A stretch of DNA of 32,383 nt. It comes from a virus. Both the position numbers and the translations under genes were made by a program. Positions 1-32,383 of this stretch are shown piece by piece (within the stretch, counting starts at the first letter, position 1; every line of letters begins with the position of its first letter). The stretch spans positions 1 to 32,383 of IMG/VR virus record IMGVR_UViG_3300025087_000233; one strand, 5' to 3'. The notes beneath the pieces were generated by a model. It did no database searches. It had not been told where the DNA came from and saw nothing but the letters and a program-made list of their open reading frames with translations.

Positions 1-1277
1 TCGGCGTACTCATCAGGCTTGACGGGAAGCGCGATGGCGAACTTCTCCGCACGCACTTTCAAGCCTTCAATGGCACGCGCCTTGCGTTCGACGGTAAACT
101 GCTCCGCGAGAGTATCGGCACGCGCCTTCTCTGTCTCAAGTCTGGCCGCAAACCCGTCCGCCTGCACTTTGAGTGCGTCGAATTGTTCGGCTTTCTGCTT
201 GAGAGCGTTGAATTCCTCAACGTTGATAATAGGGTCGCTCATGTTGTCATCACCTTTCTTTGTCCAGTCTTCGGGAAGCATGTCCGTTTTTCCAAGTGTT
301 TTGGCACGCTTCATAATGTGTGCTTTGATAGTGGCGTGCGGTGCGCTACCACGTCCGATGGCATGAATGGCGTTTTGTAGATCAGCGGCATCGGCAATGG
401 GATACGCACCATCGGGCATTGCCGCTCCGCTTTTCGCCATTGCACTGCGCTGTTCGGTGTTGTAGTCTTTGAAAGTGTCTGGCGTATTATCAGTAACCAT
501 ACCCTCCAAGCTTTTGTCTTGATACCCACAGTCGGGACACTTGCCACCCTGTTTCATTTGCGCTTCGCACTTCGGACATTTCATCATGGCATCGGCAAAC
601 AAGGCACGGAACATATTGAAAAGCGTGGTCAGTTTGTTGTCTTCCACCATTGCATCACCACCCTTCATCAAGTTCGCGTCCGAACTAAAGATGGAAGTTT
701 GGTTGCCAAAGAACGGGCGGTTTGTTAAGGCAATGTGATCTAGCACGTTGTCATGCTCAGTCCCCTGCTCATCGGTGTAGACTGTGCCACCCGACAATTT
801 CCAAAGCACACCAGGACTGATATACTGGTATTTGCCATCGTTGATGAGACCTGTTCCCTCGTCTGTCAGTTCTGGCACAGCATAAAGACCGTCACTCTGC
901 AACTCCAACTTGGCAATGTTGCCAAGTTTGGGAGGATCGGGCTGTGCCTCAGTTGGATGACCAGCATAGATCGGTATCTTCCAGCGGGGTCGTTGCGCCT
1001 CATAGTTTGCCTTCATCTGCGCCAGGCGTTCAGGAGTGAGATCGATAGTATGATCACCACGCTTGAACATACCAACTGGAAAGATACGAAACGGTTTGCC
1101 AGCAGTGTAGGCAAACGGATCAACCCACACAACTTCAGAAGACATGGCCTCGTTAGCATACAACGCTTGCATGTGCTTTACAGCCTCATCTCGCGTTGGG
1201 TGACAACCCATGCTCTTGCCATCAGCAGACTTGACCACACAATGCTTATCACCTTGTTGAACGATCTTGTATGGCAC
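1..1277 (-). CDS. Mu gpI-like phage protease/scaffold, partial (3' end off window)
   Basis: Open on the minus strand from a GTG at 1277 to the window edge without a stop (about 425 codons). GTG is chosen because the frame has a TAG just upstream and a GGAG lies 6 nt before it, inside the end of the FmdB gene. Visible parts: an N-terminal segment of about 45 residues (GDKHCVVKSADGKSMGCH then ALYANE) of a kind often appended to phage capsid proteases; a Mu gpI-like core (PVGMFKRGDHTIDLTPERL, then IPIYAGHP with a candidate catalytic His); a CPKC/CPDCG zinc pair; an ADLQNAIHAIGRG...LPEDW motif common in phage maturation proteins; then a charged, coiled-coil-prone scaffold-like C-terminal part. 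Such proteins process and shape the prohead. Assignment is by motif, not by search. The internal zinc pair is unusual. Confidence 0.75.
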   Translation of the reverse strand, partial: MPYKIVQQGDKHCVVKSADGKSMGCHPTRDEAVKHMQALYANEAMSSEVVWVDPFAYTAGKPFRIFPVGMFKRGDHTIDLTPERLAQMKANYEAQRPRWKIPIYAGHPTEAQPDPPKLGNIAKLELQSDGLYAVPELTDEGTGLINDGKYQYISPGVLWKLSGGTVYTDEQGTEHDNVLDHIALTNRPFFGNQTSIFSSDANLMKGGDAMVEDNKLTTLFNMFRALFADAMMKCPKCEAQMKQGGKCPDCGYQDKSLEGMVTDNTPDTFKDYNTEQRSAMAKSGAAMPDGAYPIADAADLQNAIHAIGRGSAPHATIKAHIMKRAKTLGKTDMLPEDWTKKGDDNMSDPIINVEEFNALKQKAEQFDALKVQADGFAARLETEKARADTLAEQFTVERKARAIEGLKVRAEKFAIALPVKPDEYA

Positions 1278-1278
1278 T

Positions 1279-1533
1279 TCAAACTCCTACGTCACGCTTG
1301 GCTTTTTCCCATACTTGCTTACCCTTGGGAGAGAGTTGTGATTCAAACCGCTTACCGCTGTCGATATGATGAAAGCCAGTTGTGGCATAAACCACACTTG
1401 GCGGGTTGGTAAACAAGCGGTGGGTATCGCTCGAACCACACACCGAACATTTTGATCGGATCACCGATGAATAGGGTAGGGTTTTCTCGAACGTCCCACC
1501 GCAGGTTGTACATTTGAAGTCGAATCTTGGCAA
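1279..1533 (-). CDS. FmdB-like small zinc-ribbon protein
   Basis: 84 residues beginning LPRFDFKCTTCGGTFEK, with a second CSVCG pair about 25 residues on: the C-x2-C...C-x2-C layout and N-terminal aromatic/Cys pattern of FmdB-type regulatory zinc ribbons. The TTG start at 1533 is preferred over the longer upstream ATG frame because GAGG lies 5 nt before it and the family normally starts two or three residues before the aromatic motif; the longer frame would run through a terminator hairpin. It ends one base before the protease GTG, so the two are probably translationally coupled. Phage homologues commonly sit beside head genes. Function is unknown; probable zinc binding only. Confidence 0.75.
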   Translation of the reverse strand: MPRFDFKCTTCGGTFEKTLPYSSVIRSKCSVCGSSDTHRLFTNPPSVVYATTGFHHIDSGKRFESQLSPKGKQVWEKAKRDVGV

Positions 1534-1545
1534 AGTTACCTCGGC

Positions 1546-1585
1546 AAACAAAAAGCGTCCCGCCTCAACCCGACGAGGACGGGAC
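1546..1585 (-). terminator. Rho-independent terminator or attenuator before the FmdB gene
   Basis: Minus-strand hairpin with arms 1575-1585 and 1557-1566 (GTCCCG..CCTC pairing with GAGG..CGGGAC, one bulged base) followed by CTTTTTGTTT. It lies just upstream of the FmdB start, so it either ends a transcript coming from the right or attenuates the protease operon. Confidence 0.7.
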
Positions 1586-1717
1586 ACAAGATGTGCATAC
1601 ACTACTAGAGTATAGTCTACCACCAAATTGACATAATGCAAGAGGGAGGGGAAAAGTCAGTGCGTCACTAAGTTCTCACCAGTTTCTAATGTACAACGGC
1701 CCAAGTTGAGTATAATA
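1586..1717. other. Intergenic region upstream of the protease operon
   Basis: No gene seen. Contains a minus-strand TATACT (1609-1614) that could be a -10 for the FmdB/protease operon but lacks a well-spaced -35, one copy of the TTGACATAATGC motif (1628-1639, plus strand), and a plus-strand TATAAT (1711-1716) just before the three-hairpin element. Promoter assignments here are weak. Confidence 0.35.
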
Positions 1718-1786
1718 GGTGTTACCCCCCAACACCCCCTCAAGTGAGGGAGTCAAGACGGCCCTCCAAGTGGGGGTCGTTTTGCT
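1718..1786 (+). ncRNA. Candidate small structured RNA: three consecutive hairpins ending in a terminator
   Basis: Three adjacent hairpins on the plus strand: GGTGTT/AACACC (1718-1736), CCCTC-AAGT-GAGGG (1737-1750), and ACGGCCCTC/GGGGGTCGT around another AAGT loop (1758-1780) followed by TTTTG. The last is a good plus-strand terminator. A TATAAT at 1711 lies immediately upstream, but no good -35 is seen. No plus-strand gene precedes it, so a 65-75 nt RNA is possible; otherwise it is only a terminator insulating the plus-strand cassette from the minus operon. Confidence 0.45.
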
Positions 1787-1830
1787 ATCTTCGCGTGTTG
1801 GGTGGAGGGATGGGAGAGGGAAACTGGCAC

Positions 1831-1859
1831 TTGACAAATAGTGGCTTTTGGAATAGTAT
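1831..1859 (+). promoter_or_regulatory. Sigma70-type promoter P1 of the plus-strand cassette
   Basis: TTGACA (1831-1836), 17-bp spacer, TAGTAT (1854-1859), 18 bp before the first cassette ATG at 1878. The upstream flank, a GAGAGGG and CTGGCAC block, recurs at the second cassette promoter. Confidence 0.8.
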
Positions 1860-1877
1860 ATATCGGGAGATAATTCC

Positions 1878-2114
1878 ATGTCAGAGAAAAACTTTATTGT
1901 GTTTGCTGGTTCGACCTATTATCCCCTTCCTGGATGGGAGAACTTTCTGGGAAGGTACGGGACATTAAAAGAGGCTTGCAATGCTGGAAGGAATGAGGAT
2001 CGAGACTGGTGGCAAGTCGTTGATTTGTCAATAAATAAGATCGTTGAGGGTGGCGGGGGTAAAGCATATACTGTCGGAGAGTATGATATATGGAAAGGGG
2101 AAAAAAGTGCTTGA
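1878..2114 (+). CDS. Small hypothetical phage protein
   Basis: 78 residues, ATG 8 nt after GGGAG and 18 nt after promoter P1. The sequence has aromatic-rich patches (FAGSTYYPLPGWENFLGRYG, then DWWQVVDLSINKIVEGG). This layout of a YYPxxGWxxF segment followed by a WWQVVDL strand is familiar from small uncharacterised phage proteins; no function is known to me. It is the first gene of the plus-strand cassette and overlaps the start of the next gene, which suggests coupling. Confidence 0.75.
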   Translation: MSEKNFIVFAGSTYYPLPGWENFLGRYGTLKEACNAGRNEDRDWWQVVDLSINKIVEGGGGKAYTVGEYDIWKGEKSA

Positions 2115-2346
2115 AATCATACGAGTCTTTCTCGGTCTGAGACCTCCGAGAGTTCCCGCACCATACAATCTCTATCAATTCTGTCCCAAATGCGACGGCT
2201 TTCTGTATACCCGAAAGATGTGTCGCTGTGTTTTATACGGAAGAACAGAACACTTACATAGGTATTCTCTATGTGGTGGGTTTGAGATAGTCACCTATTG
2301 CAAAGACAGAGTAGAGGAACAGGAGAGGGTGGAAATTGGCACTTGA
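2107..2346 (+). CDS. Small Cys-rich protein, candidate zinc binder
   Basis: 79 residues from GTG 2107, chosen because AAGGGG lies 6 nt upstream and the GTG overlaps the previous stop; the longer upstream ATG frame lacks a ribosome site. The N-terminal half is hydrophobic/basic (LEIIRVFLGLRPPRVPAPY); then comes CPKC and a CRC motif with further Cys residues, consistent with a zinc knuckle. The stop codon lies inside the -35 of the next promoter. Function unknown. Confidence 0.6.
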   Translation: MLEIIRVFLGLRPPRVPAPYNLYQFCPKCDGFLYTRKMCRCVLYGRTEHLHRYSLCGGFEIVTYCKDRVEEQERVEIGT

Positions 2347-2371
2347 CAAGCCACTGCTTATGTGATAGTAT
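2343..2371 (+). promoter_or_regulatory. Sigma70-type promoter P2 of the plus-strand cassette
   Basis: TTGACA (2343-2348), 17-bp spacer, TAGTAT (2366-2371). The hexamers, spacer length and upstream GAGAGGG and GGCACTTGACAA blocks match promoter P1 at 1831, so one is probably a duplicate of the other. Confidence 0.8.
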
Positions 2372-2392
2372 TCTGGCCAAGGAGAACAGAAG

Positions 2393-2713
2393 ATGAAACA
2401 AATTACAAATCCTCGTCATGCTGTTGGCAAGACAATTGCGGTGATTGCATGGGGCGATCATGGAGAGGTACTCATCAAATTCACCGATGATACATTTGTG
2501 TTTCTTGAGGCGTATGATGATGAGGACACTGGCCTTCCATTTATCTCTATGACCACGCCGTTGCAGCCTGTTGAGTTTGGCTTCTCGCTTGTGCGCGAGA
2601 GGATCATCACCCAGGCGGAGATGGACAAAGCACGGGATGTCAAAGATGCCGGGGATCGGGAGGAGCGTCGTCGCCAGTTTGAATATCTCAAGCGAGAGTT
2701 CGAGGGCAAATGA
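2393..2713 (+). CDS. Small hypothetical phage protein
   Basis: 106 residues, start preceded by AAGGAG at 8 nt and by promoter P2. The N-terminal two thirds read as a beta-rich domain (GKTIAVIAWGDHGEVLIKF, then DDTFVFLEAYDDED); the C-terminus is a charged helix (DREERRRQFEYLKREFEGK). No recognised function. The stop overlaps the next start as ATGA. Confidence 0.75.
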   Translation: MKQITNPRHAVGKTIAVIAWGDHGEVLIKFTDDTFVFLEAYDDEDTGLPFISMTTPLQPVEFGFSLVRERIITQAEMDKARDVKDAGDREERRRQFEYLKREFEGK

Positions 2714-2898
2714 CAACTTACAAACCGTCCAACATCGACGAATTTTTCTCAGTTGTAGAGAAGGAACTTGCTTATTCAGAGAGTCTTAAGACTCGCTGGT
2801 CGTTGGGAGAATCTTTGGACGGGTATTCCCTGACAAGTGGAGATACTTGGGATCGCACTTACATAAGGAGAAGTTTGCCATACGACAGGCCGAACTAA
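2710..2898 (+). CDS. Small hypothetical protein, possibly frameshifted near its end
   Basis: 62 residues starting MTTYKPSNIDEFFSVVEKEL, with GAGGG close to the overlapped ATG. The last 20 or so residues look unlike a protein tail, whereas another plus frame continues from about 2830 to a TAA at 2970-2972 with a convincing charged helix (KFAIRQAELNKIRTANILRD, AERLRDEVARLST) overlapping the next gene's start. Either an indel around 2830-2870 broke a protein of about 85 residues, or there is programmed frameshifting or a second tiny gene. Confidence 0.5.
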   Translation: MTTYKPSNIDEFFSVVEKELAYSESLKTRWSLGESLDGYSLTSGDTWDRTYIRRSLPYDRPN

Positions 2899-2946
2899 AC
2901 AAGATACGCACGGCTAACATTCTCAGAGATGCGGAGAGGTTAAGAG

Positions 2947-3234
2947 ATGAGGTTGCGCGTCTTTCTACTTAAACACATTTTGACCATTGAAATTAGCAAA
3001 GATGATTCTCCTCTCCTTTGGATAGGGAGGAGAGCGCAGGAATTCCAATCAAGGGTATATAAACTCGCATTGTCTGAGGCTCGTGCGGGTTTTTTGAAAA
3101 TTTCCCTAATCAAGGCAGTCCGAAAAGTCACCGTTGAACTAGGGTATCCCATGCCATCCCTTGCCGCTGCAAGGAGATACGTTGAGGGGATATGGAATCA
3201 CCCTATCGTATTGCTTGAGACTAAATCTCCGTAG
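2947..3234 (+). CDS. Small hypothetical protein, end of the plus-strand cassette
   Basis: 95 residues, basic, with GAGG 7 nt before the ATG. No motif recognised; the sequence suggests mixed alpha/beta (VFLLKHILTIEISKDD, ARAGFLKISLIKAVRKVTVE). It overlaps by 14 bp, tail to tail, the minus-strand gene ending at 3221, so the cassette meets the morphogenesis operon head-on with no terminator between. Confidence 0.6.
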   Translation: MRLRVFLLKHILTIEISKDDSPLLWIGRRAQEFQSRVYKLALSEARAGFLKISLIKAVRKVTVELGYPMPSLAAARRYVEGIWNHPIVLLETKSP

Positions 3235-3601
3235 CCAGCACCGCGCTACCCGCCTTTGACGCGATCCACATATCCACGCCTAAGCGCAGATATGTACCCG
3301 TGCCAAAACTGCGTCTCTCGAAGAAGGCGAACTCCTTGCCCGCAAGTGTCAGCCCGATCTCTTCCCCGGCTGGCACTTTTCGTATCTTCACATTGGACGC
3401 GCCAATGCGACACTTGCCAATGGTTGTAGGCGAAGGCGGTGGAGGAGGGGGAAACTTGATCTTATCCGTGACGGGGTTGTTTACAAAGAATGTGGCCTCA
3501 ACCTTGTAACCGGACGCGGCGAGGTTGACCATCTGTTGACCGATGGTTGAGATAACACCATCATTATCGGTGATGTTGAAAATTAGCACGTTGTCGGCCA
3601 T
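3221..3601 (-). CDS. Small virion-type protein with poly-proline linker
   Basis: 126 residues from ATG 3601, just 3 bp after the portal stop. Two short beta-rich parts (NVLIFNITDNDGVISTI; CRIGASNVKIRKVPAG) are joined by a run of Pro residues around positions 51-58. Position after the portal suggests a minor head or decoration role, but nothing in the sequence proves it. It is the last minus gene before the inserted plus-strand cassette. Confidence 0.7.
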   Translation of the reverse strand: MADNVLIFNITDNDGVISTIGQQMVNLAASGYKVEATFFVNNPVTDKIKFPPPPPPSPTTIGKCRIGASNVKIRKVPAGEEIGLTLAGKEFAFFERRSFGTGTYLRLGVDMWIASKAGSAVLATEI

Positions 3602-3604
3602 ATT

Positions 3605-5257
3605 CTATGCCCTCGCTGGCTTCTTCACCTCAGGCTTCGCTGGCTCTTGAGGCTTCTCCGCTGTTGGATTCTGGTTACGTTGGTTGACAGCATCAGCGGG
3701 TATGGCTTTCTCCCCTCGCGCCACTCTTTGCCCACCGCTACCGGTTACCTCGTTCATTACACGTCTCTCTGATGCCTCATCCTTTGACGGGAAACCGGCA
3801 ATACGGCGCACCGATTCTTCCAGTTTGTCATCAGGTGTGATCACCTGTGCGCCGACCGTTTTGTTGATGTAGTCACCCACAACTTTCAAGTCTGGTGTTG
3901 AGATGTCGGAGTGATCAACAATGGGGTGATCCTCTACACCAAACTCAGGGTTGAGCATGAACAGAGGATCAACGAGGAAGCGGTTGATCGTATCCTTGAT
4001 CGAGTCGGCCCATGCCGCAACCGCTAGTTGAAAAAAGTCGGTTGTGACGGTCGCCAATGCTTGCGATCCTTGTTGATCCATCCCCAAGTGTATGAATTGC
4101 GCTAGGCCAACCATCGCCATACGCTTTTCGTGTCGTTGGATAATAGCACCGAAGTCTACCGCGCTTCTCATTGGCGGTGCAGTAAACTCGAACAGCACGC
4201 CGTTATCGTTCTGTGAGTTGCCCGTACCCATCTTCTTGTGAGGGATGACGAGGCTCATTTGCTCGTCAATGCGAATGTTGCGGCCCATGCGACGGTATTC
4301 TTGTATCTCCGCGTCTGAAGTGTTTCCCTTGCTTACATCATCGCCTAAGTAGAATGTGGGGAAACCAGCGCCCATGCGCTCGGTGGCGATGGCCTCAATT
4401 TCCTCTAGGTTTTTGGCATAATACCACGACGAATACATTGCGCGAAGTACTGACCTTCCCTCGGGGTTGTCACGCTCCGTTGTCGTGCGAAAGAGTATCA
4501 TCTTCTCAATAGGTATGGGGATAACCGACTGCGAGATAAACGTGCCGCCGATGGGAGGCCGCTGGTTGAGTCCTCTGAGTGATCCGTCCTTCTCATCAAA
4601 TATCCACGCATTGCCCTGCGCGAGTGTATCCTGGCCGATGAAGGCAAACTTCTTCCACCCGATACGCCCATCGGAATAGCGCGAGCGAGGCGTGCGAGGC
4701 CCCGGTCGTAGTCCCGGCCCTCGGCGTATCTTGTACACTGACTCAAATGGTGCGAAGCCGTATTGCAACATGCTCATACCCTGATCAATGAAGTCCGACC
4801 ACGAGAGAGACATATCGTGCATACATTGATCGAGGAAGTCTTTTGCTTCCGTGCTTTGTTTGTCGTTCTCGGAAACGGCAAACCACTTGACACGGCGCAA
4901 GGTCATCTTCATAGCCGAGAGCGTTGCCGCAACGATAGGGTTATTTCCCATCTCCTTATACAGTTGAACAGCGCGATAGCCGTTCAACTCGCGCAAGTAG
5001 TCTTCGGCTACATCCCCACCGTGTCGAATAAGCGCGGAGACCGAGCGTTGTGTGAACAAGTCGCCTATTGGTTTGATGATAGGCGCGCCGGGAATGCCAT
5101 CAGCCATTATATCCGCGCTGCGCTTGCGGTTGCGCCTTTGTTTGTCGAGTCGGTAAACGTAACTTGGCGTTACGCTAAAGTCCTGTGCGATGATAGGGGG
5201 ATCGCCCCCTTTGTCTAGTGCTTCGAGTATGGCCGGTTGGCGGTTGTTCTTACGCAT
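3605..5257 (-). CDS. Phage portal protein (DUF935-like) with N-terminal HTH-like segment
   Basis: 550 residues, ATG 7 nt after GGGAG. Residues about 90-480 have the portal pattern of DUF935/Mu gp29-like proteins: an early helical region (NNPIVAATLSAMKMTLRRVK), the GMSMLQYGFAPFESVYK block, a stem region (ERMGAGFPTFYLGD) and a clip/crown part, then a Pro/Ala/Lys-rich tail. Portals form the dodecameric DNA gate at one capsid vertex and dock terminase. Residues 8-45 (AILEALDKGGDPPIIAQDFS, VTPSYVYRLDKQRRNRKR) read as a helix-turn-helix, which is not usual in portals. It lies downstream of terL as expected. Confidence 0.85.
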   Translation of the reverse strand: MRKNNRQPAILEALDKGGDPPIIAQDFSVTPSYVYRLDKQRRNRKRSADIMADGIPGAPIIKPIGDLFTQRSVSALIRHGGDVAEDYLRELNGYRAVQLYKEMGNNPIVAATLSAMKMTLRRVKWFAVSENDKQSTEAKDFLDQCMHDMSLSWSDFIDQGMSMLQYGFAPFESVYKIRRGPGLRPGPRTPRSRYSDGRIGWKKFAFIGQDTLAQGNAWIFDEKDGSLRGLNQRPPIGGTFISQSVIPIPIEKMILFRTTTERDNPEGRSVLRAMYSSWYYAKNLEEIEAIATERMGAGFPTFYLGDDVSKGNTSDAEIQEYRRMGRNIRIDEQMSLVIPHKKMGTGNSQNDNGVLFEFTAPPMRSAVDFGAIIQRHEKRMAMVGLAQFIHLGMDQQGSQALATVTTDFFQLAVAAWADSIKDTINRFLVDPLFMLNPEFGVEDHPIVDHSDISTPDLKVVGDYINKTVGAQVITPDDKLEESVRRIAGFPSKDEASERRVMNEVTGSGGQRVARGEKAIPADAVNQRNQNPTAEKPQEPAKPEVKKPARA

Positions 5258-5260
5258 TGG

Positions 5261-5542
5261 TTATCTCCCGCATAACTTCCAGATGAGTTCTAGTTCCCGT
5301 CGTATGCGGGAGGCAAATGACTCACCTCGTTGTTTCTTCCGTTGTTCTCGTTCTTGACAAGTCAAACAAATATGCTCAATGCTAGACCGCCAAGTAGTAT
5401 ACGGGTTATGGCAACTTTCGCACTCGCGCCACTCGACGAACCCGTATTGGGAGTGAGCAAGGTGTTGCTCTAACAGCCAGTGCATTAGTACCTTCCGCCT
5501 CTCTGCCAGCGACTTTCGCGGTGTGTGCTGAGGTTCGACCAT
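5261..5542 (-). CDS. Small zinc-finger protein between terminase and portal
   Basis: 93 residues starting MVEPQHTPRKSLAERRKVL; GGAGG sits 6 nt upstream of this ATG. Two Cys pairs (CESCHNPY ... HICLTC) about 20 residues apart with a basic C-terminal helix (EREQRKKQRGESFASRIRRE). It overlaps the terL 3' end by 58 bp in another frame. The spacing suits a treble-clef or HNH-like fold but no HNH catalytic His-Asn-His set is evident. Function unknown. Confidence 0.65.
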   Translation of the reverse strand: MVEPQHTPRKSLAERRKVLMHWLLEQHLAHSQYGFVEWRECESCHNPYTTWRSSIEHICLTCQEREQRKKQRGESFASRIRRELELIWKLCGR

Positions 5543-6897
5543 AGGCGTCCTCCATCCCAACGGCTTCTATTAGCCTCCGCCAGCAAAGGTAATATGCTTG
5601 CGTCCACACGGTTTCGCATATTGAAGATCGCGCTTACGATGACACGTTCTGCGTCCATCATGTGATACGAATGCTTGTCCTCAATATCCTCAATCGGGTT
5701 GTTGTGTTCGTCTAATTTGCGTGCGTATGAGCCTTTTTCGTCAAGGTACTTCTTGAGTGTGTTGAACACGAATATCTTATTCTGCTTGTGATAGGCGTAG
5801 ACACGCGCAATGCCTACTTCTACATCATTGATCGGCGGCGCGCTCATGGGTATGCCCGCCTCTTGAAATTCCTGTCGCCATTGCTCCTCCGGCCTCGCAC
5901 CGCCTACCCACAATAGAGGCCGGTTGCCTACGATCTTGCGAAAGTTCTCCGCGTGCTGTTTGATAGACTTGCCCCCCATGAGGTATTCATTGAAGTAGTA
6001 AAGATCGCCAGTGGCCGGGTCTTCGGCTATGAACAATGCGGCCATGTGAACACCGCCGAAGTCTACACCAATGTAGAGTGTCCAGTCACCGGGAATTTCA
6101 CGAGGTGGAATAACACAGGCTTCCTCGTCAAAGGCATCGTAGATCATGCCCGCCGGTCGTGCGTACTCGCCCTCGTACATCATCTTGAATTTCCACGCCG
6201 GCAAGTCACGTTTGGCACGATAGAACTCGTCAAGGGGAAAAGCAGGATTATCAATGCTCTTGAACTGGATAATGTCTACATCGCTCCGCATCCCGCTCAT
6301 TGTCGGATCGTACAACTCGTGTTTTATCCATCCGAGGTTATAGAGCGTGCTGGTTAACAAGCAACGACCACGCGCAAGACTTAGACGCCTGAGTACCGCT
6401 TCCCATGCGTCAATGCGAAAACTATCCATTCCCACCTCGTCCAGCCACGCGGCTTTTGCCGTTGTGCTTTCAAGAGACTCAGCGTTCTTTGCGCTGCCGA
6501 AGATCACCCGTCCCCACATCGGATCGGTCGAGCGTTCGGCGCACTTGCCTGTCTTGGGATCAGCCAGTTCAAATATCTTGTCAGCGGCCCACCAGCGGCC
6601 AAGTTTCAGTGTAGTATAGAATATGCGAATGAACTCCGGTAACATCTTGAGACGCAAAAGGGGATAGGTAGACGTGACGGCTAGATAGTCTCCTGACCCG
6701 CGCCGTTGTATCTCTCGATACAACCACCAAGGGCCACTGGATGTCTTACCTGATTGCGTGCCCGCCAGCACAACCACAAACCTCTTGTCGCTATCCCACA
6801 TTTGCACCTGACCGGGATGTAGATGCAATTGTGCTTTACCGGTCGCGGGATCAACGTAGAACAGATCGGACGCAACAACGTTATCAGAGCGGTTCAC
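5485..6897 (-). CDS. terL: Terminase large subunit (ATPase/nuclease DNA packaging motor)
   Basis: 470 residues; GTG start at 6897 with GAGG 6 nt upstream, overlapping the preceding gene by 14 bp. ATPase domain: Walker A GTQSGKTS at about residues 46-53, Walker B AAWLDEVG at about 149-156. Nuclease domain: YIGVDFGGVH near residue 280 with the first catalytic Asp, and HSYHMMDAERV near the C-terminus supplying another acidic residue. Both halves of a packaging motor are present and the length is usual. It works with the portal to translocate and cut concatemeric DNA. Confidence 0.93.
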   Translation of the reverse strand: MNRSDNVVASDLFYVDPATGKAQLHLHPGQVQMWDSDKRFVVVLAGTQSGKTSSGPWWLYREIQRRGSGDYLAVTSTYPLLRLKMLPEFIRIFYTTLKLGRWWAADKIFELADPKTGKCAERSTDPMWGRVIFGSAKNAESLESTTAKAAWLDEVGMDSFRIDAWEAVLRRLSLARGRCLLTSTLYNLGWIKHELYDPTMSGMRSDVDIIQFKSIDNPAFPLDEFYRAKRDLPAWKFKMMYEGEYARPAGMIYDAFDEEACVIPPREIPGDWTLYIGVDFGGVHMAALFIAEDPATGDLYYFNEYLMGGKSIKQHAENFRKIVGNRPLLWVGGARPEEQWRQEFQEAGIPMSAPPINDVEVGIARVYAYHKQNKIFVFNTLKKYLDEKGSYARKLDEHNNPIEDIEDKHSYHMMDAERVIVSAIFNMRNRVDASILPLLAEANRSRWDGGRLWSNLSTHRESRWQRGGRY

Positions 6898-7315
6898 TTG
6901 TTTCCTCTACTGGCCTGAGCGATTCATCTATATTTTCGGCTGGCCCGTTGTCAATGACTTGTGCTGCTTGTACAACTTGTTTCTCCGGTCGCACTACTTC
7001 AACAATGGTGATCTTCGACTGCTCTACCGCAAGTCCAAGCATCTGCGGGGGGAGTCCCCAACGATACTTGGCAAGAAACTCCATTGCCTTCACACCTGTT
7101 GGGCCTCCGCTCAAAGCCATCTCCTTTGCCTTGCGGAAGATGTCGATCCAGTCATCCTCGTTGACGGCGGTATCCATCAACAGTTTGAGATCGGCAGACT
7201 GTAACTCTTGTTCGGCAGGGAGGTTCTCAGGGTGAATGGCAATAGCGGTTGTGCTATCGCTAGGGGAGGAGACTAGCAGGCCGCCGCGCACTCGCTTGGT
7301 GTGAGTAACAGACAT
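6884..7315 (-). CDS. Candidate terminase small subunit
   Basis: 143 residues from ATG 7315. The region about 50-110 is helical with a W-x2-I-x3-A pattern (NEDDWIDIFRKAKEMALSGG, VKAMEFLAKYRWGLPP), followed by a strand and an acidic tail. This resembles small helical TerS-type or terS-adjacent proteins and the position directly before terL supports it, but I see no clear N-terminal HTH. It could instead be another packaging accessory protein. Confidence 0.5.
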   Translation of the reverse strand: MSVTHTKRVRGGLLVSSPSDSTTAIAIHPENLPAEQELQSADLKLLMDTAVNEDDWIDIFRKAKEMALSGGPTGVKAMEFLAKYRWGLPPQMLGLAVEQSKITIVEVVRPEKQVVQAAQVIDNGPAENIDESLRPVEETSEPL

Positions 7316-7319
7316 TATC

Positions 7320-7529
7320 CTAGAATCTCCACAGTTGTTTTTTGCTGGACAAATCTTCAACCCTGATAATGATATTTGCGGAAGACAATGAACGGTAATA
7401 ATAGGAGATAGAGGATTTCCTATTTGGACAACCCCATTGGTGTTGTCCTGCTGTATTCAATTGGCAATAGGGACATATAACTACCACTGGGTATTCGTAT
7501 TCCTGTCCGTCCGTTGTAGATGTTGCCAT
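7320..7529 (-). CDS. Small Cys-rich protein
   Basis: 69 residues from ATG 7529 (MATSTTDGQEYEYPVVVICPYC). CPYC with further Cys (WGCPNRK) suggests a zinc knuckle. AGGA lies about 11 nt upstream, rather distant. First gene after the terminator hairpin, directly before the terS candidate. Confidence 0.6.
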   Translation of the reverse strand: MATSTTDGQEYEYPVVVICPYCQLNTAGQHQWGCPNRKSSISYYYRSLSSANIIIRVEDLSSKKQLWRF

Positions 7530-7547
7530 ACTATAGTTGTTCCTGTG

Positions 7548-7597
7548 TAAAACAAAAGCGCGAGTAGTCAGTAAAGTACAGACTGACACACTCGCGC
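7548..7597 (-). terminator. Strong rho-independent terminator upstream of the packaging operon
   Basis: Minus-strand hairpin: GCGCGAGTGT plus GTCAGT (7597-7582) pairing with ACTGAC plus ACTCGCGC (7572-7558), followed by TTTTGTTTT. It separates the sugar/DNA-methyltransferase operon from the packaging genes, although the promoter at 7639 lies upstream of it. Confidence 0.8.
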
Positions 7598-7638
7598 AAC
7601 GGGTGAGTGAGAGCCGACGGGGAGATCGGCGCGTGAGA

Positions 7639-7647
7639 ATTATACCA
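7639..7647 (-). promoter_or_regulatory. Extended -10 promoter overlapping the methyltransferase stop codon
   Basis: TGGTATAAT on the minus strand; the TATAAT contains the TAA stop of the DNA methyltransferase gene. No -35 is recognisable at 17 bp. Transcripts starting here would meet the 7548-7597 hairpin before the first packaging gene, implying attenuation or antitermination. Confidence 0.5.
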
Positions 7648-8377
7648 TATTGGCAAACAGCGGTAGGTCGGCTACGGCTTTCGCACTAGCGCGGTTCTCA
7701 ATTTTGAACGAGGCCATATCACGGATGTAGGCAAAGTTGAGATCGGAACAGAAGTAACGTCTGCCAGTCATGTGTGCCGCCTTGCCAGTTACACCACTAC
7801 CACAGAAAGTATCCACAACTAGATCGCCTCGGTTACTACTACGCTCAATGAGATCGATCATTAGTTGGAGTGGTTTCTGTGTCTGATGAACACGGCTATT
7901 ACCGGTTGGCATTGGATATTCAAAGAAGTTGTGGCACAGGCCACCATTCTCGGCGTTGAAAGTCTGGCCCTTGCCTCTCGTGAACATGCCGAAAACCTCA
8001 ACAGATGATTGGGGCGTAGTGAGATAAATCTTGGGCGCGGGATTCGTCTTATGCCAGTAGTTTGGCAGATGCCAGAGAAACCCGGTTCTCTCCCCAGCAA
8101 TGCGGACGAGCATCATAAACTCCCCGGCGCAGAAGCAATACACTGTTGCTCCATCCCGACATACCCGATAGACCTCACGCATAGAATCCCGAATGAGCCA
8201 ATACCATTCTCTGGTAGTCAAGTTGTCCCATTCCATGTAGCGCGTGATGGGCTTTGCCATACCACGAGTCAGAGACTCGTATTTGAGAATGGCATACGGT
8301 GGGTCAATGATTACCAGATCGGCTATTCCGCTTGCCAAAGGTATATGCCTCGCATCTGCCTGACATACACCACTCAT
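7640..8377 (-). CDS. DNA N6-adenine or N4-cytosine methyltransferase
   Basis: 245 residues. Catalytic motif IV DPPY at residues 25-28 (LVIIDPPYAILKYES) precedes the SAM-binding motif I VVDTFCGSGVTG at about 190-200, the order of beta-class amino-methyltransferases. The segment TQKPLQLMIDLIERSS before motif I is also typical. Such phage enzymes protect DNA from host restriction or alter gene control. No cognate endonuclease is visible. The start overlaps the previous gene as ATGA; the stop is embedded in a -10 element. Confidence 0.9.
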   Translation of the reverse strand: MSGVCQADARHIPLASGIADLVIIDPPYAILKYESLTRGMAKPITRYMEWDNLTTREWYWLIRDSMREVYRVCRDGATVYCFCAGEFMMLVRIAGERTGFLWHLPNYWHKTNPAPKIYLTTPQSSVEVFGMFTRGKGQTFNAENGGLCHNFFEYPMPTGNSRVHQTQKPLQLMIDLIERSSNRGDLVVDTFCGSGVTGKAAHMTGRRYFCSDLNFAYIRDMASFKIENRASAKAVADLPLFANMV

Positions 8378-8655
8378 CCCACCCCCATCGCCTTGTCCAA
8401 GTATAGCCAGTGTCCCTCGCTGGTCACCACTGCCAGTGTTGATTTGATCTCCATTTCCCTGTTGTTACAGTGAGGGTTAGGACACTGTGTTGGCGTACCT
8501 GCAATAGTGTACATCGGTGGATGTTGTGGAACATAGCGTGCATTGTAATAGTACCAACAGCCGGTTGCTATGTCCACACGCAAGGCGTAACGTGCCTCGC
8601 ACGAGGGACAGTCGAGACGAAAGAAGGTGATACTAGGGTTGGTATCATTAGACAT
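8374..8655 (-). CDS. Small zinc-ribbon-like protein
   Basis: 93 residues starting MSNDTNPSITFFRLDCPSCE. CPSC near residue 16 pairs with CPNPHC near 60, separated by a strand-rich, Tyr-rich stretch. The 18 bp covering its start are repeated, with one mismatch, at 9075-9092, where they end the sugar nucleotidyltransferase gene and start a 22-codon ORF of similar sequence (MSNDDTSMCDFF). Confidence 0.65.
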   Translation of the reverse strand: MSNDTNPSITFFRLDCPSCEARYALRVDIATGCWYYYNARYVPQHPPMYTIAGTPTQCPNPHCNNREMEIKSTLAVVTSEGHWLYLDKAMGVG

Positions 8656-8665
8656 AGAACTGTCT
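8648..8665. repeat. Direct repeat copy A of the nucleotidyltransferase tail / MSND start
   Basis: An 18-bp sequence on the plus strand beginning TTAGACATAGAA, 17/18 identical to 9075-9092. On the minus strand it reads a 'RQFYV stop' codon series followed by ATG-Ser-Asn. The two copies flank gene 8665-9021. Confidence 0.75.
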
Positions 8666-9021
8666 CATTCTATGAATGCATCTCCCCACCAATAGGAATG
8701 TCCTCTCCCAGAAGAAGTTTCATCATCGCGCTTTCCCTGTGTGGCTCTTGCGGCTTCCACAACCCTATCCAACAGTGATTTGTTTCGTTCATGATATAGC
8801 CAGCCAATTCTCTCTCTGATCTTGGTTATCTTTCCATCATCGTTCCATGTTTGCCAGCAGTAGAAACATTCATGATCTCCCGTATGTTTTTCCGCTTTAG
8901 CACACCGGCATTCGGGAGTACACTTTTCTTGTTCTGGTGCTGGATCAGCACAATGAGTATACTGAGGCGTGTCATAGTAACCAGAATTGTCTGGGCCAAC
9001 AGAATGACGTCCATTAGGCAT
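8665..9021 (-). CDS. Cys/His-rich protein, probable inserted cassette gene
   Basis: 118 residues; GAGG about 10 nt before the ATG. Dense Cys/His in the middle (CADPAPEQEKCTPECRCAKA, HTGDHECFYCW) and a basic helical C-terminal half. The pattern is reminiscent of Cys-rich phage proteins of unknown role. It is exactly bracketed by direct repeats (8648-8665 and 9075-9092) made of the end of the upstream gene and the start of the downstream one. Confidence 0.65.
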   Translation of the reverse strand: MPNGRHSVGPDNSGYYDTPQYTHCADPAPEQEKCTPECRCAKAEKHTGDHECFYCWQTWNDDGKITKIRERIGWLYHERNKSLLDRVVEAARATQGKRDDETSSGRGHSYWWGDAFIE

Positions 9022-9082
9022 AGTCTTTTATCCTCTGCTTTCCAAGAAAAAAATCGCACATGCTTGTATCATCGTTAGACAT
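9014..9082 (-). pseudogene. 22-codon ORF, remnant copy of the 8374-8655 gene start
   Basis: Starts MSNDDTSMCDFF and ends within the start of the 8665-9021 gene. Its first codons repeat those of the gene at 8655 (MSNDTNPSITFF). Best read as the severed original start left behind when the Cys-rich gene entered this junction; it may still be translated as a coupling peptide. Confidence 0.5.
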
Positions 9083-9092
9083 AGAATTGTCT
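9075..9092. repeat. Direct repeat copy B (end of nucleotidyltransferase gene)
   Basis: The partner of 8648-8665, 427 bp away. On the minus strand it encodes the last residues of the nucleotidyltransferase (RQFYV and stop) running into ATG. Confidence 0.75.
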
Positions 9093-10004
9093 TACCGTCC
9101 CGCACTTGGGACAAGCAATATCCAACCTGTCATTCACTTTATGAGCCAATACTGTATCACACTCCTTGCACACATATCTCCTTGCGCGATGGTGGCCGTG
9201 CAGGTGTGTGCTTTTAGTTTTCTCCTCAATGTGTGCGTTGATATTTACAATGTCAGGTCGAGATGAAAGCCATTCCAGCGTTTTGTAAGTATCGGGTGCG
9301 TGTGCCGGTAGGTCATGGATGTGTATTCCCTCACTCCAAACCTTGCGAAAGAATTCTAAGTCCTCTGGTGTGTCCAGTTCGGTGCGAATGTTTTGATAGT
9401 AGACATTCTCTGGGCCGATCTCATGCAGTGTTTTGAACTGTGCATGGTTCTCGCACAGGTACTCGCCGGGGTGCTGTAGCAACGAGCCACTGCTCATCTT
9501 GGCGCAATAGTCCCACGCATCGCGTGACCAGACGCTTGCTTGTGCTGCGTAGGTTGGCTCTGGCGGGAGAATAGTGAGCATATCTGCTTTGTTGCGCGAG
9601 AGGATGTCCAAACGCCAGTCGAGTAGGCCGACATCAACGAGAGGACAGTCGGCCATCACGCGCCATACATAGTCGGTGTTTGGCGCGTGCGTTTGTAGTG
9701 CGCTGTCAAACCGCTTGACCACATTCTCCAAGTCGCCTCGATAGAGTGCGAAGTGTCCTGTGCCACTACGATCATACCAGTCGGGTGCGGGAGTCTTCTG
9801 TACCCACGTTGCGATAGGATCGTCTGTCTTGTCAGTTGAGGTGGCAATGATGATGGTTTGATTATGACGACTTGATAAGACACGCTCTGTAAGACAAGCC
9901 AAATTATTCTTGCCAGATGGATGATAACTAACCAGAGGCTTTCCAGGAAGTCTCTGGGAACTCATGCGAACTGCTATGACAGCGGCTACGTTGAGTTTTT
10001 CCAT
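9075..10004 (-). CDS. CMP-sugar-type nucleotidyltransferase (NeuA/SpsF-like) with C-terminal zinc ribbon
   Basis: 309 residues. The N-terminus AAVIAVRMSSQRLPGKPL is the nucleotide-binding signature of CMP-nonulosonate/SpsF cytidylyltransferases (R-x-S-x-R-L-P-G-K); VMADCPLVD further on is the usual acidic metal-binding block. This family activates nonulosonic or related sugars with CTP. After the catalytic domain comes a basic linker and a zinc ribbon with Cys 279, 282, 298 and 301 (VCKEC ... CPKCG), which I do not know from this family. The ATG at 10004 is taken as start because the frame upstream is only the GGYNN repeat, whose last GAGG acts as a close ribosome site. Confidence 0.82.
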   Translation of the reverse strand: MEKLNVAAVIAVRMSSQRLPGKPLVSYHPSGKNNLACLTERVLSSRHNQTIIIATSTDKTDDPIATWVQKTPAPDWYDRSGTGHFALYRGDLENVVKRFDSALQTHAPNTDYVWRVMADCPLVDVGLLDWRLDILSRNKADMLTILPPEPTYAAQASVWSRDAWDYCAKMSSGSLLQHPGEYLCENHAQFKTLHEIGPENVYYQNIRTELDTPEDLEFFRKVWSEGIHIHDLPAHAPDTYKTLEWLSSRPDIVNINAHIEEKTKSTHLHGHHRARRYVCKECDTVLAHKVNDRLDIACPKCGTVRQFYV

Positions 10005-10083
10005 ATCCTCGCCTTGCCTCGCCATGCCATACCGAACCCGACCGTACCCTACCACGCCTCACCCGACCCAACCAAACCATACC
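10004..10083 (-). repeat. Sixteen tandem 5-nt GGYNN repeats in a gene leader
   Basis: On the minus strand, 80 nt divide exactly into sixteen pentamers, fifteen of the form GG(T/C)NN plus a final GGATA that runs into the ATG of the nucleotidyltransferase. The variable two bases show that selection is on the GG spacing rather than on a simple slipped repeat. A second 16-unit element lies at 17641-17720. Confidence 0.9.
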
Positions 10084-10130
10084 ACATCATAAAATACATA
10101 CGCACACAGATGACGGCGGCACAGTTGAGT
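10084..10130 (-). other. Short intergenic spacer before the GGYNN element
   Basis: About 47 nt after the ATP-grasp stop. Contains a weak GTTGA/TCAAC hairpin (partly over the stop) and an AT-rich stretch with TATGAT but no credible -35. No gene. Confidence 0.3.
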
Positions 10131-11501
10131 TTATTCAACCTTTATCTCCTCGTGTAAGTAGGCAATTGTATCCTTTGCTAGACTCTCGGCCTCGGCCTCC
10201 GTGCTACCCACTGTCAGCACCATGCCTAATCGATCGGGGTGTGACTTGATAGGCTTGAGTATATCGCCAATGTTATAGTTCCAGCGTAATAGTTCGACGC
10301 CGAATGGCATTGTTGCGCCTGTGTCCGCAATGTGTCTACCGGAGAAGTCCAAGTCAGATTCTTGAGGAATGTAGGTTATACGTTTGCCTATCCACTCCGG
10401 CTTCTGGAAAATGAACCGCTGGCAGACGTGGCGAGTCTCACGAGTAAGTTTGAGTTCTGGCGGTTTGCCTACGGCTAATGACACTGCATCGCCTAGTATA
10501 TCCCACCCGTAGGCCAATGGAATTATATGACTGGCGAAGTAGCCTCCTGACAAACGCGGTGCTAACTCGACGATGTACACCGTGCCAGTTGGATGCACAA
10601 TAATATCACCCTTCACCGTACAATTGTTCCAACCGAGTACCGAGCAAGCGTGTTCAATTGCGGTGATGATACCCTTGTAGGTATTCTCATTCTCAAACTG
10701 TATCGGTGAGTTGCTACCATCCTCAATGATATACGGTGCATACTCCCCTAGAGTATTGTCGTAGTTGCGCTGTGCAATGGCGGTCATAATGACTTGACCA
10801 TTGTACACAACTGATTCAGTTGAGAGTTGCATCCCATCGACGAACTTCTGCGCGATGATCATACGCTGCTTAGGAGAGTAGGATAAGGCTTCGACAAACG
10901 CCTTGCGGTAGTCGTGCGCGTTGTAGTAGCGTACACCACGTGCACCGCGCGAGTCTACTGGCTTTACAATATCGTATTCGCATACCTCATTCCATTCCAT
11001 TTCGGGGTTGACTACTATTGTATCAGGCACGAGAATGTTCGCCTCGGCTAGGCAACGAACTTGGTAGAGTTTATTCGCACCGTAGGAGGCGGCTTTCTCG
11101 CCAATGGTAGAACAGCGGAGACGTTCGGCCAGTCGTGCCTGTACTTCTGGCGCGTCAATAGCACAGCACAGTACACCGGCAATCTCCAGTGGACTGAGGA
11201 ATGTGCGTATGTCCTCTTGTCTTTGGTTAGTGCGCCACTGGAAAGCGATAAGCGATGCTTGCGCACTGTAGCAGTCAGCCTCAACGAAGATGGCTGGATC
11301 GCGCCTACTTTCATCAGGCTGAGGAACGCGACGGGAGATATAACGATGACGATGATCGTAGACAGTTTGCTTCACCCACTCAGCAGCGGCACAGTGAGGG
11401 TTGCGGTCGAAGATGACAGGCCGATAGCCAGCATTGCGAACGTACTGGATGATGGGGAGGGACTCAACACCCCCGCCGAGGCAGAGAAGGTTAGCGGTCA
11501 T
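10131..11501 (-). CDS. ATP-grasp ligase-type enzyme of the sugar cluster
   Basis: 456 residues from ATG 11501, which overlaps the previous stop as ATGA (a longer frame upstream is just the neighbour in another frame). N-terminal Rossmann-like part begins MTANLLCLGGGVESLP; the ATP-grasp core shows DIVKPVDSRGARGV (nucleotide lysine and glycine loop), IAQKFVDGMQLSTESVV, and the metal/ATP block GTVYIVELAPRLSGGYF. ATP-grasp enzymes join an acid to an amine through an acyl phosphate; similar proteins occur in nonulosonate and surface-sugar loci. Here it may attach an amino-acyl group to the sugar. The substrate is inferred only. Confidence 0.85.
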   Translation of the reverse strand: MTANLLCLGGGVESLPIIQYVRNAGYRPVIFDRNPHCAAAEWVKQTVYDHRHRYISRRVPQPDESRRDPAIFVEADCYSAQASLIAFQWRTNQRQEDIRTFLSPLEIAGVLCCAIDAPEVQARLAERLRCSTIGEKAASYGANKLYQVRCLAEANILVPDTIVVNPEMEWNEVCEYDIVKPVDSRGARGVRYYNAHDYRKAFVEALSYSPKQRMIIAQKFVDGMQLSTESVVYNGQVIMTAIAQRNYDNTLGEYAPYIIEDGSNSPIQFENENTYKGIITAIEHACSVLGWNNCTVKGDIIVHPTGTVYIVELAPRLSGGYFASHIIPLAYGWDILGDAVSLAVGKPPELKLTRETRHVCQRFIFQKPEWIGKRITYIPQESDLDFSGRHIADTGATMPFGVELLRWNYNIGDILKPIKSHPDRLGMVLTVGSTEAEAESLAKDTIAYLHEEIKVE

Positions 11502-11908
11502 GATTTTGGACTCATGCGATCTGAATACTGTTTTCCACACCTGGAACACTGATACCAATAATAATAACCGTAAAATGCATCTATAATTTCCACCCATTCC
11601 CTCCATATATACTTGTCTCTTCCTAAATCCCTCACTACATTTATACCCATCTCTTCGCAAAAGCATGTACGAGGCTCATCTATCATTCGTTCTTTGAGAT
11701 ACTTGGCCCGTTCTTTATCTGACGCCCCTTTTCCCATATCGTGTAATTCTTGTGCTTTACTGAAAAGATAGTCGGTAAAGATTTGCATATTTGGGTCTTC
11801 ACAAAATTTATCAAGAGAGTCTATTATCTGCCCAATTTCCCAAACACCCCTTGCGTATATTCCGTTGGAAAATGCAGGAACATGTCGCTTCGTCCTTTCT
11901 GTCTTCAT
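11498..11908 (-). CDS. Hypothetical protein with C-terminal CxxC
   Basis: 136 residues from ATG 11908 (GGGAG at 6 nt). Mostly helical and charged, ending in an aromatic cluster and a lone CSRCGKQYSDR pair. No recognised domain. Inserted between the methyltransferase and ATP-grasp genes; no clear flanking repeat was found for it. Confidence 0.65.
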   Translation of the reverse strand: MKTERTKRHVPAFSNGIYARGVWEIGQIIDSLDKFCEDPNMQIFTDYLFSKAQELHDMGKGASDKERAKYLKERMIDEPRTCFCEEMGINVVRDLGRDKYIWREWVEIIDAFYGYYYWYQCSRCGKQYSDRMSPKS

Positions 11909-11940
11909 GGACAACTCCCGTTGTGCAAGGTGAACATGCT

Positions 11941-12672
11941 TTAGCCCTCTGCCATCTCCAGCGTGTCGCCAAACACGATCAACCTCTGCTTGTACCCTCC
12001 CCTATCATCGGGGTAGTAGTCCTTATGCCACACCTTCCAGTGATCGCCAATGTACTTCGTCAAATGCTCTGCGTCAACGGCAAAATGTAGGCCGTTCAAC
12101 TCACTCCCATCGCCACGTATGAGGTTGACGAATGCACAGTTGGCAACGTCCATTAGTCTATGAAACAAGCGCAATTGCTCGTCTGGCGCAAGGTGTTCTA
12201 CTACGTCAAAGCAAATGGCAATATCATGCTTGGGTATCTCCTCGCTGAAGTCAAGCATATACACTGGCAGATCAAGTCGCCGTTCCTTGAGTCGCCACAA
12301 GAGGAACATGAGCGAGAAAGAGTGTATGTCCGCAAACGACACCTTGTATCCAAGTGTGTGCAGGGCGAGGCCGTCTTGTCCACCGCCAGAACCATAGTCT
12401 ATCACCGAACACGGACATCGGTCAGCGGTTGCCTTGAGCAATTCGGCAAGGTATGGCCTATGTATCCCCGCTGCTGACAAGCCGATAGACTGATAGACAA
12501 AGATCAAACTGTTGCGTAGGAAATCCTCATTACTCGGATACTTTTGAGACTCCTCGTGTCCCTTTTCATCCAGCGCATTGCACCAGTTCAATTGGAAACT
12601 AGGGCCGAGGAAACGTTCCAGTTCCCAAAAATCGGGATGAATGTAACGAGGAGAAGGGAGTTGAAGACCCAT
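11941..12672 (-). CDS. SAM-dependent methyltransferase
   Basis: 243 residues. Motif I is CSVIDYGSGGGQDGLAL at about residue 88-105, followed by SFADIHSF (acidic ribose contact) and ICFDVVEHLAPDEQL (motif IV/post-motif pattern of class I methyltransferases). Resembles methyltransferases of sugar or lipopolysaccharide loci. AAGGGG 9 nt before the ATG belongs to the 9-codon ORF just upstream. Target unknown; probably an O- or N-methylation of the cluster's sugar. Confidence 0.82.
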   Translation of the reverse strand: MGLQLPSPRYIHPDFWELERFLGPSFQLNWCNALDEKGHEESQKYPSNEDFLRNSLIFVYQSIGLSAAGIHRPYLAELLKATADRCPCSVIDYGSGGGQDGLALHTLGYKVSFADIHSFSLMFLLWRLKERRLDLPVYMLDFSEEIPKHDIAICFDVVEHLAPDEQLRLFHRLMDVANCAFVNLIRGDGSELNGLHFAVDAEHLTKYIGDHWKVWHKDYYPDDRGGYKQRLIVFGDTLEMAEG

Positions 12673-12702
12673 TTATAGTTTCCCCTTCTTCGGCCAAGTC
12701 AT
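12673..12702 (-). other. 9-codon ORF MTWPKKGKL, apparent copied end of the ThDP gene
   Basis: Starts in an ATGA overlap with the preceding gene and stops just before the methyltransferase ATG. Its sequence matches the last residues of the ThDP enzyme 250 bp upstream (MTWPKTGGRA). The nucleotide differences in the first five codons are all synonymous, so this looks like an old duplicate of that gene's 3' end rather than chance. Its AAGGGG serves as ribosome site for the methyltransferase. Confidence 0.55.
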
Positions 12703-12926
12703 TTGTTGAAAATCTTTCCAATGGACGAGGGGTACATAGACTGATAAGCATTCTTCCATTCGCTTCTGACATTTGCATGAATGAAATCAGCATAGGCTTC
12801 TAAGCATGTCTCAAGAGTCCTTTGACCAGTAGCAATTGTGAGTATATGCCCCGAATACTCATAATTACTAAACACTCCGTTACAATACGGACATAGCACC
12901 TGAGTTTTCTTTCCTACAGTTATCAT
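12699..12926 (-). CDS. Small CxxC protein, probable inserted cassette gene
   Basis: 75 residues starting MITVGKKTQVLCPYCNGVF, ATGA-coupled to the ThDP gene. One CPYC pair near the N-terminus, the rest helical with Trp/Tyr. It separates the ThDP gene's real end from a copy of that end (12673-12702). No function recognised. Confidence 0.65.
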   Translation of the reverse strand: MITVGKKTQVLCPYCNGVFSNYEYSGHILTIATGQRTLETCLEAYADFIHANVRSEWKNAYQSMYPSSIGKIFNK

Positions 12927-14530
12927 GCGCGACCTCCAGTTTTAGGCCATGTCATATCATCTGCCGTTTTGCCACCCTCAAGTATAGGCCAAACGCCTTC
13001 TTCCTCAATCTTGTGAACCGTAAGCGAGAGACCATAGGCTTTGGCAATAGCCTCAAAGTCAGGGTTGTGCCACGTTGTCTCACGCGGGTCGTATCCGTTG
13101 AGTCGAGCGAACTGGCTTACAATTCCCCCATTGCTATTATCAAGTATGTGTATATGCAAGTCACAGCGAGGGTAGTATTCGGCTAGAGTGCCGAGTTCGT
13201 TGAGGGAGAGTTGGAATGACCCATCTCCATCAATAAGGACAACTTTTTTGCCTGTAGCAATGGCAATCCCAATAGCCATCGGTAGTCCTGCACCCATGCA
13301 ACCGTGTCCAGCCGATGTAACAAACTGGCGTTTCGGATAATCCAATGTAAGGTGACGAGCCGCGTGTTGCTGATGACTTCCCACTCCCGATACGAATATG
13401 GTGTCTCCCACATATTGTTCATCTATCTCTCCTATCACTCGTGCAAATTGCGAGTCGGGCGGTTGCATATCGTAGAACTTCTCACCGCAGGTTGTTGACC
13501 AGTTCTCGTACCAGTCCGAGCCAACGAGGTCTTCATTGAGATACGCAAGTACCTCTTCACAAGTAGAGTGTATTGCTAAGTCACAACGTACACGGCTTTG
13601 GTCTAACTCCGCTTGGTCAATATCCACTCGCACGATCTTCTTGTCCTTTGCCCACGCCTCAACTTCTGTGCCTGTTTGCCTCACGTCAAGTCGTGCGCCA
13701 AGAGCCACAACCAAGTCACTATGCTGAACAACCCAATTAGCACAAGGCATACCAGTATGTCCCACCATGCCGAAGTAGAATGGAGAGCTGGTTGGCACAA
13801 GTCCTACTGCGGGAAGGGAGGCGACACAGGAAATGCCCAGCCTTTCCACCAGCGAGCGTAACTGTTCAACGCTCGCACGACAGCCAGCGCCAATGAGAAA
13901 GACGGGTCGTTCCGCGCTGGTGAGTAGGCCAGACAGTTCAACAAAAGACTCGTATGATGGATGTGGATCGTGCCGCACGTGCTTATCAAGGTATTCCCCA
14001 TTGGGGTCTACCTCACGCCTTTGGATGTCCATTGGCATATCTATTAGAACTGGCCCATTGCGTCCCGACTGTGCAATAGACAAGGCATCAATAAAGTCTT
14101 GTACCAACCTATCGCCATTGCGTCCAACGTAGTCACCGAACGAGGCTTTGGTAATTGGCTTAGACAATTCTATTGCTGGAACTTCCTGAAAGGCTCTTTG
14201 CCTAACTTCTGAACGAGAAGCGAGGTTGTTAGACCCAACCTGACCACTCAATACAACAATAGCGCATGAATCATAGTAACTATCTGCTATTCCCGTAATG
14301 GCATTAGTCATACCGGGTCCGCTGGTTACACAAACAAATTGGGGATTTTTCGTCGCCTTATATGCTCCAATAGCACAAAACATTGCTCCGTGTTCCGATC
14401 TAGTAGTTATTACTTCTAGGTCAATGCAATGTGCCGCATCAAGCAGAGGGTAGATCGTTCCTCCGGGATAACACCACAATCTTGCACCTACACTCTTTAT
14501 CTCGCGTGCTATCCACTCAACTCCATTCAT
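12923..14530 (-). CDS. Thiamine diphosphate enzyme, acetolactate-synthase-like
   Basis: 535 residues with the three-domain layout of the family. Catalytic Glu in ITTRSEHGAMFCAIGAYKAT (Glu46); the PYR domain block VTSGPGMTNAITGIADSYYD; the central domain; and the ThDP/Mg motif GDGSFQLSLNELGTL ... ILDNSNGG near the C-terminus. Acetolactate-synthase relatives transfer a two-carbon unit from pyruvate to a carbonyl. In sugar loci, related enzymes (YerE of yersiniose synthesis) add an acetyl branch to a keto-sugar, a plausible role next to dehydratase and aminotransferase genes. A biosynthetic acetolactate synthase is less likely in this setting. The ATG lies about 9 nt after GAGGGG. Confidence 0.85.
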   Translation of the reverse strand: MNGVEWIAREIKSVGARLWCYPGGTIYPLLDAAHCIDLEVITTRSEHGAMFCAIGAYKATKNPQFVCVTSGPGMTNAITGIADSYYDSCAIVVLSGQVGSNNLASRSEVRQRAFQEVPAIELSKPITKASFGDYVGRNGDRLVQDFIDALSIAQSGRNGPVLIDMPMDIQRREVDPNGEYLDKHVRHDPHPSYESFVELSGLLTSAERPVFLIGAGCRASVEQLRSLVERLGISCVASLPAVGLVPTSSPFYFGMVGHTGMPCANWVVQHSDLVVALGARLDVRQTGTEVEAWAKDKKIVRVDIDQAELDQSRVRCDLAIHSTCEEVLAYLNEDLVGSDWYENWSTTCGEKFYDMQPPDSQFARVIGEIDEQYVGDTIFVSGVGSHQQHAARHLTLDYPKRQFVTSAGHGCMGAGLPMAIGIAIATGKKVVLIDGDGSFQLSLNELGTLAEYYPRCDLHIHILDNSNGGIVSQFARLNGYDPRETTWHNPDFEAIAKAYGLSLTVHKIEEEGVWPILEGGKTADDMTWPKTGGRA

Positions 14531-14631
14531 TGTGACATACCCCTCCCTACTTGCCCATTATGCCTGACATCTGATTTTCTTATAATGGCAAGTCTTCCAA
14601 TCTTTTTCCCTGTCAGATCAAATGCTTTCAT
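14527..14631 (-). pseudogene. 34-codon ORF resembling the N-terminus of phage HNH/AP2-type proteins
   Basis: MKAFDLTGKKIGRLAIIRKS then a short basic tail; AAGGA 9 nt upstream. The DLTGKxxGRLxxI signature is the start of many phage HNH or AP2-type homing-endonuclease-like proteins, which normally continue with W-C-R-C-D-C-G. That continuation is absent here, so this is either a remnant of such a gene or a very short derivative. It is ATGA-coupled to the ThDP gene. Confidence 0.5.
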
Positions 14632-14636
14632 TTTGA

Positions 14637-15221
14637 TTATTCCTTCACCCACATCCAACCCGGATCGATCAACGTTACGATCCTCTGTGCCGCTACTTCC
14701 ACTGGCATCACCTCTTTACCGGCATAGTGACTCTCTGGCAGTTGACGAAGCATATCAGTCATTACTAAGTCAAAGCGTATGATCTCAATTGTCCAGCCTC
14801 GTCTCTCAACGGCAAAGTCATCTGCTAATGTCTTAGCGTAATGCTCCATCGCGCACTTGGCAGCGGCATAGTGTGGGTTTACCGTAGATGGTCTCTCCAC
14901 TGCCACACTTGACACGACGACGATCTTACAGCCATCTCTAAGTATCTGCCATCCCCATTGAGTGATAATGTTGTAGAAGGTGAGAGGAAAGCGAAATGCG
15001 TCTAGTCCACCGAGTTTTATGTCGCCTGCACAGTAGATAAACGCATCGTACCCGCCTATTTCATCAGCATCGTGACGGAGGTTATAAGTGTGTCGGTTGC
15101 CAAGCGCAACTACGTTGAATTGCTGGCGACCGTAGGCGACGACGTTCCAGTTGAGGGAGGTAAGCAAGTCGGCTGTGGCTTTGCCAATTCCTCTACTGCC
15201 ACCTATGATGAGTGCGTTCAT
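14637..15221 (-). CDS. Short-chain dehydrogenase/reductase of the sugar cluster
   Basis: 194 residues, short for an SDR (usually about 250). NAD(P)-binding IIGGSRGIGKATA at 5-17, active-site Ser in VVVSSVAV (104/105), and catalytic YAAAK with Tyr118 and Lys122. The C-terminal substrate region is reduced. ATGA-coupled to the upstream methyltransferase. Likely reduces or oxidises a keto group of the cluster's intermediate. Confidence 0.85.
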   Translation of the reverse strand: MNALIIGGSRGIGKATADLLTSLNWNVVAYGRQQFNVVALGNRHTYNLRHDADEIGGYDAFIYCAGDIKLGGLDAFRFPLTFYNIITQWGWQILRDGCKIVVVSSVAVERPSTVNPHYAAAKCAMEHYAKTLADDFAVERRGWTIEIIRFDLVMTDMLRQLPESHYAGKEVMPVEVAAQRIVTLIDPGWMWVKE

Positions 15222-16060
15222 ACTTTCACCGCCATATAACTAATGTCCCGTCCCCAACTATGCCAGCCCCACAGTTGATACTTAGCGCGACGGTACTTAT
15301 CACCTGTTTCCAAGTCGTGTGCTATACGTTGCTGATGCAACTGACAACCAAGTGTGGGATCGTCAAGATAATTCAGACCGTCCATCAAGTATTGCTCTGG
15401 TTGCCACGAGCCATAAGCGTCAAAGCAACGAAAGCCATTCTTCCAGAGAAATGAGGTGAAGTCGTCTGACCAGTAATTGATATGCGTCTTGTCTAGCCAG
15501 TAGTATGGTCTATTGATCTTTTCCATTGCACGAAACTGCATACTGGAGAAGTCATTGGGAATGGTAATAAGCAACACACCATTCGTTGCTAGTCGCTTAT
15601 AGCACCACTGCAAAAAGTGAGTAGGGTCGGCAAGGTGCTCCATCACCCAATGTGCTGAGAGTATACCGTAGTCTGTGCCAGAGTAGTCAGCATACTCGCA
15701 CCATGCCACGCGCGGGTCAGAATGTGCCAAATCGTAGTCTGGTTCTACCCCCGTTGCGTCCAAGCCAAACGTCTGAGCAGAGTTGAGAAAGTGACCCGTG
15801 CCACAACCCACATCGAGTAAGCGATGATTAGGCAAATGAGACTCACACAATACCAGCCAGTCTCGATGTATGGCTTGATGCCACGCCAGGTCTCGTTCAT
15901 AGTCATCTCGCATAGTAGGCTTCATTGTGCTGTGGTAAATACCGCTTGGGTAGATAGAGGTATCGGGTATGGGATCAAGATGTTTGAAACAACAAACATC
16001 ACACTGTATCGCACATAGGTTATCCTTTGTGGCTACAAGTTTTCCAGAGTGGTTAGACAT
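15218..16060 (-). CDS. SAM-dependent methyltransferase with N-terminal Cys motif
   Basis: 280 residues. An N-terminal Cys group (CAIQCDVCCF, about 16-25) may bind zinc, as in C-methyltransferases of sugar loci. Motif I is LLDVGCGTGHFL; later GVEPDYDLA, SAHWVMEHLADPTHF and LLITIPNDF complete a class I fold. The N-terminal Cys plus class I core recalls NDP-sugar C-methyltransferases, but the C-terminal half of that family is not obvious. Ribosome site GGAG six nt before ATG; overlaps the previous gene by 8 bp. Confidence 0.83.
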   Translation of the reverse strand: MSNHSGKLVATKDNLCAIQCDVCCFKHLDPIPDTSIYPSGIYHSTMKPTMRDDYERDLAWHQAIHRDWLVLCESHLPNHRLLDVGCGTGHFLNSAQTFGLDATGVEPDYDLAHSDPRVAWCEYADYSGTDYGILSAHWVMEHLADPTHFLQWCYKRLATNGVLLITIPNDFSSMQFRAMEKINRPYYWLDKTHINYWSDDFTSFLWKNGFRCFDAYGSWQPEQYLMDGLNYLDDPTLGCQLHQQRIAHDLETGDKYRRAKYQLWGWHSWGRDISYMAVKV

Positions 16061-16256
16061 CCACCTCTCCTAATGCCTCTTGACACTTCTTCCAGATCAG
16101 ACCAGCGATGTGCGAGTCCATGCTTTCTGGACTATCATCTAGAGGATCCGCCTCGTAATCAACACCAGAGGGTATATCATCAATAAGCCTTTGTATCTCG
16201 CGGATCGCATCAATGAGAACAACGATCTTTTTTGATAATTCTATCTTAGTTGGCAT
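16053..16256 (-). CDS. Small helical hypothetical protein
   Basis: 67 residues from ATG 16256 with GGAGG 4 nt upstream; the first half is amphipathic helix (KIELSKKIVVLIDAIREIQR), the second acidic. No function known. The ribosome site and ATG are part of an 18-bp repeat shared with the end of the PseG-like gene. Confidence 0.6.
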   Translation of the reverse strand: MPTKIELSKKIVVLIDAIREIQRLIDDIPSGVDYEADPLDDSPESMDSHIAGLIWKKCQEALGEVDV

Positions 16257-16270
16257 GTGGCCTCCGCTAC
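16253..16270. repeat. Direct repeat copy of the PseG-like gene tail
   Basis: 18 bp matching 16608-16625 at 16 positions (plus-strand GCATRTKGCCTCCGCTAC). The two copies, 355 bp apart, flank gene 16267-16611 and each supplies a GGAGG ribosome site and ATG. Confidence 0.7.
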
Positions 16271-16611
16271 CCCTCTTGCTCACTCACTGGATACCACCCC
16301 GGAGGCAATTCACCCGTTTCGCGTGCCGCTATTACATCTGCTTGGAGATAGGCGGGAATGACAACATTGTACGCCTTGCCACTTTTTATCTTGTCCAAGA
16401 GATCGCTAATTGCCTCTTCCGCCTCCTCTGGTTTCATGTAAACAAGATGTGTGATGTGCGTTGTGTCTATTGGCCCGTCAAACAGTTGATAGGGGTCTTT
16501 ATTACAGTCTTTACTAAACGCATGAAGATCGTCAAGTCCCACAATGAGCAGACAGCCGTGTTCATCAACGAGAAACAGGAACGAATAGGTAATGTTCTTT
16601 ACGTCGTGCAT
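16267..16611 (-). CDS. Small hypothetical protein, probable inserted cassette gene
   Basis: 114 residues; ATG inside the last codons of the PseG-like gene with GGAGG 4 nt upstream. Reads as an alpha/beta domain (YSFLFLVDEHGCLLIVGLDD, THITHLVYMKPEEAEEAISD). No recognised family. Flanked by 18-bp direct repeats (16253-16270, 16608-16625). Confidence 0.65.
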   Translation of the reverse strand: MHDVKNITYSFLFLVDEHGCLLIVGLDDLHAFSKDCNKDPYQLFDGPIDTTHITHLVYMKPEEAEEAISDLLDKIKSGKAYNVVIPAYLQADVIAARETGELPPGWYPVSEQEG

Positions 16612-17630
16612 ATTGCCTCCGCTACTCTCTCTGCCCCGCGACCGTCAACGAGTTCCTTGCCTCGTTCGCTTACCTCGCGCCAGAGTTCTTTATCTTTTCC
16701 CATGCCGAGGAAGATAAGCAACTGGCCGTAATCAATATCATCCCATATGCCGATGAGGGTAAGCAAACCTCTCATTCGTTTGGCCGTTTCACAATGATCC
16801 TCGCTCCAACCAGTGCAGGCAACGGGTAAGCCTAAGCATAGCGCCTCGTACACCGTCATACCCAGTGCCGTCACAAGCATATTGGACGCCAGCATGTGCG
16901 GCGCAAGGGAGGTAGGCTTGTGAATTATCTCTATTTCCTTGTGTACCTCGTCTAGCCATTTAGAGGCTTGTCCGTAGACAACACGCACTGGATGAGCGTA
17001 ACTTGTGTTGTCCTGACCACAGAAGTTGGCGATAGTCGCTGATAAATTGTGGGGATCACTGCCTCCCATACTCACCAATGTACCGAGATGCTCACGTTCG
17101 GCATATGCCTGCCGCAGGTTTGCATATATCTCAGACAGCACAAGATACTCTGGGCCGTAGAGCAAGTTCTTAGCAATTGGCGTGCCAATGTTGATCTCCA
17201 TTGCTTGTTCAATGTGCAGGTCAACGCAGGCATCAACTACCCTTTGACTAACATTGCTCAAGGCATAACCCACGCCACCAATGATAACCACTTTGCCAGC
17301 ATGTTTCCGCATCTGTCTAAGTGTGGAAGGTTCTGGCCCGTGCTCGACATCGGCAATGGCAACATCGGGTTTGAGAACACGAAAGTAGTTGTGTATGCCA
17401 CGATAACCGCCACCGCCATCAACGCTGTTTACTCCATAGACGGCTACGTTGCGCCAGTCACTAAACGTATCAACGAGTATGTCATAACCTACAGTGTTAT
17501 TGAGAGTGAGATAGACTATCTCGTGACCGCGTTTGGCGAGAACTTTGCCGAGGACGATCTCGCGCTTGATATGCCCAAGTCCAGCAGAACGGTCACCTGT
17601 GACGAAGACGGCGATGGACTTCTTATTCAT
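16599..17630 (-). CDS. PseG-like GT-B-fold nucleotide-sugar hydrolase/transferase
   Basis: 343 residues. N-terminal VTGDRSAGLGHIKREIVLGK carries the GxGHxxR signature of PseG and related GT-B enzymes; LVSMGGSDPHNLSATI in the middle and ALGMTVYEALCLGLPVACTG near 250-270 are the C-terminal nucleotide-binding blocks. PseG removes UDP from the bacillosamine-like intermediate before the NeuB-type condensation, which suits the neighbouring PseB-, NeuB- and NeuA-like genes. The 5' leader is the second (GGYNN)16 element followed by GGAG. Confidence 0.8.
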   Translation of the reverse strand: MNKKSIAVFVTGDRSAGLGHIKREIVLGKVLAKRGHEIVYLTLNNTVGYDILVDTFSDWRNVAVYGVNSVDGGGGYRGIHNYFRVLKPDVAIADVEHGPEPSTLRQMRKHAGKVVIIGGVGYALSNVSQRVVDACVDLHIEQAMEINIGTPIAKNLLYGPEYLVLSEIYANLRQAYAEREHLGTLVSMGGSDPHNLSATIANFCGQDNTSYAHPVRVVYGQASKWLDEVHKEIEIIHKPTSLAPHMLASNMLVTALGMTVYEALCLGLPVACTGWSEDHCETAKRMRGLLTLIGIWDDIDYGQLLIFLGMGKDKELWREVSERGKELVDGRGAERVAEAICTT

Positions 17631-17640
17631 TAGATGAAAA

Positions 17641-17720
17641 TCTCCTTACCCTACCTTACCTTATCCCATCTTACCATGCCATACCTCACCTGACCACACT
17701 TTACCATACCGCACCTGACC
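17641..17720 (-). repeat. Second tandem array of sixteen 5-nt GGYNN-type repeats
   Basis: 80 nt on the minus strand divide into sixteen pentamers, mostly GGTNN (exceptions AGTGT, GATGG, GATAA, GGCAT), the last being GGAGA, the ribosome site of the PseG-like gene. The array fills the whole gap between the oxidoreductase stop and the PseG leader. Unit number and length equal those at 10004-10083 while the variable bases differ. Confidence 0.9.
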
Positions 17721-18551
17721 TCATTTTCCCAACATCACTTTTTGGACTTGTAGTGCTTCAGGAAATGTACATAAGTCACCACTCTCCCCTGTGTCCAAAT
17801 AATGCAACCATGCCTGCATCTCGTCTATGTACATTTGGTTGTCAGGTTCAATGAATGAGTGATACTGCTCCATGCCACCTTGAACAATGAGCGAGTCGTC
17901 TTTGTCAATAACAACTCGTGTATCCTCGGTGCGTAACAATGCCGTGCAAGTCGCCACGCGAAATGAGGAGGCCATGTCTGCATGGAGGAATGAGGTTATG
18001 TCACTGGTATGACGCATGGCTACCATTGCTGCAATGCCACCATCGTTAATCGTTGAGGCCTTAGCATTCCCGCATATCCATAGCGCAAGGTCAATGCTGT
18101 GAGAGAGCATTGTTTCAAGAGGCGTCACGCCATACTTCTGATAAATGCTCTCGCTCCCGTAAATATGCAGGTAGATAAGACGCTCGACTAGTGTTTCTTT
18201 GATATGACGGAAGAGGGGGTGATAGCGATATTGATAACCCACTGCTATGCGCGGTAGTGTTTTAGTTTGTAGGAACGATGCACGCTTTTTGTCAAACAAA
18301 GGCTTCTCCATGAAGATAGCATATGCGCCACAGTCTATGGCTAAAGCGAAGTGATGGTAATGCAACTCGGTTGGCGAGCAGATGTACACCACGTTACCCG
18401 CAAACAGGTCTTTGGCCTTTTCGGGGTAGGGGTAGTCTGCCTCTGACGCAATAAGATCAATGATGATGATCTCCGCATCGGGTTGAAGCGCGCGAAGATT
18501 AGCCATGTGCCGCTGGCCTATCGAGCCTGCACCAACGAAGATGTGCTTCAT
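17721..18551 (-). CDS. Gfo/Idh/MocA-family sugar oxidoreductase
   Basis: 276 residues from ATG 18551 (ATGA overlap; a GTG at 18560 with better-spaced GAGG is an alternative adding three residues). NAD(P)-binding HIFVGAGSIGQRH, Glu82-Lys83-Pro84 of the family EKP motif (YAIFMEKPLFD), GYQYRYHP and the His of MLSHSIDLALW. Length is slightly short for the family. In nonulosonate and amino-sugar loci these enzymes oxidise the sugar at C3 or C4 before amination; an aminotransferase gene lies two small genes upstream. Confidence 0.87.
   Translation of the reverse strand: MKHIFVGAGSIGQRHMANLRALQPDAEIIIIDLIASEADYPYPEKAKDLFAGNVVYICSPTELHYHHFALAIDCGAYAIFMEKPLFDKKRASFLQTKTLPRIAVGYQYRYHPLFRHIKETLVERLIYLHIYGSESIYQKYGVTPLETMLSHSIDLALWICGNAKASTINDGGIAAMVAMRHTSDITSFLHADMASSFRVATCTALLRTEDTRVVIDKDDSLIVQGGMEQYHSFIEPDNQMYIDEMQAWLHYLDTGESGDLCTFPEALQVQKVMLGK
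18539..18551. repeat. 13-bp direct repeat (oxidoreductase start)
   Basis: Minus strand ATGAAGCACATCT, the first codons of the oxidoreductase, repeated exactly at 18852-18864, 313 bp away, on the other side of the small gene 18548-18850. Confidence 0.8.
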
Positions 18552-18850
18552 GCTATCCACTCTAATACCTCTGCTTCGCGTCCCTGTCCTCTTAGCCAAG
18601 AACTATAACATTCATCACTATGAAAAAAGAGATACTGCCGTTTTGTCACTTCGTCAAATGGAACTTGTATCCAACCATCGGGAATAGCCCACGACCACAT
18701 ATCAGTAGCATAACTCCGACTGTTCATTCCACTTCCGTGATCCTCCTCCTCCATAATATCTTGAGCAGTTTTACTATTGAGGGGAACATCCCGTTCAATA
18801 GTCAGACCACAGTTATCACAGACTGTTTTGAAGTGTGCAAGTATGCTCAT
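18548..18850 (-). CDS. Small CxxC protein, probable inserted cassette gene
   Basis: 100 residues: CDNCGLTIERDVPL near the N-terminus and HSDECYSSW further on could form one zinc site around a Trp-rich middle (MWSWAIPDGWIQVPF). The Cys/Trp pattern resembles small phage zinc proteins. It is bracketed by exact 13-bp repeats of the next gene's start codons. Confidence 0.7.
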   Translation of the reverse strand: MSILAHFKTVCDNCGLTIERDVPLNSKTAQDIMEEEDHGSGMNSRSYATDMWSWAIPDGWIQVPFDEVTKRQYLFFHSDECYSSWLRGQGREAEVLEWIA

Positions 18851-18851
18851 T

Positions 18852-18864
18852 AGATGTGCTTCAT
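18852..18864. repeat. 13-bp direct repeat, second copy
   Basis: Same 13 bases as 18539-18551, placed just upstream of gene 18548-18850 and running through the TGA stop of the gene ending at 18861. Confidence 0.8.
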
Positions 18865-19124
18865 CCCCATAGTGCCACCTCTTCTTTTGCTTCCTTCATT
18901 CCTGCTCGCTCTCCCGCACAGTATACTCTGAGCAAGAATTTGGTTGACACATCATCCATACGACGATCTTGTTGTATCAACTCTAGCAGAGGGGGAATGC
19001 GAAATGGCGCGTCTTCTGCATCACCAAACGGCCATTTATAACCACAATTAGGACAGCCATCATTGTCCATGGGTAGGTCAACAGCACAACTCGGACAGAC
19101 TACTGCTTGTGACAAATTAGCCAT
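18861..19124 (-). CDS. Small zinc-ribbon protein
   Basis: 87 residues: MANLSQAVVCPSCAVDLP then CPNCGYKW make a compact two-pair zinc ribbon at residues 10-30, followed by a helical region. Overlaps the aminotransferase end by 8 bp, GGGG at 7 nt. Function unknown; one of several zinc mini-proteins in the cluster. Confidence 0.7.
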   Translation of the reverse strand: MANLSQAVVCPSCAVDLPMDNDGCPNCGYKWPFGDAEDAPFRIPPLLELIQQDRRMDDVSTKFLLRVYCAGERAGMKEAKEEVALWG

Positions 19125-20406
19125 TCCTGTACCCCATCAGTTGCAACACCGTCTCGGTTGCCTCAAGTGTCTTATCCACATCCTCAAGTGTATGTGAAAG
19201 AGTCGCAAACTGTGGTTGGTGTAAGAGAATATCGTAGTCGTCAACCATGAAATTCTGCCATTGACGTATGGCATTGCGTGTTTCGGGATAGTCATTGGTG
19301 GGGACAATGGCCGAGCGCGAGGGACGACCAATGCACTTGGCAGGGAAACTGTATTTGCTAAACAAATGGTCGAGTTCTACTTTCAACTTAGACCCGACAT
19401 GCACAATGCCATCATTGGATAAACCACCGTAAAGTTCTGCGTTATGCTTCTCGTACTGCTCAAGCGTCCACAGTGCATCGGCAAACCCTAGCGGGTGATC
19501 GTTGTAGGTGAATGAGGCGAATACCTCGTCTGTCAATGCCTGCATTACATCAACAGGGCCGAGCAGGGCGGCAACTTTGCCGTAGGTCGAGAGTGCCTTG
19601 CCGAGGCAGATGAAATCGGCTTGGATATTCCGAGTCCATTCCACCAATCGGCCTGCACCTTGTCCCGGTAAATAATTCATGCGTGAGTAGTATTCCAGCG
19701 CGCCAGCAGGTGCGTAGCGAAAACCAGTTACAATGTCATCAAGAATGAAATATGCACCTTTTTGCCGATAGTAATGAGCAATGTTATACAACCCATCAGC
19801 AGCATCGTGTTCATTCTCAACAGATGGTACTTCAACGATTGCACAGGCTATGCCTTCACCAGTTTTCTCCATTGCGTCCAATGACATACCTTCAAATGGT
19901 ATGTCAAAACGCGCCTCCGCATTTGCATAAAGCACACCCTTATTTTGTGGTTTGAAGGCGAACACCGGCGATGATCCACCGTGATAGCCAACACTGACGA
20001 ATGCCTCGCGTACCGTTGCGTAGCGTGCTAACGCAACAGCGGCTTGACATGCGTCTGTGCCATTGGAGAAGAAGCGAATGCCGATGTCAGGTGAGCGTAA
20101 GTAGGGTGCATAAAGCGAGGCAAGTTTATCGGCCAACTGTTGCTCTAGCACAGGCGCGTATGAACCAAGTGAGACTTTGCCAGTGGACATATGCCCTATG
20201 AGATGATCAATCAATTCTGCTGTTAGTGAGTTGGTATACGATGGATACCCAAGCAACGGCCCAAACTGTCCCATAGGCCAACTGAGTATCCTACGACCAT
20301 CTTCAAGCCATTCATATGCACCAGAACAACGAGTGGTGCAACAGGGTTTGCCTGGTCGCTTGCCGCGTGACTGCGTGCTACTTCCGCCAATGACTATTGC
20401 ACTCAT
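19117..20406 (-). CDS. PLP-dependent aminotransferase, GSA-aminotransferase (class III) fold
   Basis: 429 residues from ATG 20406, chosen for its GGGAG at 6 nt. An in-frame ATG at 20484, overlapping the previous stop, would add a Cys-rich 26-residue leader. Core: FFSNGTDACQAAVALAR, SVGYHGGSSPVF, YFILDDIVTGFRYAP with the cofactor Asp (223), and CLGKALSTYGKVAALLG with the PLP lysine (Lys270). The ASFTYNDHPLGFADALWTLE block also matches glutamate-1-semialdehyde aminotransferase relatives. Nonulosonate loci normally use a DegT/PseC-type aminotransferase, so this one may aminate a keto-sugar instead. Confidence 0.85.
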   Translation of the reverse strand: MSAIVIGGSSTQSRGKRPGKPCCTTRCSGAYEWLEDGRRILSWPMGQFGPLLGYPSYTNSLTAELIDHLIGHMSTGKVSLGSYAPVLEQQLADKLASLYAPYLRSPDIGIRFFSNGTDACQAAVALARYATVREAFVSVGYHGGSSPVFAFKPQNKGVLYANAEARFDIPFEGMSLDAMEKTGEGIACAIVEVPSVENEHDAADGLYNIAHYYRQKGAYFILDDIVTGFRYAPAGALEYYSRMNYLPGQGAGRLVEWTRNIQADFICLGKALSTYGKVAALLGPVDVMQALTDEVFASFTYNDHPLGFADALWTLEQYEKHNAELYGGLSNDGIVHVGSKLKVELDHLFSKYSFPAKCIGRPSRSAIVPTNDYPETRNAIRQWQNFMVDDYDILLHQPQFATLSHTLEDVDKTLEATETVLQLMGYRNG

Positions 20407-20480
20407 TTCATTCTCCCTAGAAGAACAATTGTTGTAACAATGAACATGATTACAGCAACAGACAAATTGAAAAGAATCGC

Positions 20481-20618
20481 TCATTGTCCCCACATCAAGT
20501 TTACATATATGTCTTCCTGTGAAAATGCTCTATAGAAAGAGTATATGTTAATAGAGAGAATTAGGAGAAAAACAACAATACCCCCAATGGTTTCTGCGTT
20601 TATCTCTTCTCTCTCCAT
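20481..20618 (-). CDS. Small single-span membrane protein
   Basis: 45 residues starting MEREEINAETIGG; one transmembrane segment (IVVFLLILSINIYSFY) follows an acidic N-terminus. It overlaps the previous tiny gene and its stop overlaps the 20484 ATG. Too short for family assignment. Confidence 0.5.
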   Translation of the reverse strand: MEREEINAETIGGIVVFLLILSINIYSFYRAFSQEDIYVNLMWGQ

Positions 20619-20695
20619 ATCAACCACTGTATAAGCAGGAATAGGAACACGGCACGCAGGGTGTTGCTAATTCGTCGTAGAATGCGACCGATCAT
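20600..20695 (-). CDS. Very small basic membrane peptide
   Basis: 31 residues: basic start (MIGRILRRISNTLR), one hydrophobic span (AVFLFLLIQWLIW) and a basic end. ATGA-coupled to the upstream gene, with AGGA directly before it. Supported mainly by the unbroken chain of overlapping starts and stops. Confidence 0.45.
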   Translation of the reverse strand: MIGRILRRISNTLRAVFLFLLIQWLIWREKR

Positions 20696-20943
20696 TTCCT
20701 GCGTTTCCCATTCACCTTTTTCTCCATCAACTTCTTTGTCGCCCTCGCCAGCGCGATCTCCCGCCCGCGCTCAGGCAGGAATTCATCGCAGTTGGGGTTG
20801 CGCTTGGTAATACCAAAGGGAACAGAACCTATGCTTTTGACATCTAATACTAACAGGCAAACGGTGAAATTCCCCTCGCATAAATACACGGGCGTGTATT
20901 TATCAAGCACCTTGATCATATGGTCGTGAAGTTGGGCATTCAT
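20692..20943 (-). CDS. Small hypothetical protein
   Basis: 83 residues: beta-rich N-terminal part with CEGNFTVCLLVLDVKSI and a strongly basic C-terminal helix (ATKKLMEKKVNGKRRK). ATGAATG overlap with the previous stop. No recognised motif. Confidence 0.6.
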   Translation of the reverse strand: MNAQLHDHMIKVLDKYTPVYLCEGNFTVCLLVLDVKSIGSVPFGITKRNPNCDEFLPERGREIALARATKKLMEKKVNGKRRK

Positions 20944-21092
20944 TTTGTGTCTCTCTTGCTTGTTCTAATCGGAATAGTTTGATATATTCCCCCCTCGCCA
21001 ACAACTGGTAAACAACCAGACTTCACATCGAAATTACGATTCGCCCAAAGTGACATAACATATATCATATCATTTGAGTTGGGAATTTTCAT
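20940..21092 (-). CDS. Tiny hypothetical protein
   Basis: 50 residues starting MKIPNSNDMIYVMSLWANRN, five bases after the NeuB-like stop. Ribosome site weak (GCGG). Supported by position in the coupled gene chain rather than by any motif. Confidence 0.4.
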   Translation of the reverse strand: MKIPNSNDMIYVMSLWANRNFDVKSGCLPVVGEGGIYQTIPIRTSKRDTK

Positions 21093-21096
21093 AATG

Positions 21097-21819
21097 TCAC
21101 CGCATCTGCTCCACTCTGCGAATATCCTCGACCATGCGTTTGAAGTCCTGCGGCATGAGCGACCAGCCTGCTTCAGGATCGTCATTGTGAAACTTGATAT
21201 GCTTTTCGATAGCGCACGCGCCACGAGAAACGGCTAGGCAAACGTCCAACCAGTCAGGAGAATGACTGCTCCATCCCCAGTCATGTTTCAAGTCCATAGT
21301 TGGTGGAATACGAGGGGTAATGGCTGGATATTCAGGCATACAAGAAAGGTATATCCTATTGCGTGGAGGAACTGGTGGCATGATGTACTTTGTGGTATCA
21401 AATGACTGAAGCACAGGAAGCGGGGAGAGATCGCACATGCTTTGCAACGCGTCATTGCCAAATTCGCGTGTGGCAAGTTTGAGGAAGTCTGCACCCGTGT
21501 CCTCGCACAAGTGTACCGCCTCTTCATCGAACACGCTTGCGCCTGCCACGAGTCCATATTCATGGCACAACTCAACGAAGTGTTGAAACCAGTCACGCGG
21601 GAATTCAACACGCTTCTTCTGCTCCCACTCACTCTCAGGAAAGTGTGTATGCCTGAACAACTGTATTTTTGCGGCCTGTGCGCCAGATAGCGCAACGTCA
21701 CGAATGCAGAGTTCAAGATCGTCCGAGGTGATATTCATGTGCGAGAGAATGTTACTGCACATTTCCGCGATGACAAAGGTAGGCTGGCCGTAGCCGATGG
21801 TGTGCGTGCCGATGCGCAT
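21097..21819 (-). CDS. NeuB-like nonulosonate synthase, TIM-barrel domain only
   Basis: 240 residues from ATG 21819 (GGAGG at 8 nt). NeuB-family blocks: PTFVIAEMCSNI, GAQAAKIQLF, GLVAGASVFDEEAVHL, GADFLKLATRE, then SSHSPDWLDVCLAVSRGACA and IEKHIKF before MPQDFKRMVEDI. NeuB enzymes condense a 2,4-diamino hexose (or ManNAc) with phosphoenolpyruvate. Family members are usually about 340 residues with a C-terminal antifreeze-like SAF domain that completes the dimeric active site; here it is absent, and no SAF domain is seen nearby. It may act without it or have a changed reaction. Confidence 0.8.
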   Translation of the reverse strand: MRIGTHTIGYGQPTFVIAEMCSNILSHMNITSDDLELCIRDVALSGAQAAKIQLFRHTHFPESEWEQKKRVEFPRDWFQHFVELCHEYGLVAGASVFDEEAVHLCEDTGADFLKLATREFGNDALQSMCDLSPLPVLQSFDTTKYIMPPVPPRNRIYLSCMPEYPAITPRIPPTMDLKHDWGWSSHSPDWLDVCLAVSRGACAIEKHIKFHNDDPEAGWSLMPQDFKRMVEDIRRVEQMR

Positions 21820-21823
21820 TGTG

Positions 21824-21994
21824 TTAACCTCCTCCCGCATATATGCCAAACAATGCACATGCCATACCAAACACGATCACTGTCACGAAGATGATGTTCC
21901 TCAGTGCAAGCAACAGTCTCAACGCAAATGACGGTGGATAGCGCAGAGGCGAGAACTTGACGGGGTAGTTGTACAAATAGGGTGAGTAGTTCAT
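21824..21994 (-). CDS. Small membrane protein, paralogue of the one at 22650
   Basis: 56 residues: Tyr/Pro-rich N-terminus (MNYSPYLYNYPVKFSPLRYP) and one span (NIIFVTVIVFGMACALFGI), ending AGGG. ATGA-coupled to the RNA ligase gene. The span and end resemble the 37-residue protein before the ligase gene (IIFITLVVSL ... RAGG). The terminal glycines are encoded by the ribosome site of the next gene. Confidence 0.6.
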   Translation of the reverse strand: MNYSPYLYNYPVKFSPLRYPPSFALRLLLALRNIIFVTVIVFGMACALFGIYAGGG

Positions 21995-22647
21995 TTGAAG
22001 TCCCTATATTTGAGTTTCCACATCAGGCGATTTCCATATCGGTTGAATAGTATTGGTACAGTACGTGCCACAATTCCCTCAGCACGACAACCAGTGCCAC
22101 CGTCTTGTGTTGCAACAAAACTGTCTACGATAAGTCGCTCCAGATCGTCCAAAGACCGAGGGAGATAATCTACGACAGACACAAGCGGCACGGTGAGAAT
22201 GTTCAATTTGTTGGCAATGTCCACCAGTGCGTCCTGTTCCAACCACCAACGACCTACCAGCACATCAAATAATCTGAATGACACTCCCTTGCGATACGCT
22301 CCACCACCCTTTTGTATTTTCTCTCCGTATCCCTCGCCAAACAGAATCACGTCATTTTCTCCAGCGGTCTCGAAAACTTGAGACATCAACTCTGGTGTAA
22401 AGGTACTGTTCAAGTAGTTGATCAATGTGGAGGGAATTTGAGCACTATCGGTTCGACCGCCAAATACAAGCCGTCTGTTGAATTGTTCATCCCTTAGCCA
22501 CATGATACGGATGTTAGTACCATCCATCTTTTCTGTGAGATGCCATTGGTTGACAAGCGCAAATTCTGGAAGACGTAGTTGTGACGGGATAACAGCATGA
22601 GTTCTTTCATCACGGTCGTAAAGAGTTTCTATCTTAGGATATTCCAT
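21991..22647 (-). CDS. RNA ligase-family nucleotidyltransferase (Rnl2-like)
   Basis: 218 residues from ATG 22647 (GGAGG at 6 nt; the ATG six bases upstream is too close to it). Motif I LTEKMDGTNIRI with the AMP-accepting Lys40, SFRLFDVLVG as motif III/IIIa, CRAEGIVART as motif IV and LMWKLKYRDF as motif V: a complete covalent nucleotidyltransferase core. Phage RNA ligases repair tRNAs or other RNAs nicked by host defence. It sits inside the sugar operon, between two related membrane mini-genes, and shares the phage with a large structured RNA, but a link is only a guess. Confidence 0.87.
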   Translation of the reverse strand: MEYPKIETLYDRDERTHAVIPSQLRLPEFALVNQWHLTEKMDGTNIRIMWLRDEQFNRRLVFGGRTDSAQIPSTLINYLNSTFTPELMSQVFETAGENDVILFGEGYGEKIQKGGGAYRKGVSFRLFDVLVGRWWLEQDALVDIANKLNILTVPLVSVVDYLPRSLDDLERLIVDSFVATQDGGTGCRAEGIVARTVPILFNRYGNRLMWKLKYRDFK

Positions 22648-22649
22648 TT

Positions 22650-22763
22650 TCATCCTCCCGCACGCGAGATAGCGTACATCAACGATACGACAAGCGTAAT
22701 GAAAATGATCCAGAACAGGGCCATCACTATGGCTTTCAGCACGACTTGGAGTTTTCTGATCAC
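22650..22763 (-). CDS. Very small single-span membrane protein
   Basis: 37 residues from a GTG overlapping the PseB-like stop (GTGA). Basic start (MIRKLQVVLKA), span (IVMALFWIIFITLVVSLMYA), end SRAGG. Related in its last 20 residues to the protein at 21824. The C-terminal Ala-Gly-Gly comes from translating the ligase gene's GCGGGAGGA ribosome site. Confidence 0.6.
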   Translation of the reverse strand: MIRKLQVVLKAIVMALFWIIFITLVVSLMYAISRAGG

Positions 22764-23710
22764 TTGCGTATTAGTTCCTTCAATTCGTCTCGTGTAAGCC
22801 TCTGTACCATATCGCTTGATATGGCATGGTCGAGTCTCGCGCCATCTCGCGGTTCATAGTTCCACACGCCGCGTATCTCATGGTTTGGCTCGACCACATA
22901 CGACCATTCTAAGTCTACAGTATGAGAGGCTTCGTAGTCGGAGATAAGAAACTCATGAGAGCGATCCCCAAAGCGGGGTGGGATATTAGTAAACCGCTTG
23001 TCAGGGAATACCTCGGTAAACGCAATGGCAAGATCGTACAAGTTCCACGCGCTACACTTCGGCACGTAGACCTCGCCGCCGCGCATATCGTCAATGGCGT
23101 GACAGGCGAAGTCTAGCCAGTAATTCATCGGGAGATGAAAGCGTGTGGCAGTGGGTTGCGTAACGGATAGTACGTCTGAATTGTGCCAGCGTTCTACGAC
23201 TGATCCTCGGCTACCCCAGACGTTGCCCCCGCGAATGCAGGAGAAGCGCGAGTTGTAGGATACACCGAGGATGTTCGCATTGATTAACAAGCCTTCACTA
23301 AGCATCTTCGTTGCGCCATACCTGTTCATTGGCTGGCAACATTTGTCAGATGACACAAGGAGCGAGCGTGGCACGTAGTTGGCAATGGCCGCTTGGATGA
23401 CGCTCTGTGTACCGAGGACGTTGATGGATACCATCTCGGCGGTGTGCAACTCACCGGTGGGGACAATTTTCAAAGCCGCCGCGTGAACTACTACATCAAC
23501 ATTGTGGAAGGCTATCTTGAGCCGTTCGAGGTCGCGTATGTCACAGAGGACGTAGGAGACGCGAGAGGAGGGAGGTATCTCCGCCATCAACGCAACCTGC
23601 TTGTGTTCATCGCGCGAGATGAGGCGAAGAGAGTCGAGGGTGTTTGCTAACAAGTATCTAGCGAGCGACGAGCCGAACGAGCCGGTCGCACCGGTCAGGG
23701 CATAGATCAT
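22760..23710 (-). CDS. PseB/CapD-like NDP-GlcNAc 4,6-dehydratase
   Basis: 316 residues, the usual length for PseB. NAD-binding TGATGSFG (6-13), SRDEHKQ (32-38), VHAAALKIVP, and the catalytic trio Asp122-Lys123-Tyr131 with Lys135 in SSDKCCQPMNRYGATK; GGNVWGSRGSVV follows. This is the inverting UDP-GlcNAc 4,6-dehydratase/5-epimerase pattern that starts pseudaminic-acid and related pathways. Position fits: it is the first gene of the long sugar operon, directly behind a consensus-like promoter. No ribosome site is seen and the predicted 5' leader is only a few bases. Confidence 0.9.
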   Translation of the reverse strand: MIYALTGATGSFGSSLARYLLANTLDSLRLISRDEHKQVALMAEIPPSSRVSYVLCDIRDLERLKIAFHNVDVVVHAAALKIVPTGELHTAEMVSINVLGTQSVIQAAIANYVPRSLLVSSDKCCQPMNRYGATKMLSEGLLINANILGVSYNSRFSCIRGGNVWGSRGSVVERWHNSDVLSVTQPTATRFHLPMNYWLDFACHAIDDMRGGEVYVPKCSAWNLYDLAIAFTEVFPDKRFTNIPPRFGDRSHEFLISDYEASHTVDLEWSYVVEPNHEIRGVWNYEPRDGARLDHAISSDMVQRLTRDELKELIRK

Positions 23711-23719
23711 AACTACGGC

Positions 23720-23748
23720 ATTGTACTAAACATCGAGGGTTGCGTCAA
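23720..23748 (-). promoter_or_regulatory. Sigma70-type promoter of the sugar operon, predicted leaderless
   Basis: Minus strand TTGACG (23748-23743), 17-bp spacer, TACAAT (23725-23720). The ATG of the PseB-like gene begins only 10 bases after the -10, so transcription would start about 3-4 nt before the start codon. Confidence 0.75.
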
Positions 23749-23831
23749 CTTGGACATTGCATACAGTAGATGGTCAGAAAATCTATCGCCAATTCCGGGA
23801 ACTTCGCTTCATGCAGGCGGTGAACATTGCA

Positions 23832-24200
23832 CTAATTATTCTTATGCCTCGTGCGAATTGAGGAGGGTTGCGAGTGAAACTCCTCTGCCTCATAAGCAAC
23901 AGGATGTTCTCCCTCGGTCAACTCACCATCTGGCTCATTCCAGGTGAGGTCGGTAGCAGTCACGTCGTTTGTTCCTGTAACAAATGCGACAAGTCCCGGT
24001 AAGTCCTGTTCGCCATTATTGCGCAACAGCAGACGCAACTCCTCGTACTGGTTGAGTTCAACCTTTGCGTTGAGACCTTCGCTCATCCACTCAGGACAGA
24101 TGCCGTGCATCTTGCAGAGGGAGACAAGTTCCTCCTGCACGTCAAGGGGGAGGGTGACGAACACACCATCAGTTTTGATATTCGCAATGTTGGACTGCAT
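23832..24200 (-). CDS. Hypothetical phage protein
   Basis: 122 residues, ATG 6 nt after GGAG. N-terminal part has a strand-helix pattern (DGVFVTLPLDVQEELVSLCK), later acidic. No recognised domain. Its start (CATGCAGTCC) repeats at the start of the next gene upstream. The spacer to the sugar-operon promoter (about 80 nt) contains nothing recognisable. Confidence 0.7.
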   Translation of the reverse strand: MQSNIANIKTDGVFVTLPLDVQEELVSLCKMHGICPEWMSEGLNAKVELNQYEELRLLLRNNGEQDLPGLVAFVTGTNDVTATDLTWNEPDGELTEGEHPVAYEAEEFHSQPSSIRTRHKNN

Positions 24201-24229
24201 GATAGTCTCCTTGTGATCGAGAAAACGGC

Positions 24230-24520
24230 CTATTGTAATTTGTCAATGGTTGAAAAAGCATCCCTGCCATTCTCCAAGAAACCAAGTTTGAATCCAATAC
24301 CCCGAACAATTTGTATCATCCACAATGCAGCGTAACTCATAAGAATAACAATGCCGAGACGATCATCCGATTCTGTTGAGTTGCCCAACATAGCTACTGC
24401 CGCAATCATAGCGAAGAAACCCAAAACAAGGAAAACAGGAGAACACACCGCAACATAATCGCATATGACGAAGAATGCTTTTGTGATATTCACCATCCAA
24501 TTGTCAGAATCGGACTGCAT
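24230..24520 (-). CDS. Small membrane protein with two spans
   Basis: 96 residues from ATG 24520 (AAAGGA 8 nt upstream). Two hydrophobic segments (VCSPVFLVLGFFAMIAAVA; LGIVILMSYAALWMIQIV) suggest an inner-membrane protein. Neither lysis motif nor known family is visible; a holin-like role is possible but unsupported. Confidence 0.65.
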   Translation of the reverse strand: MQSDSDNWMVNITKAFFVICDYVAVCSPVFLVLGFFAMIAAVAMLGNSTESDDRLGIVILMSYAALWMIQIVRGIGFKLGFLENGRDAFSTIDKLQ

Positions 24521-24523
24521 GTG

Positions 24524-24763
24524 CTAGTTCCTTTCTGATTCATTTGACGATGAAGACAAGTTCTTCATCAATGTCGCTATTTGTTCTAGTGCTGTTGCGA
24601 TGCGCTCCAGTACATCGGCGTAGTCATTGAACTGTTGTAATGTACTGAGTAATGGAGGAATATATGTCGTTCCCGCCGGACAGACATGAGTTGTATTGCT
24701 ATCAATCCATTTGCCACAACTCTGACATTGCCATCCGCCAACGGTGTTTTGTGGAAATCCCAT
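24524..24763 (-). CDS. Small Cys-pair and coiled-coil protein
   Basis: 79 residues: CQSCGKW ... HVCPAG gives a short zinc knuckle at 13-29, followed by a heptad-like helix (NDYADVLERIATALEQIATL). Start overlaps the previous stop as TAATG with GGAG upstream. Confidence 0.65.
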   Translation of the reverse strand: MGFPQNTVGGWQCQSCGKWIDSNTTHVCPAGTTYIPPLLSTLQQFNDYADVLERIATALEQIATLMKNLSSSSNESERN

Positions 24764-24996
24764 TATTCTCCTCTTTTCTCTTTCACTTTCTCAACTTCGT
24801 AAACACGAATTGCTATTGAAAAGTAAAGTTTCCGACCACACGCGGGACAACTATATATCAATGGTTCTTCACGGTAGATGCTGATATTGAATTTCCACGA
24901 TGCAAATGTTGCACCGCAGACACACTTGGTTATTGGCAACGACTCGCTATCATTATCATTAAACTCAACTAATTGGGTTACGTCTTTATCTGGCAT
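24763..24996 (-). CDS. Small zinc-ribbon protein
   Basis: 77 residues; KCVCGATFASWKFN and SCPACGRKLYF form a two-pair zinc ribbon at about 25-56. This arrangement is frequent among uncharacterised phage proteins. It is the first gene after the structured-RNA region and has no good ribosome site; the sequence before it is the pyrimidine-rich end of that region. Confidence 0.65.
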   Translation of the reverse strand: MPDKDVTQLVEFNDNDSESLPITKCVCGATFASWKFNISIYREEPLIYSCPACGRKLYFSIAIRVYEVEKVKEKRGE

Positions 24997-25024
24997 GGGG
25001 AAGGAGCCGAGGTAAGCAAAATGT

Positions 25025-26103
25025 GCAGGGTCGACCTGCCTGATATTCCGCCGTTACATGGTGGCTTTTCCATGTCATAAATGAGTGTAGGGTCGTCTCT
25101 CCGACCCGTCAAACCTAGTACCATAATGGTTTCCTTACGGCTTTCGCACAGGGTAACTCTATCCCTGACTGTCGTTCCTTTTTGCGGCACTGTACGTTGT
25201 GATACGGATACAGTGTTGTTCCGCTCGACCACTGTTGTTATGGCCTCACCGACAGAGCCTTTCACGCAATAGCGTGTTGAATAGTGGTGGACGTGCCGAC
25301 TATCGCAAGTCGGGTCTGAAAGCACTTGGTTCTCTCGTCACTAGCATTCCGCTATATCCCTAGCGGTTGAGCCTTGCGTTGCACAACGATCCTCGCTCAT
25401 TGGCCTGCTCTTACGGTCATGCTACGACCAGCGTTGTGCGTTTGCCTACTTAGGGATGATAGGCTTCCACCATCACATTCAGTTACACCGCGAACGCGAA
25501 AGACGGTTGCGGCTGAACGAATTGCTTGACGGCCTCAGCCAGACCGCGCCAGAGTTTCGTGATGAAGTTGGCAGTTGTCATTTGCGCTAGAGAGATTAGC
25601 GTCCCGCTTCCATCGAATCTATGTCACGCCCGTATTGTGCAAGCGAGTGGGCTTGCCACTGTCCCCAATGCGCTGAGTCTCGTATTGCCGAGTCATAATG
25701 ATCGACCAGAGGCTTGGTTGTCCTCATACGCAGACTCTATCGCGCTAAACAAGGGGGGTGCTGTTGTCTTTGCCTCGCGTCTCCATCGGTTGTGCGCCGA
25801 TACCGCGATGTCGCTTGCCGTACTTTGTAAAAGTGCTGTGTAAACGTTCTGTCTCCCAACAGTAGCCACCATCCTGAGAACAGCGCGTATCAGTTGCGCG
25901 TACTGCATATCTCTACGCAGTCCAGATCGTCGGTGGTTTTCGACCAGCGTTGATGCCTGACGCCTGAGTGTTCAACATCATAACTTTTACCGCTGAACGC
26001 TCAACTTCTTAGCCGCTTGGCTTTTGAGGCCGGTTATCACGTCAAGGTGATTGCTCTAACTGAGCAGGTATATCTGATCGCTTCTCTCACTTCACTGCTG
26101 AAG
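25025..26103 (-). ncRNA. Candidate very large structured RNA (GOLLD/ROOL-like or new)
   Basis: About 1.08 kb without a credible gene in six frames but full of perfect inverted repeats: 25025-25039, 25056-25075, 25090-25107, 25149-25167, 25188-25215 (7 bp), 25263-25276, 25296-25313, 25349-25366, 25381-25388 with 25432-25439 (8 bp), 25639-25656, 25675-25680 with 25732-25737, 25785-25801, 25903-25920, 26036-26051, 26052-26066 and 26090-26103. Minus strand is preferred: it follows the surrounding genes, gives a GCGAAAGC tetraloop hairpin, and the adjacent stems at 26066-26036 read like a tRNA D-arm (GCTCAGTTAGAGC) and anticodon arm (ATCAC-CTTGAC-GTGAT). No own promoter is seen. Ornate phage RNAs of this size are known (GOLLD, ROOL); membership is unproved. 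Confidence 0.7.
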
Positions 26104-26113
26104 ACAATTTCTG

Positions 26114-26656
26114 CTAACCCACATCCACGAGGATCGTGGCATTCTTGAGTGAGAGTTGGCCGTCCAACGTACCGAGGATGTATTCAACTTCCTCAATCTC
26201 CTTAGCCAACTCTTGTTCATTCAAGTTTACCACTATGTCACCCGGCTTGGCACTCTCCACTGAGTTAGCCAACGTTGCACCGCGCCGAAGTGTGTCATTG
26301 CGTTGTTGGTCAATCTTCTGTCGCAATTGCGCTAGGAGTTGCTGATGCTGTGGCGCAATCTCACGTCGCCACACTAGCCAGTCAGCGATAGGACGGACAC
26401 GATCACCAATGGCAATCATGTTCCCCTCATTTGCCAACTGAATCGCACGCCGTGTGGCAACAATGCGCTCCTGCAAATCCGAGATGGACTGTCGCTCGCG
26501 CGCCACCGCCTGTGCCGATCCCCCATCTCCCTGCAATGGATCACGCACATGCTCCGGGCGCATCAGGTAGTCCAGCACAAACTGCTTCTTCTTCTCCAGC
26601 CGCTTGCCGATGGTTTTCAGTTCCGCAAGCGCCTCGGTGATCGTAACTTGTGACAT
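26114..26656 (-). CDS. Coiled-coil phage protein, DIP1984-like layout
   Basis: 180 residues from ATG 26656 with GAGGAG upstream. Mostly helical: TITEALAELKTIGKRLEKKK, then ISDLQERIVATRRAIQLAN, a central IADWLVWRREIAPQHQQLLA helix, and a short beta-like C-terminus (GQLSLKNATILVDVG). The helix order resembles DIP1984-family/phage structural proteins of unknown role. It has its own promoter and lies immediately upstream of the structured-RNA region, with which it may be co-transcribed. Confidence 0.75.
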   Translation of the reverse strand: MSQVTITEALAELKTIGKRLEKKKQFVLDYLMRPEHVRDPLQGDGGSAQAVARERQSISDLQERIVATRRAIQLANEGNMIAIGDRVRPIADWLVWRREIAPQHQQLLAQLRQKIDQQRNDTLRRGATLANSVESAKPGDIVVNLNEQELAKEIEEVEYILGTLDGQLSLKNATILVDVG

Positions 26657-26708
26657 GACTTTTCTCCTCGTAACCTAGAGTGACAGGAATACTCTGCCTA
26701 CGCCTATT

Positions 26709-26738
26709 ATCTTATCACCCAACCTACACACCTGTCAA
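26709..26738 (-). promoter_or_regulatory. Sigma70-type promoter for gene 26114-26656 and the structured RNA
   Basis: Minus strand TTGACA (26738-26733), 18-bp spacer, TAAGAT (26714-26709), about 50 nt before the ATG. The -35 is consensus, the -10 moderate. It is the nearest promoter upstream of the RNA region. Confidence 0.6.
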
Positions 26739-26748
26739 CTGCCTCTCA

Positions 26749-26907
26749 TTATCCCCTAATCTCCCGCCACTTGACACTGTTATCCAATAGTTGTAAGGTG
26801 ATCTCGTGGCTATTCGCACTCCCTCCCCAATAATCCTCAACCAGTCTCACCACAAATATACAGTCGCAGACAAAATTGTGAGACCAAAAATTTAGGGGAA
26901 AAAACAT
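26749..26907 (-). CDS. Possible small protein
   Basis: 52 residues from ATG 26907 (no clear ribosome site); the C-terminal part VRLVEDYWGGSANSHEITLQ looks protein-like, the N-terminus less so. A GTG at 26850 is another start. A GTCTCAC/GTGAGAC inverted repeat crosses the first half. Low support. Confidence 0.3.
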   Translation of the reverse strand: MFFPLNFWSHNFVCDCIFVVRLVEDYWGGSANSHEITLQLLDNSVKWREIRG

Positions 26908-27089
26908 GCGCGCACATGACACAGCATCGGCTTGACATAACGCAAGTTTGAAATTGCGACCATGTGCCATTGTGTCAACAAACAATGCGGGTATGGGTGA
27001 TTGCATTGTGCAAGATATGATGGGCATGGGCGAGGGCATGGGCGAGACGCGAGACGCGCGGGGGTGTGCTACTAGGTGAGGGGAGGGGG
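26908..27089. other. Intergenic region with repeats, no convincing gene
   Basis: Holds one TTGACATAACGC motif (26932-26943) and a 12-bp direct repeat, GGGCATGGGCGA twice in tandem (plus strand, about 27023-27046), followed by a G/C-rich stretch. No promoter or coding pattern is convincing. Confidence 0.35.
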
Positions 27090-27125
27090 AAACGAAAAGC
27101 GCGATACAGGGTGAGTGTATCGCGC
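27090..27125 (-). terminator. Rho-independent terminator
   Basis: Minus-strand perfect 10-bp stem GCGCGATACA (27125-27116) with TGTATCGCGC (27108-27099), loop of 7, followed by TTTTCGTTT. Ends the operon of genes 27150-28033. The same TTTTCGTTT tail occurs at the 30.05-kb terminator. Confidence 0.85.
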
Positions 27126-27149
27126 CAGGGGGGAGCGTATGCGAGTCCG

Positions 27150-27317
27150 TTACAAACGCGGGATGAAGGGCTTACCCGCACATAGTTCGGCTATGGCATC
27201 TGCTACCATGCGCCTGATAAATGCGGACAACGGGAGGTACAGCATAGTACGCAGATGAACGATATGCTGTACTCGATTGACGCAAACATAGCATGTGCGG
27301 TAGTTGTAGTTAGGCAT
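27150..27317 (-). CDS. Small hypothetical protein
   Basis: 55 residues starting MPNYNYRTCYVCVNRVQHIV, GGAG 8 nt upstream. One CYVC pair, otherwise a helical, basic protein. A much longer frame exists upstream but belongs to the neighbour's DNA in another frame. Last gene before the terminator. Confidence 0.6.
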   Translation of the reverse strand: MPNYNYRTCYVCVNRVQHIVHLRTMLYLPLSAFIRRMVADAIAELCAGKPFIPRL

Positions 27318-27462
27318 TGTACAATCTCCAATACCGCGCAGCACAGGCCAGAGCGTAGTCGCACAGGTGATCACAATCGCGCGGAGTAAGCGCAATTGTG
27401 GTACGTGCTACCATGCGGTTGTAGAATATGCAAGCAATCTCAACAAAGCTTAAGTGACTCAT
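27310..27462 (-). CDS. Small hypothetical protein
   Basis: 50 residues (MSHLSFVEIACIFYNRMVAR onward), several Cys in the C-terminal half. ATGA-coupled to the previous gene with GGAG 8 nt upstream. No motif recognised. Confidence 0.55.
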   Translation of the reverse strand: MSHLSFVEIACIFYNRMVARTTIALTPRDCDHLCDYALACAARYWRLYNA

Positions 27463-27695
27463 TCTCTAATCTCCAATGGCAAGCGGTGTTTGAACCTCTC
27501 GCCGCTTTCCGTCGTCTGATAGAGGACAACGCCACTGCTACCAGTTATGCGGCCAACGTACCAGAGTGTACCATTACGCTCCTGGTACAACGTGCTACAT
27601 AGCACACCAGGCGCAATGGCCGGCAGGGTATGCACATGCAACACATCAGCGCATAGTGTACAGGGATACGCAATGCCGGCCAGCGTGACGATCAC
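27459..27695 (-). CDS. Small hypothetical protein with CxxC
   Basis: 78 residues from GTG 27695 (GTGA overlap with the previous stop, GAGG 7 nt upstream). Contains AYPCTLCADVLHVHTLP near the N-terminus, suggestive of a zinc or redox pair, followed by a beta-rich part (TLWYVGRITGSSGVVLYQT). Confidence 0.6.
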   Translation of the reverse strand: MIVTLAGIAYPCTLCADVLHVHTLPAIAPGVLCSTLYQERNGTLWYVGRITGSSGVVLYQTTESGERFKHRLPLEIRE

Positions 27696-28033
27696 TCCTG
27701 TACCTCTTCGCCAATTGGCGATAGGGACGTGTGAGAAATACAGTTCATTTTGCCAATGGGGTATTCGTCTCTGGCGCGGGCGACGTAAATCGTCATGTCG
27801 TCGCCCTCCGTGAGAATCAATCCGCCAAATCCAAATGCACGCCCGATCTGACTATCGGACGGACTAGCCGACTTGAATTCCATCGGCGTTCCGGGATTGT
27901 TCACCTCCACTCTCAAACGCAAAGGGTAACGACGATTGAAACAATATCGATCATTGACAGTATAGCCGTCTTCGTCATTCCCCCACATGTCATAACTCCA
28001 CAATTCCCACTCCGTCTGTATCGTTTTGTTCAT
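27692..28033 (-). CDS. Conserved-type small phage protein, first gene of an operator-controlled operon
   Basis: 113 residues from ATG 28033 (AGAGGATA just before). Starts MNKTIQTEWELWSYDMWGND and continues DGYTVNDRYCFNRRYPLRLR; this WSYDMWGNxxDGYxVND pattern is frequent among uncharacterised phage proteins. Transcribed from the promoter at 28186-28214, under three inverted-repeat operators, so it is probably part of a repressed (early) unit. Confidence 0.75.
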   Translation of the reverse strand: MNKTIQTEWELWSYDMWGNDEDGYTVNDRYCFNRRYPLRLRVEVNNPGTPMEFKSASPSDSQIGRAFGFGGLILTEGDDMTIYVARARDEYPIGKMNCISHTSLSPIGEEVQE

Positions 28034-28059
28034 TATCCTCTCTCCTCCCTCCCCCATGC

Positions 28060-28074
28060 GGCTATCCGCACAGG
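28060..28074 (+). repeat. GGCTATCCGCACA motif with palindromic core
   Basis: Within TGCGG-CTAT-CCGCA, a perfect inverted repeat (28057-28070) just upstream of the 28033 ATG. The same GGCTATCCGCACA occurs at 29917 and 29934. Confidence 0.55.
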
Positions 28075-28085
28075 GGAGGAACTTG

Positions 28086-28199
28086 ACTTAGTGTATGTTT
28101 GACACTAAGTATGCGGGGTTAACTGTTTGTGTAAGTGATACGACTTAGTGTACATTTGACACTATCTCACTGGTACTTAGTGTCATTTATACACTATCT
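28086..28199. promoter_or_regulatory. Three operator-like inverted repeats TAGTGT-N7-ACACTA
   Basis: Copies at 28086-28110, 28143-28167 and 28175-28199. All contain TAGTGT, seven spacer bases and ACACTA, preceded by ACT; the first extends to ACTTAGTG/CACTAAGT. The third covers the -10 of the minus-strand promoter. The symmetric sites at spacings of 57 and 32 bp look like binding sites of a dimeric repressor. Confidence 0.8.
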
Positions 28200-28214
28200 T
28201 CCTCTTTGTGCCAA
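28186..28214 (-). promoter_or_regulatory. Operator-overlapped promoter for the 28033 operon
   Basis: Minus strand TTGGCA (28214-28209), 17-bp spacer, TATAAA (28191-28186). The -10 lies inside the third TAGTGT-N7-ACACTA site, so occupancy should block polymerase. Confidence 0.7.
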
Positions 28215-28221
28215 ACTGCTT

Positions 28222-28491
28222 CTAGTAATCGCCGTCGTACTCACCGCGTACCTCGGCGCGTACTTCGGCGGCATATCCAAGAGGATCAATCTCGCGCGTA
28301 CAATTTTCGCAATGGTATCCCTTCGCCAATTTCCATCGCTCGATTGGTCCTCCGCAATCGGGGCATTTGGCGGATGACGGGGCTTTGCCAGTAGTGCAAA
28401 GCTTGCACTTGCCCGCATGTTCTCGAGCATACTTTTTGGAGGTGTTACATCCACAAGTCGTACACCGAATTAGGAAACGTCTGTTATCCAT
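28222..28491 (-). CDS. Zinc-ribbon protein with four CxxC pairs
   Basis: 89 residues (ATG 28491, AAGG 9 nt upstream; ATG 28497 possible). Cys pairs CTTCG, CKLC, CPDCG and CENC make two zinc sites across residues 9-65, with a charged tail. Likely nucleic-acid- or protein-binding. The gene ends just before the operator-controlled promoter. Confidence 0.7.
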   Translation of the reverse strand: MDNRRFLIRCTTCGCNTSKKYAREHAGKCKLCTTGKAPSSAKCPDCGGPIERWKLAKGYHCENCTREIDPLGYAAEVRAEVRGEYDGDY

Positions 28492-28502
28492 TGTCATTAT
28501 CC

Positions 28503-28748
28503 TTATGCTATCACCCTCACGACTAGCGCAAGGATGACAAGCGCTAATAGGCCGTAGAACACGGCCAGCCTGTAAATCTGCCGCCGCGTCTTGGGTCCAA
28601 ATTCGCCGACGTGCTGTGAAACGGTTAGCATACCCCCGTCCGCAAATTTGTAGACGCGGTGGGAGGTGCCATTTTGACGTACCTCGACAGCGATAGGGCG
28701 GAAGAGGTTATCAGCCTCGCGGGGGGTGCGGGGAGCGTGCTTAGCCAT
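28503..28748 (-). CDS. Small tail-anchored membrane protein
   Basis: 81 residues starting MAKHAPRTPREADNLFRP; GGAGG 6 nt upstream. Soluble N-terminal part with a VRQNGTSHRVYKFADGGM strand region and a single C-terminal span (LAVFYGLLALVILALVVRVI). No function recognised. Confidence 0.65.
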   Translation of the reverse strand: MAKHAPRTPREADNLFRPIAVEVRQNGTSHRVYKFADGGMLTVSQHVGEFGPKTRRQIYRLAVFYGLLALVILALVVRVIA

Positions 28749-28899
28749 AGCACACCTCCACAAGTTCAATCGCTAGGGGAGTTTGTCTAACAGTGTGAAC
28801 GTATAAGATACCCCCGTCTCGATAATATCTGATCATGAGGGTGCGCTTGCCACACTTCGGGCATTTGATCCGTTGAGGCTTGCGGGGAGAGCGTTTCAT
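28741..28899 (-). CDS. Small basic CxxC protein
   Basis: 52 residues starting MKRSPRKPQRIKCPKCGKRT, with GGAGG just before the TAATG-overlapped start. One Cys pair plus a terminal VCYG; basic, so possibly nucleic-acid-binding. Confidence 0.6.
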   Translation of the reverse strand: MKRSPRKPQRIKCPKCGKRTLMIRYYRDGGILYVHTVRQTPLAIELVEVCYG

Positions 28900-29186
28900 T
28901 ACTCCTCCGATGGGGGGGAATACTTGCGGAGGCATTCTGACAATCGGGCGACAATCTCACGCTCAGCGGGGTCACGCCGGGCTTTACTCATGAGGAACCC
29001 CGTCGTTGTATCAATCGCTCCGCACAATTCCGCGATCACGGACTCGCTGTGATCATCCGTGATTGTGACGGCTATACCGAAATTGGACGCGAATTCCGCC
29101 AGTGTCAAATGGAGAGCATCTTTCACTGTGACGATATTGCTTACCTCTGCGACCTGCACGGTTACGATCATTGTGAATTCAGACAT
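28899..29186 (-). CDS. Hypothetical phage protein
   Basis: 95 residues starting MSEFTMIVTVQVAEVSNIVT with GGAG 5 nt upstream; beta-strand pattern first, helical and charged later. The longer upstream frame overlaps other genes and lacks a ribosome site. Confidence 0.65.
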   Translation of the reverse strand: MSEFTMIVTVQVAEVSNIVTVKDALHLTLAEFASNFGIAVTITDDHSESVIAELCGAIDTTTGFLMSKARRDPAEREIVARLSECLRKYSPPSEE

Positions 29187-29341
29187 TTTGACTCCTTCAA
29201 AATCATCTTGGCAATCCGGCGCATGTTTTTCCTGGCAGTGGACACCCCGGCAACACCCCGACCAGTGTTGCGGAGTCGCTTCCAACTCCAGTAGTGGAAG
29301 CTCCACACCGCTTTCAAATCCCCAAGACGTCCTGCTATCAT
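29168..29341 (-). CDS. Small basic Trp-rich protein
   Basis: 57 residues starting MIAGRLGDLKAVWSFHYWSW, strongly basic (KRLRN, TARKNMRRIAKM), GGAG 7 nt upstream. Overlaps the next start by 19 bp. No family recognised. Confidence 0.55.
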   Translation of the reverse strand: MIAGRLGDLKAVWSFHYWSWKRLRNTGRGVAGVSTARKNMRRIAKMILKESKCLNSQ

Positions 29342-29353
29342 TTTGTCTCTCCT

Positions 29354-29551
29354 CTACGCCTCCCGTCTGTACCAGCGATACGCCACAATCCGCGCGTACC
29401 CTCTTATCTCGCCAAGCGACAAACGAATACCTCGCCGACGACGTGCCAAACGTCGTCGAGCTGAACACAACCGGCGAGTAGTTTCATCGCTGATCCAAAC
29501 AACTAGAAGATTATTATCGCCCAAACTTTCAATTCGCGTTCTTTCATCCAT
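29354..29551 (-). CDS. Small arginine-rich protein
   Basis: 65 residues, GGAG 7 nt before the ATG. Arg-rich centre (RRLCSARRRLARRRRGIRLS) suggests nucleic-acid binding. First gene behind the TTGACT/TATAAT promoter at 29606-29635. Confidence 0.6.
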   Translation of the reverse strand: MDERTRIESLGDNNLLVVWISDETTRRLCSARRRLARRRRGIRLSLGEIRGYARIVAYRWYRREA

Positions 29552-29605
29552 TGTGACTCTCCTCTACTCTCCCGGCGTGCGCCGGGTCGCTCTTCGTGTT
29601 CCAGA

Positions 29606-29635
29606 ATTATACTCCTACAAGCCGTGCCTAGTCAA
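29606..29635 (-). promoter_or_regulatory. Sigma70-type promoter
   Basis: Minus strand TTGACT (29635-29630), 18-bp spacer, consensus TATAAT (29611-29606), about 55 nt before gene 29354-29551. Confidence 0.75.
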
Positions 29636-30042
29636 GCATTTTGCCTACCAGTTTCCCCCGGCCGCCGAAGTGTTAAGGTTAGGTTCCTGCCGCCATGCTA
29701 CTCTGAAGCAGAACCTTACCACCTCCCCATACACATTATGTCACCCTCACGCCTCGCTATCCACTGCTTGTCTCAAGGCGCGCCTATCCGCAGTTTGACA
29801 TAATGCGCCTGAAAACTATGGCTACACGCAAATGATGAAACTATGGCTACACGCAAACGGTCATAGAGTGGCTACACGCAAATGACAAGTTGACATAAGC
29901 CACCGGCGAGGGGTGTGGCTATCCGCACAAGATGGCTATCCGCACAGGAGAGGGGAGGAGGGGGAGAGGGGGTGCTTAACTGCTTAACTAGACCCCTGGA
30001 GGCCTTTTTTTCGCTGGCGCGAGGGTGAGAGTGAGCGAAGAG
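29636..30042. promoter_or_regulatory. Regulatory intergenic region with iterons and TTGACATAA motifs
   Basis: About 400 nt without a credible gene. Contains two TTGACATAA motifs (29795-29806, 29890-29901), three TGGCTACACGCAAA iterons spaced 25 bp, two GGCTATCCGCACA copies (29917, 29934), a purine-rich run and a CTTAACTG pair. Could be a control region or a replication origin; no initiator gene is visible to decide. Confidence 0.5.
29819..29886 (+). repeat. Three iterons TGGCTACACGCAAA with exact 25-bp period
   Basis: Copies begin at 29819, 29844 and 29869. The 14-bp core is invariant while the 11-bp spacers differ, so the spacing (about 2.4 helical turns) appears selected. Confidence 0.85.
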
Positions 30043-30080
30043 GTAAACGAAAACGGCTAGACCATTGAGTCTAGCCGTTT
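30043..30080 (-). terminator. Rho-independent terminator with 12-bp perfect stem
   Basis: AAACGGCTAGAC / GTCTAGCCGTTT around a 6-nt loop (30051-30080); on the minus strand followed by TCGTTTACC. Ends the right-hand operon after gene 30148-30378. The symmetric stem may also stop plus-strand transcripts. Confidence 0.85.
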
Positions 30081-30147
30081 CTGATTTAACTCGCCTCCTC
30101 TCACACGTGCGTATTAATAGACGTGCGTCATTTTGTGGCGTGCGGCT

Positions 30148-30378
30148 TTATTCCCAGATGTCACTTACTACGATCTTCTTAATGTTTAGCCGTTCGCTCA
30201 CCTGTAATGTAAGCACCGGCTGGCCATCAACGATCTTCAACTCCAATTTTGCCAGTCGTCTAATAGCCTGAAAATCCATTCCGAATAAATCAAGTCTGAG
30301 ATTGTCTCTTGGTTCTTTCCCCCAAAGCCACGTATTGCCGTCCCGTCCTGCGAGGTATGCCCCAACATAGTTGATCAT
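30148..30378 (-). CDS. Small hypothetical protein
   Basis: 76 residues starting MINYVGAYLAGRDGNTWLWG (ATGA overlap; GGGAG 9 nt upstream). Beta-rich with a RLAKLELKIVDGQPVLTLQV segment. Last gene of the right-hand operon before the terminator. Confidence 0.65.
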   Translation of the reverse strand: MINYVGAYLAGRDGNTWLWGKEPRDNLRLDLFGMDFQAIRRLAKLELKIVDGQPVLTLQVSERLNIKKIVVSDIWE

Positions 30379-30554
30379 TTGCATATGCTCCCTTTTGAGA
30401 TATAGGTTACTTTCCCGTCAACCTCCTTCGCCTTTGGAAAATCTCCGCGTTGCACGTACTCTCGCGCCTCGCGTGGTGTGTTGAACATTGCGTAACCGTG
30501 CGAGGTGACAACGGCTATTTGGCCGTTGCCGAGGCTGATAAAAGTATTGTTCAT
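30375..30554 (-). CDS. Small hypothetical protein
   Basis: 59 residues starting MNNTFISLGNGQIAVVTSHG; AAAGGA upstream and ATGA overlaps at both ends. Short beta-rich domain, no known function. Confidence 0.6.
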   Translation of the reverse strand: MNNTFISLGNGQIAVVTSHGYAMFNTPREAREYVQRGDFPKAKEVDGKVTYISKGSICK

Positions 30555-30715
30555 TGTCCTTTATCCTCCGTTCGCATATCCTCCACCTTGACTCTCTCCC
30601 CCCGCTTGTTCACAAGTACGATCCACGCCTCCCCGTCTTTTGCTTTTATGCACTTGGTCAACAACTGGCCGACTTCGCCGGTGGGGAGGGTTACACGCTG
30701 GCCGGGGCGGATCAT
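30551..30715 (-). CDS. Small SH3-like beta protein
   Basis: 54 residues starting MIRPGQRVTLPTGEVGQLLT then GEAWIVLVNKRGERVKVED. The pattern of short strands and tight turns suits a small SH3-like barrel. AAGGA directly before the ATGA-overlapped start. Confidence 0.6.
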   Translation of the reverse strand: MIRPGQRVTLPTGEVGQLLTKCIKAKDGEAWIVLVNKRGERVKVEDMRTEDKGQ

Positions 30716-30966
30716 TCCTTGCCTCGCTTGACTAAGATCACTTCATCCTCAACGCACTCGACAGCGTGCGGGAGGTCTTGCAGATAGATTCGGCGCATGG
30801 CGGGATATACGCCGTTGGACAACCCTCGTACCGGCGTCCCCCACCACCACGATTCACCCTCTCCACCCTTTTCGTAGCACAGATAGATCACACCGCTCGA
30901 AGCGTTGCAGATGTAACGGTTGATGTGTTGTTGCACTACGTCACTCACGATCTTTTGGTTGTTCAT
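30712..30966 (-). CDS. Small hypothetical protein
   Basis: 84 residues starting MNNQKIVSDVVQQHINRYIC, GGAGG upstream, ATGA overlaps at both ends. Gly/Trp-rich middle (GGEGESWWWGTPV). No family recognised. Confidence 0.65.
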   Translation of the reverse strand: MNNQKIVSDVVQQHINRYICNASSGVIYLCYEKGGEGESWWWGTPVRGLSNGVYPAMRRIYLQDLPHAVECVEDEVILVKRGKE

Positions 30967-31205
30967 TTTCCCTCCGCTAGTTGTACTGCTTGTTTCAATT
31001 TGCCTTCTGCCGCGTCATACTCGCCTGACTTAAGCAGATACAACGCTTGTGAGATCGTGTAGAGCAGATCGCTATTGCGCTTTCCTCTCGCCAGATCGCC
31101 TAGTAAGAGGTTGATCGTTGCAGTGCGGGCTAACCCCGTTTGACGCTGGAGGAGGTCTAGTCCCTCCTCCGCGTCTGAGGTGAGAGTGAGATGATAGCCC
31201 GTCAC
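30963..31205 (-). CDS. Small helical protein, possible ribbon-helix-helix
   Basis: 80 residues from GTG 31205 (GGAG 7 nt upstream, right after the previous stop). The start YHLTLTSDAEEGLDLLQRQT followed by ARTATINLLLGDLA fits a strand-helix-helix like CopG/Arc regulators, then a second helical pair. DNA binding is possible, not shown. Confidence 0.55.
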   Translation of the reverse strand: MTGYHLTLTSDAEEGLDLLQRQTGLARTATINLLLGDLARGKRNSDLLYTISQALYLLKSGEYDAAEGKLKQAVQLAEGK

Positions 31206-31206
31206 C

Positions 31207-31521
31207 TTACGTCTCCATGATCGGGGAGTGATACCCGATCCCACTTGTGATCATAAAGTCCCATGCCCACATTTCTATACCGTTGTCCAGCACAATGTAT
31301 ATTCCCTTTCGCGGAAATGGCAACGGGGGAAACGGGCAGGGGATGATCGTACCCTCTTGCTCTGCGTATGCGTCTGGAATGTGTACGGGTAAGCCCGTGA
31401 CGCGGTGAGTAACCGTCATTGCGGGGAAGTGATACACCCGCTTGATACGTTGGCCGATACGCCACTTGTCACGCGGCAGGGGTACAACGGAGGAACGGTT
31501 ACAGGCGGGGCAGTTACACAT
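31207..31521 (-). CDS. Small Cys-pair protein
   Basis: 104 residues from ATG 31521 with GAGGAG 7 nt upstream. Starts with CNCPACNRSS, then a basic, beta-rich part with a Pro-rich turn (CPFPPLPFPRKGIYIVLDNG). Two frames extend further upstream but are shadows of the Ala-rich gene. Confidence 0.65.
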   Translation of the reverse strand: MCNCPACNRSSVVPLPRDKWRIGQRIKRVYHFPAMTVTHRVTGLPVHIPDAYAEQEGTIIPCPFPPLPFPRKGIYIVLDNGIEMWAWDFMITSGIGYHSPIMET

Positions 31522-31525
31522 TTTA

Positions 31526-32035
31526 TCACTCCTCAAGAAGAAGTAACACGCGCTCGGCCTCTTGTCGTAATTCTTTGTAAACGGCATCGTTGGTAGCAGA
31601 AGCGGCAACGTAGGCGGCATCGTTACCAACGGAATAAGCGACAAGATAAGCAACATGAGCGGCATTAGCAGCAGCAACGATATTAGTATCATTGGCAGCA
31701 TTGGCGGCGGCGCTGGCAGCGTGAAAGGCAGCATTAGTAACATTGCCAGCATAGGCGGCGGCTATTGCACGCCGGTAATTTTCCGGTGTGACATTCATTG
31801 AGAATTCGCGTAACGAGAGTTTTCCTCGTGCCGCCTCCCTAGATGCTACTCCCGCGCACCAATAGCGATATACCTTACTCAATCGGCACGCCAACCAACA
31901 TACCCAAGCATCATTCTTACACCGTGCCAATGTTTCAGGTGTCAACTCTGCGCCGTTGGGAAATGTGATTTCCACCCACTCTACCGCCCCAGTACAGGCT
32001 TTCAATTGACGAAGTTTCCTCGCCGTGATTATCAT
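31526..32035 (-). CDS. Alanine-rich repetitive protein
   Basis: 169 residues from ATG 32035 (GAGG 9 nt upstream). The N-terminus MIITARKLRQLKACTGAVEW matches a leader common to phage proteins of this kind; after a middle with several Cys/Trp comes an Ala/Asn-rich stretch (ANAANDTNIVAAANAAHVAY) of irregular repeats, which would form helices packed through alanines. Function unknown. Confidence 0.7.
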   Translation of the reverse strand: MIITARKLRQLKACTGAVEWVEITFPNGAELTPETLARCKNDAWVCWLACRLSKVYRYWCAGVASREAARGKLSLREFSMNVTPENYRRAIAAAYAGNVTNAAFHAASAAANAANDTNIVAAANAAHVAYLVAYSVGNDAAYVAASATNDAVYKELRQEAERVLLLLEE

Positions 32036-32039
32036 TCTG

Positions 32040-32312
32040 TTATTCCTCTTTTGCATCATGCACCCAATCTGCCTCACTTAGGCAAACGGGGCAGAATACC
32101 GACTCGGCTTCTGCTATCATTTCCCGATCCTCGACGGTGACGCCGTATGTACCGTCCCAATAGAAACAACATACTCCACCGTCCGGGTGTAATGCGCCGG
32201 GTGTCTCGCTCATGATCAACTCGTGATCAGCAGTTGTGCCAACAGGAAATGGTGCGACAAAGTGTGAGGGGGTGTGTCCGTTTGGACATACAGGATACGG
32301 GTTATTCATCAT
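32040..32312 (-). CDS. Small Cys-rich protein
   Basis: 90 residues from ATG 32312 with GGAGGAG 6 nt upstream. CPNGHTPSHF, VCCFYWDG and CPVCLSEADW provide Cys/His for one or two zinc sites. Confidence 0.65.
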   Translation of the reverse strand: MMNNPYPVCPNGHTPSHFVAPFPVGTTADHELIMSETPGALHPDGGVCCFYWDGTYGVTVEDREMIAEAESVFCPVCLSEADWVHDAKEE

Positions 32313-32326
32313 TTGTGTCTCCTCCA

Positions 32327-32383
32327 TTAATCCCAATAGGGTTCTGCGATCTTGGCCGGAGTCCGCCCGGCTGCGCGATCAAG
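32327..32383 (-). CDS. C-terminal end of a gene entering from the right
   Basis: Only the last 18 codons are in the window (LDRAAGRTPAKIAEPYWD, stop TAA). It reads as coding because the stop falls just before the next gene's ribosome site. Product cannot be told. Confidence 0.45.
   Translation of the reverse strand, partial: LDRAAGRTPAKIAEPYWD

Follow-up and report, generated by a model that had tools for sequence, protein, structure and literature searches.

Among mycobacteriophages of Cluster C1, genes 43-46 of LRRHood are, by comparison with Cali, described as genes gained between 29-bp direct repeats; the repeat is located at the end of the upstream gene and ahead of the next one, relatives carry a single copy, and acquisition by recombination with another phage is favoured by the authors (PMC3029335). 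The same paper describes the mycobacteriophage mobile elements (MPME), 439 bp long, which have inverted repeats and a 6-bp addition and are found in several phages (PMC3029335). In Cluster J mycobacteriophages, free-standing HNH genes are found inserted at the boundary between two genes (excerpts of PMC3706429). Start Associated Sequences (SAS) are 13-bp repeats at gene starts, with a genome-wide consensus at the ribosome-binding site (excerpts of PMC3203893), and homing of T4 introns can involve one-sided illegitimate break repair, driven by the intron endonuclease (excerpts of PMC2988022). Phages gain and lose small genes fast and their genes overlap tightly, and the entry of a gene without damage to its neighbours is a puzzle.

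The locus described here belongs to a viral record of 32,383 nt (IMGVR_UViG_3300025087_000233), analysed over its full length and referred to as the window. Its surroundings are those of a phage, with a Mu-like portal and a terminase. The island at 9075-23710 resembles one for nonulosonic (pseudaminic-type) acid synthesis, with PseB-, NeuB/PseI- and PseG-like proteins, a cytidylyltransferase, an aminotransferase and an oxidoreductase; an acetolactate-synthase-like TPP enzyme and an ATP-grasp protein are also encoded there. On the minus strand the genes at the locus follow in the order P0003, P0001, P0002, with the following features:

18861-19124, minus strand: P0003, upstream neighbour, 87 aa, zinc-ribbon-like (PF10571, E 7e-6, under its curated cut-off)
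18852-18864, minus strand: upstream copy of ATGAAGCACATCT, its ATGA containing the stop of gene 18861-19124 and opening an apparent dead remnant of the oxidoreductase start
18552-18851, minus strand: putative inserted stretch, 300 nt with one repeat copy excluded, without terminal inverted repeats
18548-18850, minus strand: P0001, small gene, 100 aa, with CxxC and HxxxC, remote relative of LittleE gp123
18539-18551, minus strand: downstream copy of ATGAAGCACATCT, the real oxidoreductase start, its ATGA containing the stop of the small gene
17721-18551, minus strand: P0002, Gfo/Idh/MocA-type oxidoreductase, 276 aa (PF01408, E 9e-8)

The first-pass annotation had placed a 13-mer on both sides of the small gene, and this was borne out: ATGAAGCACATCT is found at 18864-18852 and 18551-18539 on the minus strand, in copies identical at 13/13 positions and spaced by 313 nt. 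These are the sole two exact copies in the record, which excludes, for this record, the objection that the 13-mer might be common in the genome; the reversed pattern, used as a control, has 0 exact matches. Beyond the 13 nt the flanks of the two copies are unrelated, the repeat ending abruptly on both sides. P0003 ends with GGG-ATGA, and the same ATGA opens the short frame ATG AAG CAC ATC TAA (MKHI*), corresponding to codons 1-4 of the oxidoreductase followed by an immediate stop, whose TAA in turn overlaps the ATG of the small gene (TAATG). The latter ends as ATA GCA TGA, its stop falling within the ATGA at which the oxidoreductase proper begins. The repeat thus marks the border between the flanking genes, both of which are intact as had been claimed, the upstream stop and the oxidoreductase start each being provided by one copy.

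The repeat is beyond chance in its position, and only weakly so by its word. A search allowing up to two mismatches returned 3 matches against 0.97 expected (100 dinucleotide shuffles, 6 of which reached 3), so that the word alone is unremarkable in a loose search; repeated 13-mers number 61 in the record, both strands counted. The first 13 nt of a gene are found again within 600 nt upstream in 1/50 genes, against 0/2106 pairs of a gene start and another region.

The small gene has a GC3 of 0.35, compared with 0.53 (sd 0.05) in 15 large genes, a feature which is not specific to it because it is common to P0003 (0.36). Its initial description as a zinc gene is a reading of the CxxC and HxxxC motifs; the best Pfam match has E 0.086, the predicted structure is of low quality (pLDDT 50), and no solved relative was found. 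HNH, GIY-YIG and LAGLIDADG matches were absent in Pfam and PHROGs to E 1 and in NCBIfam to E 0.1, as were matches to transposases or recombinases in the three collections, and the insert encodes P0001 alone. Pairwise comparison with LittleE gp123 gave a BLASTP value of 1e-7, with 0/2000 shuffles as good, and a similar stretch (SWEIPCG...CYSIWLRG against SWAIPDG...CYSSWLRG), the collection search reaching just E 0.1. LittleE gp123 (L014 17564-18001) is annotated as a tail fiber, and the adjoining gp125 looks similar to it. The end of the insert, GAGTGGATAGCA, matches over 12 nt the start of the TPP enzyme gene (14518-14507), a match judged to be due to chance because the window contains 174 repeated 12-mers.

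Relatives were sought in a viral collection, queried with P0001, P0002, P0003, the aminotransferase, the terminase, the PseG-like protein, the cytidylyltransferase and a three-member oxidoreductase alignment, in phage records by blastn and in genome contigs. None covering the site, and hence no empty-site relative, was found in these collections, which may omit near-identical records. The viral collection returned distant oxidoreductases (L003, L010 and L009, the last from the same contig as L003) and terminase relatives (L004-L007) ending short of the site; the phage records gave no match to the region, and the genome contigs one distant oxidoreductase (L008). In 3/3 distant relatives inspected (L003, L008, L010) the ATG of the oxidoreductase overlaps the preceding stop as ATGA. 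Among the terminase relatives, L004 matches the window to 7649, and L005 (IMGVR_UViG_3300025117_000241) is 100% identical to window positions 1-6166 and extends past the left end of the window.

Other genes of the window were evaluated by a flank test, in which the left flank of each gene is compared with its right flank, on a hand-made list of 50 minus-strand genes; mismatched flank pairs served as controls, 41 of the 2450 being dropped for overlapping windows, which left 2409. At a score of at least 26, a threshold picked after the scores were seen, own-flank matches were found for 4/50 genes, against 3/2409 mismatched pairs (P 5e-7), and without the P0001 locus, at the same post hoc threshold, for 3/49 (P 3e-5). 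In addition to P0001, the bracketed genes are:

8665-9021, minus strand: second bracketed gene, 118 aa, Cys/His-rich; flank repeats 9092-9071 and 8665-8644, 20/22 identical
16267-16611, minus strand: third bracketed gene, 114 aa; flank repeats from 16632 and 16276
29354-29551, minus strand: fourth bracketed ORF, 65 aa; repeats of a ribosome-binding site plus ATG, from 29574 and 29365

The repeats at the four sites span 13, 22, 25 and 27 alignment columns. At the second site the cytidylyltransferase end, RQFYV*, can be read in each of the two copies, the upstream one of which enters a dead 22-codon frame resembling the start of the next gene (MSNDDTSMCDFFLGK vs MSNDTNPSITFFRLD), the stop of which overlaps the start of the bracketed gene, as at P0001; both differences between the copies are silent in the frames concerned. 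At the third site the downstream copy still reads VAEATCQLR* in the PseG-like frame and the upstream one VAEAICTT*, with one difference which is not silent (I/T). The ORF at 29354-29551 is the least certain gene of the four, with an own-frame codon score of -0.065. Direct repeats 30-1500 nt apart and scoring at least 26 number 9 in the window, whereas 20 dinucleotide shuffles gave 1.35 on average and never more than 4; several of the 9 are promoter, internal or tandem repeats.

Two weaker candidates, 24230-24520 (score 21) and 12699-12926 (score 18), were left out of the count, as was the repeat 2349-2331/1837-1819, in which a promoter-like TTGACA was recognised by eye. Read on the plus strand, the latter (1819-1837 and 2331-2349, 18/19 identical, GGAAAYTGGCACTTGACAA) precedes small plus-strand ORFs and is probably a duplicated promoter. 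L004 was considered as an empty site both for this repeat and for the second bracketed gene, and was unusable in either case, the region being too different or the contig starting too late. A palindrome-like TAGTGT...ACACTA, possibly an operator, is present twice, 57 nt apart (28085-28107 and 28142-28164), and about three 25-bp tandem copies of AAACTATGGCTACACGCAAATGATC occupy 29813-29885, a stretch without called genes.

A start in duplicate is also found within the island:

9976-10138, minus strand: cytidylyltransferase start in duplicate, LNKLNCAAVICVRM from 10138 and MEKLNVAAVIAVRM from 10004

The two copies, several differences between which are silent, are separated by a degenerate GGYNN repeat spacer. 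Such degenerate pentanucleotide spacers, (GGYNN)n, lie between genes on the minus strand at 9985-10108 and 17640-17740; a scan gave three matches in the window, all at those two places, and 0 in 30 base shuffles, and none was seen in the other loci compared, save L001 and L002, which are cuts of this window.

The flank test was applied to known phages by using partial gene lists typed from their annotation (42 plus-strand genes of lambda and 108 of LittleE, 91 minus-strand genes of T4 and 66 of My1). Lambda gave 0/42 and My1 1/66, which is not significant. T4 gave 4/91 at a score of at least 26, with 1.08 expected; the frequent matches among its mismatched flank pairs (96/8101) prevent a clean separation. 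LittleE gave 2/108, with 0.10 expected (P 0.005), and one of the two is gp150, an HNH gene lying between ATGAATGGAATGTTCT and its near-copy ATGAACGGAATGTTCT (15/16). Six relatives, Squint, MiaZeal, Baka, Thibault, NihilNomen and Schatzie, were compared at this site. Squint and MiaZeal are without the HNH gene and carry a single copy, ATGAACGGAATGTTCTGATG, at the end of the helicase. Baka has the HNH gene (gp150) and a downstream copy identical to that of LittleE, while its helicase end, AAATGGAATGTTCT, is a diverged form outside the search expression. Thibault has the HNH gene without the downstream copy, and NihilNomen and Schatzie have a different helicase end and no copy. The single helicase end found in Squint and MiaZeal is thus identical to the downstream copy of LittleE and Baka and differs from the upstream one. 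Most simply, the downstream copy would represent the former junction, and the helicase end on the upstream side would have arrived with the HNH gene, a comparison which supports the recombination route proposed below for P0001. What appears to be the old 3' end of the helicase is still visible downstream of gp150, at L014 28516-29196 in LittleE and at L018 920-1600 in Baka.

With reasonable rather than strong confidence, the small gene is regarded as a recent arrival at a former ATGA overlap, which was duplicated on its entry, probably through recombination with another phage. Insertion with junction duplication, as proposed in the first-pass annotation, is the best reading of the locus and is strengthened both by its recurrence in the same genome and by the LittleE/Baka case with its empty-site relatives. 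Whereas the repeats, the overlaps and the recurrence are observed, the direction of change, the recombination route and any function of the small protein are inferred. Before the event, the TGA of P0003 and the ATG of the oxidoreductase would have overlapped directly as ATGA, and a 300-nt stretch would have entered between the two genes together with a second copy of their junction. The donor would have been another phage, carrying the small gene ahead of the same kind of gene; one joint would have been homologous, within the oxidoreductase, and the other illegitimate, 13 nt inside the start of the recipient's oxidoreductase. With the ATGA overlap duplicated, neither the stop of P0003 nor the start of the oxidoreductase would have been lost. 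In overlapping operons an insert lacking a duplicated junction breaks a neighbour, so that selection would keep the duplicating ones.

The stop-start overlaps further suggest a role for MKHI*, which probably acts as a relay: ribosomes ending P0003 would restart at the ATGA, stop at the TAA, restart at the ATG of P0001 (TAATG) and then reach the oxidoreductase via its own ATGA. A broader proposal, possible and at present doubtful, is that operons with stop-on-start junctions gain genes almost solely via junction-duplicating recombination, that leftover starts serve as relay frames, and that the resulting scars, at least four of them and of different ages in this genome, may be readable, datable and reversible. 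If true, recombination between the repeat copies would delete the gained gene precisely. A neighbour-sparing scar, present several times in one genome and checkable against empty sites in well-sampled phages, would provide a simple test of recent gene gain, based on sequence and requiring no close relative. A literature search for a general rule of this kind gave the precedents cited and, in what was seen, no statement of it, which is not proof of its absence.

Among the alternatives, the 300-nt stretch could be a mobile cassette, introduced by a transposase- or recombinase-like enzyme through a 13-nt staggered cut, the repeat being the target-site duplication. This is considered unlikely, even though the exact 13/13 repeat, its abrupt ends and the intact neighbours all agree with it, and the identity of the two copies makes a fresh target duplication indistinguishable, at this locus, from recombination between genomes. 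The insert lacks terminal inverted repeats (985/1000 shuffles score as well), as some elements do; it has no second copy in the window, where the 13-mer occurs just twice, and no relative in phage and plasmid collections except the remote protein match; and the repeats vary in length from one site to another. The 'cassette' of the first-pass annotation, in the sense of a defined mobile element, is accordingly not supported. Varied repeat lengths, together with the lack of inverted repeats and of a recombinase and with the largely silent differences, favour recombination over a transposase. Mostly silent differences, small as their numbers are, are expected of copies which diverged as working genes in two genomes.

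It is quite improbable that the left copy is the leftover of a second oxidoreductase, in an arrangement of oxidoreductase-1, small gene and oxidoreductase-2 which lost all but 13 nt of copy 1. This would yield the same sequence, and partial copies of genes, in diverged form, do occur in the genome, as is seen at the cytidylyltransferase start, but both a duplication and a deletion are required and the oxidoreductase has left no remnant exceeding 13 nt. It is very improbable that the repeat is instead a functional signal associated with gene starts and copied before genes, comparable to the SAS of Cluster K mycobacteriophages and involving no insertion scar: ATGAAGCACATCT is found just twice, it spans codons 1-4 of a coding sequence, and the gene behind its upstream copy does not begin with it. 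Of the four brackets, two (starts 16611/16256 and 29551/29341) do hold a purine stretch resembling a ribosome-binding site plus ATG; nevertheless, start regions match at a score of at least 26 in 3/49 neighbours against 2/1176 non-neighbours, an excess confined to the top scores, the mean scores being not significantly different (rank test, P 0.32). Coincidence is scarcely credible: composition alone would give about 0.22 direct repeats of 13 exact nt within 600 nt in the whole window, which speaks for it, but none of the control pairs described above repeats the first 13 nt of a gene.

Recombinational gain of the small gene may finally be set against the described systems, as these appear in the excerpts cited at the beginning. 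SAS share with ATGAAGCACATCT the length of 13 bp and the position at gene starts, but in the present genome each pair has its own sequence. MPME are, like the P0001 insert, very small insertions in phage genomes; their inverted repeats, 6-bp addition and recurrence in several phages have no counterpart seen for it. Homing in T4 corresponds to the route proposed here, in that a homologous joint is paired with an illegitimately repaired one, but is driven by an intron endonuclease, none of which was seen at the P0001 site. The Cluster J HNH genes are likewise inserted at a gene boundary, and in LittleE a near-copy of that boundary stands on the other side; the insert in that case is a candidate homing endonuclease, whereas P0001 is not recognisably one. 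The closest likeness is to LRRHood and Cali, with a direct repeat on both sides of the gain and at a gene boundary, and the locus is provisionally filed as the same kind of gene gain. LRRHood gained four genes over 1.35 kb, with a 29-bp repeat and a known empty site, while here a single gene lies between 13-bp repeats and no empty site was found; the repeat at P0001, unlike that of LRRHood, consists of the first letters of the downstream gene, where an ATGA overlap is formed. What may be added here to the LRRHood/Cali case is the presence of several such sites in a single genome, together with the relay frames.

What the first reader, a model, noticed from the sequence alone, without database searches (positions are those of the whole stretch)
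25025..26103. Kilobase-scale structured RNA in a gene-free stretch of the phage
About 1.08 kb in a genome otherwise packed with overlapping genes has no credible ORF, yet carries at least thirteen perfect hairpins of 5-8 bp with short loops, several nested. Known giant phage RNAs (GOLLD, ROOL) are gene-sized, ornate and lie among phage genes. Strand, size and position fit that class, but I cannot match its consensus from memory, so it could be a new class.
Basis: partly seen in the sequence, partly recalled or inferred. Interest (0 to 1): 0.92.

Follow-up and report, generated by a model that had tools for sequence, protein, structure and literature searches.

The report
Phage RNA carrying a swappable tRNA
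The gene-free stretch begins with a folded RNA, absent from the Rfam catalogue, that lies beside one particular phage gene in dozens of unrelated phages and carries a tRNA or tRNA fragment that differs from phage to phage; it probably forms a protein-RNA particle that may shield phages from tRNA-cutting bacterial defences.

Summary
Minus-strand bases 26113-24997 have no coding periodicity and carry about twice the hairpins expected by chance. It is not GOLLD, ROOL or any Rfam 15 family.

The first ~260 nt (window 26105-25851) belong to an RNA family that I delimited here from 53 of 57 loci carrying the same neighbouring gene. The core has a terminal helix, a pseudoknot and two hairpins. Covariation is overwhelming: 22 of 23 core pairs change on both sides; score 0.81 against 0.11-0.18 for slid controls. 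Inside sits a slot holding an intact tRNA (many isotypes), a circularly permuted tRNA, or only an anticodon stem-loop or T-arm; the slot turns over faster than the neighbouring protein. In the window it is a degenerate D-arm plus anticodon arm. The neighbour is a remote DIP1984-fold protein, labelled 'tail fiber' in databases. The same gene, with a gap of like anatomy, occurs in cultivated Acinetobacter, Lactococcus, Cronobacter, Erwinia and E. coli phages.

The remaining ~850 nt (25850-24997) have no homologue. That they form one kilobase RNA with the core is unproven, though two relatives have a covarying ~1.8 kb extension there.

Inferred function: a protein-RNA particle displaying tRNA or anticodon-loop bait against tRNA-cutting host defences.

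The parts
25851..26105 (-). Core RNA domain (new family), from the 5' strand to the 3' strand of its terminal helix
   Evidence: Covariance model R1 hits 25844-25940 with 72.3 bits, E 6e-23 (the window is one of the 31 seed rows); terminal helix and pseudoknot covariation in 37 sequences; coordinates
26094..26105 (-). P1 5' strand (GTCTTC-A-GCAGT), terminal helix
   Evidence: Pairs with 25851-25863; covariation scores 0.55 (both halves) against at most 0.21 when slid
26085..26089 (-). P2 5' strand (TGAGA), pseudoknot helix
   Evidence: Pairs with TCTCA at 25875-25879; 94% paired, score 0.40 against at most 0.20 slid
26036..26066 (-). tRNA slot, degenerate here: D-arm-like TGCTC-AGTTA-GAGCA followed by anticodon-arm-like ATCAC-CTTGAC-GTGAT (5- and 6-nt loops, shortened)
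   Evidence: Direct reading; same slot holds intact tRNAs in 16 of 51 loci and anticodon/T-arm hairpins in many others. The window's own hairpins were too degenerate to be called by these criteria
25947..26007 (-). Purine-rich linker with AAAGYT-like repeats
   Evidence: Motif enriched over the family (227 against 61 in shuffles, max 80); weak in the window itself (2 against 1.0)
25932..25936 (-). P3 5' strand (CCACC)
   Evidence: Pairs with GGTGG 25866-25870, 100% of cells paired, 4 of 5 pairs with double changes
25902..25922 (-). P4 hairpin with conserved AGAGA-type loop
   Evidence: 8 of 8 pairs with double changes over the family
25883..25899 (-). P5 hairpin
   Evidence: 6 of 6 pairs with double changes over the family
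25866..25880 (-). P2 3' strand then P3 3' strand; interleaved with the 5' strands, hence a pseudoknot
25851..25863 (-). P1 3' strand (ACTGT-TG-GGAGAC)
24997..25850 (-). Extension: gene-free, hairpin-rich, no homologue found; belongs to the RNA only possibly
   Evidence: 12 hairpins against 5.4; no match in phages, loci or 16 relatives' contigs
26114..26656 (-). Partner gene: remote DIP1984/DUF6847-fold protein, 180 aa, immediately upstream on the same strand
   Evidence: NCBIfam NF038048 hits 6 of 15 aligned relatives (best 3.5e-6), Pfam DUF6847 5 of 15, neither the window's own protein; AlphaFold model (pLDDT 94.7) best match 3kdq, Foldseek E 8e-4, Z 11.7 over 153 residues

Best explanation
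SHOWN: the 5' ~260 nt are a member of a previously uncatalogued structured RNA family (terminal helix P1, P2/P3 pseudoknot, hairpins P4 and P5, and a slot for a tRNA or part of one) that is genetically tied to a gene for a DIP1984-fold protein in phages of many kinds. INFERRED: protein and RNA form one particle. The fixed core anchors the RNA on the protein; the slot presents a tRNA, or just an anticodon stem-loop, as bait (or as a resistant substitute) for host enzymes that attack tRNAs during infection, such as anticodon nucleases. That would explain why isotypes are swapped quickly, why broken and circularly permuted tRNAs persist, and why a bare anticodon arm is often what is left. Large extra RNA domains downstream of the core in some phages (2 kb scale in two relatives, ~0.85 kb here if it belongs) would be added scaffold. 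Identity of the RNA and its pairing with the gene: about 0.95. Particle with the protein: about 0.65. Bait/decoy role: about 0.35. The stated confidence is for the whole chain up to the protein-RNA particle with a tRNA-displaying slot.
For: Covariation: 31-sequence alignment, 90.6% of cells paired, 221 cells with double changes, score 0.806 against 0.231 +- 0.018 shuffled and 0.11-0.18 slid; P1 and P2 likewise. Linkage: model R1 found in 53 of 57 protein-bearing loci (22 or so of them not in the seed), 48 of 51 within 650 nt downstream of the gene on its strand, none in 0.98 Mb of unrelated phage DNA. Slot: 16 of 51 intact tRNAs of at least 11 isotypes; of 35 others 18 have an anticodon-arm-like hairpin (shuffles mean 1.3, max 5; this count includes some T-arms) and 12 a T-arm (mean 0.2). 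With T-arms excluded, 17 of 36 (mean 3.4, max 10), and the exact loop CTTGAAA (anticodon UGA) on unrelated stems in 7 loci (mean 0.015). Turnover: proteins 78% identical carry tRNA-Thr and tRNA-Leu; 71% identical, tRNA-Tyr and bare anticodon arms. Cultivated phages: same gene followed by a gene-free gap with closing helices of different sequence, in Acj9 and Mokit inside the tRNA cluster. The gene's neighbours in four loci (L138, L143, L159, L165) are replication genes, not tail genes. Phage tRNAs are known to evade tRNA-cutting defences (PMC11455837).
Against: No expression, binding or infection data. The bait role is inferred from anatomy only; an RNA-repair ligase, present in this window, is not a companion of the system (1 of 24 contigs). 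The DIP1984 fold has no known activity, and Z 11.7 for a helical bundle is moderate. Two bacterial DIP1984-family genes have no such RNA within ~1.5 kb. Model R1 does not score in the cultivated phages, whose 3' domain differs. The 3' strand of P1 often carries a GGAG just ahead of the next gene, so a leader role is not excluded.
Confidence: 0.62

Rival explanations
1. Giant-RNA scaffold: the core is the 5' domain of one continuous kilobase RNA that assembles on itself like GOLLD or ROOL; the tRNA is cargo or a passenger in a linker, and the protein is secondary.
For: Two relatives carry a further ~1.8 kb gene-free homologous extension with covariation (two-sequence consensus folds with z down to -9.2, double-change pairs 14 against 5.6); L140 has 1.8 kb of hairpin-rich gene-free DNA (31 against 10.9); the window 0.85 kb (12 against 5.4). 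GOLLD and ROOL also lie by tRNA islands and GOLLD may hold tRNAs in its linker (PMC12286853).
Against: Most loci have a coding gene directly after the ~260-350-nt core, so the core stands alone; extensions of the window, L138/L149 and L140 do not align with each other; no Rfam GOLLD/ROOL match.
Confidence: 0.2
2. Y-RNA-like adaptor: the terminal stem tethers a protein and the tRNA-like part recruits another factor such as a nuclease, as YrlA does with Rsr and PNPase.
For: Same plan: long 5'/3' stem plus D, T and acceptor arms (described for YrlA in PMC8394870), and permuted tRNA modules in L140, L141 and Erwinia phage SNUABM_48.
Against: No Rfam YrlA match; the partner gene is not Ro60/Rsr; intact, processable tRNAs in 16 of 51 loci and bare anticodon arms fit a Y RNA poorly.
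Confidence: 0.15
3. tRNA nursery: the core is a leader and trailer that delivers a phage tRNA for translation; broken slots are decay.
For: Intact tRNAs of many isotypes; in T4-like Acinetobacter phages the gene sits inside the tRNA cluster.
Against: Core pairing is kept in loci whose slot holds no working tRNA (35 of 51); recurrence of CTTGAAA anticodon arms on unrelated stems does not look like decay.
Confidence: 0.12
4. Cis-regulatory leader: the structure masks the start site (GGAG in the 3' strand of P1) of the next gene.
For: An ATG lies a few bases after GGAG in several loci, e.g. L142, L143, L147, L144.
Against: GGAG is replaced by other paired sequence in several loci (L146, L168, L170, L181), next genes differ, and the window, L138 and L149 have no gene there.
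Confidence: 0.08

Closest known systems
GOLLD and ROOL RNAs (Rfam; nanocage-forming phage RNAs)
   Same: Phage-encoded, structured, gene-free, near tRNA islands; GOLLD can carry a tRNA in its linker (PMC12286853)
   Different: No covariance-model match; the conserved unit here is ~260-350 nt with its own closing helix and pseudoknot, tied to a protein gene; long extensions are optional and unalike
Bacterial Y RNA YrlA with Rsr/Ro60
   Same: 5'/3' closing stem, tRNA-like module (here sometimes circularly permuted), presumed protein partner
   Different: Larger, pseudoknotted, variable real tRNAs in the slot, partner is a DIP1984-fold protein, no Rfam match
tmRNA (one-piece and permuted)
   Same: tRNA-like part plus pseudoknot in a 300-nt RNA
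   Different: No tag reading frame identified; isotypes vary; ARAGORN and Rfam do not call it, although they call true tmRNAs elsewhere in L161 and L188
Phage tRNAs that resist host anticodon nucleases (e.g. T5 against PARIS)
   Same: Phage-encoded tRNA or anticodon arms with variable isotype, possibly the same selective pressure
   Different: Here embedded in a conserved RNA core and often reduced to one arm
DIP1984 / DUF6847 protein family (3kdq, Corynebacterium diphtheriae)
   Same: Best fold match and remote profile matches
   Different: Phage members fall below the curated family score; bacterial members checked lack the RNA nearby

Membership tests
GOLLD, ROOL, OLE, HEARO (Rfam 15) | Covariance model match at the curated threshold | tested here: not met
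   No match in the window; none up to E=10 with permissive filters on the region; none on L149's 2 kb RNA
GOLLD/ROOL kind | Phage-encoded, by tRNA genes | tested here: met
   tRNA in the slot in 16 of 51 loci; T4-like tRNA clusters
GOLLD/ROOL kind | Single continuous kilobase RNA | tested here: inconclusive
   Covarying extension in L138/L149, no homologue for the window's extension
GOLLD/ROOL kind | RNA-only homo-oligomeric cage | not testable with these tools
   Needs cryo-EM or native gels
Any Rfam 15 family | Gathering-score match over the core | tested here: not met
   in the loci scanned only tRNA (in or near the slot), tmRNA and CyVA-1 elsewhere
YrlA Y RNA | 5'/3' stem plus tRNA-like domain | tested here: met
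   P1 covariation; permuted tRNA in L140, L141, SNUABM_48
YrlA Y RNA | YrlA covariance-model match and Ro60/Rsr partner | tested here: not met
   No Rfam match; partner is a DIP1984-fold protein
tRNA gene (window) | Complete cloverleaf | tested here: not met
   ARAGORN finds none; only D- and anticodon-like arms with short loops
DIP1984 family (protein 26114-26656) | Fold of 3kdq | tested here: met
   Foldseek E 8e-4, prob 1.00; Z 11.7 over 153 residues, next entry 8.4
DIP1984 family (protein 26114-26656) | NCBIfam NF038048 curated score (70 bits) | tested here: not met
   6 of 15 relatives hit at best 3.5e-6, the window protein not at all; hence 'remote DIP1984-fold', not a member
Tail fibre protein (PHROG 1491 label) | Place among tail genes / tail fold | tested here: inconclusive
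   PHROG 1491 match E 2e-11, but neighbours in four loci are DNA polymerase, SSB, exonuclease, annealing genes and best fold is DIP1984

The most novel reading that the evidence does not exclude
A widespread phage ribonucleoprotein in which a conserved pseudoknotted RNA, held by a DIP1984-fold protein, carries an exchangeable tRNA or anticodon stem-loop as bait against tRNA-cutting defences, with giant versions of 1-2 kb such as the one in this window.
Probability: 0.3. Interest if true: 0.93.

Novelty: categorically new. Interest (0 to 1): 0.86.

Why it matters
A structured RNA class with strong covariation, absent from Rfam 15 and tied to one protein family, occurs in cultivated phages where it can be tested. 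It gives a likely RNA partner to the DIP1984 fold, for which the papers held give no function, and it questions a database label ('tail fiber'). It also offers a concrete setting for why phages carry odd, broken and permuted tRNAs.

Tried and rejected
Rfam scan and permissive scan: nothing. blastn of the region against 50,697 phages: nothing. A 12-nt repeat (CAACGCTGGTCG, twice in the region) used as a pattern for IMG/VR gave only chance hits. Searches with the downstream zinc-ribbon protein and the RNA ligase found no relatives. Folding-energy z-scores proved uninformative, even for the proven core. Homology of the window's extension to those of L138, L149 and L140: no hit by blastn or nhmmer. 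A 16-nt core of the L138/L149 extension used on IMG/VR found only those two again. Co-occurrence with RNA ligase: 1 of 24 contigs, so an RNA-repair partnership is not supported. R1 in Chloroflexota genomes: 3 of 301, two of them weak. Beyond 3kdq no fold match of the protein stands clearly above the rest; that absence proves nothing.

Full report
CHECK OF THE OBSERVATION. The window is a 32,383-base IMG/VR phage record; 22 kb of an apparently identical phage extend it to the left. Its genes run mainly on the minus strand. Between the stop of 26114-26656 and the start of 24763-24996 lie 1,117 bases without coding periodicity (0.35 against 3.8-12 in ten genes) and with 16 perfect hairpins of at least 5 bp where shuffles give 6.6 +- 2.5. 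Stems are 5-6 bp, none 7 or longer. Minimum free energies are ordinary. ARAGORN and Rfam are silent.

FINDING THE RELATIVES. DNA searches failed, so I followed the neighbours. The upstream 180-aa protein led to one relative, then by alignment to 14 and 52 viral loci and 5 bacterial contigs, named as an Armatimonadota, an Emcibacteraceae, an Anaerolineaceae and another Chloroflexi MAG, and an uncultured bacterium. Directly downstream of that gene, on the same strand, nearly all carry the same gene-free module.

THE RNA. From 31 sequences the 3' domain gives a three-way element, P3 closing P4 and P5. Of 23 pairs, 22 show changes on both sides in at least one sequence; 90.6% of cells pair; the covariation score is 0.806 against 0.231 +- 0.018 for shuffles and 0.11-0.18 for slid controls. 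Reading the 5' block against the 3' end showed two more helices, tested on 37 concatenated sequences: P1, the terminal helix (scores 0.55 and 0.55, at most 0.21 when slid), and P2 (0.40, at most 0.20), which interleaves with P3 and so makes a pseudoknot. Registers were chosen by eye on these sequences, so the slid controls lean in their favour; the margins are nevertheless wide. A covariance model of the 3' domain finds 53 of the 57 loci, some 22 of which were not in its seed; two of the four misses (L139, L172) are cut by contig ends. It finds nothing in 0.98 Mb of other phage DNA. In 48 of 51 loci the domain starts 160-570 nt after the gene's stop.

THE SLOT. Between P2 and P3 lies a slot, then a linker with AAAGYT-like repeats (227 against 61 in shuffles). 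ARAGORN finds an intact tRNA in the slot in 16 of 51 loci: Gln, Thr, His, Ile, Arg, Leu, Tyr, Glu, Ser, Val, Lys and one undetermined. In L140 and L141 the slot reads T-arm, acceptor 3' strand, short hairpin loop, acceptor 5' strand, D-arm: a circularly permuted tRNA (direct reading). Elsewhere only arms remain: 18 of 35 with an anticodon-arm-like hairpin (shuffles 1.3, max 5; T-arms partly counted), 12 with a T-arm (0.2). With T-arms excluded, 17 of 36 (3.4, max 10), and the loop CTTGAAA on different stems in 7 loci (0.015 expected). Proteins 78% identical (L168, L171) carry tRNA-Thr and tRNA-Leu; at 71% (L147, L151) tRNA-Tyr and bare arms. The slot thus turns over faster than the gene. In the window it holds a D-arm-like and an anticodon-arm-like hairpin with shortened loops, resembling tRNA-Val(GAC) from memory; it was not called by the automatic criteria.

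THE PARTNER. PHROG 1491 and RefSeq call the protein 'tail fiber'. Its relatives match DIP1984 (NF038048) and DUF6847 remotely, and its confident model matches 3kdq from C. diphtheriae best. Neighbouring genes in four loci are replication genes. No paper held was found that links DIP1984 to an RNA. Two genuine bacterial DIP1984 genes have no R1 hit within about 1.5 kb.

CULTIVATED PHAGES. A remote match to Acinetobacter phage Acj9 opened a set of 107 records: Acinetobacter, Lactococcus, Salmonella, Cronobacter, Escherichia, Erwinia and others. In the nine regions I opened, the gene is followed by a stretch of 316-980 bases without annotated gene (in 24-2-1 only a 120-base ORF interrupts a like stretch; SSE121 is cut by the record's end). 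Several have a long closing helix of individual sequence, e.g. EspYZU14, 24-2-1, SNUABM_48, phiL47, 949 (0-1.7% of shuffles do as well), while in Mokit, SSE121 and CsaP_009 it is not significant; the linker motif is enriched overall (39 against 17, max 30) but not in phiL47, 949 or CsaP_009. In Acj9 and Mokit the gene stands inside the tRNA cluster; Erwinia phage SNUABM_48 has a permuted tRNA in the gap. R1 does not score there, so I call them the same kind by position and anatomy, not by model.

THE LAST 850 BASES. In most loci a gene follows the core directly. L138 and L149 have instead a further ~1.8 kb that aligns between them (58% identity over the 1.87 kb alignment), lacks coding periodicity in most windows and shows consensus folding beyond column-shuffled controls in several windows (z to -9.2). 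L140 has 1.8 kb, hairpin-rich, after a 90-aa ORF. The window's extension matches none of these. Whether it is part of the RNA, another RNA, or spacer is open.

HOW IT MAY WORK. Shown: the fold of the core, its linkage with the gene, the exchangeable slot. Inferred: protein binding, because one RNA and one protein family keep company while the surroundings change. Inferred further: bait or substitute against tRNA-cutting defences, because anticodon arms survive alone, isotypes turn over fast, and phage tRNAs are known to serve this end (PMC11455837). Rivals: a GOLLD-like scaffold, a Y-RNA-like adaptor, a tRNA nursery, and a leader of the next gene.

NOVELTY. The family has no Rfam 15 match in any locus scanned apart from the tRNA in its slot, and I found no description in the papers held; subscription journals were not searched. 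I rate it categorically new as a protein-linked RNA with an exchangeable tRNA slot, while the general setting (large phage RNAs near tRNAs) is known.

Noticed in passing
L140 ~2795-2880; L141 ~4770-4880; L220 (Erwinia phage SNUABM_48) ~3240-3345: Circularly permuted tRNA (3' half before 5' half) inside phage RNA; no report for phages found in the held papers.
   Followed up: partly
L138 4911-6775 and L149 4926-6930: Homologous gene-free RNA of about 1.8 kb, covarying, with the motif GAC..GCTCTGG repeated several times; would be among the largest phage RNAs.
   Followed up: partly
L140 3309-5100: 1.8 kb gene-free, very hairpin-rich (31 against 10.9), with several T-arm-like hairpins; not alignable with L138/L149.
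   Followed up: partly
L161 8200-8424; L188 1435-1796: tmRNA genes (one permuted) in phage contigs of this group.
   Followed up: no
L145 61-138: CyVA-1 RNA (RF02965) in the same contig as the new RNA.
   Followed up: no
window 26657-28800: Weak coding periodicity and a mild hairpin excess (21 against 13.9) upstream of the partner gene; small ORFs only.
   Followed up: no
window 12923-14530, 22760-23710, 15218-16060, 21991-22653: Thiamine-pyrophosphate enzyme, polysaccharide-biosynthesis epimerase, methyltransferase and RNA ligase genes in the phage.
   Followed up: no
PHROG 1491 / RefSeq phage records (e.g. NC_014663.1 80388-80954): DIP1984-fold proteins labelled 'tail fiber protein', probably wrongly.
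   Followed up: partly
window 25425-25436 and 25941-25952: 12-nt exact direct repeat CGACCAGCGTTG, one copy in the core linker and one in the extension.
   Followed up: partly
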